Assembly (NCBI RefSeq): GCF_000174435.1
Contig: NZ_ACJN02000001.1
Coordinates: 733,658-797,657 of the forward strand
DNA from: Desulfonatronospira thiodismutans ASO3-1
GTDB lineage: Bacteria > Desulfobacterota > Desulfovibrionia > Desulfovibrionales > Desulfonatronovibrionaceae
Reading direction: 5' to 3'
Length of the DNA stretch: 64,000 bases
Below are positions 1-64,000 of this stretch, in pieces. Every line of letters starts with the position of its first letter. Within the stretch, counting starts at the first letter, position 1. The notes beneath the pieces were generated by a model. That model ran no database searches and was not told the DNA's origin. It saw nothing but the letters and a program-made list of their open reading frames with translations. Made by a program: the position numbers and the translations under genes.

Positions 1-910
1 TGACCACATGCCAGCTCAATTCAGGAATCCAGGCAAGTGATATGAGCTGTTTTCTACCATCCAGGTCGGCCCAGAAAGTCTGAACCTGAGCGGGATTTTC
101 CCGGGCCATCTGCATGGCCTGATTCAGTCTTTGAACGTACCCCGGTGTGGAGAAATGGCTCTGTAGAAAAGACTGATGCCTCTCAGGACGCAGCTGCGCA
201 TCAATCTCTGCACCTGAACCATAGGCTATGAGGCTATGGTCCGGATGGGCCTGGATAAGACCTGCCGAGTCCAGAATAACAGGAGTTACCCCGGGTTCAT
301 CCACCGCAATGAACTCCTGGAGAAAGCCGGATAGATCAAGGCCAGTGCCGGCCATGCCAATCTTTTGTTCACCATTCCATACTGGCACATTTATCCAGAC
401 CTTGACTTCATCCAGGTGCACATCCGGATTTACATTGATATTGTAGGTGCCGAACTCCATTGCACTGAAAAACCAGGAATCGTCAGGATTTTCAGGGTCC
501 AGATAATAGCGGGGCTCCTGGCTTTTTTCCTTGTCGGGACCGTTGTAGTAGTAAGCCAGGGTTTCCCGGTTGACTAAAAAATAGCTGCTGTCCTGAAAAA
601 CATCCTGGTATCCCTGTGCTTCCTGAAAAAAGATGGACCTTTTGTTTTCCGAAAGAGGATCCTGCAGCCACTGCCTCAACAGGACTGAGTCTGCAAAGCG
701 CTGGGCCAGGGCCAGCTCTTTGCTTACAGGCTCCTTAATCTCCTGGGCCTTGAGCAGGGTAAAGTTTTCTGTGTAGGCCCGCCCGAAATAGTTCTTGCCG
801 CTCTCCAAGACCTGCCAACCAATGAGGATGGTCGGCACCAGGGCCACCAGACAGGCTGCAACCAGAGCAAGAAGGAATTTTTTGCGGAGGGTAAGCTTGA
901 ATATATTCAT
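1..910 (-). CDS. Membrane-anchored sensor protein, N-terminal part (gene runs off the window)
   Basis: An open frame of 303 codons reads leftward from an ATG at 910 to the window edge without a stop, so only the N-terminal part is present. Residues 1-11 are basic and are followed by a hydrophobic segment (about residues 12-33), then a long polar region. This is the layout of an inner-membrane receptor with a periplasmic Cache-like sensing domain. Phrases such as DSWFFSAME, WINVPVWNG and GMAGTGLDLSGF are typical of the dCache domains of chemoreceptors, diguanylate cyclases and histidine kinases. The output domain lies outside the window, so the class cannot be decided. No strong ribosome-binding site precedes the ATG, but no better start is seen. 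Confidence 0.8.
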   Translation of the reverse strand, partial: MNIFKLTLRKKFLLALVAACLVALVPTILIGWQVLESGKNYFGRAYTENFTLLKAQEIKEPVSKELALAQRFADSVLLRQWLQDPLSENKRSIFFQEAQGYQDVFQDSSYFLVNRETLAYYYNGPDKEKSQEPRYYLDPENPDDSWFFSAMEFGTYNINVNPDVHLDEVKVWINVPVWNGEQKIGMAGTGLDLSGFLQEFIAVDEPGVTPVILDSAGLIQAHPDHSLIAYGSGAEIDAQLRPERHQSFLQSHFSTPGYVQRLNQAMQMARENPAQVQTFWADLDGRKQLISLAWIPELSWHVV

Positions 911-1201
911 TTTTTTAGTTCAGCTGGACAAGCACATTACGCTGCAACAGCTGCATTCAATCTGCTTTAGATTTGTTCGGGACCTGTTCATAACTGCATG
1001 GAAAAAGGCCTTGGGCAGGAAGTGAACCTACAGCCCGAAGTTTTAAGTAACATGGAAGGTTTTAAAATTGCAAGCACTCTTAGGGAAGGTGCCAGGATGG
1101 ATTTGTCACTCACCAAAAAATACAATGACTATTGCCCTTAATAGCAAAGGGCGTTTTTTACCCATTTTCGGTCAAACCTGATCTGGGTAAAAAAGCCAAT
1201 G

Positions 1202-3262
1202 TCATCCTGCCTGCCCGGAATACTGCCGGATCCATTTTTCCAGCTCCTGCCGGTGGATGAGATCCAGCACTTGAAGTTCATCTTTTTCATACCTGATCAT
1301 AAGCCGGTGATAAAGTCCGATGCGCACCCTGTAAACCGAGGAAAGCCGCTCCAGCCTTTTACTCTGGCGCAGGGTGTCCCTGTGGTGCGAGGCAAATCCT
1401 GCTGCGGCCCGCAGGGCTTTGGCTACAATGCCTGCCGGCAGATTCTCGCAGCTTTTTCTGAACTGTTCGGTATATACAGGAATAAACACTTTGTTGACCG
1501 CCAGGCCATCTTCCTGGGCCGGTTCCTGCTCAACATCTTCAGACTTTTCCTTGTCCTGCCCGGCCTGATCCTGAGTTTTGTACTTTTCCTTCTGCTTGGA
1601 CTCAAGCTGGCTGCGCAACCTGCTGCGCTCATTCTGCTGCTCTTTGATTTCCATTTTCAAACGCTCAATACGCCGCTTTAAATGAGCAACATCGGCCTGC
1701 TCCCCGGTCCGGTCCTGACTTTGAGCCTGCTCTGCACCGCCGGTCTTTTTGAGTCTGTTTTCCTTTTCCAGCCTCTCGCTCAGATTTTCAAGTTCACGTT
1801 CCTTGTCCCGCAATTCCCGCTCCTGCCTGAGAGCATCACGGCGTCCTTCTGAGATTTGTTGTTTAAGCTCCTGGATCTCCCTGTCTTTGGCCTCGAGATC
1901 AACATCCTGCTCAAACTTATCCATGGACCATTCCAGATAATCTTCAACAGGGTCATCCAGGGGATCAAGGTCCAGATCCGCTCTGGAACTGCGAAGAACA
2001 TTCATTAAGAATTTACTATCCAGAAAAGAGCCCCTTTCATCCAGCAAAGCTGAACGAATGAAGATTATGCTCAGGGCGGGAAACAGTTTTTCAAAGCAAA
2101 AAGCAAAGTCCACAGGATTATAATTGAAAAAATCGTCCTGGTTGCTGAGAACATTTTGACAGTACTTTTCCATCTCCATAAACAGATCTTTGTTTTCCAG
2201 GAGAAACATGTGAAAATCTCTGCAGGCATAGTCTGGTTCATCTTCCGGTAAATGGCTGCGAATCAATTTAGACAACTCAAGATTGCCGTCATCCAGGGCT
2301 TCTTGCTCAAGGTCATGCATACGCTCAAGGGCAAACTGCTCCTTTTCCGGTCTGCCCTTGAGCTCCAAAAGCATATTGTAGCCTGTTTCAAGCAGGCCGA
2401 AAGAGACGGCCTTCCGGTATGCAGCTAACAACTGCCTGGGGTTGAGTTTTTCAGGATCAACCTTTTTCAGCTGGTATGCCCGCATATTGTCAATAACGCC
2501 GGTGTCTTCCACCAGATCCGGCGAAGCCATCACTTGAGACATGGTCAAGCCGGCATAGGGGGATGCATCATGAAGAAGCTCCTCGTCCTTTTCCAGGCAG
2601 CATTTTTTATATTTTTTGCCGCTGCCGCAATGACATGGTGCATTTCTGCTGATTTTGGCCACAGGCCGGCGGACTGTTTGAGATCTGCCGATGTAGCTGG
2701 GAGCTCTGGACCTGGGCAGTTCTTCATGAATGTCTTTTTCCACCAGAATTGGCAGAGATTTGCTCAGCCAGTCATTGTCCTGCAGCATGTTCAAGGCTGC
2801 CTGAATATAAACCCTGGTCTCGGGAAGCAGTAAGCCGTGCTGCATTTTTGTCAGAACCTTTTTTACTTCCTGATTCCTGGTGCCCGACCTGATACTTAAC
2901 TCTGCCGCAAGTACAGCGGCCAGCACATTTCTCTGACTGGAAATATCCCTGGCTGTGGCAAGGTCAAGCAATGGTCCTATAGATTCTTCATCCTGGTCCC
3001 GAAAGGGATAAATAAAATCATCCAGGTTATCCACAACTTTCAGTGACTGACACAGTACCTGGGGGTCAAAACGCATTCTTTCCCAGGCAACGGCATTGAG
3101 CATAATGCCCAGGGCCTTATCTTCGCCATCATAAATCAGCTTCTGCATGAGATCTGTTAGATCCTGAGATGGCATCTGAGCCAGGTCCCTGGCCAGTTCT
3201 GAAACTGAAGGCGCACAACGATCAGTTTTACGCAGCCTTTCTATCAGCTTTCCATTAATCAT
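1202..3262 (-). CDS. SEC-C motif / coiled-coil protein with a C-terminal RelE/ParE-like domain
   Basis: A 686-residue protein with a mosaic layout. Residues 1-200 look helical and repeat-like. Residues 206-222 hold a SEC-C zinc motif (RNAPCHCGSGKKYKKCC), the C-X-C...C-C signature found at the end of SecA and in many unrelated proteins. Residues 455-565 are a long charged coiled coil rich in E, R, K and Q. Residues 590-680 resemble RelE/ParE-type toxins: a helix pair, then SSVYRVRIGLYHRLMIRY and a strand ending ELQVLDLIHRQELEKW. The fold call for the C-terminal part is by eye. No antitoxin gene is adjacent, so this is probably not a classical toxin and may be an RNA- or ribosome-binding module. 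The gene stands alone on its strand. An 11-bp palindrome (1154-1164 / 1184-1194) lies just past the stop. Confidence 0.75.
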   Translation of the reverse strand: MINGKLIERLRKTDRCAPSVSELARDLAQMPSQDLTDLMQKLIYDGEDKALGIMLNAVAWERMRFDPQVLCQSLKVVDNLDDFIYPFRDQDEESIGPLLDLATARDISSQRNVLAAVLAAELSIRSGTRNQEVKKVLTKMQHGLLLPETRVYIQAALNMLQDNDWLSKSLPILVEKDIHEELPRSRAPSYIGRSQTVRRPVAKISRNAPCHCGSGKKYKKCCLEKDEELLHDASPYAGLTMSQVMASPDLVEDTGVIDNMRAYQLKKVDPEKLNPRQLLAAYRKAVSFGLLETGYNMLLELKGRPEKEQFALERMHDLEQEALDDGNLELSKLIRSHLPEDEPDYACRDFHMFLLENKDLFMEMEKYCQNVLSNQDDFFNYNPVDFAFCFEKLFPALSIIFIRSALLDERGSFLDSKFLMNVLRSSRADLDLDPLDDPVEDYLEWSMDKFEQDVDLEAKDREIQELKQQISEGRRDALRQERELRDKERELENLSERLEKENRLKKTGGAEQAQSQDRTGEQADVAHLKRRIERLKMEIKEQQNERSRLRSQLESKQKEKYKTQDQAGQDKEKSEDVEQEPAQEDGLAVNKVFIPVYTEQFRKSCENLPAGIVAKALRAAAGFASHHRDTLRQSKRLERLSSVYRVRIGLYHRLMIRYEKDELQVLDLIHRQELEKWIRQYSGQAG

Positions 3263-3925
3263 AATCTGCTTGAGAGTTAAAAGTTATGAGTTGATTGCTA
3301 CCAGACGTCCCTCCGGGGTCAGCAGGTCGACCACTGCCGTTTTTGGGTTCAGATTCAGCCGTAACTCTACAGGGGGGAGATTTGCCAATTTGCCTGTCTG
3401 CCAGGCGGGTAATGCCTTGCTGGGGATCTTTTATTCTTCAAAACCGTGTGTGCGGAGCACCCGTGTGCCCGCTAAAATTCCGCAGGACAGCAAAGCGTAT
3501 TTTAGTCGGGTGTACGACTGAAGGCTTCCCGTGCCAAAGAAGATTTTTTTGGCACCCCAGTTTAATGCCCTGCGGGCTAGCTCGTTGAGCTATTCAACGG
3601 GGCAGGCTGGCAACTTCGTTGCACACCCCGGTGAAACCCGCTGCGCTGACCCAGCACTCACTTTTCCATTTGTTTGCTTGTGATGAAACCGAAATTATTA
3701 AAGTGAGTGCTGGGTGTTTCACGGGGCGAGCGGGCGGCTCTGCCGCTCACGGCTGGGGAGTACGCCTCAAGCCTATTCCCGGTGGCGATTGCTGGCTCCC
3801 CCTGAATGGCTACATTCAGCCTAAGCCAGAAGCAGCTTCGAAGCAAGAGCTGCATGTAAGGCGCTTAGCACAGATTTCAAGCATGTTGGCAACTTTTTCT
3901 GACACCCTGCCCCTCTGGATTAGAC
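3263..3925. repeat. Gene-free repeat region with the first copy of a dispersed 'E' repeat
   Basis: No credible gene lies between the SEC-C gene and the next repeat. Positions about 3430-3565 are matched, inverted and with high identity, by 22755-22880; the shared part includes a GTGTGTGCGGAGCACC block, a GCAGGACAGCAAAG block and a poly-T followed by GGCAC. Positions about 3650-3712 form a long hairpin with arms CCCAGCACTCACTTT and AAAGTGAGTGCTGGG. The same arm recurs in other repeats of this window. Confidence 0.6.
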
Positions 3926-4097
3926 GTAACCATTCAGGGGGCAGATACCGGCCAGGGGACAGTCCCCGCGACACTTTTACTGCACAACTGAAAAGTACAG
4001 ACGCAAAATTTTGTGAAGCATCATAATCATCACTTAGCGGGGACAGTCCCCTGGCCTTGTGCCATCAGCCACCACCGAGGTCCCCCTGAATGGTTAC
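3926..4097. mobile_element. MITE-like element, family A, copy A1
   Basis: A 172-bp non-coding element bounded by perfect 16-bp inverted repeats, GTAACCATTCAGGGGG at the left end and its complement at the right. Inside are two palindromic GGGGACAGTCCCC blocks, with GCGACACTTTT and ACGCAAAATTTTG between them. Diverged copies with the same order of parts lie at 5054-5215, 24227-24403, 33287-33465 and 44756-44923, and a 44-bp solo at 9402-9445. No transposase is encoded, so mobility would require an enzyme supplied elsewhere. Confidence 0.7.
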
Positions 4098-4129
4098 GAT
4101 TAGACTATGCGCACGGCGTAAACTCCCCT

Positions 4130-4303
4130 CCCATGGAAGAAAGTATGGCGGTATGGGGGTATCCATGTGTGGGTGTAAAGATGTTTTGACTCCCATACTC
4201 CCATACGCCCTTACTCCCATACTTCTTAAGGCCGGGGGTGGTTATAACCGACCTTTTCATTATCTCTCCCCTCCTTAGCCAAGGAGGGGCCGGGGGTGGT
4301 TGT
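4130..4303. repeat. Composite repeat: family C hairpin followed by family B element
   Basis: Positions about 4138-4225 carry imperfect inverted runs of GTATGGGGGTATCC and its complement; a second copy is at 58706-58795. It is followed at 4264-4303 by a family B hairpin, CCCCTCCTTAGCC/AAGGAGGGG plus GGGGGTGGTT. The same C-then-B order is repeated at 58.7-58.9 kb, so the two parts probably moved or were duplicated together. Confidence 0.65.
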
Positions 4304-4475
4304 ATGAGCTCCCTTCCTTTTTCAAATGATGCCCCGAATGGGCCTCTTTTTCTGTGCAGGATCGCCGGAAAAAACCCAGTACTTTTTGCAGACGCATCAG
4401 ACTTGACTGGAGAAATAAAAACATTCAGATTTATTAGACCAGAACCTTGACAAGTATACAAAAAAGGAGAAGCTT

Positions 4476-4985
4476 ATGGATGTTATTGAGGCCATTATGA
4501 ACCGGAGAAGTATTCGCAAATATAAAGACAAGCCGGTCACTGATGAACAGATAAAAACCATCCTTGAAGCTGCCATGGTGGCCCCCAGCGCAGGCAATGC
4601 TCAACCCTGGCACTTTATTATCTGCCGGGACAAGGAAACCCAGTCCAAAGTCAAGGAAATCAACCCCTATGCTGCAATGGCTGATAAAGCCCCGCTGGGC
4701 ATTCTTGTCTGTGCTGATTTGAGTCTGGAAAAATTCCCCGGGTACTGGGTCCAGGACTGTTCAGCGGCCACCCAGAATATTCTTTTGGCTGCTCACAGCC
4801 TTGGGCTTGGTTCAGTATGGACAGGGATTCATCCTATCAAGGAAAGAGAGGAGGGTTTCCAGAAACTGTTCAATCTTCCAGACCAGGTAATTCCCCTGGC
4901 CTATGTCGTCATCGGGTACCCCGACCAGGACCACAAGACACCCAGCAGATACAAACCTGAAAGAATACACTACGACAAGTGGTGA
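4476..4985 (+). CDS. Nitroreductase family protein (FMN-dependent)
   Basis: A 169-residue protein of the compact nitroreductase type, which uses FMN and NAD(P)H to reduce nitro groups, quinones or similar acceptors in the cytoplasm, usually as a homodimer. The N-terminal RRSIRKYKDKPV is the family's FMN-phosphate-binding signature, followed by APSAGNAQPWHF. Residues LLAAHSLGLGSVWTG match the conserved core near the C-terminal half. The length is typical of the short subgroup. A good AAAAAAGGAG ribosome-binding site precedes the ATG. The gene is monocistronic and flanked on both sides by repeats. The natural substrate cannot be told from sequence. Confidence 0.92.
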   Translation: MDVIEAIMNRRSIRKYKDKPVTDEQIKTILEAAMVAPSAGNAQPWHFIICRDKETQSKVKEINPYAAMADKAPLGILVCADLSLEKFPGYWVQDCSAATQNILLAAHSLGLGSVWTGIHPIKEREEGFQKLFNLPDQVIPLAYVVIGYPDQDHKTPSRYKPERIHYDKW

Positions 4986-5053
4986 TTTTTCCAGCACAAG
5001 CGTACCATACCCGGCTAAAAAAGCTGAGTGCAATGGGACTTGTCCCTGCAAAC

Positions 5054-5215
5054 GTAACCATTAACGGCCCTGGGGACAGTCCCCGCGACACCTTTCCTGC
5101 AGAATACAAAAAGTTCAGACGCTAAATTTTGCCAAGCTGCATAATCATTACTTAGTGGGGGACAGTCCCCAGGGCCTTGTGCCGGGAACTACCACCGAGG
5201 ACTCCCATGAATGCC
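5054..5215. mobile_element. MITE-like element, family A, copy A2
   Basis: Diverged copy of the family A element: a GTAACCATT left end, paired GGGGACAGTCCCC blocks at about 5071-5085 and 5158-5170, and a degraded right end (CCCATGAATGCC). It lies just past the stop of the transglutaminase gene and could affect the 3' end of that operon's mRNA. Confidence 0.6.
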
Positions 5216-5220
5216 TTCAT

Positions 5221-6072
5221 TTACCTGAGTCTTTTCATGTGCACGCTGTGTTCCATGCTGGAACGCGCCTCGTTTCCCCGGTATGTTCCCACTACAGGCA
5301 TGATGTTTTCCAGGTCCGGTGCTGCTGCCAGGGCTACGTGGCGGTCCGCCACTGCCAGACCATGGGATGGATCATAGCCGCGCCAGCCCGCCCCGGGAAG
5401 ATAAACCTCGGCCCAGGCATGCAGCTCTGCCTCCAGAATGTCTTCATCTCCTTCCTGGTATCCGCTAACAAACCTCGAGGCTATTCCCAGCTGCCTGCAA
5501 AACTCCACAAACAGTGCAGAGAGGTCTCTGCAGCACCCCTGCCTGGTTTCTAAAAGCCTGGATGGGGGTATAATCCCTGTGTCCCATCGCTGCTCCAGCT
5601 TGACATGCTCGAAGATCCAGTTAGTCAGTTGAGACAGAAGGCTTACCACATGGTTTTCATCTCTTTTGCAGGTGTCTGGGTCAAACCAGGAAAAGAAATT
5701 GTCGAGCCGAGAAAACCGGGGGGTGAGACAGGATTTAAGGTCGGTTTTCTCCTGGTGGTTTAGACCTGGGGGAATGCCTTGACTGGAGCCCGGCAAGACA
5801 AAATCAAAGGGGTTTGTGCGCAGCGTCTGTACTTTGGAAGTACTTTTTATCTGCATTATGGAATGAAAGCCTTCAAACCAGGCCAGTACAAAGGAGTTCC
5901 CCCAAACGTCCAGCCCAGTGGAGTAACCCGTGGGCAGAGGGTCTATGCTGATACTGTGCTTCAGCACCTTTTGCCCGGGATCATTGCGGGGATAAAGTCT
6001 TAAATAGTGGGGCTCAAAAAAGACTCCCCTGTTAAAATGGTAAACAGTGGTGTTGGTTATGGAATAGATCAA
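5221..6072 (-). CDS. Transglutaminase-like cysteine protease of the Anbu operon
   Basis: A 283-residue protein with an N-terminal beta-rich domain (about 1-95, starting MIYSITNTTVYHF) as in bacterial transglutaminase-like proteins, then a papain-fold core. The catalytic triad is visible: Cys181 in RQGCCRDLS, His218 in ELHAWAEVYLPG and Asp234 in GYDPSHG. Such enzymes usually act as peptidases or amidases. The start overlaps the end of the Anbu gene by 4 nt (ATGA), indicating translational coupling. In this operon it is the last of four genes, the standard arrangement of the Anbu cluster, in which a predicted ligase makes a peptide-like product and peptidases process it. The product and substrate are unknown. 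Confidence 0.9.
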   Translation of the reverse strand: MIYSITNTTVYHFNRGVFFEPHYLRLYPRNDPGQKVLKHSISIDPLPTGYSTGLDVWGNSFVLAWFEGFHSIMQIKSTSKVQTLRTNPFDFVLPGSSQGIPPGLNHQEKTDLKSCLTPRFSRLDNFFSWFDPDTCKRDENHVVSLLSQLTNWIFEHVKLEQRWDTGIIPPSRLLETRQGCCRDLSALFVEFCRQLGIASRFVSGYQEGDEDILEAELHAWAEVYLPGAGWRGYDPSHGLAVADRHVALAAAPDLENIMPVVGTYRGNEARSSMEHSVHMKRLR

Positions 6073-6854
6073 TTCTGTCTACCATCCGGGGGCTCTATTG
6101 GACTGCGTTTTTCAGGATTTACTTTAGTCAGCCTGGCAGCTATGTCTTCCACCCATTCCGAGGGTAGTTCGTGAACTAAGGACCTCAGCTTTTCCTGCCA
6201 CCAGGTGGAAATCTCGGACAGTTCATCCTTTTCGTAGCGGTGAGTGACCATGTTTCCGGCATTCCGGTAGTAAAGGATGACATCTACAGGAAAGTCGACA
6301 TCAGAAGCGCTTATCCTGGTGGAATCGAAGGCCAGGCAGCCCACTTTTAAGGCAAAAGAGAGATCGTCTGTATATTTAAGAGTCCTGTCCAGAACCGGCT
6401 TGCCATATCCGCTTTCGCCTATTATGTGATACGGGGTGCCCGGAGTTATTATCACCCAGTTTCCTTCGGGGTAAACAAGGAAAAGCTGATGCGCGGCATC
6501 GTTTTTCAGCTGTCCCCCTACAAGCATGTGCATGTTGAAGGAAAGCCCGTTCTGCTTCAGGAAGGCACCGTCCTCTTCAGCCACAACCCTTATGTGCCTG
6601 GATATAGCATTTACCGCCTTATAAATCCGGTCAAAAGGCTCCTCCCTTTGCCCCAGTTCTTCATCGAAATAGATTATCACCTTGTCCCGGATGGATCGCA
6701 GCCCGGAACTCATGATGAAAAAAGCCCCATTGCCGTTTCCAAAATTGTAACAAGTAATCTTGGGGGCGCTGGTCAGTTCTTTGCCCGAGGTGATCCTGGT
6801 ATCAGCAATCCCCACGAGTCCCTGTTCTACTGCTATACCCAGACAGAAAGTCAT
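6069..6854 (-). CDS. Anbu, ancestral beta-type proteasome-like protease
   Basis: Proteasome beta-fold peptidase of the Anbu family. The start is placed at the ATG at 6854 because GGAG lies 8 nt upstream and because it gives MTFCLGIAV, putting Thr2 at the N-terminus where these N-terminal nucleophile enzymes need it. A GTG three codons upstream touches the ribosome-binding site and is less likely. Asp18 (GIADTR) and Lys32 (APKIT) match the conserved catalytic partners. Length is 261 residues, normal for Anbu. Family members assemble into open helical rings rather than the closed barrels of HslV. The gene lies between the alpha-E gene and the transglutaminase gene, which it overlaps by 4 nt. 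Confidence 0.93.
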   Translation of the reverse strand: MTFCLGIAVEQGLVGIADTRITSGKELTSAPKITCYNFGNGNGAFFIMSSGLRSIRDKVIIYFDEELGQREEPFDRIYKAVNAISRHIRVVAEEDGAFLKQNGLSFNMHMLVGGQLKNDAAHQLFLVYPEGNWVIITPGTPYHIIGESGYGKPVLDRTLKYTDDLSFALKVGCLAFDSTRISASDVDFPVDVILYYRNAGNMVTHRYEKDELSEISTWWQEKLRSLVHELPSEWVEDIAARLTKVNPEKRSPIEPPDGRQN

Positions 6855-6878
6855 GCAATACACTCCTTTTTATGTAAA

Positions 6879-7874
6879 TCAGCCACCGGCATTAATCTGC
6901 TCCTGAACAACCTCCTGCTGAACACCAGGCCATAAAGAGAAAAAAGTGTCAAACACTGCTGTGTCCAGCCTGTTCATCTTCATTTGCAGCTCCTCGGTGA
7001 ATTCATGCAGCCCCTGATCAAATATATCCTGTATGGTTTTGTATGAGAGACTGGAACAGATCTGCCCCAGGTATCTCTCCGCGGAAGTGGTAAATCGCCC
7101 CAGGTTGTTGCCGGTAAGGTCGTGCAGGCATGACTGGGCCTGGGACAGACAGTACAGGATGGAGCGGGGAAATACCCGGTCCAGTATGAGAAACTCAGCT
7201 ACTTTTTCCGGCACTATTCTGCCGTAATCGTGCCTGAAGGCCTGAAATCCGCTGACAGCCTTAAGCAGAGCCCCCCACTGAATATAATCCAGCGTGGACC
7301 CCACATGGTTGATGCTGGGCAGAAGCATGAAGTATTTTACGTCAAGAATCCGTGATGTTTTATCCGCTCTTTCCAGTAAGGCTCCCAGACGAAAAAAACG
7401 CCATGGCTCATTATGGGACATGGTTTCCCAGGCGATGCCGCCTATGGTCAGGCTCCTCCACTTTACATCCGCGCAGAAGCTGTTGGGCATCATTTGAATT
7501 GTTTCCGGGCGTTCACAGGCATGCTGGACCTGATGATACAGTACATTAATGGCCTCCCACATGTCAGCCGGCAGAATATCCCTGACAAAAATGGCATTTT
7601 GCCTGGCTGCCCTGGCGCAGGACAGTATGGAGTTGGGATTGACCGGATCCGCGGTCAGAAAATAAATGCAGCCCTCTTTGCTCTCTTCCTGATACCTGGC
7701 CTGGAAATCCTTGTAGTCCCCCGTGGTAACCACCAGGGGCATCCACTGGTCAAGGTACTGGTCCTGGACATCCAGGGTCAAATGCCAGTTGACATCCAGA
7801 AATCTGGCTATGTTTCCGGCCCGTTCCAGGTACCTGCTCATCCAGTATACTGCATCCGCTGCTCGGCTCAGCAT
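6879..7874 (-). CDS. Alpha-E domain protein (DUF403)
   Basis: A 331-residue, almost all-helical protein starting MLSRAADAVYWMSRYLERAGN, the hallmark of the alpha-E family. Further family features are NFCADVKWRSL-type and FFRLGALLERADKTSRILD segments. Its biochemical role is not established. It almost always sits beside circularly permuted ATP-grasp and transglutaminase genes, and comparative work proposed that the set makes or modifies a peptide-like molecule. Its Shine-Dalgarno (TAGGAGG) overlaps the stop codon of the upstream ATP-grasp gene, so translation of the two is probably coupled. Confidence 0.93.
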   Translation of the reverse strand: MLSRAADAVYWMSRYLERAGNIARFLDVNWHLTLDVQDQYLDQWMPLVVTTGDYKDFQARYQEESKEGCIYFLTADPVNPNSILSCARAARQNAIFVRDILPADMWEAINVLYHQVQHACERPETIQMMPNSFCADVKWRSLTIGGIAWETMSHNEPWRFFRLGALLERADKTSRILDVKYFMLLPSINHVGSTLDYIQWGALLKAVSGFQAFRHDYGRIVPEKVAEFLILDRVFPRSILYCLSQAQSCLHDLTGNNLGRFTTSAERYLGQICSSLSYKTIQDIFDQGLHEFTEELQMKMNRLDTAVFDTFFSLWPGVQQEVVQEQINAGG

Positions 7875-7888
7875 AAGACAAAAACCTC

Positions 7889-9337
7889 CTATTCACACAG
7901 TACCCATGTGTCTTTGCTGCCCCCACCCTGGGAAGAGTTGACCACAAGGGAGTTTTCTTTCAGTGCCACCCTGGTCAGCCCGGGCACAACCTGGATATCC
8001 TGACCATAAAGTATGTATGGCCTGAGATCCACATGCCTGCCTTCAAAACGGTCGTTGACTATCACCGGGGACCGGGAAAGGGAAATCACTGGCTGGGCTA
8101 TATAATTGCGTGGGCTCTGCTGTATCCTGGCTGCAAAATTCTCCCTTTCTTCCCGGCTGGAGTCCGGCCCCACCAGCATGCCATACCCCCCGGACTCGTT
8201 GGCGGGCTTGACCACAAAATGCTGAAGACTGGAAAGGACATGATGCATCTGTCCGGGTTCCCGGCAGAGATATGTGGGGACATTGGGTATAACCGGATCC
8301 TCATCCAGGTAATATTTTATTATCTCCGGTACATAGGAATAAACCACCTTGTCATCTGCTACACCTGTTCCAGGGGCATTGGCTATGGCCACCTGGAAAT
8401 TGCGGTAGGCCTCCATTATCCCAGGAACACCCAGCAGGGAATCCCCGCGGAAACAAAGCGGATCCAGGAATTCATCATCTATGCGGCGGTAAATGACATC
8501 TACACGGACCAGTCCATGGGTTGTGCGCATGTGCACATAACCGTCCAGCATCACCAGGTCCGCACCCTCCACCAGAGCCATTCCCGCCTGCTGAGCCAGG
8601 TAGGAATGCTCGTAAAAGGCAGCGTTGTAAATTCCCGGGGTGAGCAGGGCCACATTGGGTACATGGTCACTTGCCGGGGCTATGGAATAGAGCATATCCA
8701 GCAAGAGCGAGGGATAATTCTCCACCGGCCGGACCCGGGATTCACTGAAGGCCGCTGGAAGGATATTTTTCATAACCTGACGATTGGCCAGGACGTAGGA
8801 TACCCCCGAAGGGGTTCGCAAGTTGTCTTCCAGGACCATAAAAATTCCGTTTTGGTCCCGGATGAGATCAGTACCGGATATATGACACCATACACCCTGG
8901 GGCGGCTTGAGGCCCAGGCACTTAGGATTATAGCCCGCAGAGGTCTCTATCACCTCCCGGGGAATTATTTTATCCCGGATAATTTTCTGTTCATTGTAGA
9001 TGTCGTCTAAAAAGAGGTTCAGGGCATAAATTCTCTGCTTGAGCCCCTGCTCCAGCGCTGCCCATTCCCGGGCTTCTATGATTCTTGGAACCATATCAAA
9101 GGGGATTATTCTTTCTGAACCCTGTCCCTCACCGTAAACCGCAAAGGTTATGCCCTGATCAAAAAAGGACTGTTTCGCAGCAGCCTGCATGGCCTGGATC
9201 TCCTGGAAGGAAAGAGACTCCAGTTTGTCCAGCAGGACCCTGCATCCCGGCCTGGGCCTCTGGAACGACTCGAACATCTCGTCATAATAAGGCCCCGGGT
9301 CATAATTGCGGAAGTTTTGTTCCAAAGCAGTCAACAT
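7889..9337 (-). CDS. Circularly permuted ATP-grasp peptide ligase-like protein
   Basis: A 482-residue protein of the circularly permuted ATP-grasp type 2 family (old DUF404/DUF407). Typical blocks are YDEMFESFQRPRPGCR near the N-terminus, FDMVPRIIEAREWAALEQGL (about 80-100), GYNPKCLGLKPPQGVW, FMVLEDNLRTPSGVSYVL and VVKPANESGGYGMLVGP for nucleotide binding. These enzymes are predicted to form amide bonds with ATP. It is the first gene of the four-gene Anbu operon, reading leftward from about 9.3 kb. The intergenic region upstream (9338-10425) should hold the promoter, but no convincing -35/-10 pair was seen. Confidence 0.93.
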   Translation of the reverse strand: MLTALEQNFRNYDPGPYYDEMFESFQRPRPGCRVLLDKLESLSFQEIQAMQAAAKQSFFDQGITFAVYGEGQGSERIIPFDMVPRIIEAREWAALEQGLKQRIYALNLFLDDIYNEQKIIRDKIIPREVIETSAGYNPKCLGLKPPQGVWCHISGTDLIRDQNGIFMVLEDNLRTPSGVSYVLANRQVMKNILPAAFSESRVRPVENYPSLLLDMLYSIAPASDHVPNVALLTPGIYNAAFYEHSYLAQQAGMALVEGADLVMLDGYVHMRTTHGLVRVDVIYRRIDDEFLDPLCFRGDSLLGVPGIMEAYRNFQVAIANAPGTGVADDKVVYSYVPEIIKYYLDEDPVIPNVPTYLCREPGQMHHVLSSLQHFVVKPANESGGYGMLVGPDSSREERENFAARIQQSPRNYIAQPVISLSRSPVIVNDRFEGRHVDLRPYILYGQDIQVVPGLTRVALKENSLVVNSSQGGGSKDTWVLCE

Positions 9338-10425
9338 AGACAGCCCCTTCTGATTGCTTCAGGTTCAACTTTAAGGGTTTCCCCTTGCGGACAGCTTTAC
9401 CGTAACCATTCAGGAGGCACTCAGTTGTAGTTCCTGAATGGTTACTCTTTACCCAGGTACAAAAATGTCAAACCGGATAACAAGCTGCAACCACAGGAAC
9501 AAGAACGTCTGTAAGGCGCTTTGTTGTCCGGGTTGCTGAAATCTTCAAACCTTAAACATGATTTGCCCCCGTATGTTACCAAGCATCTACTGGACCAGAT
9601 TACAGATGTGCAACAAATACAGTTGATTTTAATGTCGCCTGTCGAGAGCTGCCCGGACAGATGACAAAAGCCAAAAGACTCAGGATGAAGCGCGTGCCGG
9701 GAAAAAAATCAAAGACTTATGCGAGGCAGGTTAATAGATGGAGCCTGTTTTCAGAGATCAGACATCAGAGGCCAGTAAAAACAAAGATATATGTCACGCG
9801 AACCACGCGAACCACGCGAAGCGCGTGGCAGGACGTGTGGCAGGACGTGTGGCTGAGTTGTTGATTTCTCGACTTTTTGCAGGTGCATCAAAAAAACCGA
9901 TTTTTTACAATTTTATATCAGACCTTGAAGTACAGTGCACAATTTTGTAAAAAAAATACATCTACAGGCCCTGTCTTACAAAAAAACAACCTGCCCGGTC
10001 CGTATCCAGATTAAGTGTCATTAGAAAAAGCCTACCAGGAATTTAAGCCGGACTATTTTTTGCTTGTAAACCTGATCACCGTTCTTTAACGGTCCTGATT
10101 TTTATTTTTTAATTCAAACAAATCAAATTCCAGGCATGAACCCTTTATAAGTCCGTGCTGCAGTGACAAGCGAACCAGCCACCACAGAATGCCTGAATGT
10201 CTTTACTGTTTTTAGCGGACAGGATTGACTGAACGGACCGACGCAGGGTCAACAACTTTTTCATTCCAGAGGTATTATTAATTCTTGATTTACTGATTGA
10301 ATTCATTTAATTAAATCTAATCCGCCATCAATCAGCGGCAAACAATTATGTAAAAATTTTGTTTTTCCAGGCTGATACTTAATTTCACCAACCTCTTACC
10401 ACCCTACCTATGAAGGAGGCAATCC
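9338..10425. other. Long intergenic region between the Anbu and liv operons
   Basis: About 1.1 kb without a credible gene. It holds a 44-bp solo copy of the family A ends (9402-9445) and, at about 9795-9852, short direct repeats (CGCGAACCA units and GTGGCAGGAC units). The last 200 bases are AT-rich and presumably carry the liv promoter; a ribosome-binding site (GAAGGAGG) precedes livJ. Promoters of both divergent operons must lie here. Confidence 0.5.
9402..9445. mobile_element. Solo family A element, terminal repeats only
   Basis: A 44-bp palindrome made of just the two family A ends: GTAACCATTCAGGA and its exact complement, separated by 16 nt. It looks like an internally deleted derivative of the 160-180-bp elements elsewhere in the window. 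The stem could also act as an RNA hairpin in transcripts crossing it. Confidence 0.7.
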
Positions 10426-11550
10426 ATGAAAGTGCAGGTTAAAGTGCTGGTTTTATCTCTGGTCATGACCATGTTTCTGGGACTGGGCAGTGCCTGGGCC
10501 GAAATCAGAATCGGGCTCATGGCTCCCCTCACCGGATCCTGGGCCAGTGAAGGCCGTGATATGAGGGACATTGTTCAGTTGCTGGCGGATGAGGTCAATG
10601 CGGCCGGGGGAATCAACGGCCAGGAAGTGCATCTAAGGGTAGAAGACGACGGTGGAGATCCCCGCACAGCGGTTTCCGCAGCCAACCGCCTGGCTACAAG
10701 GGACGTGACCGCTGTCATTGGAACATATGGCTCTTCCATTACCGAAGCCACTCAAAACATCTATAACGACTTCGGAGTCATCCAGGTAGCCAATGGGGCC
10801 ACATCCGTCCGTCTCACTCAACAGGGGCTGAACTACTTCTTCAGGACCTGCCCCAGGGATGACGAACAGGGCAGAGTCGCAGCCGAGACCATAGATGAGA
10901 TGGGCTACAACAGCGTGGCCATCCTCCATGACAGTACTTCATACGCCCGCGGCCTGGCTGATGAAGCCCGCGCGCTGCTGGAACAGGACAACAAGGAAAT
11001 TGTCTTCTTCGACGCCCTGACACCCGGAGAACGCGACTACAGCACCATCTTGTCCAGGCTTAGAAACGCTGAGCCCGAGATTGTGTTTTTCACCGGATAC
11101 TACCCGGAAGCCGGCATGCTTTTGAGGCAGAAAAACGAGATGAACTGGAATGTACCCATGCTGGGAGGTGATGCCACCAATAATCCTGATCTGGTCTCTA
11201 TCGCCGGTACTGCCTCTGCAAAAGACTTTTATTTCCTGAGCCCTCCAGTGCCGCAGGACCTGGAGACTCCCCAGGCCACTGAATTTTTGTCTTCATTCAA
11301 TGAAATACACGATTCCAATCCCGGCTCCATCTGGGCCGTGCTGGCAGGAGAGGCCTTCCTGGTTCTCACTGATGCCTTGGAAGCCACCGGTTCCACCGAC
11401 AGGGATGTCCTGGCGGATTACATGCGCGATGAGCTGGAGATTGACGGGCTGACCGGCACCATCTCCTTTGATGAATACGGCGACCGGTACGGTGAACTGT
11501 ATCGACTGTACCAGGTCGACGACGAAGGCAACTTCGTTATGCAGAATTAG
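10426..11550 (+). CDS. livJ: Branched-chain amino acid-type ABC transporter, periplasmic binding protein
   Basis: A 374-residue exported solute-binding protein. Residues 1-25 form a signal peptide with likely cleavage after AWA, giving a mature start EIRIGLMAPLTGSWASEG. The family fold of type I periplasmic binding proteins is seen in AANRLATRDVTAVIGTYGSS and YGDRYGELYRLYQVDDEGNF. It delivers ligand to the LivHMGF membrane complex encoded just downstream. The ligand may be Leu/Ile/Val, but relatives bind many amino acids and amides. The directly following putA makes proline or a related compound a reasonable alternative, though this is inference. A GAAGGAGG ribosome-binding site lies before the ATG. 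A stable hairpin separates it from livH. Confidence 0.92.
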   Translation: MKVQVKVLVLSLVMTMFLGLGSAWAEIRIGLMAPLTGSWASEGRDMRDIVQLLADEVNAAGGINGQEVHLRVEDDGGDPRTAVSAANRLATRDVTAVIGTYGSSITEATQNIYNDFGVIQVANGATSVRLTQQGLNYFFRTCPRDDEQGRVAAETIDEMGYNSVAILHDSTSYARGLADEARALLEQDNKEIVFFDALTPGERDYSTILSRLRNAEPEIVFFTGYYPEAGMLLRQKNEMNWNVPMLGGDATNNPDLVSIAGTASAKDFYFLSPPVPQDLETPQATEFLSSFNEIHDSNPGSIWAVLAGEAFLVLTDALEATGSTDRDVLADYMRDELEIDGLTGTISFDEYGDRYGELYRLYQVDDEGNFVMQN

Positions 11551-11641
11551 CAAGTCCAGGATCCGGGGTCCGTAGTCCGGGTTTTGGACTGAAAAGGATT
11601 GCGGGCTCCGGGTTCCGGGCAATCCGTGGTTGCTGGCACCT

Positions 11642-11693
11642 GTTATCTGTTCCTGGTTCATTGCTACTGTCCTGATAGCAATTAACAGATAAC
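11642..11693 (+). promoter_or_regulatory. Intercistronic hairpin between livJ and livH
   Basis: A two-step perfect hairpin: outer arms GTTATCTGTT (11642-11651) and AACAGATAAC (11684-11693), inner arms ATTGCTA (11660-11666) and TAGCAAT (11676-11682). No T-run follows, so it is not a normal terminator. Position after a binding-protein gene suggests a 3' stabiliser that lets livJ mRNA outnumber the permease message. Confidence 0.5.
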
Positions 11694-11776
11694 TTCAGCA
11701 ATCAATCCGCAAGATCATGGACACTTTAGCTTTATAGCGTCCAGCAGGCCCTCAAAATCTAACCCTGGATATTAAA

Positions 11777-12682
11777 ATGCAATTTTTTTTCGAACAGCTC
11801 ATCAATGGTCTGGCTGTCGGAGGAATTTACGCGCTGATTGCCCTGGGATACACCATGGTCTACGGGGTCATGCGGCTCATCAACTTTGCCCATGGGGACC
11901 TTTTCACCATTGGTGCCTACCTGGGACTTACAGTTCTCACCAGTGTTGCTGTTACTGCCTATCTTGGACCTTTTCTCGGGGTCATACTACTCATGATGAT
12001 AATCATGTGCATGGTGGGAGTAGTGGGCGTCGTACTGGAGAGGGTGGCATACCGCCCGGTCCGCCAGGCTGACAGGCTTTCTGCCGTGGTTTCCGCTCTG
12101 GGTGCTTCAATTTTTCTCTCCAACTTAGTGATGCTTATCTGGGGTCCAAGGTTCAGGGTCTACCCGGATGACATCCTGCCGCGCATTACTTTGAACATCC
12201 TGGGCCTGGATGTACCCTTGATGCGTATCCTGGTGCTCCTGGCTTCACTGATTCTCATGGGCATCCTTTACTATTTCGTCCAGAAAACCAAGACAGGTAC
12301 CGCCATCCGGGCTGTGGCCATTGACCATGGGGCCTCCAGACTCATGGGCATCAATGTCAACAGGATCATCTCCCTGGTATTTCTCATTGGACCGGCCCTG
12401 GGAGGTGCAGCCGGGGTCATGGTTGGACTGTATTACGGCCAGATCAATTTTACCATGGGCTGGGCCTTTGGTCTCAAGGCCTTTATCGCTGCAGTTCTGG
12501 GAGGAATAGGCAATATCCCGGGGGCCATGATCGGCGGACTGCTGCTGGGGGTAATCGAGGCCCTGGGGGCTGCTTTTATCTCCACTGCATGGAAGGACGG
12601 CATAGCCTTTATTGTGCTCATTCTGATCCTGATATTCCGTCCCACGGGTATCCTGGGAGAAAGGGTGGCAGACAAGGTCTGA
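11777..12682 (+). CDS. livH: Branched-chain amino acid ABC transporter permease LivH
   Basis: A 301-residue integral membrane protein with about eight hydrophobic segments. The start FFEQLINGLAVGGIYALIALGYTMVYGVMRLINFAHGD is the LivH signature, and GWAFGLKAFIAAVLGGIGNIPGAMIGG near 230-255 is the cytoplasmic coupling region that contacts the ATPases. It pairs with LivM to form the inner-membrane pore. The gene follows livJ after a 226-nt gap holding a hairpin. It precedes livM by 40 nt. Confidence 0.94.
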   Translation: MQFFFEQLINGLAVGGIYALIALGYTMVYGVMRLINFAHGDLFTIGAYLGLTVLTSVAVTAYLGPFLGVILLMMIIMCMVGVVGVVLERVAYRPVRQADRLSAVVSALGASIFLSNLVMLIWGPRFRVYPDDILPRITLNILGLDVPLMRILVLLASLILMGILYYFVQKTKTGTAIRAVAIDHGASRLMGINVNRIISLVFLIGPALGGAAGVMVGLYYGQINFTMGWAFGLKAFIAAVLGGIGNIPGAMIGGLLLGVIEALGAAFISTAWKDGIAFIVLILILIFRPTGILGERVADKV

Positions 12683-12722
12683 GCAGTACAACCGGGAACT
12701 CATAAGCTATTCAGGAAGCAAC

Positions 12723-13685
12723 ATGCGCAAACACAAGAATACTATCCAGGTTGTGGCGTTTACCGTCGTCATTCTGGCCTGCCCCTTTTTTCTGGATGCC
12801 TACTGGATTGACGTCATCAACAATATCGGCCTTTACGCAGTTCTGGCCCTGAGCCTTAATTTTATTGTCGGGTATACCGGTCTTTTTCATATGGGCCACG
12901 CTGCCTTTTTTGCCGTAGGGGCCTATGCAACCGGCATATTAAACACATCATACGACATTCCCATTGTGCTGCTGCTGCCTGTAAGCGGTCTGGCGGCGGC
13001 CCTTTTTGCATATCTTGTGGCCAGGCCCATCATTCATCTGCGGGGAGACTACCTGCTCATAGTCACCATAGCCATTGTAGAAATTGTCCGCATCGCCCTG
13101 GTCAATGATATTTTCGGCCTTACCGGAGGCTCCAACGGAATATTCGGGATTTCCAGACCGGACTTTTACTTTTTCGATATCCGTACTCCCCACCAGTTTT
13201 TCTACTACATCTGGGCCTTTCTGGCCCTGAGTGTGCTGCTTTTTTACAACCTGGAAAAGTCCCGATACGTCAGGGCGCTGAACTACATCAAAAATGACGA
13301 GGTGGCTGCCGAGGGCAGCGGAGTCAATGTCGACCATCTCAAGTTGACCGCCTTTGTCCTGGGCGCTTTCTGGGCCGGAATGGTGGGCAATATCTATGCT
13401 TCCAAAATGACCCTCATTTCTCCTGCATCATTTAATTTCTGGGAGTCGGTGATTTTATTCGTCATTGTTATCCTCGGTGGTTCCGGAAGCATCAGGGGGG
13501 TAATACTGGGAGCTTTTCTCATAATCGGGCTGCCGGAAATATTCAGGCAGTTCGCCGGAGCCAGGATGCTGGTCTTCGGTGGAGCCATGGTGGCCATGAT
13601 GGTGTTCAGACCTCAGGGCTTTCTGCCCCCGCTGCCAAGAAAATATCCAGTTCATAAAATACAACCCGGAGAAAAGACCTTATGA
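12723..13685 (+). CDS. livM: Branched-chain amino acid ABC transporter permease LivM
   Basis: A 320-residue membrane protein, the partner permease of LivH. Visible family blocks are [20 protein letters not shown] (about 35-55), [19 protein letters not shown], and the coupling region [23 protein letters not shown] near 240-260. The end [13 protein letters not shown] is a usual LivM terminus. The last codons overlap livG by 4 nt (ATGA), so the permease and ATPase are translationally coupled. Confidence 0.94.
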
Positions 13686-14485
13686 CCCTTCTGAGCATCA
13701 AGAACCTGACCAAGAGGTTCGGCGGGCTGCTGGCGGTGGACGATGTCTCATTCGACGTGGAACAGGGCAGAATCGTTGGTCTCATCGGTCCCAACGGAGC
13801 AGGCAAAACAACGGTGTTCAACCTGATTACAGGCAACTATATTCCCGATGAAGGGCGGATTATGTTCGACGGCCACAGCCTGACAGGTCTGAAAACCCAT
13901 AAGATAGTCGCCCTGGGTATTGCCAGGACCTTCCAGACCATAAGGCTTTTCAAGAACCTGACAGTGCTTGAAAACGTAATGGCCGGGTGTCATTGCCGCA
14001 TGAACTCCGGCATCCTTTCCTCCATGCTGCGCATTCCTTTTCAGCGCAGAGAGGAGCGAATGGCCCTGGCCCGGGCCCTGAAAGAGCTGGAATTTGTGGG
14101 CCTTAAGCAGCACATGGATATCAATGCCATGAACCTGTCCTACGGCAACCAGAGGCTGCTGGAAATCGCCCGGGCCCTGGCCAGCAATCCCAAGATCATC
14201 ATCCTGGACGAACCCGCCGGCGGCATGAATGATTATGAGACCACCCAGCTGGTCCTGCTGATAGAAAAAATGCAGAAAAGAGGCCTGACAGTCCTGCTCA
14301 TTGAGCATGATATGAACCTGGTTATGCGCATCTGCGAGGATATTATCGTTCTGGAACACGGGGCCAGAATAGCTCAGGGCACGCCCGCGGAAATCACCCA
14401 GGATCAAAGGGTCATAGAAGCTTACCTTGGCATTGAGGAAGAAGATGAAGAGGATGAAGCCTTTGAAGCTGAAGGCAGGGATTAG
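13682..14485 (+). CDS. livG: Branched-chain amino acid ABC transporter ATPase LivG
   Basis: A 267-residue ABC ATPase. Walker A GPNGAGKT lies at residues 36-43, the signature is [16 protein letters not shown], Walker B is [12 protein letters not shown], and the switch His is in [10 protein letters not shown]. The substitution LSYGNQ for LSGGQ is normal in LivG. The C-terminal tail is unusually acidic ([16 protein letters not shown]). With LivF it drives import through LivHM. It overlaps livM by 4 nt, and livF begins 2 nt after its stop. Confidence 0.95.
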
Positions 14486-14487
14486 AC

Positions 14488-15195
14488 ATGCTGCTTAGTG
14501 TTAAGGATCTGTTTGTAAATTACGGCAATGTGGAAGCCCTGCACGGCATCAATCTAAATGTCCGGGAGGGAGAAATCGTGGCCATGCTCGGGGCCAACGG
14601 TGCAGGTAAATCCACCACCCTCATGACCATTAGCGGCCTTATCAATCCGGTCAAGGGTTCTATCTTTTATAACAACATGGATATTACCACCATGCAGGGC
14701 CATGATGTGGTCGCTCAGGGTATTGCCCAGGTGCCCGAAGGCAGGCGGGTCTTCTCCACCTTGACGGTACAGGAGAACCTTGACCTGGGGGCATTTACCA
14801 TGACCGACAAAGACAGGATCAACAGGAGACTGGAGTGGAATTTTGAGCTTTTCCCTAGGCTGAAGGAACGCAAAGACCAGCTCGCAGGCACCCTGTCCGG
14901 TGGTGAGCAGCAGATGCTGGCCATAGCCAGGGGTCTTATGGCCCATCCAAAGCTTCTGTTGCTGGATGAACCAAGCCTTGGCCTGGCCCCCATCCTGGTC
15001 AAATCAATCTTTGAAAAAATAAAGGAAATAAATGCCGAGGGCCTGACAGTACTGCTGGTGGAACAAAACGCCCGGGCCGCCCTGAAACTGGCCCATAGAG
15101 GCTATGTCATGGAAGTGGGCAGAATTGTTCTGGAGGACAGTGCGGATAAGCTTCTGAAAAACCCGGACGTACGCAAGGCCTATCTCGGAGGATAA
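14488..15195 (+). CDS. livF: Branched-chain amino acid ABC transporter ATPase LivF
   Basis: A 235-residue ABC ATPase. Walker A GANGAGKS is at residues 35-42, followed by the LivF-typical QVPEGRRVFSTLTVQENL, the signature LSGGEQQMLAIARGL, Walker B LLLLDEPSLGLAP and the switch His replaced by Gln in LLVEQNA, as usual for LivF. The start lies 2 nt after the livG stop. putA begins 17 nt after the LivF stop with its own ribosome-binding site, which places proline catabolism in the same transcription unit. Confidence 0.95.
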   Translation: MLLSVKDLFVNYGNVEALHGINLNVREGEIVAMLGANGAGKSTTLMTISGLINPVKGSIFYNNMDITTMQGHDVVAQGIAQVPEGRRVFSTLTVQENLDLGAFTMTDKDRINRRLEWNFELFPRLKERKDQLAGTLSGGEQQMLAIARGLMAHPKLLLLDEPSLGLAPILVKSIFEKIKEINAEGLTVLLVEQNARAALKLAHRGYVMEVGRIVLEDSADKLLKNPDVRKAYLGG

Positions 15196-15212
15196 ACAGA
15201 TAAGGAGAAAGC

Positions 15213-18200
15213 ATGCCCTCCCACCACGAACAGATCCTGCAGGATGCAGTCAATCTTGCAGTTAGATGGCAGAATCGCGCCAACACTCTCCTCACCAGTG
15301 AAGAGAAAAGCATTCAGGAGCAGATGAACCGGCTGTTGACCCACCCCATGGACAAGGTGGTGCTGACCCGTCTTATCGACCAGTGTTTCCGCTCCCATGA
15401 TCATGAGCGGGTGGCCGACCAGGTCAACCATTTGCTGTCTGTGTACGGGGTACCGGATTTTTTCTCCCGGGTGGAGCGCCTTCTTATCCAGATGTTTGTG
15501 GGGATGGGCAGGCACTTTCCCCATTTTTCCGTGCCCAGGCTTGTGCAGCAGATGCGCAATTCTTCCTCCAGGGCCATTATCCCGGGAGAGGAAAAAGCCC
15601 TGCACAACCACCTGGAAAAGCGCAAAAAACAGGGCGTGCGCATGAATATCAACCATCTCGGTGAGGCTGTTCTGGGTGAAGACGAGGCCGCGCACCGTCT
15701 TGAGACTTATATCCAGGACATGCAGAATCCTGATGTGGAATATATATCCGTAAAGATCTCCACCCTTTATTCCCAGATCTCTTCCCTGGCCTTCGAGCAT
15801 ACGGTGGAGATTATGAAAGATCGTCTGTCCAAGCTTTTCCGGGTGGCCAGGGAAAACTATTTCGTCCGCAGCAACGGTCAGAAAGTGCCCAAGATAGTCA
15901 ACCTGGACATGGAGGAATATCGGGACCTGGAAATAACTTATGAGGCCTTCATCCGGACCCTGGAGCAGGATGAGTTTCGGGATTATTCTGCAGGTCTTGT
16001 TCTCCAGGCCTACCTGCCGGATGCTTTCTCCAAGCAGAAAAAGCTCACAGAGTGGGCTTTGAAGCGGGTTGCTGCCGGGGGAGCTCCGGTTAAGCTGCGC
16101 ATTGTCAAGGGAGCCAACCTGGAGATGGAGCTTCTGGAGTCTTCGCATTTCAACTGGCCTCTGGCCACTTATGACAACAAGCTGGATGTAGATGCCAACT
16201 TCAAACGCATGCTGACCTACGGCATGGAGCCTGAACGTATCCAGGCGGTCCATCTCGGAGTGGCCTCTCACAATCTTTTTGAGCTGGCCTATGCTCACGA
16301 GCTGGGACATGTCATGGAGGTTACGGACTGGTTCTGGTTTGAGATGCTTGAAGGCATGGCGGACCATGTCCGCCGGTCCCTGCAGGAAAGCGTAAAAGAC
16401 ATACTGCTCTATGCCCCGGTAGCTTCCAGAGAGCAGTTTATCAATGCCATCGCCTATCTCATCCGGCGTCTGGATGAAAACACTTCCCCGGAAAATTTTC
16501 TGCGCTATGCCCCGCATCTGACTACCGATTCAAAGGCCTGGTCCTTTCTAAAGAATCAGTTTCTTCAGTCCTGCAGACACATGCAGGATGCTCCGGACAG
16601 CCCCAACAGGACCCAGGACCGCAATGAGGAAAATTTTCCTGAAGATATGGGGAGCTACTGGACCAGAACCTTCCGCAATGAGGCTGATACGGACTGGTCT
16701 TTGCGGTCTGCCCCTGTATGGGCAGGCAGTATCCGCGACAAATGGATGAATGATGGTCAAAAGCCTCCTTTGCGCATACCTGTGGTTGTCGATGGAGAGG
16801 AGATATTCAACGGGTCAGAAACCCGGGAGATTGTGGATGTATCCACTCTTGATGAGGCAAAAGACAGAAAAGTCGTAAGTGCAGTCTATTGCCTTGCCGA
16901 CAGCGGCAACATTCAAAGAGCGATTCAGGTGGCCAAGGATGATCCCGACGGCTGGAGAAATACAAGCCTTGATGAACGCCACCGCATCCTGGACCTGGTG
17001 AGCCATGAACTGCGCCGGGCCCGGGGCGACCTTATCGGTTCAGCGGCTGCCAACTGGGGCAAGCTTTTTACCGAGAGCGATCCGGAAGTCTCCGAAGCCA
17101 TTGATTTTACAGAGCTTTATCCGCATTCAGCCCGGATCTACAAGGACCTGAATGTTTCCTGCTCGCCCAAGGGGACAGGCCTGGTGATTGCGCCCTGGAA
17201 TCTGCCCATTGCCATCCCCTGCGGAGGCATTGTGGCCTCCCTGGCTGCAGGCAATACGGTTTTATTCAAGCCTGCATCAGCCTCAGTGCTGGTGGCCTGG
17301 GAACTGGTTCAATGTTTTTATCGGGCCGGAGTCTCCAGAAAAGTCCTGCAGTTTATTCCCTGTTCAGGCAGTACTGCCGGGGACGAACTTACTAAACATC
17401 CGGACGTGGACTATATCATTCTCACCGGCGGCACGGATACCGGCATGCATATCCTCAAAAACCGCCCGGATGTTTTCCTGGCTGCTGAAACCGGTGGCAA
17501 AAACGCCACCATAGTGACCTCCATGTCTGATCGCGACCAGGCCATCAAAAATATCATTCATTCGGCATACAGCAACAGCGGACAGAAATGCAGCGCTACC
17601 TCTCTGGTGATTCTGGAAAAGGAGGTCTACCAAGACGAGCTCTTTAAGCGTCAGTTAGTGGATGCAGCCAGGAGCTGCAGCACTGGTTCGGCCTGGGAAT
17701 TTCAAAACAAGGTGGGGCCGCTTATTGCTCCGCCTCAAAAAGACCTGCTGCGGGCCCTGACAGAATTAGAGCCAGGGGAAACCTGGGTCCTCGAGCCCCG
17801 GCCCAGCCCGGCCAATCCTTATATCTGGAGTCCGGGGATAAAATGGGGTGTGCAGCCGGGAGGTTATACCCACATGACAGAGTTTTTTGGGCCGGTTATC
17901 GGGGTCATGCGCGCTGAAAACCTGGAACAGGCCATAGAACTGGTGAATATGACCGGGTATGGTCTTACTTCCGGACTGGAGAGCCTGGATCAGCGGGAAC
18001 AGGAAATCTGGAAAAAAGGCGTCAAGGCCGGCAACCTGTACATAAACAAAGGTACCACAGGGGCCGTAGTGCTGCGCCAGCCCTTCGGCGGCATGGGCAA
18101 ATCCGCCCTGGGTGCTGGAATCAAGGCTGGAAGCCCCAACTATGTCTATCAGTTCATGGATTTTACTGAAACCGGCTATCCCGAATCCGGTGCGGTGCAG

Positions 18201-18824
18201 CAGGAATCACACCTTCTGCGCACAGTCAACGAATGGGAGATAGATCTGCGCTGGAACCGCATCCATGAAGACATAGCAGAAGACATCACCAGAACAATAT
18301 ATGCAGTTAAAAGCTACCTGTACCAGTGGGAGAAGGAGTTTTCCAAGGAGCACGACTACTTTCACCTGCGTGGTCAGGACAATGTGCTGCGTTACCTGCC
18401 CAAGGGCAGGGTAGCCATCCGGGTGCACCCTGATGACAGCCTTTTTGAGGTCCTGGGGCGCTCTGCAGCCTGCATTGTTACAGGATGCAAGCCTGTCATC
18501 AGTCTGCCTGCTGGACTTGAAAATGCAGTGACCGGTTTTCTGGACAGTACAAGGGGCAGACTGTTCAACAGGGATGTGCAGATAATTGAGCAAACTGATG
18601 AAGAGCTCTGCGAAATGATCCAGGAACTGGACCGGATCCGTTATGCCGGTCCAGAACGGGTACCTGAAGTGGTTTATGCCCGGGCGGCTGAAACCGGGTT
18701 TTACATCTCCCGGACTCCGGTCTTTATGGAGGGGCGCTTAGAGTTGCTGCAGTATCTCCAGGAACAAAGCATAAGCAACAACTACCATCGTTATGGCAAT
18801 CTTGGAGAAAGGGGGCTTATCTGA
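15213..18824 (+). CDS. putA: Bifunctional proline dehydrogenase / glutamate-semialdehyde dehydrogenase
   Basis: A 1203-residue enzyme converting proline to glutamate: FAD-dependent proline dehydrogenase makes pyrroline-5-carboxylate and the NAD-dependent aldehyde dehydrogenase domain oxidises it. The proline dehydrogenase domain spans about 1-430, ending in the family block YLIRRLDENTSPENFL. The aldehyde dehydrogenase domain covers about 510-1010, with Glu759 in ETGGKNA and catalytic Cys793 in SGQKCSA. About 190 further C-terminal residues resemble the extra domain of long (type B) PutA proteins. No N-terminal ribbon-helix-helix DNA-binding domain is present, so it should not repress its own gene. 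An AAGGAGA ribosome-binding site lies before the ATG, 17 nt after livF. Confidence 0.95.
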   Translation: MPSHHEQILQDAVNLAVRWQNRANTLLTSEEKSIQEQMNRLLTHPMDKVVLTRLIDQCFRSHDHERVADQVNHLLSVYGVPDFFSRVERLLIQMFVGMGRHFPHFSVPRLVQQMRNSSSRAIIPGEEKALHNHLEKRKKQGVRMNINHLGEAVLGEDEAAHRLETYIQDMQNPDVEYISVKISTLYSQISSLAFEHTVEIMKDRLSKLFRVARENYFVRSNGQKVPKIVNLDMEEYRDLEITYEAFIRTLEQDEFRDYSAGLVLQAYLPDAFSKQKKLTEWALKRVAAGGAPVKLRIVKGANLEMELLESSHFNWPLATYDNKLDVDANFKRMLTYGMEPERIQAVHLGVASHNLFELAYAHELGHVMEVTDWFWFEMLEGMADHVRRSLQESVKDILLYAPVASREQFINAIAYLIRRLDENTSPENFLRYAPHLTTDSKAWSFLKNQFLQSCRHMQDAPDSPNRTQDRNEENFPEDMGSYWTRTFRNEADTDWSLRSAPVWAGSIRDKWMNDGQKPPLRIPVVVDGEEIFNGSETREIVDVSTLDEAKDRKVVSAVYCLADSGNIQRAIQVAKDDPDGWRNTSLDERHRILDLVSHELRRARGDLIGSAAANWGKLFTESDPEVSEAIDFTELYPHSARIYKDLNVSCSPKGTGLVIAPWNLPIAIPCGGIVASLAAGNTVLFKPASASVLVAWELVQCFYRAGVSRKVLQFIPCSGSTAGDELTKHPDVDYIILTGGTDTGMHILKNRPDVFLAAETGGKNATIVTSMSDRDQAIKNIIHSAYSNSGQKCSATSLVILEKEVYQDELFKRQLVDAARSCSTGSAWEFQNKVGPLIAPPQKDLLRALTELEPGETWVLEPRPSPANPYIWSPGIKWGVQPGGYTHMTEFFGPVIGVMRAENLEQAIELVNMTGYGLTSGLESLDQREQEIWKKGVKAGNLYINKGTTGAVVLRQPFGGMGKSALGAGIKAGSPNYVYQFMDFTETGYPESGAVQQESHLLRTVNEWEIDLRWNRIHEDIAEDITRTIYAVKSYLYQWEKEFSKEHDYFHLRGQDNVLRYLPKGRVAIRVHPDDSLFEVLGRSAACIVTGCKPVISLPAGLENAVTGFLDSTRGRLFNRDVQIIEQTDEELCEMIQELDRIRYAGPERVPEVVYARAAETGFYISRTPVFMEGRLELLQYLQEQSISNNYHRYGNLGERGLI

Positions 18825-19078
18825 CAGGAACCAGTCAGGCAGAAGTCAAGGGGCGGGAGACAAAAGCGCCGCAGCTGTACCCGGCGGTCAACCGGCTGGG
18901 GGAGCCTGCAGCCAGGAGAAAACCGGAATCAAGCGTGCTGGAACAAATAGACTGTTTTTAGCCGCAACTTGCATCCCGCCTTCCCGACCCGGCCGCGCAG
19001 TGCGCTGTGTGGCCAGCTTCGGATTTCCGGACTGCAGTACTTTGGAGCATCAGGACACAACTCTGAAGTCAACCTGCA

Positions 19079-21901
19079 TCAAGTGCAATGCTTATTGAGT
19101 ACCCGCTCCAGGTCCTCTTTCTGTACCGGCTTGGCCAGGTAGTCATCCATTCCTGCATGCAGAAATCTCTCTCTGTCTCCATCCATGGCGTAAGCGGTTA
19201 AAGCTATTATGGGAATTCGGGAAGTCTTGGATTCAGGTACTTCCAAATTCGGGGATTGAGGAATTGAGGAATTGAGGAATTCCGGGATACGTTCTCCCAT
19301 CTCTGACGTCCGGTCTCCGTCCTCTGTCTCCTGACCTCTGTCCTCTGACCTCTGATTTTTGATCTCTGACTTCTGATTTCTGTCCCCTGCCCTCTGCTCC
19401 ATGCCTGCCCCGTGAAACAGCCCAAAGGGCTCCCTGTCGTAGACAAGGGTTTCACTGGGCCCCCCTGCCCCATGCTCCATGCCCCTTGCCCCATGCTCCA
19501 TGCTTCTTATCCGCCGCGTGGCCTCCACCCCGTCCATAACCGGCATGTGAATATCCATGAGAATACAGTCGAATTCCTGGTCTGCAAGCATGGTCAAAAC
19601 CTGCTCGCCGTTTTCGGCCAGGCTTACCTGGTGTCCTGATTTCTCCAGCAGAAGCTTCATGGGAAACTGATTGGAGGGATCATCCTCAGCCAGGAGGATT
19701 TTCAGCTTTTGTCCATGCTGTAGTGATTCCACTGACTGCCTGGTCCGGCTTGCAGGCTCTTCAGGCATGCCCAGAGGCAATGAGACAAAAAAAGTGCTGC
19801 CCTGCCCCGGTGTACTGTCTACAGCCAAAGTGCCGTGCATCAGCTCCACAAGCCTTTTGACAATGGACAGGCCCAGGCCGGCCCCCTGATATCTTCGGGT
19901 GAAGGCGTTTTCAGCCTGCGCAAAAGGTTTAAAAAGTTCATCCAGTGTGTCATCAGTCATGCCGATTCCGGTATCCGAGACAGTAAGAAGCACCCGGGCA
20001 TCTCTGCCGCGCCGCTGCTGCAGATGCCAGTTTACGCTTATCCGTCCCTCCTGGGTGAACTTCAGGGCATTACCCACCAGATTGAAAACAATCTGCTGCA
20101 GCCTGGCCTCGTCTCCCAAAAGGACCTGAGGCAGGCATGGGTCCTGGGTGAATTCTAAAGATATATCCTTTTCTCTGCTGGTGACCATGAAAAGCTCATC
20201 AACGGAATCACACAGCTTCTTTAAATCCACCTGTTCTTTCCGTATCTCCATCTGGCCGGCCTCAATCCTGGACAGATCCAGGATGTCCGACAAAAGCCTG
20301 GTGAGCCTGCTGGCGGAAACAATGCCCATATTGGTGTATTCCTGCTGTTCCGGGCTCAGTTCGGTACTTTGCAGAAGCTGCAGGATGCCCATAATCCCGT
20401 TGATGGGTGTACGGATTTCGTGGCTCATATTGGCCAGAAATTCCGACTTGGCTTTATTGGCGACATCGGCCTGCTGTGTGGCGACTTTTTGTTCATGTAC
20501 ACTTCTGGCCAGTTCCAGGTTGCTCCAGCTGAGGGAAGATATAAGCATGGCAAAGCGGGAGTAGAACTGCATGGCTCTGTTTACGGTGTCGCGATCCAGC
20601 CTGCGTACTTTATGCAGGGCCCTGATGTAGGCTTCCTGGTCAAAACCGTACTTTCCGGCTTGATCCCTGAATGTTTCTATGTCCAGTTCTTCGTCGTCAA
20701 AGACAAACTGCCCGATATAAAGATTGCCCAGGTGATGCCCGCCCACCACAATGGGGGTGGCCATGTCCCACATATTGTTTTTACACTTGTAGAGCTTGAA
20801 CTGACCAGGGGTAAGTCCGGAGGAAAGCATCAGATCGCTTTCCCTGCAGTTTGCAAGGGCATCCGGGTGCGCACGGTGAAAATTTACACAGATCTCCTGC
20901 CAGCCGGTGGAAGCAAGGAGCCGCCCTTTGAGATCGACTATGGCCCCGCCGATATTGGTCAGGTAATAAAAATCATCCATAAAATCCTGCACAGTCCGGG
21001 TATCGAGAATATCGCCAAGCTCCAGGCCCCCTAAGTCTTCATACGGCTCGAGTATAGCTTCAAGCTTTGTCCGGACCCGGGTTTCGCTTTCACGCAGGGC
21101 CTGCTCCGCCTGCCTGCGCTCTGTGACATCTCTTGTGCTGAACAGTATTTCTCTGGCAGCCCCATCCTGGTCCAGGATGAACTTTCCGAAAGTCTCAAGC
21201 CAGACATATTCGCCGTCTGCCCGGCGATACCGGTATTCTACACTGCGGCCGTCCTCACGGCAGGCCAGAAATTCTCCAAAAGAAGTCTCAACTTCCTTGT
21301 AATCATCAGGATGGACAAACTCCATGACATTTCTCCCCGGCAGATAGTCCAGGTCGTATCCCAGAACGGCATGCGACGGGCCGACATACTTAAACCTGCC
21401 TTCCAGATCGGTGATGGACACCATGTCCAGCATATTTTCGGCAATGGAATTCAAACGCTCGGTCTTTTCTCTTAGCTCTGCTTCGGCCTGTTTCTTTGCT
21501 GACACATCCGTGATAAAGCCCTGGATATGCGTAATTTTTCCCTTGTCATTGCGGACAAGCCTGGCATTCTGGGCCACCCACAGGACTGTCCCGTCCCGGC
21601 GGCGTATCCGGCACTCGTGGTTGAACACTTCCACCTGTTCCTCCAGAAGGCGTATGAACTCCATTCTGTCCAATGGATCAATATACACCTGAGCACTTAT
21701 GTCGGTAATGGAATCTATCAGATCGTGAGATGAGTCATAGCCAAGCATGCGGGCCATGGCCGGATTGACGGACAGGAACCTGCCCCCGGGGGTGGAAGTA
21801 AAAATTCCGACAGGTGCATCCCTGAGGATTTCCAGGCAATCCTGGAGATCGTCCTGAACCAGGAAACCACTGCCCTGCAATAGATCATTACTGTCCGGCA
21901 T
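19079..21901 (-). CDS. Hybrid histidine kinase: PAS-PAS-PocR-HisKA-HATPase-REC, with insertion in REC
   Basis: A 940-residue soluble hybrid sensor kinase. PAS domains lie at about 20-137 and 150-263; a PocR ligand-binding domain at about 297-460 shows CREST-like NCRESD and YKCKNNMWDMATPIVV; HisKA has the phospho-accepting His494 (NMSHEIRTP); the ATPase has NLVGNALKF, DTGIGM and GAGLGLSI; REC starts near 733 with phospho-accepting Asp783 (MDIHMPVMDG). Residues 801-894 are a repetitive, low-complexity insertion (MEHGARGMEHGAGG, then R/S/E/D/Q-rich) that separates DGVEATRRIRS from RIPIIALTAYAM, which are adjacent in normal receiver domains. The reading frame is kept. No TM segment is visible. 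The regulated pathway is unknown; PocR domains often bind small hydrocarbon-type ligands. Confidence 0.92.
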   Translation of the reverse strand: MPDSNDLLQGSGFLVQDDLQDCLEILRDAPVGIFTSTPGGRFLSVNPAMARMLGYDSSHDLIDSITDISAQVYIDPLDRMEFIRLLEEQVEVFNHECRIRRRDGTVLWVAQNARLVRNDKGKITHIQGFITDVSAKKQAEAELREKTERLNSIAENMLDMVSITDLEGRFKYVGPSHAVLGYDLDYLPGRNVMEFVHPDDYKEVETSFGEFLACREDGRSVEYRYRRADGEYVWLETFGKFILDQDGAAREILFSTRDVTERRQAEQALRESETRVRTKLEAILEPYEDLGGLELGDILDTRTVQDFMDDFYYLTNIGGAIVDLKGRLLASTGWQEICVNFHRAHPDALANCRESDLMLSSGLTPGQFKLYKCKNNMWDMATPIVVGGHHLGNLYIGQFVFDDEELDIETFRDQAGKYGFDQEAYIRALHKVRRLDRDTVNRAMQFYSRFAMLISSLSWSNLELARSVHEQKVATQQADVANKAKSEFLANMSHEIRTPINGIMGILQLLQSTELSPEQQEYTNMGIVSASRLTRLLSDILDLSRIEAGQMEIRKEQVDLKKLCDSVDELFMVTSREKDISLEFTQDPCLPQVLLGDEARLQQIVFNLVGNALKFTQEGRISVNWHLQQRRGRDARVLLTVSDTGIGMTDDTLDELFKPFAQAENAFTRRYQGAGLGLSIVKRLVELMHGTLAVDSTPGQGSTFFVSLPLGMPEEPASRTRQSVESLQHGQKLKILLAEDDPSNQFPMKLLLEKSGHQVSLAENGEQVLTMLADQEFDCILMDIHMPVMDGVEATRRIRSMEHGARGMEHGAGGPSETLVYDREPFGLFHGAGMEQRAGDRNQKSEIKNQRSEDRGQETEDGDRTSEMGERIPEFLNSSIPQSPNLEVPESKTSRIPIIALTAYAMDGDRERFLHAGMDDYLAKPVQKEDLERVLNKHCT
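19220..19501. repeat. In-frame simple-sequence insertion inside the REC domain
   Basis: The DNA consists of short degenerate direct repeats: CATGCTCCATGCCCC units (19470-19501), CTCTGA/CTTCTGA units (19300-19395) and GAATTGAGG units (19255-19280). The pieces look like extragenic simple repeats, yet the 94-codon stretch has no stop in the coding frame. Confidence 0.7.
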
Positions 21902-21985
21902 ACTTTACTCCAAAAAATTTTCGGTTCAGGTTCAAGACAGCACAGAAGCAATTTATACAGCTACATCTGAAAACCATGATATCTG

Positions 21986-22432
21986 TTACTGTATTGTAGG
22001 ATTGTGAGGGACAACTGCAAACCCTTTTCCCGGGAGCTTGGCTGCCCTGAATCTTACAAACGACGTGTTGGAATTATTTCCCATGCCCTGGATTATCATG
22101 GCCATTCCTATTTGGAGCTTAGTGTAATAAAAGAAGCTTGAAGGCTTGCCTCCAAGAAACAAAGGGCCGTGGTAAAAATCGAACTCTTTAATGTAGGTGA
22201 TCAGCATATTGGTGATTTTAGCATCCGGGCTTACAAACTGCTTTCCGACTTCTTTAAGGACCTGCTTTATCATTTTATCTTTTACTAATTTTCCGGCTGA
22301 GATAAAATTTCTGTCATCAGACAAGTTGTCGAGAAAGTATTTTCCCACCACAACGAGGTCCTGTTCATTTTGAAGCAGATCGCTTAATTCTTCGAGCTTT
22401 CCAAAATAATCTGGTCTGGCTTTCATGTTCAT
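21986..22432 (-). CDS. Hypothetical protein, 148 residues
   Basis: Not recognised. The protein is soluble, with no signal peptide or TM segment. It begins with a helix-rich acidic part (LEELSDLLQNEQDLVVVGKY) and has a central segment FDFYHGPLFLGGKPSSFFYYTKLQIG that looks like a beta hairpin, ending VVPHNPTIQ. It lies 84 nt downstream of the hybrid kinase start, in the same orientation but upstream of it, so the two could be co-transcribed with this gene first. Codon use appears similar to the neighbours. Confidence 0.6.
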   Translation of the reverse strand: MNMKARPDYFGKLEELSDLLQNEQDLVVVGKYFLDNLSDDRNFISAGKLVKDKMIKQVLKEVGKQFVSPDAKITNMLITYIKEFDFYHGPLFLGGKPSSFFYYTKLQIGMAMIIQGMGNNSNTSFVRFRAAKLPGKGFAVVPHNPTIQ

Positions 22433-23038
22433 AATCCTTGTAATAGATCAGCCCATTTTAAGATAATCTACGGGACATGCACCTCATGCACTTATTTTTC
22501 CAAAGGATGATTGCCAGGTATTAAAAATAAGTGCGGGGAGAGCCAGTCCCGGTGCCACATACAATTGTGAAAAGGCTTTTGGAAAGTGCTTGAAATTCTG
22601 AATCCAGCTGAAGTCCTGGTGGCTCAAGGGAAATCTCTTTAAAAGATGCAACTGCAACATGCGCTTTTTTACATGCTCATTACGCAAGATCGCAAACAAT
22701 TGTCAATGCACTGTTTATTGTTAATTTTTGCCATGTCTCGTAACCATTCAGGGCGTGCCAAAAAAATTTTCTTAGGCACGGGAAGCCTTCAGGCGTACAC
22801 CCGACTAAAATACACTTTGCTGTCCTGCGGAATTCTATCGGGCATGCAGGTGCTCCGCACACACGGTTTTAAAGAATAAAGAGACCAGTTTTGCACACTT
22901 TGCGTCAAACGCGAAATGTGAAATAACCATGAATTTCAGGCTTGACGTATTCTTTATCTTCTGAAAAAGTACGTCCTACACATAAGACAAAAATACCTAC
23001 AGGTCTTATAAATAAGACATTTAGAGGTGGAGAGCGAA
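22433..23038. repeat. Intergenic repeats: GCACTTATTTTT hairpin and inverted copy of the 'E' repeat
   Basis: Positions about 22488-22538 carry arms GCACTTATTTTT and AAAAATAAGTGC, followed by GAGCCAGTCCCGGTGCCACAT as in the family F repeats. At 22740 a family A left end (GTAACCATTCAGGG) is joined directly to an inverted copy (about 22755-22880) of the E repeat from 3430-3565. The remainder, up to the HTH gene, holds its promoter; no gene is seen. Confidence 0.6.
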
Positions 23039-23368
23039 ATGAAGGTACGCACGTATTCACGCTATACCCTGCGGGCAATAAGCCTGCTTGCAACGCTTAT
23101 AAAAACCGGCAGGCTCGAAAAGCGCATAAAGACACAGGAGCTGGCTGAACGAGCCGGTATTTCCCGAGATCTGCTATATCGTATAGAAAAAGGGGATCCC
23201 AGGGTCGAACTTGGAGTAGCCCTTGAAGTTGCGGCCATTGTTGGCGTGCCTCTTTTCTCGGCAGATGTGAGCGAGATCGAGGAACGAAGCAAGCAGGCAT
23301 CAGAAAAATTGGCACTACTCCCCAGGGCTGTCCGCAATCGCCAAATGAAAGCAAATGATGATTTCTAA
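23039..23368 (+). CDS. HipB-like XRE-family antitoxin/repressor
   Basis: A 109-residue helix-turn-helix protein of the type encoded immediately upstream of hipA-family toxin genes. The HTH is in RIKTQELAERAGISRDLLYRIEKGDP, followed by the family's VELGVALEVAAIVGVPLFSAD and the C-terminal KLALLPRAVRNRQ...NDDF. The ATG at 23039 is chosen because GGAG lies 6 nt upstream; a GTG four codons earlier overlaps that site. It probably binds its own promoter and neutralised HipA. Its hipA partner downstream is broken, so it is now an orphan regulator. Confidence 0.88.
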   Translation: MKVRTYSRYTLRAISLLATLIKTGRLEKRIKTQELAERAGISRDLLYRIEKGDPRVELGVALEVAAIVGVPLFSADVSEIEERSKQASEKLALLPRAVRNRQMKANDDF

Positions 23369-23707
23369 GGCGGGCTTTGCCCGCAACCCAATAAAGAAAA
23401 GAACTTTTTTGACAGGATTAACAGGATTAAGAGATTGATTAAGAGAAAAACATTTTTGTCCTGGCTCCCAGTTTAATGCCCTTCGGGCTTGCTCTGCGAG
23501 CAATTAAACGGGACAGGCGGAAGCCAGGCCAAAAGGTAATCACTCCAGCACTCACTTTTTTCCGGCACTCATGAATGCCGGAAGAAAGTGAGTGCTGGAT
23601 GGTAAATTCAGTCAGCGGCATCAGGCCGGTGGCTGATTATCCTAACCATCCTGTTAATCCTGCCTAAGTTTCTTGTTTTTTATGACAGGTTTCAGGAGTA
23701 AGTCACT
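23365..23707 (+). repeat. Family D composite repeat, copy D1, inserted between hipB-like gene and hipA remnant
   Basis: A 343-bp repeat starting CTAAGGCGGGCTTTGCCCGC and ending CAGGAGTAAGTCACT. It contains GACAGGATTAACAGGATTAAG, a CCCTTCGGGCTTGCTCTGCGAGC hairpin, a CCAGCACTCACTTT...AAAGTGAGTGCTGG hairpin and CCTGTTAATCCTG. Near-identical copies lie at 26026-26413 (inverted) and 58216-58582. It fills exactly the gap between the HTH stop and the first surviving hipA codons. Confidence 0.8.
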
Positions 23708-24208
23708 AAAAGCTCAAAAAACGATACACAGAATGAGGTTTATGTCTGGATCTGGCTTCCGAATCAAACTCATCCTGTAGTAGCTGGACGTCTGGCGTCC
23801 ACAGCCCAGGGCCTCCAGTTCAATTATGGCCGAAGTTATCTGGAGAGAACAGATGCCATTCCCATTTATCTGCCGGAATTGCCTCTGCAGCCCGGGGTGC
23901 TGCCTTTGCCCCCGGGGCTTTCCATGCCCGGCAGTTTGCTATATGATATCTGCCCCCAACTCCGCACCGGACAGGAGGCAACCCAGGCCATGTTGATTTC
24001 AGGACACAATCGTTTCAGCCGGTTAGATGTTTGCAGAGATGCTGCACAACAGTTTCTTCTTTCAAAAACAGAAGCTCAGACCATCATGGATCACCAGATA
24101 GAAACCATCCATCAATATTGGAATCCGGTCTGCGAAGAAGCTGAATTGCCTCAAGCAGATAAAAACCTGTTGTGGTCAAGACAGTTCTTAAACCCATATT
24201 CCATTTGA
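23705..24208 (+). pseudogene. hipA-family toxin remnant, start lost and kinase core deleted
   Basis: A 168-codon open stretch without a start codon. Its first 77 codons encode the N-terminal HipA domain (NEVYVWIWLPNQTHPVVAGR, FNYGRSYLERTDAIPIYLPE, LPPGLSMPGS). The rest encodes the HipA C-terminus (YDICPQLRTGQEATQAMLIS, then WNPVCEEAELPQADKNLLWS and RQFLNP). The kinase core that should lie between, about 260 codons in a normal 430-residue protein, is missing; the junction is near 23935. The 5' end abuts repeat D1 at codon 2-3, so the ATG was lost with the insertion. The remnant is not expected to have kinase activity. The domain assignment is confident; the order of events (insertion, deletion) is not known. 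Confidence 0.88.
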
Positions 24209-24226
24209 CTACAGCATTCTCTGCAG

Positions 24227-24403
24227 GTAGCCATTCAGGGGATCCTCGGTGGTGATTACTGGCACGAGGCCTGGGGACTGTCCCTCGCTAAGTACCGGCT
24301 GTGCTGGTACACAAAACTTCGCGTCTGTAATTTTTGTAATTGTGCGTAAAAGGTGTCGCGGGGACTGTCCCCTGGCCGGTTCCGGCATCCCCTGAATGGT
24401 TAC
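24227..24403. mobile_element. MITE-like element, family A, copy A3
   Basis: A 177-bp copy in inverted orientation relative to A1: GTAGCCATTCAGGGG at the left, CCCCTGAATGGTTAC at the right, with GGGGACTGTCC blocks and a GTGTCGCGGGGACTG junction. It lies directly behind the hipA remnant and directly before a short pstA fragment. Confidence 0.65.
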
Positions 24404-24426
24404 CTCTGCAGCTTGTTCCGCACCAG
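24404..24426 (-). pseudogene. Fragment of a second pstA 3' end (LVRNKLQR part)
   Basis: These 23 bases are identical to 35739-35761, the part of pstA that encodes the C-terminal LVRNKLQR. It is flanked on both sides by family A sequences (A3 and a partial element, 24428-24490). Together with the fragment at 26718-26777 it looks like the 3' end of a second, destroyed pstA copy. Confidence 0.55.
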
Positions 24427-24427
24427 G

Positions 24428-24490
24428 GTTACGCGGGGACTGTCCTCAGTCACGCCAGAGGCGTGATTCCGCCCCCCCCTGATTGCTTAC
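24428..24490. repeat. Partial family A element
   Basis: Carries GCGGGGACTGTCC, a CACGCC/GGCGTG hairpin and a right end CCCCCTGATTGCTTAC, but lacks a matching left end. It ends 8 nt from the selO stop codon. Confidence 0.5.
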
Positions 24491-24497
24491 CACAGAT

Positions 24498-25955
24498 TCA
24501 GGTTCCACAAAAAGTGTTGGCCACCACTTCTTCAGGCCGGGGAGGCAAGGTATAGCTTTTGAAACCCTCCTGCTCCAGGTAAGGATTCTTCAGAAGCTCA
24601 TTCATTTCATGAAAAAGGCTGAAATCGCCCTGATTGGCGGCCTCAATTATCTCCTCAATCTTGTGATTGCGAGGAATGAACACCGGATTGTGCTCATTCA
24701 TCATTTTTTTTATCTCTTCCGGGTCCAGTCCCTGCTGCATAATCCTTCTGCGCCACCTGTCACAGAAATCCTTTAATTCATTACCGGGACTGAACCACCC
24801 TGGATAACTGCCCGAGTTTACAAGCTCTGCAAGATTTCTGAAGCTCTGCGTATAGTCCAGCTTTTCCCTCTCCAGGTAGTGCAGCCAGTCTTTGACCAGT
24901 TCTTTGTCCTGCTCCCCGGGATGATCAAATATACCCAGCTTGCAGCACATTTTTTCATGGGCCCTGCGCTCCAGAAATGCCTGAGTGCTCATCAGCTCAT
25001 TTTCCAGAATGCGCACAGCTTCATTACTATCCTGAGGCATAAGCGGCAAAAGGCATTCCCCCAGCCGGGAAAGATTCCAGAGTACTATGGGCATCTGGTT
25101 GGAATATGCATAACGCCCGCCCTGGTCGATAAAACTGTACACCCGGTCATGGCTGAACTCATCCATAAAGGCGCACGGTCCGTAGTCTATGGTTTCTCCG
25201 GCCACGGACATGTTATCCGTATTCATAACTCCATGGATAAAGCCCAGGGCCATCCAGCCGCTGACCAGCTCAGCCTGCAGCCGCCCTACTTTTGCAAGAA
25301 AAAGTACAGGGGCGTCTGGTTCACCTTTGATTTCGGGATAGTGCCTTTGAATGGTATAATCCAGAAGGGTTTTCAGGCTTTCATGGTCCTGCCTGGAAGC
25401 AAAATACTCAAAGGTGCCGATGCGGATATGGCTTGAAGCAACCCGGGTCAGGACCGCTCCGGGCAAGGCTTTGTCCCGGTAGACCTGCTCGCCGGTCAGA
25501 ACAGCCGCCAGGGACCTGGATGTGGGCAGCCCCAGGTGATGCATGGCCTCACTTACCAGGTATTCCCGCAAAACCGGACCCAGGGGGGCTTTGCCGTCCC
25601 CGCCCCGGGAAAAAGGGGTTCGGCCTGAGCCTTTAAGCTGCAGATCAAAACGCTGTCCCCTGGAATTTACCACTTCCCCCAGCAGAAGCGCCCTGCCGTC
25701 TCCCAGGCTGGGCACAAAGCTTCCGAACTGATGTCCGGCATAAGCCAGGGCAATGGGATCAGCACCCGGCAACTGCCTGTTGCCGGAAAAGCAATCAGCA
25801 ATCTCTTCTTCCGAATATTGCAAGTTCTCCCAGCCTAATTCATCAGCCAGATCACTGTTCCAACTGATGAGCCGGGGAGCAGGGACCCTGGCCGCTGCCA
25901 CCCTGGCATAAAAATCTTCCGGCAACCCGGCATAACTATTATCAAATCTAAACAT
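24498..25955 (-). CDS. selO: SelO/YdiU family protein adenylyltransferase (AMPylase)
   Basis: A 485-residue pseudokinase-fold enzyme that transfers AMP from ATP to Ser, Thr or Tyr of proteins. Family blocks include PIALAYAGHQFGSFVPSLGDGRA (about 66-88), the Lys of FDLQLKGSGRTPFSRGGDGKAPLGPVLREYL, GFIHGVMNTDNMSVAGETIDYGPCAFMDEF (metal and catalytic region) and MNEHNPVFIPRNHKIEEII near the end. Cys483 in the terminal FCGT is where eukaryotic SelO carries selenocysteine near its C-terminus. The length is typical. The gene is isolated from other genes and lies between inverted D repeats (23365-23707 and 26026-26413) and between two fragments of a second pstA. Confidence 0.94.
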   Translation of the reverse strand: MFRFDNSYAGLPEDFYARVAAARVPAPRLISWNSDLADELGWENLQYSEEEIADCFSGNRQLPGADPIALAYAGHQFGSFVPSLGDGRALLLGEVVNSRGQRFDLQLKGSGRTPFSRGGDGKAPLGPVLREYLVSEAMHHLGLPTSRSLAAVLTGEQVYRDKALPGAVLTRVASSHIRIGTFEYFASRQDHESLKTLLDYTIQRHYPEIKGEPDAPVLFLAKVGRLQAELVSGWMALGFIHGVMNTDNMSVAGETIDYGPCAFMDEFSHDRVYSFIDQGGRYAYSNQMPIVLWNLSRLGECLLPLMPQDSNEAVRILENELMSTQAFLERRAHEKMCCKLGIFDHPGEQDKELVKDWLHYLEREKLDYTQSFRNLAELVNSGSYPGWFSPGNELKDFCDRWRRRIMQQGLDPEEIKKMMNEHNPVFIPRNHKIEEIIEAANQGDFSLFHEMNELLKNPYLEQEGFKSYTLPPRPEEVVANTFCGT

Positions 25956-26025
25956 ATGGTTTTCCTTGTGACAGGTTTAAGGTTTATTTATATGGATTAT
26001 GGCATAAGGATTATGGGTCAAATTC

Positions 26026-26413
26026 AGTGACTTACTCCTGAAACACTGCCATTAAAAACAAGAACCACGCTAAGAAGCGTGGCAGGCCTTAGACAGGATT
26101 AACAGGATGGATAGGATAATCAGCCACCGGCCTGATGCCGCTGACTGAATTTACCATCCAGCACTCACTTTCTTCCGGCATTCATGAGTGCCGGAAAAAA
26201 GTGAGTGCTGGAGTGATTACCTTTTGGCCTGGCTTCCGCCTGTCCCGTTTAATTGCTCGCAGAGCAAGCCCGAAGGGCATTAAACTGGGAGCCAGGACAA
26301 AAATGTTTTTCTCTTAATCAATCTCTTAATCTATGCCTGCCACGCTTCTTTGGCGTGGTTAATCCTGTCAAAAACTCTTTTATTTATTGGGTTGCGGGCA
26401 AAGCCCGCCTTAG
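26026..26413 (-). repeat. Family D composite repeat, copy D2 (inverted)
   Basis: Reverse-oriented copy of the D repeat, from AGTGACTTACTCCTG to GCGGGCAAAGCCCGCCTTAG. The central part (26135-26300) is almost identical to D1, including the CCAGCACTCACTTTCTTCCG hairpin. It differs by an added AACCACGCTAAGAAGCGTGGCAG-type hairpin at about 26060-26085 and a CCACGCTTCTTTGGCGTGG hairpin at 26340-26358. It lies 70 bp upstream of the selO start. Confidence 0.8.
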
Positions 26414-27094
26414 TTTTGACTGATGCACATCTGATCCATATCCCTGCTATCAATAATAATAACTTTTTCCATTTAAGCAAGTTTTTAACGGTTAATGACC
26501 TGCCTACCCCGCAAACCCTGTCACAAAAATATAAACTTCAAGGGATAGACGGAGAGCCAGCGCCCGGCAATTCTTCACACTTTGCGTCAAGCGCGAAATG
26601 TGAAGATGATGTAACTTGTGAGATACCTGCCTGGAGGGACGGTATGAAAGAAAGGCGTTACCAGCTTTTCGGACAGGTAACCTTGCATGGCTCCGACACC
26701 CCATGAATGGTTACAAGCCCCAGAACAAGAAACATGAGTGTCAGTGCAATGCCGTACTGCAAATGTCTGGAGTGGGCGGAAACCAGGTCCGGCATGAAAA
26801 AAATCAGTCAGTGGAATGTAACCCAAAAGAGAGGAGACGGTAACACAAGTTTCGCAAAAACATGGTACTTGATCAACCATTCTTGGGGTCAAGAGCTGGT
26901 ATACCTTAATGCGTAAGTAAACATGCTTTAAAACCTCCTGATTTTTAAAGCGGTTCACTGCACCTCATGCAAACTGCCCGGCACCTCTTGAATCGGCACG
27001 TTAAGCAGTTCAGCTTACCTGGCCCCAGGAAATCAGCTTCTCATGCGGGTGCCGGGCAACCATTCTGCAGCAGGTAAATATTATTGTATTTACA
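26414..27094. other. Gene-free region between D2 and the histidine kinase
   Basis: Holds a one-ended family A terminus (26695-26715), a pstA 3' fragment (26718-26777) and an inverted repeat TGCCCGGCACC (26975-26985) / GGTGCCGGGCA (27048-27058). No intact gene is seen. An AGGAGG followed by an ATG at about 26923 on the minus strand opens only 11 codons. Confidence 0.5.
26718..26777 (-). pseudogene. Fragment of a second pstA 3' region (LQYGIALTLMFLVLGL part)
   Basis: Sixty bases match 35779-35838 of the intact pstA with about 9 differences. On the minus strand they encode LQYGIALTLMFLVLGL, compared with LQYGTALTLMFLVLGL in PstA. The match breaks off at a family A end (GTAACCATTC). The following PstA codons appear instead at 24404-24426, 2.3 kb away, on the other side of selO. 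Confidence 0.65.
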
Positions 27095-27919
27095 TTATCC
27101 TGCAGTCTCATGAAAAATAACCGGCAGCTGCACATAAAACACAGAGCCCTGGCCTGGAGAACTTTCCGCCCAGATCCTGCCTTTGTGCATACTTACAAAT
27201 TCCCTGCTGAGGACCATGCCCAGACCGGTGCCCTTTTCGCCGTTTGTGCCATTACGCCTGGTCTTTTTTTCCGGTCTGAACAATCCGGAAAGGGTTTTCT
27301 GATCCATGCCTATGCCGTTATCCCTGACAACAACTTCAGCCACACCGTTATGTTGCCTGCAGGACATCTGTATAAGGCCGTTTTCCGGGGTAAACTTGAG
27401 TGCATTAAAGACCAGATTGCGAAACACCGCCTGAAGCATATTCTTATCAGCTACAATCTCAATTTCATGGACAACACGTGATTCCACCTTGATGCCCTTT
27501 TGCCTGGCCGGCCCGGAGGCAAGGCTGGCATTATTTTTCAAAAGATCGCTCAATAATATGCGCTCAGGCATAAAACTGAGCTCTCCTCTCTGCATCAGAG
27601 ACCACTGCAGGATATTTTCCAGCAACATATACTGATTTTCAGCGCACTCTTGCATATCCTTGAGCGCAACCTGGAGTTCCTCCCTGGTAAAGCTGTCAAT
27701 GTCTTCCACCATCATTCGAAGAAAACTCAAAAAACCTGCTAGAGGAGCTTTGAGGTCGTGGGCCAGAATGGAAAAAAATCTGTCCCTTTGCTCGATCCTG
27801 GCCTTCAGTCTGTCAGTTTCCGTAGTTATTTTTTGGGTTTCCTGACCACGACGGATAAACAAGAAACGCGATCCATTGCCCTGGCCTGGGCAAGCAAAAT
27901 TGCCTGTCTGATTCAACAT
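27095..27919 (-). CDS. Soluble histidine kinase (HisKA + HATPase)
   Basis: A 274-residue kinase with no sensor domain or TM segment. Residues 27-50 form a short coiled coil. The phospho-accepting His54 sits in FSILAHDLKAPL, the N box is NLVFNALKFTPEN, and the G boxes are DNGIGMD and GEKGTGLGMVLS. The first 25 residues (MLNQTGNFACPGQGNGSRFL) look unlike a folded domain and may be the remains of a lost sensor region, or the true start may lie at an internal codon. No response regulator gene is adjacent. The partner and signal are unknown. Confidence 0.85.
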   Translation of the reverse strand: MLNQTGNFACPGQGNGSRFLFIRRGQETQKITTETDRLKARIEQRDRFFSILAHDLKAPLAGFLSFLRMMVEDIDSFTREELQVALKDMQECAENQYMLLENILQWSLMQRGELSFMPERILLSDLLKNNASLASGPARQKGIKVESRVVHEIEIVADKNMLQAVFRNLVFNALKFTPENGLIQMSCRQHNGVAEVVVRDNGIGMDQKTLSGLFRPEKKTRRNGTNGEKGTGLGMVLSREFVSMHKGRIWAESSPGQGSVFYVQLPVIFHETAG

Positions 27920-28196
27920 AGACTTCCTCCAAAGAAGTTGAGGTTTCGTGCCAAAATTTTCGTGATTCAGACATCATTAAATATCCTTTCTTTTACATTT
28001 CTATTACCAGAAAATTTCTTTTTTACACCTTTCATCCCTCTACATTCAAACAGTCTTGTCTCAACATCTTAACCTCCATGTCATTATCCGAACATAAGCA
28101 AGATATACCAACCTGAGTGAATGATTTGTAGAGCCACTATCTGGTCAGACTGAATTTTCAAATAACTTGCGGGGACCGCCGGAAAAGGAGGGTTTT

Positions 28197-30629
28197 ATGG
28201 AAAAATTTACCAGTGTGGACATGCATGTTCACTCCAGGCATTCCACCAGGCCATCACAATGGGGCCTGCAAAAGCTTGGATGCTCCGAAAGCTATACCGG
28301 GCCTGAATTCATCTACAAAAGACTCAGGGACAAAGGCATGGACCTGGTGACCATCACCGACCACAACTGCATAGACGGTTGCCTGGAAATAGCACACAAA
28401 GACGGCGTGTTTGTCAGTGAGGAAATTACCGCTCATTTTCCAGACGACGGATGCAAGGTCCACGTCCTGGCTTATGATATCAGTGAAGAACAGCACAGCC
28501 GGATACAGGAAATCAGGTTCAACATCTTTGAACTGGTCAGCTATCTTCAAACCGAGGATATTCTACATGCAGCAGCTCATCCACTTTTTTCAGTCAACGG
28601 CAAGATGAGCTACGAAAACTTCGAAAGGCTGCTGCTTCTTTTCAAGATTATGGAGTGCAATGGGGCCAGGGATAAAACCCAGAACGAGGCTCTGGAGTTT
28701 ATTCTGGATAATCTCTGCCCGCTGGATTTCGAATACCTGCAGAACAAATACGATTTGAAAGCAGCGGGAAATAAACCCTGGGAAAAGAGCATAATCGGTG
28801 GATCCGACGATCACAGCTCTCTGAATATCGGCCGGATGTTTACCAGGGTACCCGGCAATCATAACCTGAAAAAATTCCTGGAGCAGGTAAATAAAGGGTG
28901 CTCTAATGCCTGGGGAACACCATCAACCCCTAAAACCATGGCCCACAACCTTTACTCAATTGGTTATCAGTTCTGTAAGCACAAATTCAATCTGCACCGC
29001 TATACCGGACAGGACAGCCTGTTACAGTTTCTTGACCAGACCCTGCATCCAGGACAGAAGATCCCAAAAAACATCAAGGACTCCATTCTTGGCTTTATCT
29101 ACAAAAAGACGGGATCAAAAGGCAAAACCCCGGCCAGAGAATTTCACAGGCTTCTCAGCCGGGAAACGGAACTGATGCTGCGTACAGATCCGGAAATCAC
29201 CAGAATGGTCCAATCATCGGTAAACCCTCATGAATATATGGGGTCCAGATGGTTCAGGTTTGCCAATAAGGCAGGCAACAGGTTGCTCTCTCATGAGGCG
29301 GGCAGGCTTGTGGAACAGGCAGCATCTGCCGGTTTTCTGGACATGTTTCAGACCCTGGGCTCGGCCGGCAGCCTTTACACCATGCTTTCCCCCTACTTTG
29401 TATCTTATGGAATATTCAACCAGGATCGCCGCACAAGCAAGGAATTCATTTCCAGCTTTAAAAAAAGAAAAGGGATCAGAAAATCTGCTTATCAAATGCG
29501 GGTGGCACATTTTACGGATACTTTCTACGAAATAAACGGAGTGGCCAGAACCATGCAGCAACTGGCCACCACAGCTGCGGTCACAAGCAAAGACCTGACC
29601 ATCATCACCTGCCGGCCTGATTCAAGCAAATCTCTGGAAATGGACGGGGTTCAAAATTTTGAGCCCATGGGCATGCTGGATCTGCCGGAATACCCGGAAA
29701 TCAAACTGTATTACCCGCCTGTCCTGGAAATGATAGACTACTGCTTCGAGCGGGACACCACCCACCTGCATACAGCCACGCCGGGACCCATGGGGCTGGC
29801 TGCCCTGGCCACAGCCACAATCCTGGGACTGCCCATATTCGGAACCTATCACACCTCTCTGCCCCAGTACACAGGGCATCTTACCGGGGATCACGCACTG
29901 GAAGCACTCATGTGGAAATATATAATCTGGTATTACAATCAGCTGGATAAGGTTTTCGCCCCGTCGAAAAGTACCGCTGACGAACTGCGCCTCAAAGGCG
30001 TCAGGAGCGAAAAAATCAAAGTCTACCCCAGGGGAGTGGACACGGACAAGTTCAACCCGGCCAAACGCAATGGATTTTTTGCCAGGCATTATAAGATCCA
30101 GAATAAGACAAAGCTGTTGTACGTAGGCCGCATCTCCAAAGAAAAGAACCTGCAGATACTGGAAAAGGCTTTTCAGAAAATCTGCGAACATACATCAAAA
30201 GTGCACCTGGTGATAGTGGGTGACGGACCCTACCGTTACGAGATGGAGTACAGGCTCAAAGACTATCCGGCAACTTTTACCGGATATCTTCAGGGAGAAG
30301 AACTGAGTCAGGCCTATGCATCATCCGACCTGTTCGTCTTCCCCAGCTCAACCGACACCTTCGGAAATGTAGTGCTGGAAGCACAGGCCTCGGGTGTTCC
30401 CGCCATAGTAGTAGATCAGGGCGGGCCGGGCGAAAACATCATCCAGGGCGATACAGGACTCGTTGTGCCTGCTGAAGACAGTCATGCCCTGAAAAGAGCC
30501 ATTCTTTCCCTTCTGGCCCATCCAGAGGATTTGAGAGAAATGGGACAAAAGGCCAGAAAATACATGGAAAGCAGATCCTTTAAAAAGGCCTTTGAACAGA
30601 CCTGGGAAATGTACCGGGAATGTGCGTAA
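28197..30629 (+). CDS. PHP-domain / glycosyltransferase family 4 fusion
   Basis: An 810-residue two-domain protein. The ATG at 28197 follows AAAAGGAGGG; a more upstream start has no such site. Residues 5-230 form a PHP metal-dependent phosphoesterase domain: VDMHVHSRHS (His10, His12), TDHNCIDG, then HAAAHPLF and GGSDDHSS. Residues about 230-430 are a helical linker. From about 433 (MRVAHFTDTFYEINGVARTM) there is a GT-B glycosyltransferase of the group 1 type, with the donor-site block FVFPSSTDTFGNVVLEAQASGVP. Such enzymes transfer sugars to lipids or small carriers. It is first in a run with the PhoU-kinase and GAK ATP-grasp genes (34 nt to the next gene). Substrate unknown. Confidence 0.9.
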   Translation: MEKFTSVDMHVHSRHSTRPSQWGLQKLGCSESYTGPEFIYKRLRDKGMDLVTITDHNCIDGCLEIAHKDGVFVSEEITAHFPDDGCKVHVLAYDISEEQHSRIQEIRFNIFELVSYLQTEDILHAAAHPLFSVNGKMSYENFERLLLLFKIMECNGARDKTQNEALEFILDNLCPLDFEYLQNKYDLKAAGNKPWEKSIIGGSDDHSSLNIGRMFTRVPGNHNLKKFLEQVNKGCSNAWGTPSTPKTMAHNLYSIGYQFCKHKFNLHRYTGQDSLLQFLDQTLHPGQKIPKNIKDSILGFIYKKTGSKGKTPAREFHRLLSRETELMLRTDPEITRMVQSSVNPHEYMGSRWFRFANKAGNRLLSHEAGRLVEQAASAGFLDMFQTLGSAGSLYTMLSPYFVSYGIFNQDRRTSKEFISSFKKRKGIRKSAYQMRVAHFTDTFYEINGVARTMQQLATTAAVTSKDLTIITCRPDSSKSLEMDGVQNFEPMGMLDLPEYPEIKLYYPPVLEMIDYCFERDTTHLHTATPGPMGLAALATATILGLPIFGTYHTSLPQYTGHLTGDHALEALMWKYIIWYYNQLDKVFAPSKSTADELRLKGVRSEKIKVYPRGVDTDKFNPAKRNGFFARHYKIQNKTKLLYVGRISKEKNLQILEKAFQKICEHTSKVHLVIVGDGPYRYEMEYRLKDYPATFTGYLQGEELSQAYASSDLFVFPSSTDTFGNVVLEAQASGVPAIVVDQGGPGENIIQGDTGLVVPAEDSHALKRAILSLLAHPEDLREMGQKARKYMESRSFKKAFEQTWEMYRECA

Positions 30630-30663
30630 CATCCTGAAAAAGCATGTAAGGAAGATGTGATGT

Positions 30664-32301
30664 ATGCATAACCTTCTCGACCTGAAAGAAAAAATTCATT
30701 TCATGACTTTGGAAGTAATCCGTCAACTGGAATCGGTAAAAAGAATCATCAGAAATCCTGACCCCCAGGTGGCAGACAGGGTCAAAAACAGGGACGACCT
30801 GATAGACAATTACAAAGCAGTCATTGAAAATATCTGCTTTTCAAGGATTCACGGCCATCATTACCTGACCCGGGAAGAGGCGGATTTTGTTAGAGCGGTA
30901 AACATCATAAGCAACAACCTGGAGAGAATAAGCGATTTTGCAGTGAATATACTGGGGCAGCTGAATCATCTCCACGACATGAAGACCATGCAGAGCTACA
31001 GGTACCGTCACTACTTCCAGCAAATTACAATCTCTCTGGAACTTGTGGTTCAAGGTCTGTTCAACCGTGACCATGAACTGGCCCTGCGCATATGCAAGTC
31101 TGAGTTCATTGTGGACAAGCTCTTCAAAAAGAGTTTCAGGCAGATCCTTGAAGACTTGCATTCCGCGGACAACAAAAGCGATCTCATTACCTGTCTATTT
31201 ATTTTCCGATATCTGGAAAGAATGGGTGACTCCATGCTCAACATCGGGGAAGCCATTATTTTTTCAGTATTCGGAGAAAAGCTGAAAATTCACCAGTATC
31301 ACGCCCTGATGGAAAATCTTGGTTCTATGGACAATGAGCTTTCATTTGAGGAAATCGGCTTTGAATCCATCTGGGAATCCAGGTCTGGATGCCGTATAGG
31401 CAAAATAATGGATTCTGGCCAGAGAAATGGACAGGCGGTATTATTTAAAGAGGGCAGAATTGAAAAAATTGCCAGGGAAAAAGCAAACATAGAAAAATGG
31501 AAAAGCATTTTTCCAAGTCTGGTGCCAAGAATAATCAGCTACAGTCAGAACAGTAAAAATGCTTCCATGCTCATGGATTTTCTGCAGGGTTGTTCTGTGC
31601 AGGACACCGTTCTTTCCAGGGACCGGGAAAGCATGGACAATGCCGCCTTTATACTTAAAGAGACTCTGTCCATTATCTGGCACGATACTCTGGAAAACAC
31701 CGCTGTGAAGCCTGACTTTATTTCCCAGATGATACAGCGCCTTGACGACGTAATCATGATTCATCCGGAATTCAATTTTTCTGATTTTGACAATTCACTA
31801 TCCCGACCCCTCCCTGAAAAACTTCTACAGATCCTTAGTAAAATAGAGACTGAACTTTCTTCTCCTTTTTCGGTATTTATTCATGGAGATTTCAACACCA
31901 ACAACATCCTTTATAACCAGAAAAACCAGCAGATCTACTTTATAGACCTGCACAGGTCGCGATATGGAGACTATGTTCAGGACATTTCGGTATTCCTTGT
32001 TTCCAACTACCGCATGCCCGTGTTTTATCCCGATGTACGCCGGGCCATAAACAAAATCAATAAAACGATCTTTTGTTTCGCCAATCAGTTTGCTGCTGAA
32101 AACAGTGACAAGACCTTCCATGCCCGGCTGGCTCTGGGCCTGATACGTTCTTTTTACACCTCAACCAGGTTTGAGTTGAACAGAGAACTTTCCAGAAGCA
32201 TGTACAACAGATCGCTGCAACTGGCACAACTGCTGCTTGCCCACCAGGGAAAACCATGGAGGGATTTTTCAGTACCCAGAAATATTTTTGATTACCCATA
32301 G
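30664..32301 (+). CDS. PhoU-domain / aminoglycoside phosphotransferase-like kinase fusion
   Basis: A 545-residue fusion. Residues 1-215 are two PhoU-type three-helix units; the metal-binding-like motifs RISDFAVNI and RMGDSMLNIGEA are visible. Residues about 250-530 form a kinase of the aminoglycoside/choline phosphotransferase fold: a lysine region GQAVLFKEGRIEKIAREKANIEKW, MLMDFLQG as hinge, the catalytic loop FIHGDFNTNNILY near residue 407, and FIDLHRSRYGDYVQDI in place of DFE-type metal binding. The pairing links a phosphate-signalling domain to a small-molecule or protein kinase. It stands between the PHP-glycosyltransferase and GAK ATP-grasp genes, 5 kb from the pst operon. The substrate is unknown. 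Confidence 0.88.
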   Translation: MHNLLDLKEKIHFMTLEVIRQLESVKRIIRNPDPQVADRVKNRDDLIDNYKAVIENICFSRIHGHHYLTREEADFVRAVNIISNNLERISDFAVNILGQLNHLHDMKTMQSYRYRHYFQQITISLELVVQGLFNRDHELALRICKSEFIVDKLFKKSFRQILEDLHSADNKSDLITCLFIFRYLERMGDSMLNIGEAIIFSVFGEKLKIHQYHALMENLGSMDNELSFEEIGFESIWESRSGCRIGKIMDSGQRNGQAVLFKEGRIEKIAREKANIEKWKSIFPSLVPRIISYSQNSKNASMLMDFLQGCSVQDTVLSRDRESMDNAAFILKETLSIIWHDTLENTAVKPDFISQMIQRLDDVIMIHPEFNFSDFDNSLSRPLPEKLLQILSKIETELSSPFSVFIHGDFNTNNILYNQKNQQIYFIDLHRSRYGDYVQDISVFLVSNYRMPVFYPDVRRAINKINKTIFCFANQFAAENSDKTFHARLALGLIRSFYTSTRFELNRELSRSMYNRSLQLAQLLLAHQGKPWRDFSVPRNIFDYP

Positions 32302-32376
32302 CCTGTAATTGTATAGATCCCCTGGCCGGCACTGTTACAAAAAACCAGCTATAAAAATCTTATGCATGGAGGCTCA

Positions 32377-33279
32377 ATGTCTATTGAAAAACAAAAGAAC
32401 TATAAAATAGCGGTCATCGGCAATCCGGGCAGCTGGTCCACTGAAAAGCTGGCAGACGAACTGTATGAAAGAACCAGCTTCAGACTTGTGGTGGATCCAG
32501 CACAGCTGGCCTTTGACATGCAGGGCAGGACACTTGTTGCCGGAAACACTGATCTGGCTGAGCTGGACGGTCTGGCCATAAAAAAGATCGGACCCGTTTA
32601 TTCTCCAGATATGTACAACCGCCTGGAGATACTTCGATTTTTTTGCTCCCTGGGCAAGCCTGTGTTTTCAAGACCGGAAATGGTCATGATGGCTGTAAAC
32701 AGGCTTAGCTGTACTGTAAATCTTCAGATAGGAAACATCCCCATGCCCCCCACAGTCATCACCGAAAGCCGTGATGAAGCAGTCAGGGCAGTGCGTAAAT
32801 TCGGCAAAGCTGTATTCAAGCCGCTTTTTTCTTCCAAGGCCAGGGGAATGCTTTTAGTAGAGGACAATGCAAATTGTGGCTCAGCAATTGCCAATTTTCA
32901 AGCCTCGGGAAATACTGCCATGTATATTCAGAAGATGGTTCAGATTCCGGGCAGAGACCTGGGAATAAGTTTTTTGGGAGGCAAATATATCGGCACTTAT
33001 GCCCGGCGCAAGGGAAATTCATGGAACACCTGCACCTCCAACGGAGGAAAGTACGAGCCATGCGAGCCGGACGCGGAAACCATAAATCTGGCAAGTAAGG
33101 CACAAGACCTGTTCAACCTTGATTTTACCTGCGTGGATGTTGTGGAGACAGAAGATGGCCCCATGGTCTTCGAGGTATCAGCCTTTGGAGGTTTCAGGGG
33201 ACTTTATCATGCCTGCGGCCTGAATGCGGCCGGCATGTATGCGGAATATATTATTAACCAGCTGGAATCCCGGCAATAA
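32377..33279 (+). CDS. GAK-system ATP-grasp enzyme
   Basis: A 300-residue ATP-grasp protein related to RimK and glutathione-synthetase-like ligases, matching the family named the GAK-system ATP-grasp enzyme. The ATG at 32377 follows GGAGG by 4 nt; an upstream in-frame ATG at 32362 lacks such a site. Nucleotide-binding blocks are AVFKPLFSSKARGMLLVED and MYIQKMVQIPGRDLGISFLGG; metal ligands are in FTCVDVVETEDGPMVFEVSAFGGFRG. These enzymes join a carboxylate to an amine or thiol through an acyl phosphate. The partners named for the system (HprK-related kinase B and amphi-Trp protein) are encoded next to it. The reaction is unknown. Confidence 0.9.
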   Translation: MSIEKQKNYKIAVIGNPGSWSTEKLADELYERTSFRLVVDPAQLAFDMQGRTLVAGNTDLAELDGLAIKKIGPVYSPDMYNRLEILRFFCSLGKPVFSRPEMVMMAVNRLSCTVNLQIGNIPMPPTVITESRDEAVRAVRKFGKAVFKPLFSSKARGMLLVEDNANCGSAIANFQASGNTAMYIQKMVQIPGRDLGISFLGGKYIGTYARRKGNSWNTCTSNGGKYEPCEPDAETINLASKAQDLFNLDFTCVDVVETEDGPMVFEVSAFGGFRGLYHACGLNAAGMYAEYIINQLESRQ

Positions 33280-33286
33280 TGCCGAT

Positions 33287-33465
33287 GTAAGCATTCAGGG
33301 GGTCCTCGGTGGTGACTCATGGCATTAGTCCAGGGGACTGTCCCCGCTGAGTAATGACTATGCAGCTTCACTTAATTTCGCGCCTGTACTTTTTTGTTTT
33401 GGTGAAGGAAAAGTGTCGCGGGGACTGTCCCATTGGCCGGTACCTGCCCCCCCCTGAATGATTAC
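33287..33465. mobile_element. MITE-like element, family A, copy A4
   Basis: Left end GTAAGCATTCAGGGGG, right end CCCCCTGAATGATTAC, with GGGGACTGTCCCC blocks inside. It lies between the GAK ATP-grasp and amphi-Trp genes, starting 8 nt after the ATP-grasp stop, so it splits what is otherwise one gene run. Confidence 0.7.
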
Positions 33466-33519
33466 GATAAAGTGGCAACACAGGACTATAATATTCATAG
33501 CAAACCAAGGGAGGAATGT

Positions 33520-33879
33520 ATGGGAAAAGATGAACTTAAATTCAAGGCAGTGGTGGAAAAACAAAGCCTGATAGCCACTCTGGAAAATCTGATGGACTCA
33601 ATTCAAGTAGGAAGGCTATATGTAGGAGATGGGCAGCAGGGAATACTGCTTGTTCCCGCACCCCACTTAAAGCTTGAAATCAGGGCTGAATCCAAAAAGG
33701 ACAAGGAAAAAATATGCATGGAGATCAGCTGGAGAACCGATAGCAAAGAGTTTGCGTTTAAGGAGCCGGAGCTGGTTATATCCAGCCAGGCTCCTGAAAT
33801 AACATATGAAAGTGAAGCAGGGGATGCAGACCAGGAATACCAGGAGAGCAATGAACAAACTGAAGAAGAACTGCGATAA
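33520..33879 (+). CDS. Amphi-Trp domain protein (GAK-system associated)
   Basis: A 119-residue protein. Residues 5-75 match the amphi-Trp domain: ELKFKAVVEKQSLIATLENL, a GRLYVGDG turn, then LEIRAESKKDKEKICMEISWR with the characteristic Trp71. The C-terminal 45 residues are acidic and look disordered. The ATG at 33520 is preceded by GGGAGG. The domain is known mainly from its association with the GAK system, where its role is unknown. Element A4 separates it from the ATP-grasp gene. The next features are repeats and a GGDEF fragment, then the convergent HprK-related kinase B gene. Confidence 0.85.
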   Translation: MGKDELKFKAVVEKQSLIATLENLMDSIQVGRLYVGDGQQGILLVPAPHLKLEIRAESKKDKEKICMEISWRTDSKEFAFKEPELVISSQAPEITYESEAGDADQEYQESNEQTEEELR

Positions 33880-33907
33880 AAATCACTCTTCTGCATGATT
33901 AACCCAA

Positions 33908-34053
33908 CAACGACACTTAGAAAATAGGTTGATTGTCAAATCAGGGATAGGCACTCCGGCGCCCACTTGAATGAGATTTTGTGCCACCCAGGCCTGATTT
34001 TTAGCTCCAAGTGCGTGCCGGAAGTCCCCTTGAGGCACAAATAAGTGTCGTTG
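33908..34053. repeat. Family F-like palindromic element with 12-bp ends
   Basis: Bounded by CAACGACACTTA (33908-33919) and TAAGTGTCGTTG (34042-34053). The interior (AGGCACTCCGG, CCCACTTGA, TTTTGTGC) matches the interior of the element at 63003-63159, although the ends differ. Its right end joins the surviving GGDEF coding sequence. Confidence 0.6.
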
Positions 34054-34373
34054 TAGGGGGAGGTGGTGATGATTTTATCATTATTACTGAAACCCAAAAG
34101 GCCCAGCGGATCTGCCAGTCGATAGTGCGCTGTTTCGCAAGACTGGCAAAAAAATTTTACACGGTGGATGACAATAAAAGGGGTTATATTCTGGCCAAAA
34201 ACCGGGATGGGGTGAAAAAGAAGTTTGCCCTTGTTTCTGTTTCCCTGGCCATAGTGGACTGCTTTGAAAACATGACCCTGAACCAGATCAGCCAGCTGGC
34301 CGCCGGAACCAAAAAACTGGCCAAATCGAAGCCTGGCAATTCATTTGCACAAAACAGAAGAACCCAGACATAG
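34047..34373 (+). pseudogene. C-terminal fragment of a GGDEF-domain gene
   Basis: The frame encodes VVVGGGGDDFIIITETQKAQ, then KKFYTVDDNKRGYILAKNRD and KKKFALVSVSLAIVDC, ending SQLAAGTKKLAKSKPGNSF. This is the second half of a GGDEF domain as found in desulfovibrional diguanylate cyclases (GGDEF loop, YT.ED..RGYI..KDR.G, SVSIA, and the closing helix). The first half of the domain and everything upstream are missing; the coding sequence starts exactly at the end of the repeat at 33908-34053. The loop reads GGDDF instead of GGDEF. It cannot encode an active cyclase. Confidence 0.75.
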
Positions 34374-34382
34374 GCACATTAT

Positions 34383-35468
34383 TTATATAAGTTCAGCACA
34401 TCTGTCCGAGGCCTGTTGGAAGTCTATGCCTCCGCCAAGTTCATAAACCGGAATATCCTGAAAAAATTTCATGTAGTCCAGAGGGTCAGGCTCCAGCACC
34501 CTGAAGTTGTCTGATGGATAGTAAAAAAGACCAGGAGATTTGATCACTGCCTGCAACAGCTCTGACCTTTTTTCCAGGTTCACCCTCTGCATTTCCAGGC
34601 TCTGTCCGTGCCTGCTCCAGTTTAAAATGACAAGCGCCTTTACTCCTGATTGCAGCTTGAACCTGTCCCGACCGAAACACTTATCCAGCCAGACGTCATA
34701 TTTATGCTCCATTTTCCAGATCATGTCTTTTGAAATTCCGGAAAATTTCCTGATTTCTTCAGATGTCAGAATCCCGGTCAGACGCGGATTGTTCAGTATT
34801 GTACCCGGATTGACCCTGGGCAGCTTGGCCACTCCGAACATTTCTACATGTTCCTTTTTTTTGCGGACCATGAGGCGGTCATTGCTGACAAAATCAAGGC
34901 CTTTATTCATGAGGTGAAGGGCCAGAGTAGATTTACCCAGACCGGAAAAACCCGCCAGAATAATCCCCTGCCCTTTTCTTGAAACTGCTGCTGCGTGGCA
35001 CAGTAGACAGCCCTGGTCCAGCTTCCACTGGATGAAGCGGTTATTGATAAAGTTGACAATCTGGTTGTCATTTTCTGTACACGGTCCGATGGCGATATTT
35101 TCACTGGAGTTCATAAAAAACAGCATCCCGGAGAGTTTTTTGCGAACCACCCTGCCCCCGGGAATATTTATGTACTGCTCCTTTATACGCTTTTTGCTGC
35201 AACCGGGGTGCAGGTCAGTCAGGCTGATACCAGGTTTAAGCGGGGGGTTTTCCAGAGCTTTAATCACAATATGGGGCTGGTCATCATTCTGGATTAAAAA
35301 AGGCTTAAAGTATCTCAAAAGCTTTTCCCGCAAAACAGGTTCATCCATCTCCACCCTGATGGTACAGTCATCCAGCTGAAGATCAACGGACTGATCCAGT
35401 GTATCCTGAACATTTGAACAGCCCAGCATATGCAGGAAACTTTGCCCGGGGGTAATTGGATAATGCAT
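34383..35468 (-). CDS. HprK-related kinase B (GAK system)
   Basis: A 361-residue P-loop kinase related to HPr serine kinase/phosphorylase. The ATG at 35468 follows AAAGAGG by 8 nt; a further upstream ATG lacks a good site. Walker A GFSGLGKST is at residues 173-181, preceded by LLCHAAAVSRKGQGIILA. FVSNDRLMVRKKK follows, as in HprK, where the aspartate acts near the phosphate. The N-terminal 150 residues form a separate domain not found in HprK. No HPr-like partner is in the window. It is convergent with the amphi-Trp gene. Its protein target is unknown; the GAK label comes from family nomenclature and its neighbours here fit. Confidence 0.9.
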   Translation of the reverse strand: MHYPITPGQSFLHMLGCSNVQDTLDQSVDLQLDDCTIRVEMDEPVLREKLLRYFKPFLIQNDDQPHIVIKALENPPLKPGISLTDLHPGCSKKRIKEQYINIPGGRVVRKKLSGMLFFMNSSENIAIGPCTENDNQIVNFINNRFIQWKLDQGCLLCHAAAVSRKGQGIILAGFSGLGKSTLALHLMNKGLDFVSNDRLMVRKKKEHVEMFGVAKLPRVNPGTILNNPRLTGILTSEEIRKFSGISKDMIWKMEHKYDVWLDKCFGRDRFKLQSGVKALVILNWSRHGQSLEMQRVNLEKRSELLQAVIKSPGLFYYPSDNFRVLEPDPLDYMKFFQDIPVYELGGGIDFQQASDRCAELI

Positions 35469-35524
35469 TGTGACATCCTCTTTAATGATAAACATATATA
35501 CAACAAAAGTAACAGGTTATCCCT

Positions 35525-35630
35525 TTTTAAGGAAAGCAGGGGACAGGCACCCCCAAACCTTCTCCGGGCTGTATGCCTCCGGGCAGGAAGCCATGCCACA
35601 TGCAAACGGCTAAACTGTTACACTTTACTG
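35525..35630. repeat. Degenerate family F repeat
   Basis: TTAAGGAAAGCAGGGGACAGGCACC, a CTCCGGGC...GCCTCCGGGC block, GCCATGCCACATGCAAACGG and CTAAACTGTTACA follow the order of parts in the complete element at 63003-63159. It separates the HprK-related kinase from pstA. Confidence 0.55.
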
Positions 35631-35728
35631 TTTTCTAAGTGTTTCAAATTCCTGGCAATCTTTTATCCGTTGGTTTCCAGCACATTTACTTCCTGTATTT
35701 TTCCGGGAAGTGTCAGTGAAATCCAGGT

Positions 35729-36586
35729 CTACAGCCTTCTCTGCAGCTTGTTCCGCACCAGTATTGCGACTAAGTTCAGTCCCAGAACCAGAAACATGAG
35801 TGTTAGTGCAGTGCCGTACTGCAGAGGTCTGGTCTGGTCTATGTTGACACCGGCTGTGGCCAGGACATAGATGTGATAAGGCATGGCCATGATTTCATCA
35901 AAAATCGAACTTGGGATCTTGCCGGTATAAAAGACAGCCGCGGTAAACATGATGGGAGCGGTTTCACCTGCGGCCCGGCTTACACCCAGGATCATGCCGG
36001 TAAGCATGCTTGGCAGCGCAGCAGGCAGGACCATCCTGTAAACGGTCTGCCATTTGGTGGCCCCGAGAGCCAGAGAGGCTTCGCGGTAGGACTGAGGAAC
36101 GTTTCGCAGGGCTTCCTCAGCTGATCCGATAATCAGCGGCAGAATAAAGGCCCCCAGGGTAAGAGAGCCAGCCAGTAGACTGACCCCCATGTTCAGATAG
36201 AGAACAAAAAAGGCCAGCCCGAAAAGACCGTAGACAACCGAGGGCACTCCGGCCAGGTTGATTATGCCCATGCGTATGATTCTGGTCCATCTGCCGCCGC
36301 CGGAAAACTCATTAAGATAAATGGCAGTGCCCACACCCAGGGGAAAAGCCACCAGAATGGAACCCAGGCTTATATAGACAGTACCCACGATACAGGGCCA
36401 GATTCCCCCCTCGGTCATGGACTTTCTGGGGTGTTCGGTCAAAAACTCCCAGCTTATGGCACTGATCCCGTTAATGGCGATAAATCCCAGAAATAGGGCC
36501 AGGGCCAGTACGTTCAGGTAAATTGCGGCCCTGAAGATGGAAAAAGCGATGAACTGATTACGCTTGCGTGCAAAATTGGATCTCAT
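35729..36586 (-). CDS. pstA: Phosphate ABC transporter permease PstA
   Basis: A 285-residue inner-membrane protein with about six TM segments. Family blocks: WEFLTEHPRKSMTEGGIWPCIVGTVY, GVGTAIYLNEF, the coupling region EEALRNVPQSYREASLALGATKWQTVYRMVLPAALP and GETAPIMFTAAVF. It pairs with PstC to pass phosphate from PstS into the cytoplasm, powered by PstB. It is the third gene of pstSCA, 35 nt after pstC. Parts of its 3' end recur as fragments at 24404 and 26718. Confidence 0.95.
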   Translation of the reverse strand: MRSNFARKRNQFIAFSIFRAAIYLNVLALALFLGFIAINGISAISWEFLTEHPRKSMTEGGIWPCIVGTVYISLGSILVAFPLGVGTAIYLNEFSGGGRWTRIIRMGIINLAGVPSVVYGLFGLAFFVLYLNMGVSLLAGSLTLGAFILPLIIGSAEEALRNVPQSYREASLALGATKWQTVYRMVLPAALPSMLTGMILGVSRAAGETAPIMFTAAVFYTGKIPSSIFDEIMAMPYHIYVLATAGVNIDQTRPLQYGTALTLMFLVLGLNLVAILVRNKLQRRL

Positions 36587-36621
36587 TTTGGAATCTCTGC
36601 TGGATGGTTTATCAATTGCTT

Positions 36622-37527
36622 TTAAAGTGTGGCCGCACCTACCTGCTTATGTCTTTCCGACAGGTAGCTGGCCAGCAGATTGAAAAGAAAGGTGAAAACA
36701 AAAAGAACCAGGCCGATGGCAAAAAGGGCATGGTAGTGATCACTGCGGAATGGAACATTGCCCATTTCAGCAGCGATGTTTGCCGGCATGGGCCGCACCG
36801 GATCGAATATGGATTCCGGAATCATGGCCGCACCGCCGGCCACCATGAGCACCACCATGGTCTCCCCTATGGCTCTGGCTATTCCCAGGACTACGGCTGT
36901 GGATATTCCGGCCAGAGAAGCAGGCACTATTACTCTGGCAATGGTTTCCCATTGCGTGGCCCCCAGGGCCATGGAGCCTTCCTTCATATGTCTGGGTACG
37001 CTGTAGATGGCATCCTCGGATATGCTGGTAATGGTGGGCACAGCCATGAAAGCCAGCATAATGGAAGCGTTCAGTACATTCAGTCCCGTACCCAGATCGA
37101 ACATCTCCTGCAGAAAAGGGGCGACAACAACCATACCGAAAAAACCGATGACTACGGTGGGCAGGCCCTCAATGAGCTCCACAATGGGCTTGATCACCGC
37201 CCTTGTCTTTGGATGCGCAATTTCGGCCAGGTAAATGGCGCTGAAAACTCCCAGGGGAATGGCCATGATCGAGGCCAGGGCCACTACACTGGCAGAACCG
37301 GCTATCAGCGGCAGAATTCCGTAGTCCGGGTTGATATCAGTTGGATACCATTCTTTGCCCAGGATAAAATCTCTGACTGAAATAACATCGAATATGGGAA
37401 GGCCTTCTAAGATCAGAAAAAGAAAAATCAGGGTCAGGATTATTATCCCGCTGGCCCCTACAATTAGAAAGACCCCGTGTACCAGGAGATCCTTTTTTTG
37501 GCTTGAAATAACTGCCATATGATTCAC
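36622..37527 (-). CDS. pstC: Phosphate ABC transporter permease PstC
   Basis: A 301-residue membrane permease. Typical blocks are FLFLILEGLPIFD, GVFSAIYLAEIAHPKTR, IKPIVELIEGLPTVVIGFFGMVV and the coupling region MKEGSMALGATQWETIARVIVPASLAG, then AIGETMVVLMVAGGAA. The start is either the GTG at 37527 or the ATG at 37518 (MAVISSQKKD); no strong ribosome-binding site separates them. It lies between pstS and pstA in one transcription unit reading left. Confidence 0.94.
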   Translation of the reverse strand: MNHMAVISSQKKDLLVHGVFLIVGASGIIILTLIFLFLILEGLPIFDVISVRDFILGKEWYPTDINPDYGILPLIAGSASVVALASIMAIPLGVFSAIYLAEIAHPKTRAVIKPIVELIEGLPTVVIGFFGMVVVAPFLQEMFDLGTGLNVLNASIMLAFMAVPTITSISEDAIYSVPRHMKEGSMALGATQWETIARVIVPASLAGISTAVVLGIARAIGETMVVLMVAGGAAMIPESIFDPVRPMPANIAAEMGNVPFRSDHYHALFAIGLVLFVFTFLFNLLASYLSERHKQVGAATL

Positions 37528-37641
37528 TTATGCTGGTGTTTTTTATAGTTATGATGAAAAATATTTATACCATTATGGAAATATTGAGGGAGCAGAGCAA
37601 ACAGGCCTCTACCCCCTCAGTATTTTTTTGCCGCAGAACCG

Positions 37642-38457
37642 TTACCAGATGGGTACGTACCCGCCTTCTTCAATAAGCTCAGCGTTATCCGGATGCTGAA
37701 TGTAGTTGATGAACCTGAGCACATCCCCGGAAGGCCAGTTGTTGGTAATCAGCCACAGGCTCCTGGAAACAGGATATTCACCTGATGCAGTGGTTGTGGA
37801 TGTGGGCATTACGCCGTCAACCTTCACACTCTTGAGCCTGTCGGTAAGATAGCCCAGGCCGATATACCCTATGGCATGCCGGTTATCCTGCACTGTCTGG
37901 ACAATGGCTCCGTTGGAGGCCAGCATTTGGGCCCTGGGAGTCAGGCGATCGCCCTTGAGTACCTCATCACTCCAGACAACGTAGGTACCTGAATCGGAGT
38001 CTCTGGAAATTATGGTGATGTCCCGGTCCGTTCCACCAACCTCTGACCAGTTGGTAATATCGCCGTTATAGATTTTCCTGAGCTCTTCCAGGCTCAGTTC
38101 ATCTACGGGATTATCCGGATGCACCACAGGAATAATGCTGTCGTAGGCAATGACAAAGGGCACCGGATAAATTCCGTTTTCAACGGCCCGTTCTACTTCG
38201 CTGTCTCTTATCCACCTTGAAGTCTGGGCGATGTCAGTGGTGCCGTCGATCAAGGCCGCGATACCGTTGCCGGAACCTCCACCGGAAATGGAAAAATTGA
38301 AACCGGGATTGTCTTCCATGAAGGCCTCCGACACCACCTGTGAAACAGGCAAAACCGTGGTTGAACCGTTGATCTTAATCTCACCGGCCTTTACCGGAGC
38401 TGCCAACAGGCACAACCCAAAAACCAAAGAACCTAATAAAACCAAAACTCTGTTCAT
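37642..38457 (-). CDS. pstS: Periplasmic phosphate-binding protein PstS
   Basis: A 271-residue exported protein. The ATG at 38457 is chosen because TGGAGG lies 6 nt upstream and because it gives a proper signal peptide (MNRVLVLLGSLVFGLCLLAA, cleavage after VKA at residue 24). Phosphate-binding blocks are INGSTTVLPVSQVVSEAF, SGGGSGNGIAALIDGTTDIAQ and ISRDSDSGTYVVW. It captures phosphate for PstCA. First gene of pstSCA and divergent from pstB; the shared 0.3 kb region contains candidate Pho boxes. The ATPase gene pstB is thus not in the same operon. Confidence 0.94.
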   Translation of the reverse strand: MNRVLVLLGSLVFGLCLLAAPVKAGEIKINGSTTVLPVSQVVSEAFMEDNPGFNFSISGGGSGNGIAALIDGTTDIAQTSRWIRDSEVERAVENGIYPVPFVIAYDSIIPVVHPDNPVDELSLEELRKIYNGDITNWSEVGGTDRDITIISRDSDSGTYVVWSDEVLKGDRLTPRAQMLASNGAIVQTVQDNRHAIGYIGLGYLTDRLKSVKVDGVMPTSTTTASGEYPVSRSLWLITNNWPSGDVLRFINYIQHPDNAELIEEGGYVPIW

Positions 38458-38765
38458 TTTAAACCTCCATAAAATTGTTGAAATTAAGACTGGATGACTG
38501 TCCAGCCCTGACTTGAGAAGTGTTTTAAGCATCTTTGGATTGTTTTGCATGCCGAACATGTGGTGATATTGTTACAATTGTGAAACAGTTAAAACAATTG
38601 TTTGCTGGCCAGCGAAAGAACATCTGCGAAAGGCTGTATTGTTCGAAAAGTAACCTCTTCGTAAAACTTTTGTAACAAACGAGGGATAAGTAATTCTCTG
38701 TTCATCAATACGAGTGTCCCTTAAGCAGGGACTACATCCAACATATCATTAAAAGAGGTTTTTTC
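38458..38765. promoter_or_regulatory. Divergent pstS / pstB control region with candidate Pho boxes
   Basis: Two places show spaced direct repeats of the type PhoB binds: TTCGTAAAACTTTTGTAAC (about 38658-38676, half-sites 11 bp apart) and TTGTTACAATTGTGAAACAG (about 38569-38588). The PhoB/PhoR genes lie 5 kb away. The assignment is by resemblance only and the exact boxes are uncertain. Confidence 0.4.
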
Positions 38766-39611
38766 ATGAATTCTGAACAGATTCTGCCCAGCAATCCCTT
38801 ATCCGGAGGCGTGGTCCAGGATATGGATCCCAATAAAAAAATCAGTCTGGACCAGGAGCACTGCTGTCTGGAGGTCAAGGACCTCAATCTTTTTTACGGC
38901 TCGACCCAGGCCCTGAAGTCCATTAACATGGAAATACCTGTAAAACGGGCTACAGCCTTTATCGGTCCCAGCGGTTGCGGCAAATCAACCCTGTTGCGCT
39001 GTTTCAACCGGCTTAACGATATGATAGATATATGCAGAGTACAGGGGGAGATAAAACTGGACGGAGAAAATATATATGATCCTAAAGTTGATGTGGCCGA
39101 ACTCAGGCGCAAAGTGGGCATGGTCTTTCAGAAACCCAATCCTTTTCCCAAATCCATCTTCGACAATATCGCCTTTGGCTTGCGCCTCAAGGGCATAAGG
39201 AACAAAAAGCATTTAAGTGAAGTGGTGGAAAAATCCCTGAAAGGGGCGGCCCTTTGGGATGAGGTCAAGGACAGGCTGCATGAAAGCGCCCTGGGATTAT
39301 CAGGCGGGCAACAGCAGAGGCTGGTCATTGCCAGGGCCATAGCCATTGAACCCAATGTGATTCTGCTGGACGAACCCTGTTCTGCTCTGGACCCCATTTC
39401 CACATCCAAGATAGAAGAGCTGATTTATTATCTAAAAGAAAGCTATACCATTGTAATCGTCACCCACAACATGCAGCAGGCAGCCAGAGTTTCAGACTTT
39501 ACTGCATATATGTACCTAGGAGAACTTATTGAGTACAGGGATACCATCACCATGTTCACCAATCCCAGAGAAAAAACAACCGAAGAATATATAACCGGCA
39601 GATTCGGATAA
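38766..39611 (+). CDS. pstB: Phosphate ABC transporter ATPase PstB
   Basis: A 281-residue ATPase that powers PstCA. Walker [10 protein letters not shown] is at residues 67-75, then the PstB-specific [12 protein letters not shown] and [21 protein letters not shown], signature [15 protein letters not shown], Walker [14 protein letters not shown] and [20 protein letters not shown]. The N-terminal 30 residues extend beyond the usual PstB start. The gene is transcribed away from pstSCA and is followed 24 nt later by phoU. Confidence 0.96.
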
Positions 39612-39635
39612 TTTCATCTTATCAGGAGACAGAAT

Positions 39636-40304
39636 ATGACACATTTGACACAGGAACTGGACAGGCTGAATATGAAGGTCATGCAGATGGTGGTCCAGAC
39701 GGAGCAGGCACTGAGCAAGACCGTGAACGCTTTCTCCCGCATGGATGCGGATCTGGCCCAGGAAGTGGTGGATCATGACAAGCAGATCAATGAACTGGAA
39801 GTGCTCATTGACCAGCTTTGCCTGCGCCTCCTGGCCCTGGAGCAGCCCGTGGCCAGGGACCTGCGCTTTATCCTGGGGGCCATGCGCCTGAGCAAGGATC
39901 TGGAACGTATAGGGGACGAATCTGCCAACATATCCGATGCAACAATATTTTTAAGCCTGCATCCTCCCCTGGATTTTTACGACCAGATCCAGATCATGGG
40001 CCAGAAAGCCTATGACATGCTCCAGGAAGCCATAATCGCCTTTTCCTCTCCGGATACAGAAAGGGCCATAAATGTCTGCCGCATGGATTTCGAGGTGGAT
40101 GAAATAAACTCAAAAGTCCTCAAGCTAAGCATCGAACATATGAGTCAAAACAGCCAGGCGGTTGAGCAGTGCGTACAGAGCATAAATATCGCCAGGCGCT
40201 TTGAACGGGTGGCGGACCTGGCCACCAACATAGCCGAAACCACCATGTTCATCGTTCAGGGCACCAGCATCAAGCATTCCTGCCTGTTTGACGACCGGGT
40301 TTAG
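39636..40304 (+). CDS. phoU: Phosphate signalling protein PhoU
   Basis: A 222-residue all-helical protein made of two PhoU units; the metal-cluster motifs ERIGDESANI (about 91-100) and ERVADLATNI (about 192-201) are intact. PhoU links Pst transport to PhoR, keeping the Pho response off when phosphate is plentiful. Co-transcribed with pstB. Compare the PhoU-like half of the kinase fusion at 30664, which is far more diverged. Confidence 0.95.
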   Translation: MTHLTQELDRLNMKVMQMVVQTEQALSKTVNAFSRMDADLAQEVVDHDKQINELEVLIDQLCLRLLALEQPVARDLRFILGAMRLSKDLERIGDESANISDATIFLSLHPPLDFYDQIQIMGQKAYDMLQEAIIAFSSPDTERAINVCRMDFEVDEINSKVLKLSIEHMSQNSQAVEQCVQSINIARRFERVADLATNIAETTMFIVQGTSIKHSCLFDDRV

Positions 40305-40317
40305 TCAAAGCTACTAG

Positions 40318-40352
40318 TCCCCTGCTTTCCTTAAAAGCGCTGACAGATACGT
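40318..40352. repeat. Half of a family F repeat
   Basis: CCCCTGCTTTCCTTAAAAGCGCTGACAGATAC matches one arm of the element at 63003-63159; a second solo arm is at 49735-49766. Confidence 0.5.
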
Positions 40353-40387
40353 TGGATGAAAGCTGACTATGTGAGCAGATCATTGGC

Positions 40388-40414
40388 TTGACAGGTATAT
40401 TGTTAAAATATACA
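40388..40414 (+). promoter_or_regulatory. Candidate promoter and operator of the brnTA-type module
   Basis: TTGACA at 40388-40393 overlaps the start of a perfect 7-bp palindrome GTATATT (40395-40401) / AATATAC (40407-40413) that ends in a TATACA -10-like element. The spacing is 15 nt, shorter than ideal. The palindrome is a plausible site for autorepression by the BrnA antitoxin. Confidence 0.4.
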
Positions 40415-40422
40415 GATTAATT

Positions 40423-40725
40423 ATGTATTACATGCTTGAAAAGGTAACAGGTTTTGACTGGGATGAAGGAAATTTTGACAAAAATCTCATCAAGCATGAT
40501 GTTCAGAACTGGGAATGTGAGCAGGTTTTCTTTAATAAGCCTCTGATTATCCTTGATGACCACAGGCACTCACTGGTTGAAAAGCGACTGGCGGCTTTTG
40601 GAAAAACAGATGGCGGACGTCTCTTAACAATGATATTCACAATAAGGAAAAGCCTGATCAGGGTGATCTCAGCCAGGGACATGAATAAAAAGGAGAGGAT
40701 ATACTATCATGAAAAAGCACAATAG
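40423..40725 (+). CDS. brnT: BrnT family toxin (ribonuclease)
   Basis: A 100-residue toxin (97 if started at the ATG at 40432). The BrnT pattern is clear: FDWDEGNFDKNLIKHDVQNWECEQVFFN, DDHRHSLVEKRLAAFGKTDGGRLLTMIFTIR and VISARDMNKKERIYY. BrnT adopts a RelE-like fold and inhibits translation by cleaving RNA. It overlaps the antitoxin gene by 17 nt, the canonical brnT-brnA order. No strong ribosome-binding site precedes either start codon. The module lies between phoU and the phoR 3' duplication. Confidence 0.9.
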   Translation: MYYMLEKVTGFDWDEGNFDKNLIKHDVQNWECEQVFFNKPLIILDDHRHSLVEKRLAAFGKTDGGRLLTMIFTIRKSLIRVISARDMNKKERIYYHEKAQ

Positions 40726-41026
40726 AATTCCACACTTTGAAAACGAAGACCAGGAAAGGGAATTCTGGGCTCATGAATCGCCTCTTGACTACTTTGATCC
40801 CAACGAGTTTAAAAAAATTTCCTTCCCTGACCTTAAGCCCTCCCTTAAGTCCATATCCTTAAGGCTTCCCGAGGCAATGATTGCTGAACTCAAGCTCCTG
40901 GCCAACAAAAAAGACATGCCCTACCAGAGCCTGGTGAAAATATTTCTGGCCAGGCAGATAAACGTGGAGCGCGGTTCACTCGCAAAAGATTTAGAGAATA
41001 CCACAGATTATTTTGAAGGAGGCTGA
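40709..41026 (+). CDS. brnA: BrnA/CopG family antitoxin
   Basis: A 105-residue antitoxin. The N-terminal half (HFENEDQEREFWAHESPLDYFD) is the toxin-binding extension common in this family; the C-terminal half has a ribbon-helix-helix DNA-binding domain (KSISLRLPEAMIAELKLLANKK, YQSLVKIFLARQI). It should neutralise the BrnT toxin and repress the shared promoter. The ribosome-binding site (AAAGGAGAGG) lies within the toxin gene. Confidence 0.9.
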   Translation: MKKHNRIPHFENEDQEREFWAHESPLDYFDPNEFKKISFPDLKPSLKSISLRLPEAMIAELKLLANKKDMPYQSLVKIFLARQINVERGSLAKDLENTTDYFEGG

Positions 41027-41033
41027 TGCCTTT

Positions 41034-41172
41034 CCTAAGAGCGATTCAATGAAAACCAGACAATGCATCCATTGTCACTGCCCGGTACCGGGCTTTCCAC
41101 CCAGATGCGGCCTCCGAACGTCTTGATAATGTTTTTGCAGATGGCCAGCCCAAGTCCGGTACCTTTGACCTT
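41034..41172 (-). pseudogene. Duplicated 3' end of phoR
   Basis: 139 bp identical to 42140-42278 except at two positions, in the same orientation. It encodes the last 45 residues of PhoR (KGTGLGLAICKNIIK to FSLNRS) and its stop codon. Upstream of the match the sequence departs into repeats. It is a non-functional fragment separated from the real phoR by 967 bp. Confidence 0.9.
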
Positions 41173-41820
41173 ACCCGGCTTCTTTTCAGGATAAAGAGGG
41201 GAGTCTGCACCGCGGTTCAGATTTACTGAAGGGGCGGACTTCTGGAATGTATATAAGGAAGGGATTTCATACAACCACCCCCGGCCCCTCCTTGGCTAAG
41301 GAGGGGAGCTACACCGTGGCCTGGATTTACTTGGGGGGTGAAAGCTTAATTAAGCTCCAGTCGGAGTATTTATACAGATGCATGCGACAGAGTGTTGCCA
41401 CGCCTCGATCTGCTCCCCTCCTTGGCTAAGGAGGGGTTGGGGGTGGTTCGATATTTAACTCCCTTCCTTACCAGGCTTCTTTACAGGCTAAGGAGGGGAG
41501 CTACACCGTGGCCTGGATTTACTTGGGGGGTGGAAGCTTAGGCAACTCCCGGAAAATAGAATTATAAACCTCGGTGGGTGGCGACCTTTTAATTTTCTGC
41601 ATGTTGCCCAGAACTCCCCACCCTAAAACTGTTACGTTATTTTCAGAAAGTTGCCTTAGTCAAATCCACCGTCTGTTGCCTGCCTGAAGCCGCTTGTTCA
41701 CTATTCATGTCAGGCGGCATTGATTCTTTTTTCTATCGGGATTATAGTATTTTGTATGGATAACGAATGGATAAAACTGGATGTCCCAAAATTTATCACC
41801 TCTTATGAAAGAGGTTCCCA
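41173..41820. repeat. Cluster of family B repeats before the orphan antitoxin gene
   Basis: Family B hairpins (CCCCTCCTTGGCTAAGGAGGGG with a GGGGGTGGTT tail) lie at 41271-41308 (inverted), 41412-41448 and, degenerate, at about 41478-41500. A 40-bp block, GGGAGCTACACCGTGGCCTGG plus TTACTTGGGGGGTG, follows two of the copies (about 41306 and 41496). From about 41560 to 41820 nothing but the antitoxin promoter is expected. Confidence 0.6.
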
Positions 41821-42081
41821 ATGAATATTTGCCATTTTTGTGGAAACAGCAATTTTAAAGACACCGTCTGTGAGTATACCTACAAACGCGATGGCAGGAT
41901 GTTGTTCGTGGAAAATGTGCCTTGCCGCAAATGCGGGTTTTGCGGTGAAACATATTTTCTGTCTGAAAATCTGAGAAAAATCGAAGCAGAGTTCGAAGCC
42001 ATTCATTATCACGGCAAAAAGGCCACTGGTGAAATCGTAGTTCCGACTCAACATTTTGCAGATATCACCTCTGTTACTTAA
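41821..42081 (+). CDS. MqsA/YgiT-type zinc-finger antitoxin, orphan
   Basis: An 86-residue protein with two CXXC zinc-binding pairs: ICHFCGNSNF near the start and CRKCGFCGETYF at about 36-47, followed by the SENLRKIEAEFEAIHY segment. This is the N-terminal zinc domain of MqsA-type antitoxins, usually encoded beside a DUF4258 or MqsR toxin. No toxin gene is seen on either side, and the C-terminal HTH domain of full MqsA is absent. GAAAGAGG precedes the ATG. It lies inside the segment bounded by the duplicated phoR ends. Confidence 0.82.
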   Translation: MNICHFCGNSNFKDTVCEYTYKRDGRMLFVENVPCRKCGFCGETYFLSENLRKIEAEFEAIHYHGKKATGEIVVPTQHFADITSVT

Positions 42082-42140
42082 AGATGGTAATCGTAACTTG
42101 CCAGGCGATTTGTTGCCTGATAACTTTATTGCAGTCATAC

Positions 42141-43919
42141 CTAAGAGCGATTCAATGAAAACCAGACAATGCATCCACTGTCACTGCCCGGTACCGGGCT
42201 TTCCACCCAGATGCGGCCTCCGAACGCCTTGATAATGTTTTTGCAGATGGCCAGCCCAAGTCCGGTACCTTTGACCTTTTTCTTGTCCTTTTTGACCCTG
42301 TAAAATCTTTCGAATATCCTCTGCTGTTCTGCAGCCGGGATGCCGGGACCATTGTCCTGCACACCAACCCAGACCTGATTGCCCTCTTGCCTCACCAGCA
42401 CCTGAATAAATCCCTCCCCGGGAACAAACTTAATGCTGTTTTCAAACAGATTCTGAAAGACCTGCCCCAGATATTCAGCTTCGCCACGAACCAGAAGCTG
42501 CCCTTCTTGCTCCAGTTCGCTTTCAAAAACTATGTTTTTGCCCTCGGTATAGTGACTGCAGTTATTCCAGGACTTGAATATGACCGCCGCCAGATCAACA
42601 TCATCCAGTGCCACCTGGTCCTGAGTGGATTCAATGCGGGAAAGCTGCAAGATATCATCCAGAAGCCGAATCATGTTATCTGTATTCTTAATGACCACCT
42701 GGAGCAGTTCAGTACCTTTTTCCTGCATAATATCGGGATGTTGCAGCATAGTCTCGGTATAACCCTTGATGGAGGTCAAAGGAGTGCGCAGCTCGTGCGA
42801 GGCATTGGCCACAAAATCCTTGCGGATGCTTTCCAGATTCTTGAGGTCCGTGATGTCGTGCAGGAGTATAATTGCCCCGATATTCTGCTGGTCTGACGGA
42901 GATACCACATGCACATCATAAAATTTCTCTTTGATTTCCAGTTCCATGGTCCGGGTCTGCTTCATGGAATTTCCCAGAACCTCCTCACAGGCCGCCTGCA
43001 GGCTGTTGTTGAAGAAAATCTCCACCGGCTTTTTTCCGTTTATGGTGTCCAGATGCTGGAAAATTTTCTTGAATGACTGATTGCAGCTGATGATTCTGCC
43101 TTGATTGTCTAAGGCAGCCAGACCGTCCTTGATGCCGTTTACTATTGTCTCCAGATCGGATTTCTGTGAAGAAACCAGCTCCATGCTCTTTTCAACATCT
43201 TCAGCCATGCGGTTGATGGCCTCCACCAGAGGATCAAACTCCCTGCCGGGAGAGTCCTGTATGCGCTGCTGAAAGTTGCCCTGGCCGATGGACTGGGCCA
43301 TTTTGATCATGGGTTTGAGCCGGAAAGTCAGGTAGGTGACCATGAGATAGACAACTATGCAGCTTAAGAAAAGTGAAAGCAGAACAAACTTCCACAGATT
43401 TGCGCTTACATGTTGAAAATAAGGATGCAGGCCGGAAAAAGGGGTAACCAGCCTCAGATATCCGGTATCCTCCTGTTCTGAAGAAAGATCTATCCTGGTG
43501 GCCATATAGAGCCTCCTGTCATCCTCCCAGGGATCGGAAGCCGTGTGATAGCCGGTTTCATGCCTGGCCTGCACAACCTCAGGATAATCAATATAGCTGG
43601 ACATGCCCTCGAATTCCTCCCGGTGCTGGCGGGAATCGGCAATGATCATACCCTGGGCGTCCAGGACGGAAACCCGGGCATCATCAAGAAAATCCAGGGA
43701 TTTTAGAATACTGTCCAGCTTTTCAGGCTTTTTTTCTTCCTCCTGTGCAATTATCCACTGAACGATCTCCATTCTTTCCTGGACATATTGCAGGTGCTGG
43801 CTGTCCACCTTTTGCTCCACAGACTGGATGAAGTAATTGGAAGGCACAGCCAGCGAGAATACAAGTACCAGCCAGAAGGATACAATGAGCTTGACTTTGA
43901 GGGAAAATTCTCTTTGCAT
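42141..43919 (-). CDS. phoR: Phosphate regulon sensor histidine kinase PhoR
   Basis: A 592-residue membrane kinase: TM1 at about 10-30, a periplasmic region to about 170, TM2 at about 175-197, HAMP to about 250, PAS at about 255-360, HisKA with His375 (FVANASHELRTPL), and HATPase with NLFENSIKFVPGE, DNGPGIP and GTGLGLAI. It should phosphorylate the PhoB regulator encoded 33 nt upstream in the same operon and be restrained by PhoU/Pst. Its last 139 bp are duplicated at 41034-41172. Confidence 0.92.
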   Translation of the reverse strand: MQREFSLKVKLIVSFWLVLVFSLAVPSNYFIQSVEQKVDSQHLQYVQERMEIVQWIIAQEEEKKPEKLDSILKSLDFLDDARVSVLDAQGMIIADSRQHREEFEGMSSYIDYPEVVQARHETGYHTASDPWEDDRRLYMATRIDLSSEQEDTGYLRLVTPFSGLHPYFQHVSANLWKFVLLSLFLSCIVVYLMVTYLTFRLKPMIKMAQSIGQGNFQQRIQDSPGREFDPLVEAINRMAEDVEKSMELVSSQKSDLETIVNGIKDGLAALDNQGRIISCNQSFKKIFQHLDTINGKKPVEIFFNNSLQAACEEVLGNSMKQTRTMELEIKEKFYDVHVVSPSDQQNIGAIILLHDITDLKNLESIRKDFVANASHELRTPLTSIKGYTETMLQHPDIMQEKGTELLQVVIKNTDNMIRLLDDILQLSRIESTQDQVALDDVDLAAVIFKSWNNCSHYTEGKNIVFESELEQEGQLLVRGEAEYLGQVFQNLFENSIKFVPGEGFIQVLVRQEGNQVWVGVQDNGPGIPAAEQQRIFERFYRVKKDKKKVKGTGLGLAICKNIIKAFGGRIWVESPVPGSDSGCIVWFSLNRS

Positions 43920-43952
43920 GCTTTTTTCAGAGCCCGCAATGTTGTTTTATGC

Positions 43953-44651
43953 TTACTGCAGTTTTTCTGTACTGAATTTATATCCCAGCCCCCTGGCGGT
44001 CTGAATCAAATCTGAGTAGGGTTCAAGCTTGGCCCGCAGTCTGCGTACGTGGGTATCAACCGTACGGGCGTACCCCTCAAACTCGTAGCCCCAGACATTG
44101 TTTAAAAGACGTTCCCTGGTGAGCACCCTGCCCTCGTTTTGAACCATTTCCTGGAGCAGCTTCATCTCCGTAGCGGTGAGGCTTACATTAATACCGTCCA
44201 CCTTGAACTCCATAGCCTCAAAGTCAAACTCCAGGCCTTTATGTTTCCAGATCCTTTCCACACCGGAATCAGACCTGTACTCCCGGCGCAGCACCGCCTT
44301 GATGCGCAGAAGAAGCTCACGGATGCTGAACGGCTTGACCACGTAATCGTCAGCGCCCAGCTCAAAACCCACCACCCGGTCCATCTCTTCGCTCTTGGCC
44401 GTGACCATGATGACTATGATGTCCTTGAGTTTGTCATCCTTTTTCAGGCGGCGACAGACCTCCAGGCCGTCCATGTGCGGCAGCATCAGGTCCAGGATGA
44501 TCAGTTCAGGCTGCTCTTCTCTGGCGATTTTAAGCCCGTCATAGCCGTTGTCTGTGAGAAACACCCTGTACCCTGCTGCTTCCAGATTTATGTGCAGCAG
44601 GTTCTGGATATCCTCTTCATCCTCTATGACCAGGATCTTGCTTTTTTTCAT
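43953..44651 (-). CDS. phoB: Phosphate regulon response regulator PhoB (OmpR family)
   Basis: A 232-residue regulator. The ATG at 44651 is preceded by AAGG and gives the canonical start MKKSKILVIEDEEDI; upstream in-frame sequence is non-conserved. Phospho-accepting Asp54 (IILDLMLPHMDG), Lys106 (DDYVVKPFS), then a winged-helix domain with LTATEMKLLQEM, GRVLTRERLLNNVWG and RTVDTHVRRLRAKL. It likely controls the pst genes through Pho boxes. Located upstream of phoR in a two-gene operon. Confidence 0.93.
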   Translation of the reverse strand: MKKSKILVIEDEEDIQNLLHINLEAAGYRVFLTDNGYDGLKIAREEQPELIILDLMLPHMDGLEVCRRLKKDDKLKDIIVIMVTAKSEEMDRVVGFELGADDYVVKPFSIRELLLRIKAVLRREYRSDSGVERIWKHKGLEFDFEAMEFKVDGINVSLTATEMKLLQEMVQNEGRVLTRERLLNNVWGYEFEGYARTVDTHVRRLRAKLEPYSDLIQTARGLGYKFSTEKLQ

Positions 44652-44755
44652 GCTGCTTACCTTTTTTGCAATGGTTTTAAAGGCTGTTAATTCAACCTTG
44701 ATGCCATAATATGAAGTCTGCGTTACAGTTTGATGACAACCGGCCAAAAATGTTG

Positions 44756-44923
44756 GTAAGCATTCTGGGGGTGCCGGAATCACGCCTCTAGCGTGACCAG
44801 GGGACAGTCCCGCACTTATTTTTTTCTGATAAACATTCAGATGTGAGCTTTATAAAAATAAGTGCGGGACTGTCCCCAGGCCTGGTGCCAGGGACTAAAA
44901 CTGAGTACCCCCTGAATGCTTAC
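44756..44923. mobile_element. MITE-like element, family A, copy A5, carrying the GCACTTATTTTT hairpin
   Basis: Outer ends GTAAGCATTC(T)GGGGG and CCCCCTGAATGCTTAC. The central region has GGGGACAGTCCCGCACTTATTTTT and AAAAATAAGTGCGGGACTGTCCCC, a perfect 24-bp inverted repeat. This copy shows that the family A core and the GCACTTA-type hairpin (also in rnpB) belong to one modular system. It lies directly upstream of phoB. Confidence 0.75.
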
Positions 44924-45116
44924 AAATGTTGGAACCGGCAACTTCATAAAAACAGACTGGAGCATGATTATCAAGTCAGGAAAGCAGGAGCAGGCGCATG
45001 TGCAGAATATTCCTGCTGCTAAAAAAGATTCAGGCTGGACTTAATATAAGGTGGGCATTAATTAACAGGCATCAGTCCACCCTCGATAACATCCCAAAAT
45101 AATGAACAGGGTGCAA

Positions 45117-46271
45117 TCAGGAATTTTCATTTACATATTGTTGCAGCCTGTCCATGCCTTTCTCTATGTTTTCCAGGGAGTTGGCGTAGGAAAACCTGAT
45201 ATGGCCTTCAGCGCAGTCGCCGAAATCAATTCCCGGGGTAACGCCCACTCCGGCCTTTTCCAGGATATCAAAGGCCAGCCGGTAGGAATTCATAGACAAA
45301 AAACCGGCATCGGCAAGTATATAAAAGGCCCCGGTGGGTTCAGCTCCAATGCCGAAACCCATACCCTTCAGTCTTTCCAGCATGTACTTTCGTCTCTGAT
45401 TGTAGACCTCTTTCATATGACTGACATCCGCCCGGGCCTTTTCCAGTGCTGCCACAGCTGCCCATTGGGCCACGGAATTGGCGGAGATAAAAAAGTTCTG
45501 ATGCAGGGTCTGCAAAGTCCTGACAAAAGGCTCCGGGGCAATGAGATAGCCCAGACGCCACCCGGTCATGGCATAAAGCTTGGAAAAACCGTTCAGGACA
45601 AAGGCCCTGTCGGTAAATTCCAGGATGCTTCTCTCCCTGCCTTCGTAGACCAGGCCGTGATATATCTCGTCCGAGACCATCCAGGGACCAAGTTCTGCCA
45701 GTTCCTGCAGGACCTGATCCGTCAGGAGATTGCCCGTGGGGTTTGAGGGTGAATTTATAAATATGGCTTTGACATCCCGGCTCAGATGTTTTCTGACCTT
45801 ATCCGGATGCAGTTGAAACCCGTCTTCCCGGCTGGTGGGAATTTTTATCTGCCTGCCCCCTGCAAAACAGATAAAGCTTGGATAGCAGGCATAGTGGGGA
45901 TCCGGCAGGATGACTCCGTCCCCTGGATGCAGCAGGGTAGAAAAAAGCAGCAGCATGGCCGGGGATGTCCCTGAAGTAACCAGGATTCTGTCGGGATCCA
46001 CCTGCACCGAGTAATTGTTCTGGTAATGCCTGCTGATGGCCTGCCTGAGTTCCGGGATGCCCAGGCTGTGGGTGTAATGAGTGCAGCCTTTGTGCATGGC
46101 CTCATGTGCTGCCTCTTTGACACATTCCGGGGTATCGAAGTCAGGCTCTCCAATCTCCAGGTGAATTATATCCCTGCCGCCCTTTTCCATCTCCTTGGCC
46201 CGCTCCAGGATTTCCATGACGTAAAACGGCTTTATCCCGGAACAGCGCTCTGCAATGCTTGCTTCAGACAT
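45117..46271 (-). CDS. PLP-dependent aminotransferase, class I/II
   Basis: A 384-residue aspartate aminotransferase-fold enzyme. Visible are HLEIGEPDFDTPECV (substrate entry), TSGTSPAMLLLFSTLL, NSPSNPTGNLLTD, VSDEIYHGLVY with the Asp that binds the PLP nitrogen, and FSKLYAMTGWRLGYLI with the PLP lysine. The closest type is the branched-chain/aromatic or alanine-like subgroup, but the substrate cannot be read from sequence. It begins 5 nt after the hisF stop in the same operon; proximity to hisF raises the possibility of a histidine-related transaminase, though HisC features are not clear. Confidence 0.9.
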   Translation of the reverse strand: MSEASIAERCSGIKPFYVMEILERAKEMEKGGRDIIHLEIGEPDFDTPECVKEAAHEAMHKGCTHYTHSLGIPELRQAISRHYQNNYSVQVDPDRILVTSGTSPAMLLLFSTLLHPGDGVILPDPHYACYPSFICFAGGRQIKIPTSREDGFQLHPDKVRKHLSRDVKAIFINSPSNPTGNLLTDQVLQELAELGPWMVSDEIYHGLVYEGRERSILEFTDRAFVLNGFSKLYAMTGWRLGYLIAPEPFVRTLQTLHQNFFISANSVAQWAAVAALEKARADVSHMKEVYNQRRKYMLERLKGMGFGIGAEPTGAFYILADAGFLSMNSYRLAFDILEKAGVGVTPGIDFGDCAEGHIRFSYANSLENIEKGMDRLQQYVNENS

Positions 46272-46276
46272 GATGA

Positions 46277-47041
46277 TTACAGGTTTACCTGCAGCCCCTT
46301 CTGCTGCAGATACTTTTTGACTTCGGTGATGCTCAGGGTGCGGTAATGAAATACTGAGGCCGCCAGCAGGATCTGCGCCCCGCCATCAACAACGCCCTGG
46401 TAAAAATGTTCCAGCTCCCCGGCTCCCCCGGAGGCCACCACAGGCAGATCAACAGCATCAGATATGGCCCGGGTAAACTCCAGGTCATAACCGTTTTTTG
46501 TGCCGTCTCCGTCCATACTGGTGGGCAGAAGGCATCCTGCACCGCGGTCCTGGCATTCCCGGGCCCAGGCCACTGCGTCCCTGCCTACGGGTCTGGTGCC
46601 TCCGGATACTACCAGTTCAAAACCGGAGGGCATCTGCGGGTTGCGCCGGCCATCCAGGGCCACGGTGACCCGGTGAGATCCGCATTCTCCGGCCGCCTGA
46701 TCTATAAGTTCAGGGTTTTTGACCGCGGCGCTGCTCATGGAAACCTTGTCCGCCCCGGCATCCAGGACCATCTTGATATCGTCCAGGGAGGATATGCCTC
46801 CTCCCACGGTAAGGGGAATGCTTATCACCGAGGATACGCTGCGTACCCACTCCAGCCGGGTCTTTCTGTTTTCCTGGGTGGCGGAAATATCCAGGATGGC
46901 CAGTTCATCCGCCCCCTGACGCTGGTAAAAGGCCGCATGCTCCATGGGATCTCCGGCATCGGTTATGTTTACGAAGTTTACTCCCTTGACTACCCGGCCT
47001 TCCTTCATATCCAGGCAGGGCATAATCTTGACTGTTTTCAT
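46277..47041 (-). CDS. hisF: Imidazole glycerol phosphate synthase, cyclase subunit HisF
   Basis: A 254-residue TIM barrel that, with glutaminase HisH, makes imidazole glycerol phosphate and AICAR in histidine synthesis. Catalytic Asp11 (MPCLDMKEGRVVKG) and Asp130 (VALDGRR) are in place; phosphate-binding loops LTVGGGISS and VVASGGAGE are present, with the core DGTKNGYDLEFT. hisH and other his genes are not in the window, so the his genes are scattered. The aminotransferase gene follows at once. Upstream is a repeat-rich region. Confidence 0.95.
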   Translation of the reverse strand: MKTVKIMPCLDMKEGRVVKGVNFVNITDAGDPMEHAAFYQRQGADELAILDISATQENRKTRLEWVRSVSSVISIPLTVGGGISSLDDIKMVLDAGADKVSMSSAAVKNPELIDQAAGECGSHRVTVALDGRRNPQMPSGFELVVSGGTRPVGRDAVAWARECQDRGAGCLLPTSMDGDGTKNGYDLEFTRAISDAVDLPVVASGGAGELEHFYQGVVDGGAQILLAASVFHYRTLSITEVKKYLQQKGLQVNL

Positions 47042-47547
47042 GTATTATTTCCTTATGGTGTTTGGATTGCCACTAAAGCGAAACTTATTATTGACCTTCG
47101 GGGACTGTCCTGCACTTAATTTACTGAACACAGTCGGAGCTGCGAATAACTGAAGGTAATTGAGCATTTAGAACGAACCACCCCCGACCCCTCCTTAACC
47201 AAGGAGGGGAGTAGACCGTGCTGAAAACTTAATTTTGATGCATAGAAACCACGAACCACGAACCAGGAACTGGGAACTGGGAACCAAAAAAAGGTCAATG
47301 AGCATTTAGAACGAACCACCCCCGACCCCTCCTTAACCAAGGAGGGGAGTAGACCGTGCTGAAAACTTAATTTTGATGCATAGAAACCACGAGCCACTAA
47401 CCAGGAACTGGGAACCAGGACACACAAACCAGGAACCAGGAACTGGGAACTGGGAACCAGGACACACAAACCAGGAACCAGGAACTATGAACCAGGAACC
47501 AAAAAAGTAGTTACTTGTAAGTTTCGCTGCTGTGATATCGTGATGTT
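47042..47547. repeat. Tandem 138-bp duplication with embedded family B hairpins and CCAGGAAC repeats
   Basis: The unit starting GAGCATTTAGAACGAACC occurs at 47162-47299 and again from 47300 to about 47425, nearly identical; each carries a CCCCTCCTTAACCAAGGAGGGG hairpin followed by GTAGACCGTGCTGAAAAC. From about 47398 to 47500 there are degenerate repeats of AACCAGGAACTGGGAACC with AGGACACACA between. No gene is present; the hisF promoter must lie at its left edge. Confidence 0.75.
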
Positions 47548-48756
47548 TCAAACATCGGTAATGGTAAACTGTCCGTCCCGGTAAATGGTCAGGACCTCTC
47601 CACTCTTGAGGTATGCATGCACCTCTTTGGGTTCGGTGCTGACAAGATCCCAGTGCAGGGCGGAGTCGTTGAAACCCATTTCCTCCTTGAGTTCAGGCGT
47701 CAGCTGTGATGAATCTTCGGCAAAGGTGTCTGCATAGGAGGCGCCCAGGGCAATATGGCAATTGCCGTTGTCTCCGCCGAAATTTTCATCAAAAAGGGTG
47801 TGGGCCATAAAACTGCTGATGCGGGAGAAACGCTTATCCGTCAATGAAAATTCCCCCACCATGGACGCTCCTTCATCCATTCTGACCTGCTTTTTTAGGA
47901 ATTCTTCACCCTCTTCAGCGCTGATTTCCTGCAGTCTGCCGTCCTTGAACTCAAGCCTTACCCCGCGCACCAGGTTGCCGCTGCGGTAGGACGGCTGGTC
48001 TGAAAAGAATACGCCCTGGGTTTTCCTGTAGTCAGGAGAAAGAAAAAGCTCGAAGCTGGGGATATTATGCCCTGAAAGGCCAACCCACCTGCGTTTTTCC
48101 CCGGGGTACACCTTCAGGTCCGTATTTTTTGACAAAACATGAAAGTATTCCACATCCATACTGTCTAACCATTCTTTTATCCGCTTAGATTGCTCGAATA
48201 TATCCTCCCAGATAAAAACCGGATCATCCTTGTCCAGGTAAACCGCCTGCACAATCTGATTTTTGTACTCCTCCAGGGTAAGTCCGGCTTTTGCAGCCAG
48301 CTCATCTGTGGGATAAAGACAAAGGCTCCAGCCGAAGCTGCCTTGGGATTCCCGCCGTTCCAGGATATCGCGCAGATATTTCTTGGCCACTGCAAACCTG
48401 CCGATCCTGGAAGGATCTATATCCCTTAGATGCGTAAGGGACTGCGGGCCAAGCAGGGATATCATCCCGTTGAGGCTGGAATAAAGTTCCCTGTCCCCGG
48501 GCAGCTGAAAATCGAGATGAGAGTCATGGGCCATGGTAAAGAATGTCTTTTCAATTTCCTCCGGAGGTATAAGACGCAGAACAGGATGATACTGTTGCTG
48601 CAGAAACATGCGGAAAAGTTCGTGAGCCAGTGGAATGCAGCTCAAATCCGAGCGGATAAGAACAATATCCCCGGGAGCAAAGGGATGCTTCCTGGCCTTG
48701 CGCATGCCCCAGAACATTACCTGTGCATATTTTTCAAGTTCTTGCTGGGTAAACAA
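47548..48756 (-). CDS. Aminopeptidase, M29 family
   Basis: A 402-residue metallo-aminopeptidase of the M29 (aminopeptidase T/S) type, which removes N-terminal residues from peptides and uses two metal ions. Metal-binding blocks: GASMVGEFSLTD with the Glu, FMAHTLFDENFGGDNGNCHIALG with His and acidic residues, and DSALHWDLVSTEP with His-X-Asp. The N-terminal 240 residues are the usual extra domain. Its stop is close to the repeat region; it is the second gene after the CYTH protein (11 nt). Confidence 0.92.
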   Translation of the reverse strand: MFTQQELEKYAQVMFWGMRKARKHPFAPGDIVLIRSDLSCIPLAHELFRMFLQQQYHPVLRLIPPEEIEKTFFTMAHDSHLDFQLPGDRELYSSLNGMISLLGPQSLTHLRDIDPSRIGRFAVAKKYLRDILERRESQGSFGWSLCLYPTDELAAKAGLTLEEYKNQIVQAVYLDKDDPVFIWEDIFEQSKRIKEWLDSMDVEYFHVLSKNTDLKVYPGEKRRWVGLSGHNIPSFELFLSPDYRKTQGVFFSDQPSYRSGNLVRGVRLEFKDGRLQEISAEEGEEFLKKQVRMDEGASMVGEFSLTDKRFSRISSFMAHTLFDENFGGDNGNCHIALGASYADTFAEDSSQLTPELKEEMGFNDSALHWDLVSTEPKEVHAYLKSGEVLTIYRDGQFTITDV

Positions 48757-48767
48757 CTGGCTTCTCC

Positions 48768-49361
48768 TTAAAGTTTAACATTTAGTTTGCGGGCAAGATC
48801 TTTTTTTTGATTTTCTTCAAAAACAAAATCCAGGGCCGGTGACAGGCCCTGCTCCCGGCGATATTCCTGGTTCAGTTCATGATAGTTGAGGGCGGTTTTT
48901 TCATGAGAATCCAGGCCCAGTTCAATGGCTGTGCCGTGAAAACTTTCCTGTGGTCCTTCCAGCTCCACAAAGCTGCCGAAAGGAAGGATATCCAGGCAGA
49001 TCATGGTCTCCCCAAGGCTGCAGATCCTGCGGAACTTTTCATATCTAAGACAGGGTCTGAAACCCAGGTGAGAGAGTATTATCCGGATCTCATCAGGATT
49101 ATCCACTCCGCTCTCAAACTCCTGTCTCTGCTTGCAGCTGGAATCTGCTCCGTCAACAGGCAGTTTCAAAGTAATTTTGCCGCCCTGCCCTTTCCTGATT
49201 CGCAGCAGTTCATCCCTGCTGCGTAACCGGCCGTCACCGGTGTCCAGCACCAGGTTCTCTTCAAAATACCAGTGGGTGCAGGACAATCCAAGACGTTCCA
49301 TGCGCTCCAGAATCGGTGCAAAGTCCGAAACAAAATATTTCAGTTCTGTTTCCAGAGTCAT
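48768..49361 (-). CDS. CYTH domain protein (class IV adenylate cyclase / thiamine-triphosphatase-like)
   Basis: A 197-residue triphosphate tunnel metalloenzyme. The ExExK signature is at the N-terminus (LETELKY, Glu4, Glu6, Lys8). Further strands carry RIRKGQGGKITLKLP, LRYEKFRRIC, and MICLDILPFGSFVELEG, matching the CyaB-type subgroup. Members hydrolyse triphosphates or make cAMP; activity cannot be assigned. It is first in a two-gene operon with the M29 aminopeptidase. Confidence 0.88.
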   Translation of the reverse strand: MTLETELKYFVSDFAPILERMERLGLSCTHWYFEENLVLDTGDGRLRSRDELLRIRKGQGGKITLKLPVDGADSSCKQRQEFESGVDNPDEIRIILSHLGFRPCLRYEKFRRICSLGETMICLDILPFGSFVELEGPQESFHGTAIELGLDSHEKTALNYHELNQEYRREQGLSPALDFVFEENQKKDLARKLNVKL

Positions 49362-49946
49362 CTTATAAATACCCGGGGGCTCGAAACTCCAGGTCCATTT
49401 CCTTCATTTAAAAAAACAGCTTAACATCTTTACAGGGCCGGGGAGGCTTATGTTGACAGATCAACAAACACGCCCTTCAGTACCTTTATAATACCTAAAA
49501 ATCAATATTTTACATGCTCCCCTTCCTGAAAGAGGCTCAAAAAATAAAAAATCCAGTTGTTTTCCACCAGGGAAAAATTTTCACCCGGATCATAAAACTG
49601 TCCTGGAAAATGTTTTCATCTTTACCTCTGGACAAAAGCTTTGGATTGTTGCACATTATCACATTATGAATCGCAGAGAAAAAACCATGCTACCTGTTAA
49701 GCGCTTTGAATGAGGCATGGAAACTGACTCTCCCCTGCTTTCCTTAAAGGCGCTGAACAGATACAACCATGCAGACAAGGACATGATCCGGGAATGTAGA
49801 TGGTTTTCAGGGTGTTGAGATTGCATCTGCCAATTGTCAATTTTACTTTGTTAATGGCAAAATTTCAGCTTGGCAATGGACGGACTTAGTGCTAAAAAGC
49901 ACAAGCAGTAAGCAAGAAACTAAACAAAAATCGTAGGAGGTAGTTT
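49362..49946. other. Intergenic region between CYTH and ppaC
   Basis: About 585 bp with no credible gene. Only a solo family F arm (CTGCTTTCCTTAAAGGCGCTGAACAGATAC, 49735-49766) is recognised. The AT-rich part (49440-49680) may hold the promoters of both divergent units. Confidence 0.5.
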
Positions 49947-50867
49947 ATGTCAGTACTTGTATTTGGACACAAGAACCCGGATACCGATTCCATATGCGCA
50001 GCCATTGCGGTGGCTGACTTGAAAAGCAAGCTGGGGCTGGACTGCAAGCCTGTCACCCAGGGAGAACTGACCCCTGAAAGCAAGTTTGTCTTAGACAAAT
50101 TCGGACTGAGCGCTCCGGAAACAGTGACCTCTGTAGCCGGCCAGAAAGTCATTCTTGTTGACCATTCCGACCTGGCCCAGAGCCCGGACGACCTCAAGGA
50201 AGCCGAGATCCTGGGGATTATAGACCACCACAAGCTTGGTGACGTGACCACCCCCAATCCTCTGGAGTGCTGGATCTGGCCCGTGGGCTGCACATGCACC
50301 GTGATCAAAGCCATGTACGACTTCTACGGAGTGGAACTCCCCAAAAACATTGCCGGAGCAATGCTCTGCGCTATCCTCAGCGATACGGTAATTTTCAAGT
50401 CCGCCACCTGCACCGAAGACGACAAAAAGGCCTGCGAAGCCCTGGCCGGCATTGCCGGAGTAAGCGATATCACCTCCCTGGGCATGGAAATGTTCAAGGT
50501 CAAATCCGCAGTGGACAAAGATACTCCCAGGGACCTTATCTTCCGGGATTACAAGGACTTCAGCATGGGCGGCAGCAAAGTCGGCATCGGACAGCTGGAA
50601 GTGGTGGATCTTTCCATTGTCGAACCAGTTAAGGACGCCCTGTACGAAGAAATGAAAAAGGTCAAGGAAGAAGGAGGACGCAACGCTGTATACCTGATGC
50701 TCACTGACATCATGAAGGAAGGCACCGAACTTCTGGTTCTGGCCGATGACCCTGAACCGGTGAAAAAGGCCTTCGGAAAACCCGTAGAAGGCACATCTGT
50801 ATGGCTGGACGGCGTAATGAGCCGTAAAAAACAGGTTGTTCCCAATTTTGAAAAAGCTTACGGTTAA
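49947..50867 (+). CDS. ppaC: Manganese-dependent inorganic pyrophosphatase (family II)
   Basis: A 306-residue DHH-family phosphohydrolase that splits pyrophosphate to phosphate in the cytoplasm. Metal ligands: His8, Asp12 and Asp14 (GHKNPDTDS), Asp72 (VDHSD), and the DHH motif at residues 93-95 (IIDHHKLGD). The C-terminal domain has GTSVWLDGVMSRKKQVVP, the substrate-binding SRKKQ signature. A GTAGGAGG ribosome-binding site precedes the ATG. Monocistronic, followed by a clear terminator. No CBS/DRTGG regulatory insertion is present. Confidence 0.96.
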   Translation: MSVLVFGHKNPDTDSICAAIAVADLKSKLGLDCKPVTQGELTPESKFVLDKFGLSAPETVTSVAGQKVILVDHSDLAQSPDDLKEAEILGIIDHHKLGDVTTPNPLECWIWPVGCTCTVIKAMYDFYGVELPKNIAGAMLCAILSDTVIFKSATCTEDDKKACEALAGIAGVSDITSLGMEMFKVKSAVDKDTPRDLIFRDYKDFSMGGSKVGIGQLEVVDLSIVEPVKDALYEEMKKVKEEGGRNAVYLMLTDIMKEGTELLVLADDPEPVKKAFGKPVEGTSVWLDGVMSRKKQVVPNFEKAYG

Positions 50868-50893
50868 GACAAACCTATAGATGACAGATCAGC

Positions 50894-50921
50894 AAAAACC
50901 CGGCTCCGGCCGGGTTTTTTT
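50894..50921 (+). terminator. Rho-independent terminator of ppaC
   Basis: An 11-bp stem AAAAACCCGGC / GCCGGGTTTTT with a TCCG loop, running into a T-stretch. It lies 27 nt after the ppaC stop codon. Confidence 0.9.
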
Positions 50922-50985
50922 ATTGACGATGGGACTGTTGACTTCTGGAAAAAAAATTAATATATGATTCTCTTATCATTCATTC

Positions 50986-51061
50986 GGGCCAATAGCTCAG
51001 TTGGCAGAGCCACCGGCTCATAACCGGAAGGTCCCAGGTTCAAATCCTGGTTGGCCCACCA
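50986..51061 (+). tRNA. tRNA-Met (anticodon CAT), CCA encoded
   Basis: A 76-nt cloverleaf: acceptor GGGCCAA/TTGGCCC, D stem GCTC/GAGC, anticodon loop CTCATAA, T stem CCAGG/CCTGG with TTCAAAT loop, discriminator A and encoded CCA. The anticodon stem has an A-A mismatch at its base (27-43) above four GC pairs. The first acceptor pair is G-C, so it is an elongator type rather than initiator; a tRNA-Ile with modified CAT is less likely but cannot be ruled out. Confidence 0.93.
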
Positions 51062-51238
51062 TTTTAAACAAAACAAGACTGGAGAAGCGGCTGGCGGAAA
51101 AAAAATTCTGCACATAGCCCTGTAAAAGCAGCTTCCCCCAGGTTCTTTTTTGTGGATTATAAAAGAAAGGATCAGCATTGTACAGCGGCAAACGCAAGCT
51201 TCCAATACTGCCCGGTACAGGGCCTGAAAGCGCATTCC

Positions 51239-51282
51239 AAAAGGTGCTTCCTGCGGATAAAAACAGGAAAGCACCTTTTTTT
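51239..51282 (+). terminator. Rho-independent terminator before nif3-like gene
   Basis: Stem AAAAGGTGCTTCCTG / CAGGAAAGCACCTTTT with one bulged A and a 10-nt loop, followed by TTTTTTT. It would end transcription from the tRNA side. The 180 bp between tRNA and this hairpin may belong to the tRNA precursor; no gene was recognised there. Confidence 0.85.
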
Positions 51283-51338
51283 ATTCCCAAATGATCTAAA
51301 GCAAGTGTTTTTTAATGAAATCATAAGGATAAGCCTGA

Positions 51339-52346
51339 ATGCAGCTGGATGAATTTATCAGCACCATAGAAAAAGACGCTCCACCCGGCCAGGCACTGGA
51401 GTGGGACAACTCCGGGATGCAGGTGGCCACTTCCAGGTCTCATATCAAAACAGTGGGAATGTGCCTGGACCCCCTGCCGGAAAACATCAGCCAGGCCCTG
51501 GAAAAAAACTGCGATTTTATACTCTGTCATCACCCTCTGAGCATTAAACCCCGGCTGCCGGACAAAGTCGACACCTTCCACCACGTGCTAAGCCTTCTTT
51601 TCCAGGCAGATACAGCTCTTTACAGCGCCCATACCTCCCTGGATGTCAACTCCAGCGGTCCCGTCTCCTGGCTTTTGCGTGAAATGGACCTGGAAAATCC
51701 CCGCATAATCATGCCCACCGGCAGGGTGCACCATGAACAACTCCGATTCCATCCACCTGTTGAGCTTTCCGGAAGAAAAAAAGCCCTTCTCCATGACGTA
51801 GAGCAGATATATGAAGAAAATGGACACATCTCCCGGGTTCTGGTGCGAAGTGAGCTTGCAGACCGCTTCCTGCAACGCCTGGAGGCGGATGCCGGTCCGG
51901 TTGATTGCCAGCGCAGATACTCTCCCGGGGACGACATGATTTTCGGCCTGGGCCTTATGGGCTCATGGAAAGAAAAAGTATCCTTTTTCAGTTTCATGGA
52001 CAGACTACAGAGTGTACTCGGTATGGAGAACTTTGTGTGCATGGGCCAAAGACCGGCATATGTCCAGAAGGTGGCATACTGCCCAGGTTCCGGGGGTGAC
52101 CTGGCTTCCAGGGCCTTTGCCATGGGTGCTGACGTTTTTCTCACCGGAGACGTCAAGTATCATCAGGCTCTGGACATCCAGGGCACAGGATTCGTCCTGG
52201 ATGTGGGGCATTTCATACTGGAGGAAAAGATGATGTACTCCTGGTATCAGAGCCTTGAGCGTACTGTGCCGGGTATAAATTTTCACTATATCAAAGGAAA
52301 AACACCCATGCACATATCGGGTGTTCATGCCTTGAAATCAGTTTAA
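51339..52346 (+). CDS. Nif3-like dinuclear metal-centre protein (YbgI family)
   Basis: A 335-residue protein. The N-terminal half has ALEWDNSGMQVATSRSHIKT, FILCHHPLSIKP and LYSAHTSLDV, and the C-terminal half has VAYCPGSGGDLASRAFAMGADVFLTGDVKYHQA and DVGHFILEE, which supply the metal ligands. An insert of about 110 residues between the halves is common in this family. Members form hexameric toroids and are often annotated as GTP cyclohydrolase-like, but the activity is unsettled. It leads the run nif3 - zinc-ribbon - rnpB. Confidence 0.93.
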   Translation: MQLDEFISTIEKDAPPGQALEWDNSGMQVATSRSHIKTVGMCLDPLPENISQALEKNCDFILCHHPLSIKPRLPDKVDTFHHVLSLLFQADTALYSAHTSLDVNSSGPVSWLLREMDLENPRIIMPTGRVHHEQLRFHPPVELSGRKKALLHDVEQIYEENGHISRVLVRSELADRFLQRLEADAGPVDCQRRYSPGDDMIFGLGLMGSWKEKVSFFSFMDRLQSVLGMENFVCMGQRPAYVQKVAYCPGSGGDLASRAFAMGADVFLTGDVKYHQALDIQGTGFVLDVGHFILEEKMMYSWYQSLERTVPGINFHYIKGKTPMHISGVHALKSV

Positions 52347-52359
52347 GGGGAGGATCAAA

Positions 52360-53094
52360 TTGAGCAAATACATAGAGCAGATTAAAAAGTTGGTCAGCCT
52401 GCAGGAGATCGACACCGAGCTCATCCAGTTGAAAAATAGAATGGAAGAAGCTCCCAGGCACCTGGAAAACCTGCAGAACGAACTGAAAAACCTGGAAGAA
52501 CAGAAGTACCACATTGAAGAAAGGGTCAAACTCTTATCCGAGCAGAAAAAAAAGCTGCAAAGCGATATTGACCAGGATGGGGACAAGATAAAGAAAAGCA
52601 AAAACAAGCTCATGATGGTCAGCAACACCAAGGAATACCACGCCATGATGCGGGAAATGGACAACCTGGAAAAGCTGAACCGGTTCCGGGAAGAGGAACT
52701 GAACAACCTTCTTGAAGATCTACAGGCTCAGCAGGCCAAAAAAGAAGAACTAAACAATCAATTCCAATCACTGCAGGATGAACTGGCCACCACCCAGGCC
52801 ACCCTCGACAGCGAGCTCCAGCAGATTCAGGAGCGTATCCAGGAACTGGAAAATGACCGGGAAAAAGCCTGCGCCGATGTTCCGGTGCCTATACTGTCCC
52901 GCTACAATTTCATTAAAGACAGGCTGCACAACCCGGTGATCGTCTCTGTCAGGCAGAGTGTCTGTACCGGCTGTTTCATCAGCATCCCCCCGCAGTCCTT
53001 CGTGGAAATCCAGAAAGGAGAACAGATACTCAGCTGTCCCAACTGTCAGAGGCTCATTTACTGGGAGGAACATTATTCCGGAAATCCGCAATAA
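52360..53094 (+). CDS. Coiled-coil zinc-ribbon protein (C4-type, COG1579)
   Basis: A 244-residue protein. Residues 1-170 are a long antiparallel coiled coil (leucine-rich, many E, Q, K); the C-terminal 45 residues form a zinc ribbon with CTGCFISIPPQ and LSCPNCQRLIYWEE. The start is a TTG at 52360, 6 nt after GGGGAGG. The family is usually found next to nif3 in bacteria and is predicted to bind nucleic acid; some members affect flagellar or cell-division genes, but no function is assured here. Followed at once by rnpB. Confidence 0.9.
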   Translation: MSKYIEQIKKLVSLQEIDTELIQLKNRMEEAPRHLENLQNELKNLEEQKYHIEERVKLLSEQKKKLQSDIDQDGDKIKKSKNKLMMVSNTKEYHAMMREMDNLEKLNRFREEELNNLLEDLQAQQAKKEELNNQFQSLQDELATTQATLDSELQQIQERIQELENDREKACADVPVPILSRYNFIKDRLHNPVIVSVRQSVCTGCFISIPPQSFVEIQKGEQILSCPNCQRLIYWEEHYSGNPQ

Positions 53095-53172
53095 ATAAGT
53101 TTCTGGAATTGCTCTTCTTGCTTTAATTAAGTTAAGTAATTATATTTTTCGTGGGAGTTGGACAGGCCATCG

Positions 53173-53229
53173 CCCCCGCACTTACTTTTCTATGGGTAGA
53201 TTTTTCCTGGATAAAAGTAAGTGCGGGGG
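53173..53229 (+). repeat. Repeat hairpin forming P3 of RNase P RNA
   Basis: Perfect 17-bp arms CCCCCGCACTTACTTTT (53173-53189) and its complement (53213-53229) around a 23-nt loop. The arm shares the GCACTTACTTTT core with intergenic repeats at 22488, 44813 and in family D. Confidence 0.85.
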
Positions 53230-53313
53230 AGGAAAGTCCGGGCTCCACAGGGCAGGACGCTGGGTAACGCCCAGCGGGGGCGACCCCGGGAAAGTGCCAC
53301 AGAAAACAGACCG

Positions 53314-53461
53314 CCCCGCACTTACTTTTATTTACGCCCCGCACTTACTTTTTTAAGACTCTAAGGCTCATAGCTGATCTGCAGGGACATAATTCCTTAA
53401 TAATCAGCCAGAAGCCCTTTGGAAAAGTAAGTGCTGGGCGTTGATAAAAGTAAGTGCGGGG
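53314..53461 (+). repeat. Nested repeat hairpins forming the expanded P12 of RNase P RNA
   Basis: Outer arms pair over 18 bp (53314-53331 with 53444-53461, CCCCGCACTTACTTTTAT). Inner arms pair over 19 bp with one mismatch (53334-53352 with 53423-53441). The innermost 70 nt contain no recognised motif. The E. coli P12 occupies about 25 nt at this place. Confidence 0.85.
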
Positions 53462-53464
53462 TAA

Positions 53465-53495
<31 letters not shown>

Positions 53496-53703
53496 TGTCG
53501 CGGCGACGCGGCAGGCTTGGCAAACCCCGTCCGGAGCAAGGCCAAATAGGAAGGCGCTTGAGGCCGGCCCGGCCGAAGCCTTCGGGTAGGCTGCTGGAGG
53601 CCTGGAGCAATCCCGGTCCCAGATGAATGATGGCCCGTTTTCCAGCGGAAAACCGACAGAACCCGGCTTATCGTCCAACTCCCCTTTTTTAAGGAAATTG
53701 AGC

Positions 53704-54900
53704 ATGAATATATGGGCTGTACTACTCGCTGCCGGCAAAAGCTCCAGACTTCAGAATCAGGGACAGGTGCAAAAAAAGCAGTTTCTAAAGTACCATGGCC
53801 TGCCTCTTTTCTGGCACAGCGTTCAGACATTCGCCCGCAACCCGCAAATAAAAGGTCTTGTAGCAGCATTCCCCGCAAAAGACCTGCAACAAAGCCAGAG
53901 TGAAGTCCGGGACCTGCAGAAAAAAAGGGATCCGGGCATTGCCCTTGTCTGCGTCGGCGGCGGCGCTCTTCGCCAGAACTCTGTATTCAACGCCATGCAG
54001 GCTCTGCCTCCCGAGTGTACACATGTCCTGGTACACGACGCAGCCAGGCCCTTTTTTTCCCCCCGACTCATCACATCCCTGATCCGGGAATTTTCTCCAG
54101 GACTCGGCGGCGTCATCCCGGGCATCGAATGCAAAGACACCATCAAGGAGCTTGACGGCGACCAGGTCCTGAAAACCCTGCCCAGGGACAGACTTACAGC
54201 AGTACAGACCCCTCAGTTCTTCAGCATGCAGGCACTGCGGGATGCTCACCAGCAGGCCCTCAAACAGGACTTTACAGCAACTGACGACGCATCTATGCTG
54301 GAAGAATGCGGTTACCGGGTCAAAGTAATTCCCGGCGAAGAAAAAAACATCAAGATAACCACATCCGAGGATCTGCAAGTGCTGGCAAGCCAGGAAAAAA
54401 GCGCCCTGCCCTGCACCGGGCTGGGCTACGACGTACACCGCTACGGTGGAGACCGGCCCATGATCCTCGGCGGACAGCCCATTCCCGGAGCACCGGGTAT
54501 TCATGCTCACTCAGACGGGGATGTACTGGTACACGCCTTAGTGGATGCCATACTGGGCTGTCTGGGCAAGGGAGACATCGGAGATTTATTTCCCGACACA
54601 GATCCGGCCAATGAAAATTTAAGCAGCATGGTCTTTCTAAGCGAAGTCCTGGCCATGGCCCAGGCTGAAAAACTGGAACTGGTGCATATTGATATAACCA
54701 TCATCGCCCAGAAACCGAAGCTCGGGCCACATAAAAGCTCCATCAGGTCCAACCTGGCAGGAATCACCGGCATTGACCCCGGCCGGATAAATATCAAGGC
54801 CACCACCGAAGAGGGGCTGGGCTTCACCGGATCAGGACAGGGAATCAAGGCGATGGCCTTGGTCAGCGCCCTCAGGCATAAACAGGAATCCGCCCATTAA
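53704..54900 (+). CDS. ispDF: Bifunctional IspD/IspF, isoprenoid precursor synthesis
   Basis: A 398-residue fusion of two non-mevalonate pathway enzymes. The N-terminal IspD part (1-about 235) transfers CMP to methylerythritol phosphate: AVLLAAGKSSRLQNQ, KKQFLKYHGLPLFWHSV, HDAARPFFSP and TPQFF. The IspF part (from about 240) makes the cyclic diphosphate: GYDVHRYGGDRPMILGGQ with the zinc Asp and His, HSDGDVLVHALVDAILGCLG, GDIGDLFPDTD and KATTEEGLGFTGSGQGI. The ATG at 53704 follows AAGGA; an upstream frame runs into rnpB but is not coding. The IspD-IspF fusion without IspE is common in this group. cysS follows 87 nt later. Confidence 0.96.
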   Translation: MNIWAVLLAAGKSSRLQNQGQVQKKQFLKYHGLPLFWHSVQTFARNPQIKGLVAAFPAKDLQQSQSEVRDLQKKRDPGIALVCVGGGALRQNSVFNAMQALPPECTHVLVHDAARPFFSPRLITSLIREFSPGLGGVIPGIECKDTIKELDGDQVLKTLPRDRLTAVQTPQFFSMQALRDAHQQALKQDFTATDDASMLEECGYRVKVIPGEEKNIKITTSEDLQVLASQEKSALPCTGLGYDVHRYGGDRPMILGGQPIPGAPGIHAHSDGDVLVHALVDAILGCLGKGDIGDLFPDTDPANENLSSMVFLSEVLAMAQAEKLELVHIDITIIAQKPKLGPHKSSIRSNLAGITGIDPGRINIKATTEEGLGFTGSGQGIKAMALVSALRHKQESAH

Positions 54901-54987
54901 AATGCATGTCATGAACAGACCGCATCTGTTTACTCCAGCAGAAAACTACACCAAAAGCAAACACACAGAAATATCAGGAAAATAATA

Positions 54988-56445
54988 ATGCTCATCTACA
55001 ATACCCTGCACCGCGCAAAAGAAAAGTTTGTCCCCCTGGAGCCAGGCAAGGTAAGAATGTATGTCTGCGGCATCACCGCTTATGATTACTGCCATATCGG
55101 GCATGCCAGGTCCTGCGTGGTCTTTGATGTACTGGTGCGCTACCTGCGTTACCTGGGATACCATGTCAGCTTTGTCCGCAACTTTACCGATGTGGACGAC
55201 AAAATCATAAAAAGGGCAGAAGAAGAAGGCCTGGATTCGGACCAGGTGGCCGAGAAATATATTGAAGCCTTTTATCTGGACATGGATGAACTAAACGTCC
55301 TCAAGGCGGATGTGGAGCCAAGAGCCACCCGGCACATAGAGGAAATGATCCAGGTTACAAAATCTCTTCTGGACAAGGGCTTCGCCTACATTACTTCCGG
55401 CAAAGACATCTACTTCCGTGTGCGCAGAATGCCCCGTTACGGACAACTTTCCGGCAGAAACATTGAAGAACTCCAATCCGGATCAAGGATAGCCCCGGAT
55501 GAAGAAAAAGAGGACCCGCTGGACTTCGCCCTGTGGAAGACGGCCAAACCCGGTGAACCGTCCTGGGACAGCCCCTGGGGAGCCGGCCGGCCGGGGTGGC
55601 ACCTGGAATGTACCGCCATGAGTGAGAAATATCTGGGCATACCCTTTGACATTCATGGCGGGGGCCAGGATCTGGCCTTTCCCCACCATGAAAATGAGAA
55701 AGCCCAGAGCGAGGCGGCTTTCGACAGGGAATTCGTAAAATACTGGGTACACAACGGGTTTGTCCGGGTTGATTCAGAAAAGATGTCCAAGTCCCTGGGC
55801 AATTTCATAACCATCAGGGACATAATGAAAGATTTCCACGGGGAAGTACTGCGCTTTTTCCTGCTGACAAAACACTACCGCAGTCCCCTGGACTATTCCG
55901 ACGGTTCCCTGGAAGAGACGGAAAAGGCCTTAAAAAGGGTGTACTGGGCCAAGACAGGTTTACAGAAGGAACTGCAAAAGGAAAAATGGAGCAAAGGACA
56001 GGGCTTTCCGGAAGCTTCCCAGGAATTGCAGGATCTGGCCAGCAAATGGGACCAGGCCATGCAGGACGACCTGAATACAGCCGAGGCCGTGGGTTATGTA
56101 TTCGGTCTGGTGCGCCTGGCCAACCGCATGCTGGAAGACAAGACTTTCCGCAAAAGCGAGGCTGGCAAGGAGATTATACAGCAAATGCTGGGCATGCTTG
56201 AAGGCTGGGGTGACGCCCTGGGAGTTTTCCAACGCTCCGGGGAAGAATTCCTGGAACAATTGAAGCTTATGCGCTGCAACCGGCTGGATATTGATCCCCA
56301 GACTGTACAGGAAATGGTTTTGAAACGACAGCAGGCCAGAAAAGACAAAGACTTTGAAACCGCCGACAATATCCGGGAAGAACTCACCGCCAAAGGCATC
56401 GAGGTCATGGATACCCCGGAAGGACCCAGGTGGGACTTTGCCTGA
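54988..56445 (+). CDS. cysS: Cysteinyl-tRNA synthetase
   Basis: A 485-residue class I synthetase that charges tRNA-Cys. Zinc ligand Cys27 (MYVCGITAYD), HIGH at 36-39 (CHIGHARS), zinc-binding Cys and His later in PGWHLECTAMS and GGGQDLAFPHHENE, and KMSKS at 265-269. The C-terminal DALR-type domain ends EVMDTPEGPRWDFA. Length is normal. It follows ispDF in the usual desulfovibrional order. Confidence 0.97.
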   Translation: MLIYNTLHRAKEKFVPLEPGKVRMYVCGITAYDYCHIGHARSCVVFDVLVRYLRYLGYHVSFVRNFTDVDDKIIKRAEEEGLDSDQVAEKYIEAFYLDMDELNVLKADVEPRATRHIEEMIQVTKSLLDKGFAYITSGKDIYFRVRRMPRYGQLSGRNIEELQSGSRIAPDEEKEDPLDFALWKTAKPGEPSWDSPWGAGRPGWHLECTAMSEKYLGIPFDIHGGGQDLAFPHHENEKAQSEAAFDREFVKYWVHNGFVRVDSEKMSKSLGNFITIRDIMKDFHGEVLRFFLLTKHYRSPLDYSDGSLEETEKALKRVYWAKTGLQKELQKEKWSKGQGFPEASQELQDLASKWDQAMQDDLNTAEAVGYVFGLVRLANRMLEDKTFRKSEAGKEIIQQMLGMLEGWGDALGVFQRSGEEFLEQLKLMRCNRLDIDPQTVQEMVLKRQQARKDKDFETADNIREELTAKGIEVMDTPEGPRWDFA

Positions 56446-56521
56446 TACTGTTTTGAAAAGGGCTTTATTTCCCCTGTCATTGCCCTGACAGCCGGAAAAT
56501 CATTAAACTCCATCGCCGAAC

Positions 56522-57313
56522 ATGGAACCTTCTTCTACCCAGCCCCGGATTGCTCTTGGCTCCCAGCTCATCAGCTGTCCGGATGTTCTTACCCTGGGGG
56601 TGCTTCCCAACCTCGAGGATTATCCGGCATGGAAGCTGGACATGATTCTCCAGGCCGAAAAAATATATTTTCCCACTTCCCTTTATGCTGATCTGTTTCA
56701 GGTCATGGGTAAAAAAATGTTTCCCAGCGTGAATACCTACCGTTTCCTGGGGGACAAGATCAAACAGACCCTTCTTTTTCAGCTTCAGAATCTGCCTGCT
56801 CCCAGGACCAGGTTTTACTTCGGCCCAAGGCAGCAACAGTTCATTACCAGAGACTTCTCTTTTCCCTTCATAGCCAAAAAAGCCAGGGCATCCTCCATGG
56901 GTGACGGGGTCTGGCTTATTCATGACCAGAATGAACTGGACAGCTACCTCTCGCAGAATCAGCCGGCCTACATCCAGGAGTTTCTGGACGTGGACGACGA
57001 TTACAGGGTTGTGGTTGTGGGCGATGAAGTCGCTCACGCCTACCGCAGGATACCGGCCAGGGGAAGCTTCAAGGCCAATATTTCCCAGGGAGGTACAGTG
57101 TGCCTGGAAAATATCCCCGGAGATGTGCTTGAGCTTGGACTCAGGGCCGCCCAGGCCTGCGGCTTCGACCTGGCCGGCATTGATATCTGCCAAAGCAGGG
57201 AAAAGCTTTATATACTGGAGGCCAACATGAAATTCGGCACCAGGGGATTTCATTGTGCAGGCCTCAGTTACCGGGCCATACTCAACAAAAAGGTTTCAGA
57301 GGGCAGAGTCTGA
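56522..57313 (+). CDS. RimK-like ATP-grasp ligase
   Basis: A 263-residue ATP-grasp enzyme of the RimK type, related to ligases that add glutamate or other amino acids. Blocks: MFPSVNTYRFLGDKIKQTLL, IAKKARASSMGDGVWLI (ATP binding), AYIQEFLDVDDDYRVVVVGDEV, ARGSFKANISQGGT and FDLAGIDICQSREKLYILEANMKFG with the metal-binding Glu/Asn. Substrate unknown. It lies 76 nt after cysS and before a TPR protein gene, with which it might be co-transcribed (95-nt gap). Confidence 0.9.
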   Translation: MEPSSTQPRIALGSQLISCPDVLTLGVLPNLEDYPAWKLDMILQAEKIYFPTSLYADLFQVMGKKMFPSVNTYRFLGDKIKQTLLFQLQNLPAPRTRFYFGPRQQQFITRDFSFPFIAKKARASSMGDGVWLIHDQNELDSYLSQNQPAYIQEFLDVDDDYRVVVVGDEVAHAYRRIPARGSFKANISQGGTVCLENIPGDVLELGLRAAQACGFDLAGIDICQSREKLYILEANMKFGTRGFHCAGLSYRAILNKKVSEGRV

Positions 57314-57408
57314 TATTTTCACAAATAAAAGTTGATTCCGGAAGCCGAAAAATATATTTTCCGTATCCACAGCATACTCAAACACACACCCCCAGGCAGT
57401 AAAAACAC

Positions 57409-58206
57409 ATGTCAGCAGAACTGAACAAAGCCAGAAAAAACCTGACCAACATCCCGTCTCTCATGAAACAGGACAAGCTCCTGGCCGCAGTAACCGCCCT
57501 GCAGGAAGGACTTACCACCTTTCTCAAGGGCAACCTGATGCAGAGCGAAAAAAAGGAATTCCTGGAAATGATCGACCGCTCCCTGCACGCCCTGAATTCC
57601 AACCAGGCTCTTCGCCAGGTCTACCCGGTTCTGCTGAAACTTGAACCGGGCAAGGAAAAGGAGCTGCTGCAGAACGTGAGGGAACTGCAAAGCGCCCTGC
57701 AGGAGGAAATGACTTCAGAAGCCAAAGAGTCGCTGGCGGAAATGGAAAAAAGAAAAACAGACACCCTGGAAAAAGCCCGCAGCCTGCTCAAGGAGGGGCA
57801 ACAGGACAAAGCGGATGCCTCTTTGCGCAAACTGGTCCGCGAGTTCACAGACGATTTTGATCTGAAGATAAACATAGCTGATATTCTCATAAGCGCCGAA
57901 GCTTATGAAAAGGCCCTGGACTATCTGAAGATGGCCTACAGGGACAACCCCAGGTCAGTTCACATTTACAACCGCCTGGGAATGGCCCTGCGCAAACTGG
58001 GCAGGTTTGAAGACTCTGAAAAAGCATATAGTCAGGCCCTGAAAATAACTCCCCAGGATGAATATCTGCACTTCAACATGGGCCGGCTTTACATGGATAT
58101 GCAGCAATGGAACAAGGCCCTGCACTCCGCTTATAAGGCACTTGAGATAAACCCTGATTTTGAACAGGCCCGCAAAATGCTCCACTATTCCCAGAAAAAA
58201 ATTTAG
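57409..58206 (+). CDS. Tetratricopeptide repeat protein
   Basis: A 265-residue cytoplasmic protein. Residues 5-110 are helical (LTNIPSLMKQDKLLAAVTAL and further charged helices); residues about 120-145 form a charged helix pair; from about 150 there are three or more TPRs, the clearest being YNRLGMALRKLGRFEDSEKAYSQAL and LHFNMGRLYMDMQQWNKALHSAYKAL. TPRs mediate protein-protein contacts. Function unknown. Its stop is 10 nt before repeat D3. Confidence 0.88.
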   Translation: MSAELNKARKNLTNIPSLMKQDKLLAAVTALQEGLTTFLKGNLMQSEKKEFLEMIDRSLHALNSNQALRQVYPVLLKLEPGKEKELLQNVRELQSALQEEMTSEAKESLAEMEKRKTDTLEKARSLLKEGQQDKADASLRKLVREFTDDFDLKINIADILISAEAYEKALDYLKMAYRDNPRSVHIYNRLGMALRKLGRFEDSEKAYSQALKITPQDEYLHFNMGRLYMDMQQWNKALHSAYKALEINPDFEQARKMLHYSQKKI

Positions 58207-58215
58207 TTTACACTT

Positions 58216-58582
58216 CTAAGGCGGGCTTTGCCCGCAACCCAATAAATGAAAGAGTTTTTTGACAGGATTAACAGGATTAAGAGATTGATGAAGAGAAAAT
58301 CATCTTTGTCCTGGCTCCCAGTTTAATGCCCTTCGGGCTTGCTCTGCGAGCAATTAAACGGGACAGGCGGAAGCCAGGCCAAAAGGTTATCACTCCAGCA
58401 CTCACTTTTTTTCCGGCTCTCATGAATCCCAGAAGAAAGTGAGTGCTGGATGGTTAATGCAATCTGCGGCTTCCGGCCGCAGATTGCTTATCCTGTCCAT
58501 CTATGCCTGCCACGCGTCTTTGGCGTGGTTAATCCTGTCCAAGTTTCTTGTTTTTTATGACAAGATTTCAGCAGTAAGCCAC
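58216..58582 (+). repeat. Family D composite repeat, copy D3
   Basis: About 367 bp, from CTAAGGCGGGCTTTGCCCGC to GCAGTAAGCCACAT, in the same order as D1. It has the CCACGCGTCTTTGGCGTGG hairpin and a CAATCTGCGGCTTCCGGCCGCAGATTG hairpin in place of the D1 middle. It is the only copy next to a housekeeping gene and has no partner copy close by. Confidence 0.8.
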
Positions 58583-59169
58583 ATAGGCGTCTGGCACAAA
58601 TTTGAACCAGACAGGCTGGTAACTTCTTCGGACGCTCCGCGTCCAAAATAACCGCAGGAGCGGTTGAAAAACGTTCCTACGCAGAGCGTGGGAACGATAA
58701 GATAAGTATGGGGGTATGGGGGTATCCATGTGTGGGTGTAATGATATTTTAACTCCCATACGCCCATACGCCCATACTCCCATACTTCTTAAGTCCGTGG
58801 GTGGTTGTTTGAGATCCCTTCCATAAAACTCCCCTCCTTAGCCAAGGAGGGGCCGTGGGTGGTTGTTTGAGATCCCTTCCATAAAACTCCCCTCCTTAGC
58901 CAAGGAGGGGCCGGGGGTGGTTGTTTGAGATCCCTTCCTTCGCCATACCTCCACATCACCAGTCAGACCCCTTGATAAAAAACCGGATTCCAGCCAGGCT
59001 TGAATTGTTGGTGGTTTATAATTATAGTCCGTATCCGGCTTGCCTGAAAGATCCCCGGGGATAAACCGTTTTGCGGGACATATTGAACTGACATGTTATC
59101 CTCAGGCCCAAATCAAGGCATGCCGCAATAAACTTCAAAAAAACCAAGCCCGGAATCAGGTGAATCCCT
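58583..59169. repeat. Family C hairpin and two tandem family B repeats
   Basis: A family C hairpin (58706-58795, GTATGGGGGTATCC type) runs into family B copies at 58829-58866 and 58888-58925, which are tandem copies of a 59-bp unit (GGTTGTTTGAGATCCCTTCC plus CCCCTCCTTAGCCAAGGAGGGG). No gene is seen; the LOG gene promoter lies at the right edge. Confidence 0.65.
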
Positions 59170-59889
59170 ATGGCTAACTCAAGACAGTACCTTATTGAAG
59201 ACCTTTCATACACCAATTCATGGCGTCTTTTTAAAATCATGGCCGAATTCGTTGACGCCTTTGAAAAAATGAATGACCTGGGGCCTGCGGTGTCCATTTT
59301 CGGTTCAGCCAGGCTGAATCCGGATGACGAATATTACCGCATGGCATACGATATATCCAACAGCCTTTCCCGTTCCGGCTTCAACATCATTACCGGAGGA
59401 GGTCCGGGCATAATGGAAGCGGGCAACAAGGGAGCCTATGATGCCCAGGGCAACTCTGTGGGTCTGCATATAAAGCTGCCCTTTGAACAGAAAGCCAATG
59501 ATTATATAAATCTCAGATGTGATTTCAGGTACTTTTTTGTCCGCAAGGTCATGTTTATAAAGTACGCCAAGGCATATGTAGTCATGCCCGGCGGACTGGG
59601 TACCATGGACGAACTCCTGGAGACCCTGGTCCTGATGCAGACCCGAAGGATCAAACCTTTTCCGGTTATCCTTGTGGGCAGGGACTTCTGGGACGGCCTT
59701 TTAAACTGGATGACTGAACAGATGGTCTCCAGAGGCTACATGAAGAAAAGCGATTTTTCCCTCTTCTGCATGGCGGACACTGCCGATGAAGTTGTGGACC
59801 TGATTAAAAACAAGGTGGACCTGCACTCTTTTCAGAAAAACGGCGTTGCATGTCAGAAGACGGACACTTCCCAGGAAGAGCCTGTATAA
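59170..59889 (+). CDS. LOG family protein (Rossmann-like, TIGR00730 type)
   Basis: A 239-residue protein of the LOG (lonely guy) family. GGGPGIMEAGNKGA is at about 76-89 and PGGLGTMDELLET at about 140-152; together they form the nucleotide monophosphate-binding and catalytic site. Plant-type members release cytokinin bases from nucleotides; bacterial ones hydrolyse purine nucleotides such as AMP. A Smr-domain gene follows after 28 nt. Confidence 0.93.
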   Translation: MANSRQYLIEDLSYTNSWRLFKIMAEFVDAFEKMNDLGPAVSIFGSARLNPDDEYYRMAYDISNSLSRSGFNIITGGGPGIMEAGNKGAYDAQGNSVGLHIKLPFEQKANDYINLRCDFRYFFVRKVMFIKYAKAYVVMPGGLGTMDELLETLVLMQTRRIKPFPVILVGRDFWDGLLNWMTEQMVSRGYMKKSDFSLFCMADTADEVVDLIKNKVDLHSFQKNGVACQKTDTSQEEPV

Positions 59890-59917
59890 ATGATATTTTT
59901 TGCTTAGACATGATTTA

Positions 59918-60598
59918 ATGAAATCTTTAAAAGAGCTTAAGAAAATAAAGATCTCTTCCAGGAAGAAGGAAAAAAACCCAGAACCACCCGCTCCTCCTGA
60001 AAAGAAGAAAGATAAGAGTGAAGAGAATCTCTTTCAGACGGCCATGTCCGGGGTCAAACCCCTCAAGGGCAAGGGACGGGACATTCCCCTGGAGACAGAG
60101 CCTGCAGCAGAAGGCGCGCCTCTGCAGGAAGAAAGCGATCTGGATACCCTGTACAGACTTGTCAGGGGTGATGTAGAGTTTGATGTTCAATTCTCGGACG
60201 AATACATTCAGGGCTATGTCAAGAGCATCAATACCAGGACGTTTCGCCGGTTCAAAAACGGAGAACTGAGCATTGAAGCCCACCTGGACCTGCATGGCCT
60301 GAACAGCGACCAGGCCCGGCAGGAACTGCTGCACTTCATGCGCGAGCAGTACCATCAGGGCAAGACCTGTGTACTGCTGATCCCCGGACGCGGCAAAAAC
60401 TCTCCCTTAGGCGAGGGCGTGCTTCGAAACGAAATCCAGTCATGGCTGACCGTGGAGCCGCTCAAGAGAATTGTTCTGGCGTTTTGCTCCGCCCTGCCCA
60501 GACACGGCGGAACCGGCGCACTTTACGTGCTCATGCGCAGCAAAAAGAAGACAAAGGGTAAAATCCACTGGGATAAATACCTCATTGATCTGTACTGA
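59918..60598 (+). CDS. Smr (MutS2 C-terminal-like) domain protein
   Basis: A 226-residue protein. The N-terminal 90 residues are basic and probably disordered (LKELKKIKISSRKKEKNPEP). The Smr domain covers about 110-215: AHLDLHGLNSDQARQEL with the HxDxHG catalytic-type motif, LLIPGRGKNSPLGEGVLR, and AFCSALPRHGGTGALYVLMR. Smr domains nick or bind nucleic acid. The ATG at 59918 is chosen by position; a TTG at 59900 is possible, and neither has a clear ribosome-binding site. Confidence 0.87.
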   Translation: MKSLKELKKIKISSRKKEKNPEPPAPPEKKKDKSEENLFQTAMSGVKPLKGKGRDIPLETEPAAEGAPLQEESDLDTLYRLVRGDVEFDVQFSDEYIQGYVKSINTRTFRRFKNGELSIEAHLDLHGLNSDQARQELLHFMREQYHQGKTCVLLIPGRGKNSPLGEGVLRNEIQSWLTVEPLKRIVLAFCSALPRHGGTGALYVLMRSKKKTKGKIHWDKYLIDLY

Positions 60599-60721
60599 CT
60601 CGGACCATGTCCGCAACCTATTTTTCCCCACGAAAAGGCGAAGAAAATGACAAAGAAAATAATTTATCTTTACGCGGGGCGTGGCAAAGTTCAACCGGGC
60701 CTGCTGCTCAGAATTGCGAGC

Positions 60722-60785
60722 ACGGCGTAAACTCCCCTCCTTAGCCAAGGAGGGGCCGGGGGTGGTTGTTTGAGATCCCTTCCTT
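60722..60785. repeat. Family B repeat before ftsY
   Basis: CACGGCGTAAACTCCCCTCC, CTTAGCCAAGGAGGGG, GGGGGTGGTT and GATCCCTTCCTT in the order seen at 4.1-4.3 and 58.8 kb. It ends 16 nt before the ftsY Shine-Dalgarno, so it may lie in the ftsY 5' leader. Confidence 0.65.
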
Positions 60786-60813
60786 ATAAAAATCTGAACT
60801 GGAGGAACTGAAC

Positions 60814-62121
60814 TTGGGTTTTTTCAGCAAAATCAAAAATCTGTGGAAAAGCGATGCTCAAGAAACCACAGAAAAACCGGAAATCAAGGATAAGCCTTCA
60901 CCAGCAACTCCAGACGCACAGGAGCAGGAGTGGCAGGCAGCTCTTAAGCAGTCCCTGGCTGCAGCAGAGCCCAGGCTGAGTGTATGGCTGGATCATCTGC
61001 TGCAGGGGGTTGATTCCAAGGGGGAACTGTTGTGGCAAAGGCTTTATTTTTTCTTTGATGCCTTGGAAATTCCCCGAGAGGAAGCAGAAGACTTTGTCGC
61101 CCGGTTTTCCAAATGGCTTGACGACATGGGTTATACCGACCTGGAAGAGTTCAGGTCGGAACTTCAGTACAGGCTGGCCCTGGCCCTGGACCTGGAAGAC
61201 GAGGAAGACGAAAAAAGTCGTCTTTTTATCAAGCTCTCCCATGGACTGAGCAAGACCAAGGCCCAGCTTTCCAGGCAGATCGACCAGCTTCTGAGCTCCA
61301 GCACCAGTTTTGACGAGGCCTTCTGGGAAGAACTGGAAGAGATCCTGATCATGTCCGATGTGGGACACAAGGCTGCAACCGAGCTTGTACAAAAGCTGAG
61401 GACGGAAGTCTCCGGGCAGAGCGTAGATGATCCCCAGGAATTCAAGCAGCTTTTGGGCAAAGAACTTGCCGCTTTCTTTCCCAGACCTCAGAAAAGAATA
61501 AAGCCCGACCCCCCGGAAGTAATCCTGATGATAGGGGTAAACGGCGTGGGCAAAACCACAACCATTGCCAAGCTGGCGCACAGGGACCGCATGAAGGGAC
61601 GCCGGGTGATGATTGCAGCCGGGGACACCTTCCGGGCCGCAGCCATAGAACAGCTGGGCATCTGGGCCGAACGCGCGGATGCAGAGTTTTACGCCAAGAG
61701 CCACGGGGCGGACCCGGCTTCTGTGGCTTATGAGGCCCTGGACAAGGCGGTTGCCGAGGGAACGGATGTACTGTATGTGGATACTGCCGGCAGGCTGCAC
61801 ACCAAATCCGATTTGATGCAGGAACTGAAAAAAATGAAAAGCGTGATGCAGAAAAAACGTCCAGGCAGCCCGCACCGCACAATACTGGTTCTGGATGCAA
61901 CAACAGGCCAGAACGCAATGTCCCAGACCGAGCTTTTCGCAAGGGAAATAAACATTGACGAGATTATTCTGACCAAACTGGATGGAACAGCCAAGGGCGG
62001 AGTTATGGTGGCCATTGCCCTGCAGCACCAGATCCCCATTACCTTTATCGGTCTGGGTGAAAAAATGGAAGACCTCCGGCCTTTTGAGCCGGAGAGTTTC
62101 GCCAGGGCTTTGCTGGGTTGA
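60814..62121 (+). CDS. ftsY: Signal recognition particle receptor FtsY
   Basis: A 435-residue SRP GTPase that docks ribosome-SRP complexes at the inner membrane. The start is a TTG at 60814, 8 nt after GGAGG, giving MGFFSKIKNLWKS, an amphipathic membrane-binding helix. A charged A region follows to about 135. The NG domain has GVNGVGKTTT (about 240-250), GDTFRAAAIEQL, DTAGRLHTKSDLM, TKLDGTAKGGVM and GLGEKMEDLRPF. The length is normal. Confidence 0.96.
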   Translation: MGFFSKIKNLWKSDAQETTEKPEIKDKPSPATPDAQEQEWQAALKQSLAAAEPRLSVWLDHLLQGVDSKGELLWQRLYFFFDALEIPREEAEDFVARFSKWLDDMGYTDLEEFRSELQYRLALALDLEDEEDEKSRLFIKLSHGLSKTKAQLSRQIDQLLSSSTSFDEAFWEELEEILIMSDVGHKAATELVQKLRTEVSGQSVDDPQEFKQLLGKELAAFFPRPQKRIKPDPPEVILMIGVNGVGKTTTIAKLAHRDRMKGRRVMIAAGDTFRAAAIEQLGIWAERADAEFYAKSHGADPASVAYEALDKAVAEGTDVLYVDTAGRLHTKSDLMQELKKMKSVMQKKRPGSPHRTILVLDATTGQNAMSQTELFAREINIDEIILTKLDGTAKGGVMVAIALQHQIPITFIGLGEKMEDLRPFEPESFARALLG

Positions 62122-62240
62122 CACTCAAAACAGGTTTTTCACTGATACCACAAAGAAAGAATAAAAATCCTTGACATTGCTGATTTAAGATTTCAAATAA
62201 AGGTGCTGTCAGCAAACCAGAAACCAACAGGATGAATACC

Positions 62241-62825
62241 ATGGCTAAAAACAAGAAGCACAAGATTCTAAGTACTGCTACCCAACTCTTCGCAAATCAG
62301 GGTTTTGACAACACCACAACCTTGCAGATAGCCAAGGAGGCAGGAGTTACCGAGCCCCTGCTCTACTATCACTTCAAGGGCAAGGAAGAAATATTCACCG
62401 AAATCATCCGGTCCATCTTTCAGGATTACGAAAAAATGCTGGAAGAACTTCCCAGGGAGACCGAAACTGAGTTCGAGAAGATTAATAATCTGATCAGGCT
62501 ACATATCCACATGGCTGAAAACAGACCCAACGAAGGGCGTCTCATCCTGGCCAACTGCCCCAGCAAGCTTAAAAACGAAAGTCATACCTGTCAGAAAATT
62601 GTCGACCGGCAGCAGGAAATCATAGTCGATTATTTGAGGGAATGCCTGGAAAAAGGCAATGCCAGCGGAGAATTCGACGCCCAGCCCGTGGATCACCTGG
62701 TGGTGGTAATGCTCTGCCTGATTAACGGCATACTTCGCAAGAAGCTTCTGGGTAAAAAGGAAAAAATATCTTACGAATACACGGCAATAGACTTCTGCCG
62801 CAAGGCAATCGTCAAGCACTCTTAA
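62241..62825 (+). CDS. TetR/AcrR family transcriptional regulator
   Basis: A 194-residue repressor. The N-terminal HTH is ILSTATQLFANQGFDNTTTL and IAKEAGVTEPLLYYHFKGKEEIF. The ligand-binding part is helical, with RLILANCPSKLKNESHTCQK as a possible cysteine-containing sensor region. The ATG at 62241 is preferred over 62232 because AACAGG is 9 nt away from it. No obvious target operon is adjacent; an efflux or envelope gene elsewhere is possible. Confidence 0.9.
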   Translation: MAKNKKHKILSTATQLFANQGFDNTTTLQIAKEAGVTEPLLYYHFKGKEEIFTEIIRSIFQDYEKMLEELPRETETEFEKINNLIRLHIHMAENRPNEGRLILANCPSKLKNESHTCQKIVDRQQEIIVDYLRECLEKGNASGEFDAQPVDHLVVVMLCLINGILRKKLLGKKEKISYEYTAIDFCRKAIVKHS

Positions 62826-63204
62826 ATTTCTCCACAAACCCCAGTCACAAAAAAGGCACCACGCTGATAAGTATGGATCAAGGCAGGGCTTCGACTTCTG
62901 GCACCAGCACCTTTTCAGTGTGGGAATAAGCGTTTTTTATTCCGGGCCTCGAGCATGACCCGGTATAATCTTCAAGCAAACCTAGTATAGCCTGGGCAGA
63001 CACGTATCTGTTTAGCGCTGTTAAGGAAAGCAGGGGACAGGCACTCCGGGACCCACTTGAGCCTCATTTTGTGCTAAAATGACTCGATTTCTGGGACAAG
63101 TGGGTCCCGGAAGAGCCAGTCCCCATGCCACATGCAAAGCGCTAAACAGATACGCAGACACAATGTCTGCCCTTTAAAAAACCAAACCGTCCGGTGGCCT
63201 CGAC
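62826..63204. other. Intergenic region with a complete family F element
   Basis: No gene is seen. The F element lies at 63003-63159. A short GGCACCACGCTG...CAGCACC pairing at about 62856-62916 is weak. The DUF3334 gene ends at the right edge. Confidence 0.5.
63003..63159. repeat. Complete family F palindromic element
   Basis: Ends GTATCTGTTTAGCGCT and AGCGCTAAACAGATAC are perfect 16-bp inverted repeats. Inside are GGGACAGGCACTCCGGGACCCACTTG and CAAGTGGGTCCCGGAAGAGCCAGTCCC, a second nested palindrome. Degenerate copies are at 35525-35630 and 33908-34053; solo arms at 40318 and 49735. Confidence 0.75.
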
Positions 63205-63852
63205 CTAAAGTCCAAGCTTTTTCATAAACTCCTCAGGGCTTTCATTGTTGTCGCTGTCACTGGATGAAGACTCCTCACCCTGGCTGGAGACAGATACGTT
63301 GTCTGGTGCCTTATAAATAAACTCCACCTTTTCCAGGGTAATCTCCAGGTAGAAGAACTTCTGCCCTTCTGTCTTGAATTCCACCCTGCGATACTGCGGC
63401 CTTTCAAGATCAGCCTCCAGGGTGAGCTTCATGGCCTGGTTCAGGGCCACCATCTTGGGTTGGGTCTGGTTAACCCCTACCCCCACATTGGCCTTGAGCA
63501 TCTGCCGGAACTTGCCCACGCACTGATTCATAAGCTCGCCCATGGCATCGGCCACCTCATTGGAGGTGTGATGCTTGGCCAGGTCTTCCTCGGGCATGCC
63601 CATATTCAGATTGTACTTTGTATAGATCTCCAGGGCGGCATCAGCAGAAAAATTCATGGCCACCAGCCCGGCAAAACCGCCTTCAAACAGCACAAAGCAG
63701 CCTATTTCCGGCCGCAGACAGGTCTTGTTGGTCCTTATGAAGGTTGAGGAATAGTGCAGGGAAGTACCAGTGGTTGCATCCAGGGTGGATTTGATGGCTT
63801 CACATAGAATGGTCAGAATCTCGTCCGTACTTTTTACCTGTTGCTTGGGCAT
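63205..63852 (-). CDS. DUF3334 family protein
   Basis: A 215-residue soluble protein matching the DUF3334 family, known mainly from deltaproteobacteria. N-terminal DEILTILCEAIKSTLDATTGTSLHYSSTF, central YLNMGMPEEDLAKHHTSNEV-like segment with ADAMGELMNQCVGKFRQMLK, which resembles the CheC/CheX helix pair of chemotaxis phosphatases. The last 30 residues are Ser/Asp-rich. A phosphatase or adaptor role is only a suggestion. Monocistronic. Confidence 0.82.
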   Translation of the reverse strand: MPKQQVKSTDEILTILCEAIKSTLDATTGTSLHYSSTFIRTNKTCLRPEIGCFVLFEGGFAGLVAMNFSADAALEIYTKYNLNMGMPEEDLAKHHTSNEVADAMGELMNQCVGKFRQMLKANVGVGVNQTQPKMVALNQAMKLTLEADLERPQYRRVEFKTEGQKFFYLEITLEKVEFIYKAPDNVSVSSQGEESSSSDSDNNESPEEFMKKLGL

Positions 63853-64000
63853 AACATGACTCCGTTCATGATTTGAAAAGGATTGATTATGTGTGTCTTT
63901 CCCCGGCCCGGGGATAATTATCTGGAAAAACCAGAAGTTATTATAGCATCAGGTGTCCGGAGATGCAAAAAATAAAAAGCCCAAAGATCAGCTGGTTACA
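63853..64000. other. Window end, upstream of the DUF3334 gene
   Basis: Carries a CCCGGCCCGGGG palindrome (about 63901-63914) and AT-rich sequence that may hold the DUF3334 promoter. Nothing else is seen. Confidence 0.4.

Follow-up and report, generated by a model that had tools for sequence, protein, structure and literature searches.

The GAK families were known by name before this work (NCBIfam TIGR04354-TIGR04358), and in the literature searched we found no relevant paper on the GAK neighbourhood, on amphi-Trp, on the family accessions or on combinations of the partners. The closest described systems are kin of single members. RimK and LysX amino-acid ligases share their fold family with the GAK ATP-grasp protein and are its best solved relatives; in LysW-dependent lysine synthesis a small protein is charged at its C-terminus by LysX, an ATP-grasp enzyme, before the product bound to it becomes the substrate of a kinase. 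HPr kinase/phosphorylase is kin to HprK-related kinase B (HprK-B), and the YvcK/GlmR carbon-control proteins to the CofD-like member. Cytochrome c' (class II cytochrome c) has its four-helix fold and a C-terminal CH in common with the XXXCH proteins, and the Pst-PhoU regulon shares the PhoU domain. To the family names we add a PhoU-kinase, a PHP-fold phosphoesterase, a cytochrome c' fold as a cytosolic partner and a recurrent linkage to pst-phoU.

A GAK system split over two loci

The window, a stretch of 64,000 nucleotides from Desulfonatronospira thiodismutans ASO3-1, contains the following features.

28197..30629, + strand: PHP-glycosyltransferase (PHP-GT: PHP domain, middle region and GT4), by GT4 Pfam match and PHP motifs
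30664..32301, + strand: PhoU domain fused to an APH-fold kinase (PhoU-APH), by PF01895 and APH/EcKL
32377..33279, + strand: GAK ATP-grasp, RimK/LysX-like (TIGR04356); alternative start 32362 (ORF)
33325..33440, + strand: intergenic repeat of ~105 bp with GGGGACTGTCCC ends, between the ATP-grasp and amphi-Trp genes
33520..33879, + strand: amphi-Trp domain protein with acidic tail (TIGR04354, PF20068)
34383..35468, - strand: HprK-B (TIGR04355); alternative start 35495 (ORF)
35729..44783, mixed strands: phosphate regulon (pstA-, pstC-, pstS-, pstB+, phoU+, phoR-, phoB-)

The five genes that the initial annotation had placed beside pst/pho, within 28197-35468, were all found there. Its assignment of the locus to a GAK-type system is borne out by scores above the curated cut-offs for the ATP-grasp protein (465 bits against 300), HprK-B (453 against 200) and the amphi-Trp protein (57 against 31, with 27.1 bits to PF20068). 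The ATG at 32377, preceded by GGAGG at 32368-32372, is a likelier start for the ATP-grasp gene than 32362, and the ATG at 35468 a likelier one for HprK-B than 35495; the amphi-Trp gene likely starts at 33520, with GGAGG at 33510. The repeat at 33325..33440 is a mobile or repeat element and stands outside the GAK mechanism.

It had also been noted that no CofD-like or XXXCH gene lies in the window, and that the system might be incomplete or split. Both genes are absent from the window and present elsewhere on the same contig, the CofD-like gene (TIGR04357) at 820217-821320 with 581 bits against a cut-off of 340, and the XXXCH gene (TIGR04358) at 815408-815677 with 120 bits against 40. A second GAK locus, ~50 kb downstream of the window locus, holds the CofD-like and XXXCH genes, a PHP-fold protein and further copies of PhoU-APH and ATP-grasp, without HprK-B. 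The only HprK-B in the genome is the window copy, whereas amphi-Trp occurs in four copies. Since the remaining genes are ~50 kb away and the sole HprK-B is in the window, the system is split, and the alternative of an incomplete system was rejected. Compared with the NCBIfam description, all five families are present here above their cut-offs, but over two loci and with PhoU-APH and ATP-grasp duplicated. GAK genes usually, though not invariably, occupy one neighbourhood, and here they do not; a similar split in two other genomes (G213 and G277) means that GAK membership is not excluded by it.

The ATP-grasp and PhoU-APH proteins of the window belong to the Desulfonatronospira clade, and its HprK-B sits next to Desulfonatronaceae. 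This placement makes a duplication within the genus likelier; lateral import of the window locus is unsupported.

The core gene set across bacteria

We compared 102 GAK loci from many phyla and 297 genomes of the phylum; the GAK ATP-grasp family itself has at least 500 matches among ~85,000 species genomes. The genes usually run XXXCH, PHP-fold protein, amphi-Trp, PhoU-kinase, ATP-grasp, HprK-B, CofD-like, amphi-Trp. Over both loci of this genome and over other genomes, the core consists of XXXCH, a PHP-fold metallophosphoesterase, amphi-Trp, PhoU-APH, a RimK/LysX-like ATP-grasp ligase, HprK-B and a YvcK/GlmR-like CofD protein, and we regard this gene content as nearly certain. PhoU-APH and the unnamed PHP-fold phosphoesterase, core partners for which NCBIfam has no dedicated GAK model, are new members.

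The conserved synteny that the initial annotation had proposed as a check holds for the PhoU-kinase, which adjoins the ATP-grasp gene in 96 of the 102 loci (the other six being cut contigs or split systems) and occurs with it in 20 of 20 genomes of the phylum. For PHP-GT it holds only in part, with linkage to GAK genes in ~8 loci (L056, L063, L071, L073, L089; partly L032/L085 and L099). These are few, yet they cover Desulfomicrobium, Desulfobacteraceae, Nitrospirae and Spirochaetia, so that PHP-GT is a recurrent accessory gene. Among the 297 genomes, ATP-grasp over its cut-off was found in 20, HprK-B in 20, PhoU-APH in 22, the PHP-fold protein in 21 and CofD in 26; with kinship ignored, the overlap of GAK genes gives p values of 2e-16 to 4e-29.

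The set varies at its edges. XXXCH was detected in 38 of the 102 loci. HprK-B is missing from eight of nine close-kin MAGs that keep the other GAK genes, and so either is not always required or is lost to incomplete MAGs. A pair of a calcineurin-like and a histidine phosphatase, in some cases with SixA-Nudix, replaces the PHP-fold protein in alpha- and gammaproteobacteria and Planctomycetes.

Domains and folds of the members

Catalytic residues are conserved in both kinases, the ligase and the CofD member. PhoU-APH matches PF01895 in two stretches (E 6e-24) and APH/EcKL (E 2e-9 to 2e-11), and its profile matches solved PhoU (E 2e-20) and APH structures. The C-terminal half has the APH-type kinase pattern HGDxxxxN with the catalytic Asp, and HGDxNxxN and the Asp are invariant over 99 aligned rows. 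For the ATP-grasp profile the nearest solved structures are LysX and RimK; the GAK protein nevertheless forms a separate family (TIGR04356), which keeps Asp253 and Glu265 and has Ser267, within EVS, at the position where RimK-type enzymes have Asn. In HprK-B the P-loop GxxGxGKST and His167 are invariant or nearly so and Asn205-Asp206 are conserved, but similarity to HprK is weak (E ~1e-3 in PDB), and no gene for an HPr- or Crh-like substrate was noticed in the GAK loci examined. Among solved structures, the CofD member has kin only in YvcK-type UPF0052 proteins. GAK differs from HprK/YvcK(GlmR) carbon control in its additional PhoU-APH, ATP-grasp and amphi-Trp partners.

Two different PHP proteins are involved. 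In PHP-GT the GT4 half matches Pfam strongly (E down to 3e-38), whereas for the PHP half neither Pfam nor PDB gives a match; its DMHVHS, ITDHN, AHP and GGSDDHS motifs are largely invariant in six homologues. The GAK PHP-fold protein likewise has no match by sequence in PDB. By VIA Z score its predicted structure (pLDDT 91) resembles BAD_1165 (Z 15.9, rmsd 3.8 over 247 residues), RNase AM (Z 15.4) and Cv1693 (Z 14.9), and shares with them a metal-site residue pattern of conserved HxH, H, E, H, HP and DxH (H67/H69, H99, E113, H130, H278, D334/H336). It differs from all three in lacking a sequence-family match and in a long helical segment at ~136-250 that interrupts the PHP core. Fold and metal-ligand pattern make it a putative metallophosphoesterase. 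Both proteins carry PHP motifs, but hhalign of their profiles gives a probability of 0.7% and no demonstrable sequence relation between them.

To the cytosolic XXXCH protein we newly assign a degenerate cytochrome c' fold, from the profile (E 0.0017) and the four-helix structure (Z 12.4); none of the matches in this fold search extended over the amphi-Trp domain. Over 23 XXXCH proteins the His is invariant and a helix-A Met nearly so, and the C-terminus is fixed at CHxxYK/D, a conservation that may be structural. The CXXCH heme-attachment motif fails in the alignment, where the first Cys is missing, and by inspection there is no signal peptide. Unlike cytochrome c', the proteins are by inspection cytosolic, often follow an amphi-Trp domain and stand outside an electron-transfer context.

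Phosphate linkage and possible function

In the window, HprK-B lies downstream of and co-directional with pstSCA, 234 bp from pstA on the same strand, with a weak terminator-like palindrome (35537-35555) in between; pstC, pstS, pstB, phoU, phoR and phoB follow. GAK genes also adjoin the Pst-PhoU regulon in L040, L061, L065, L072, L077 and others, and the GAK operon directly succeeds phoU in two of these, 65 bp after it in L061 and overlapping it in L065. Overall, pst/phoU occurs in the flank of 6 of 78 GAK loci against ~0.36 expected, although three of the six are probably one lineage. GAK differs from the regulon in the fusion of PhoU to a kinase and in that most of its loci are away from pst. 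The GAK-pst linkage, new here, is therefore above chance but found in fewer than one in ten loci, and the tie to phosphate status suggested in the initial annotation holds to that extent, in a minority of loci. Because the genes adjoin or follow phosphate-uptake genes in several unrelated bacteria, the role of GAK is probably tied to phosphate control.

The best reading, which we hold tentatively and at somewhat less than even confidence, is a phosphate-linked regulatory module that modifies small amphi-Trp/XXXCH proteins. The mechanism itself is read from domains and gene context, and we put it forward as rather speculative. GAK would be a cytoplasmic modification and signalling module tied to phosphate status, with the PhoU half of PhoU-APH as a metal- or Pst-linked sensory part. 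PhoU-APH, HprK-B and the ATP-grasp ligase would add phosphate or amino-acid groups to a small partner; the amphi-Trp/XXXCH proteins are the likeliest recipients and the first candidates for modification. The PHP-fold protein would remove phosphate in most lineages, and the calcineurin-like and histidine phosphatases where they replace it. The YvcK-like CofD member may couple the module to sugar-nucleotide or carbon status, in the manner of GlmR; GlmR binds UDP-GlcNAc (PMC7525490) and has been reported as a uridyltransferase (PMC10128056). In D. thiodismutans HprK-B would come from the window locus, and CofD, XXXCH and the PHP-fold protein from the second. An anonymous gene list thereby becomes testable, in that phosphate limitation should alter GAK expression or activity.

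Several observations point the other way. Linkage to pst is confined to a minority of loci, and HprK-B is often missing in the close-kin MAGs. The surroundings of the GAK genes contain no Pho box that fits the E. coli consensus; neither do those of pst here, and the consensus may not apply. The CofD member occurs without GAK partners in one genus, and f83 and G218 have the PHP-fold protein, whether or not accompanied by PhoU-APH, but no ATP-grasp.

A biosynthetic pathway is a doubtful but serious alternative. Its product would be a small molecule that is phosphorylated or amino-acylated, perhaps while attached to a carrier protein as in the LysW system, XXXCH being the carrier; the LysX and RimK kinship of the ligase and the uniform XXXCH ending agree with this, and both PHP-GT and the CofD member, through its YvcK kinship, point to sugar nucleotides. 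However, the last residue of the XXXCH tail is K, D or A and not a LysW-type Glu, XXXCH and PHP-GT were found in only 38 and ~8 loci, and the neighbours of the core include no recurring transporter, modular synthase or consistent additional gene for biosynthesis; regulation is the better fit for paired kinases and phosphatases. That a phosphorylated glycan or small molecule is made or tagged, as in the unrefined form given in the initial annotation, remains no more than a suggestion; the core phosphoesterase elsewhere is the different, unfused PHP-fold protein, and the only glycan-related gene, PHP-GT, is missing from most GAK loci.

Regulatory modification is also to be weighed against a soluble phosphate second messenger, made by the ATP-grasp protein and kinases and destroyed by Nudix, histidine and metallo-phosphatases, by analogy with the eukaryotic inositol pyrophosphates of PPIP5K/DIPP. 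The pst linkage would suit this improbable reading, as would the alphaproteobacterial and planctomycete version, in which the ATP-grasp gene stands with genes for histidine phosphatase, SixA-Nudix and metallophosphatase proteins; PPIP5K unites kinase and phosphatase domains (PMC11836120), and CHAD, which binds polyphosphate (PMC6537752), is encoded near two such loci. Yet CHAD is confined to those two loci, which are related, and by sequence the ATP-grasp protein is nearest to amino-acid ligases. We know of no messenger receptor. In its widest form, which we likewise think improbable, GAK would be an unrecognised bacterial phosphate-homeostasis module and a counterpart of eukaryotic inositol-pyrophosphate sensing: PhoU-kinase, ATP-grasp and HprK-B would make a phosphorylated messenger or tag, dedicated phosphatases would erase it, and small cytosolic amphi-Trp/cytochrome c'-like proteins would read it out.

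There is a similarly slim chance that GAK senses redox state or gases, XXXCH binding heme b through its invariant His (and helix-A Met) and gating the kinases on NO, CO or redox. The cytochrome c' fold, found by sequence and structure, and the conservation of both residues favor it; the broken CXXCH motif, the apparent lack of a signal peptide and the absence of detectable XXXCH from most loci argue against it, and the second XXXCH protein of this genome has neither Cys nor His. Chance grouping of unrelated genes has virtually no probability, being refuted for PhoU-APH, ATP-grasp and HprK-B by the counts given above (96 of 102 loci; 20 of 20 genomes).

Split and partial duplication of the GAK system

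Pfam and NCBIfam scans bore out the five genes that the initial annotation had named in the window locus (28197-35468). The ATP-grasp enzyme belongs to the GAK family (465 bits), the HprK-related kinase B (HprK-B) scores 453 bits and the amphi-Trp protein 57 bits, and the fusion of a PhoU domain to an APH-fold kinase (PhoU-APH) was also recovered; in the PHP-glycosyltransferase fusion (PHP-GT) the GT4 half is clear and the PHP half was recognised by motif only. Ribosome-binding sites read in the sequence suggest start codons at 28197, 32377, 33520 and 35468. Between amphi-Trp and HprK-B lies a short ORF (34011-34373) with a GGDDF motif and a weak palm-domain match (Cas10/Cmr2 palm2, E 4e-4), which looks like the remnant of a GGDEF-type protein. 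A further RimK-type ATP-grasp gene (56522-57313) was ruled out as a GAK member, at 39.6 bits to TIGR04356.

On the contig that holds the window, a family search located a second GAK ATP-grasp gene; it lies beyond the window, 53 kb downstream. The order in this second locus (L022) is XXXCH (TIGR04358, 119 bits), an unfused PHP-fold protein, amphi-Trp, PhoU-APH, ATP-grasp, CofD-like (TIGR04357, 580 bits) and amphi-Trp, the two amphi-Trp proteins scoring 67 and 65 bits. HprK-B is absent from L022, and the single HprK-B of the genome is the window copy. Because L022 thus holds the missing partners without HprK-B, the system of this genome is split and partly duplicated, which settles the earlier alternative of an incomplete or split set in favor of the latter. 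In trees, the window ATP-grasp and PhoU-APH are nested in the Desulfonatronospira clade (SH-aLRT 98-99), and the window HprK-B stands on a long branch beside Desulfonatronaceae (95/94); these placements fit a duplication inside the lineage. Both loci are present in one related MAG, T1Sed10_59, and HprK-B was not found in eight other MAGs of close kin, which are incomplete assemblies. G213 and G277 are similarly split, with ATP-grasp, HprK-B and CofD at one place and the PHP-fold protein, PhoU-APH and a second HprK-B at another.

An intergenic repeat of ~105 bp, with ends GGGGACTGTCCC, occurs at 3947-4059, 5064-5178, 24265-24380 and 33325-33440, the last between the window ATP-grasp and amphi-Trp, and at ~6378-6462 of L022, between CofD and amphi-Trp. 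The window has 21 sites of the end sequence where 0.5 would be expected, and the repeat resembles MITE or REP elements. Elsewhere in the genome are a second XXXCH-family protein of 93 aa without the CH motif, encoded between a stomatin-like gene and parA/parB (G000:C2:486795-487061; L123:4990-5271), and a fourth amphi-Trp gene remote from both loci (G000:C3:922327-922533).

Conservation across genomes

A contig scan with the ATP-grasp alignment gave 80 named loci among at least 500 matches, from Desulfobacterota, Nitrospinota, Nitrospirota, Planctomycetota, Zixibacteria, Myxococcota, Alpha- and Gammaproteobacteria, and others. In 102 loci (a few fetched twice), profiles from the window locus and L022 detected PhoU-APH in 96 cases, HprK-B in 85, the PHP-fold protein in 68, CofD in 67 and XXXCH in 38. 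The six loci without PhoU-APH are the split Desulfovibrionaceae loci L035, L036 and L075 (L035 and L075 being the same contig) and L041, L091 and L098, which are cut by contig ends. The commonest order, on one strand, is XXXCH, PHP-fold protein, amphi-Trp, PhoU-APH, ATP-grasp, HprK-B, CofD, amphi-Trp. Since loci were located through the ATP-grasp gene, systems without it are under-counted. Many of the loci are on MAG contigs, with short flanks.

Among 297 genomes of the phylum, PhoU-APH occurs in all 20 with a full ATP-grasp match and in only two others, and HprK-B in 19 of the 20; the lone HprK-B genome outside this set (G078) has a partial ATP-grasp gene adjoining it. Co-occurrence p-values range from 2e-16 to 4e-29, computed ignoring relatedness. 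The proposed grouping of the PhoU-kinase with GAK is therefore upheld. That of PHP-GT holds in part: it recurs beside GAK genes, usually divergently, but in full in five loci and partly in a few more.

Linkage to phosphate genes

The window locus adjoins pstA, pstC, pstS (-), pstB, phoU (+), phoR and phoB (-), and HprK-B, co-directional with pstA, lies ~230 bp downstream of it. Outside the window's own species, pst or PhoU genes are in the fetched flanks of 6 of 78 loci (L061, L062, L063, L065, L072, L077) against ~0.36 expected from an estimated pst density (P ~2e-6, or by our estimate roughly 5e-4 when three Desulfobacteraceae-like loci are counted once). The GAK loci of G089 (L040) and G130 (L037) likewise have such genes as neighbors; phoR/phoB lie near L113, and a PiT-type transporter near L096. 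The GAK operon of L061 starts 65 bp past phoU, and in L065 the phoU and GAK frames overlap, as if both shared one transcript. The suggested tie to phosphate is thus supported for some lineages by a linkage above expectation, but it is not universal.

A BrnT-type toxin and CopG-type antitoxin pair directly follows phoU in the window (40423-41026, Pfam). Some 13 kb from the GAK locus, at 48768-50867, a CYTH-domain protein and a DHH/DHHA2 protein, both enzymes of phosphate compounds by Pfam, lie close together; the latter is a probable Mn-dependent pyrophosphatase. CHAD-domain genes, whose domains bind polyphosphate (PMC6537752), occur near planctomycete GAK operons (L092:6533-7621; L108 near 3839).

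Protein folds and a possible mechanism

Searched against the PDB, the XXXCH profile matches cytochrome c' (E 0.0017); the CH of XXXCH aligns to the heme-binding CH, and the first Cys of CXXCH is lost. For the four-helix part of the model, the top 42 Foldseek rows are all cytochrome c' (Z 12.4 by VIA-align). For a helical bundle, a Z near 13 would count for little by itself, but agreement in sequence and the unanimous top rows together make a convincing case for a cytochrome c' fold. Many XXXCH copies begin with an amphi-Trp domain, nearly all terminate at CHxxYK/D, and no signal peptide was found by inspection.

The PHP-fold protein (~390 residues) has no match in Pfam or NCBIfam. Across 44 aligned sequences HxH, QHN, ExD, HPEQFW and GDDxH are invariant or nearly so, and the AlphaFold2 model (pLDDT 91), which has a helical segment at ~136-250, matches the PHP phosphoesterases BAD_1165 (Z 15.9), RNase AM (15.4) and Cv1693 (14.9). 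Its gene was mostly not found in alpha-, gammaproteobacterial and planctomycete GAK loci, most of which instead encode a calcineurin-like phosphoesterase as well as a histidine phosphatase, and some also a SixA-Nudix fusion.

In alignments the conserved motifs are intact in both kinases, the ATP-grasp ligase and CofD, as is the metal-site pattern of the PHP-fold protein; the set therefore looks active, not vestigial. Read from domains, it would most simply be a reversible modification module, in which the two kinases, the LysX/RimK-related ligase, the YvcK/GlmR-like CofD member and matched phosphoesterases would act around small non-enzymatic proteins. Carrier-borne biosynthesis, in which GAK would make a product on a carrier protein, remains an alternative. 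HPr kinase/phosphorylase, to which HprK-B is akin, responds to ATP, PPi and Pi, and by analogy this would fit a phosphate-linked role.

Partial systems also occur. CofD stands alone in genus g3, which belongs to the same taxonomic order: G076, G109, G138, G165, G190, G235 and G256 retain it without GAK ATP-grasp or HprK-B, so that CofD may also function independently. The PHP-fold protein is found with or without PhoU-APH in f83 and G218; G218, G219, G241 and G262 carry it without ATP-grasp or HprK-B, G219 and G241 together with PhoU-APH, possibly as a reduced or ancestral form of GAK.
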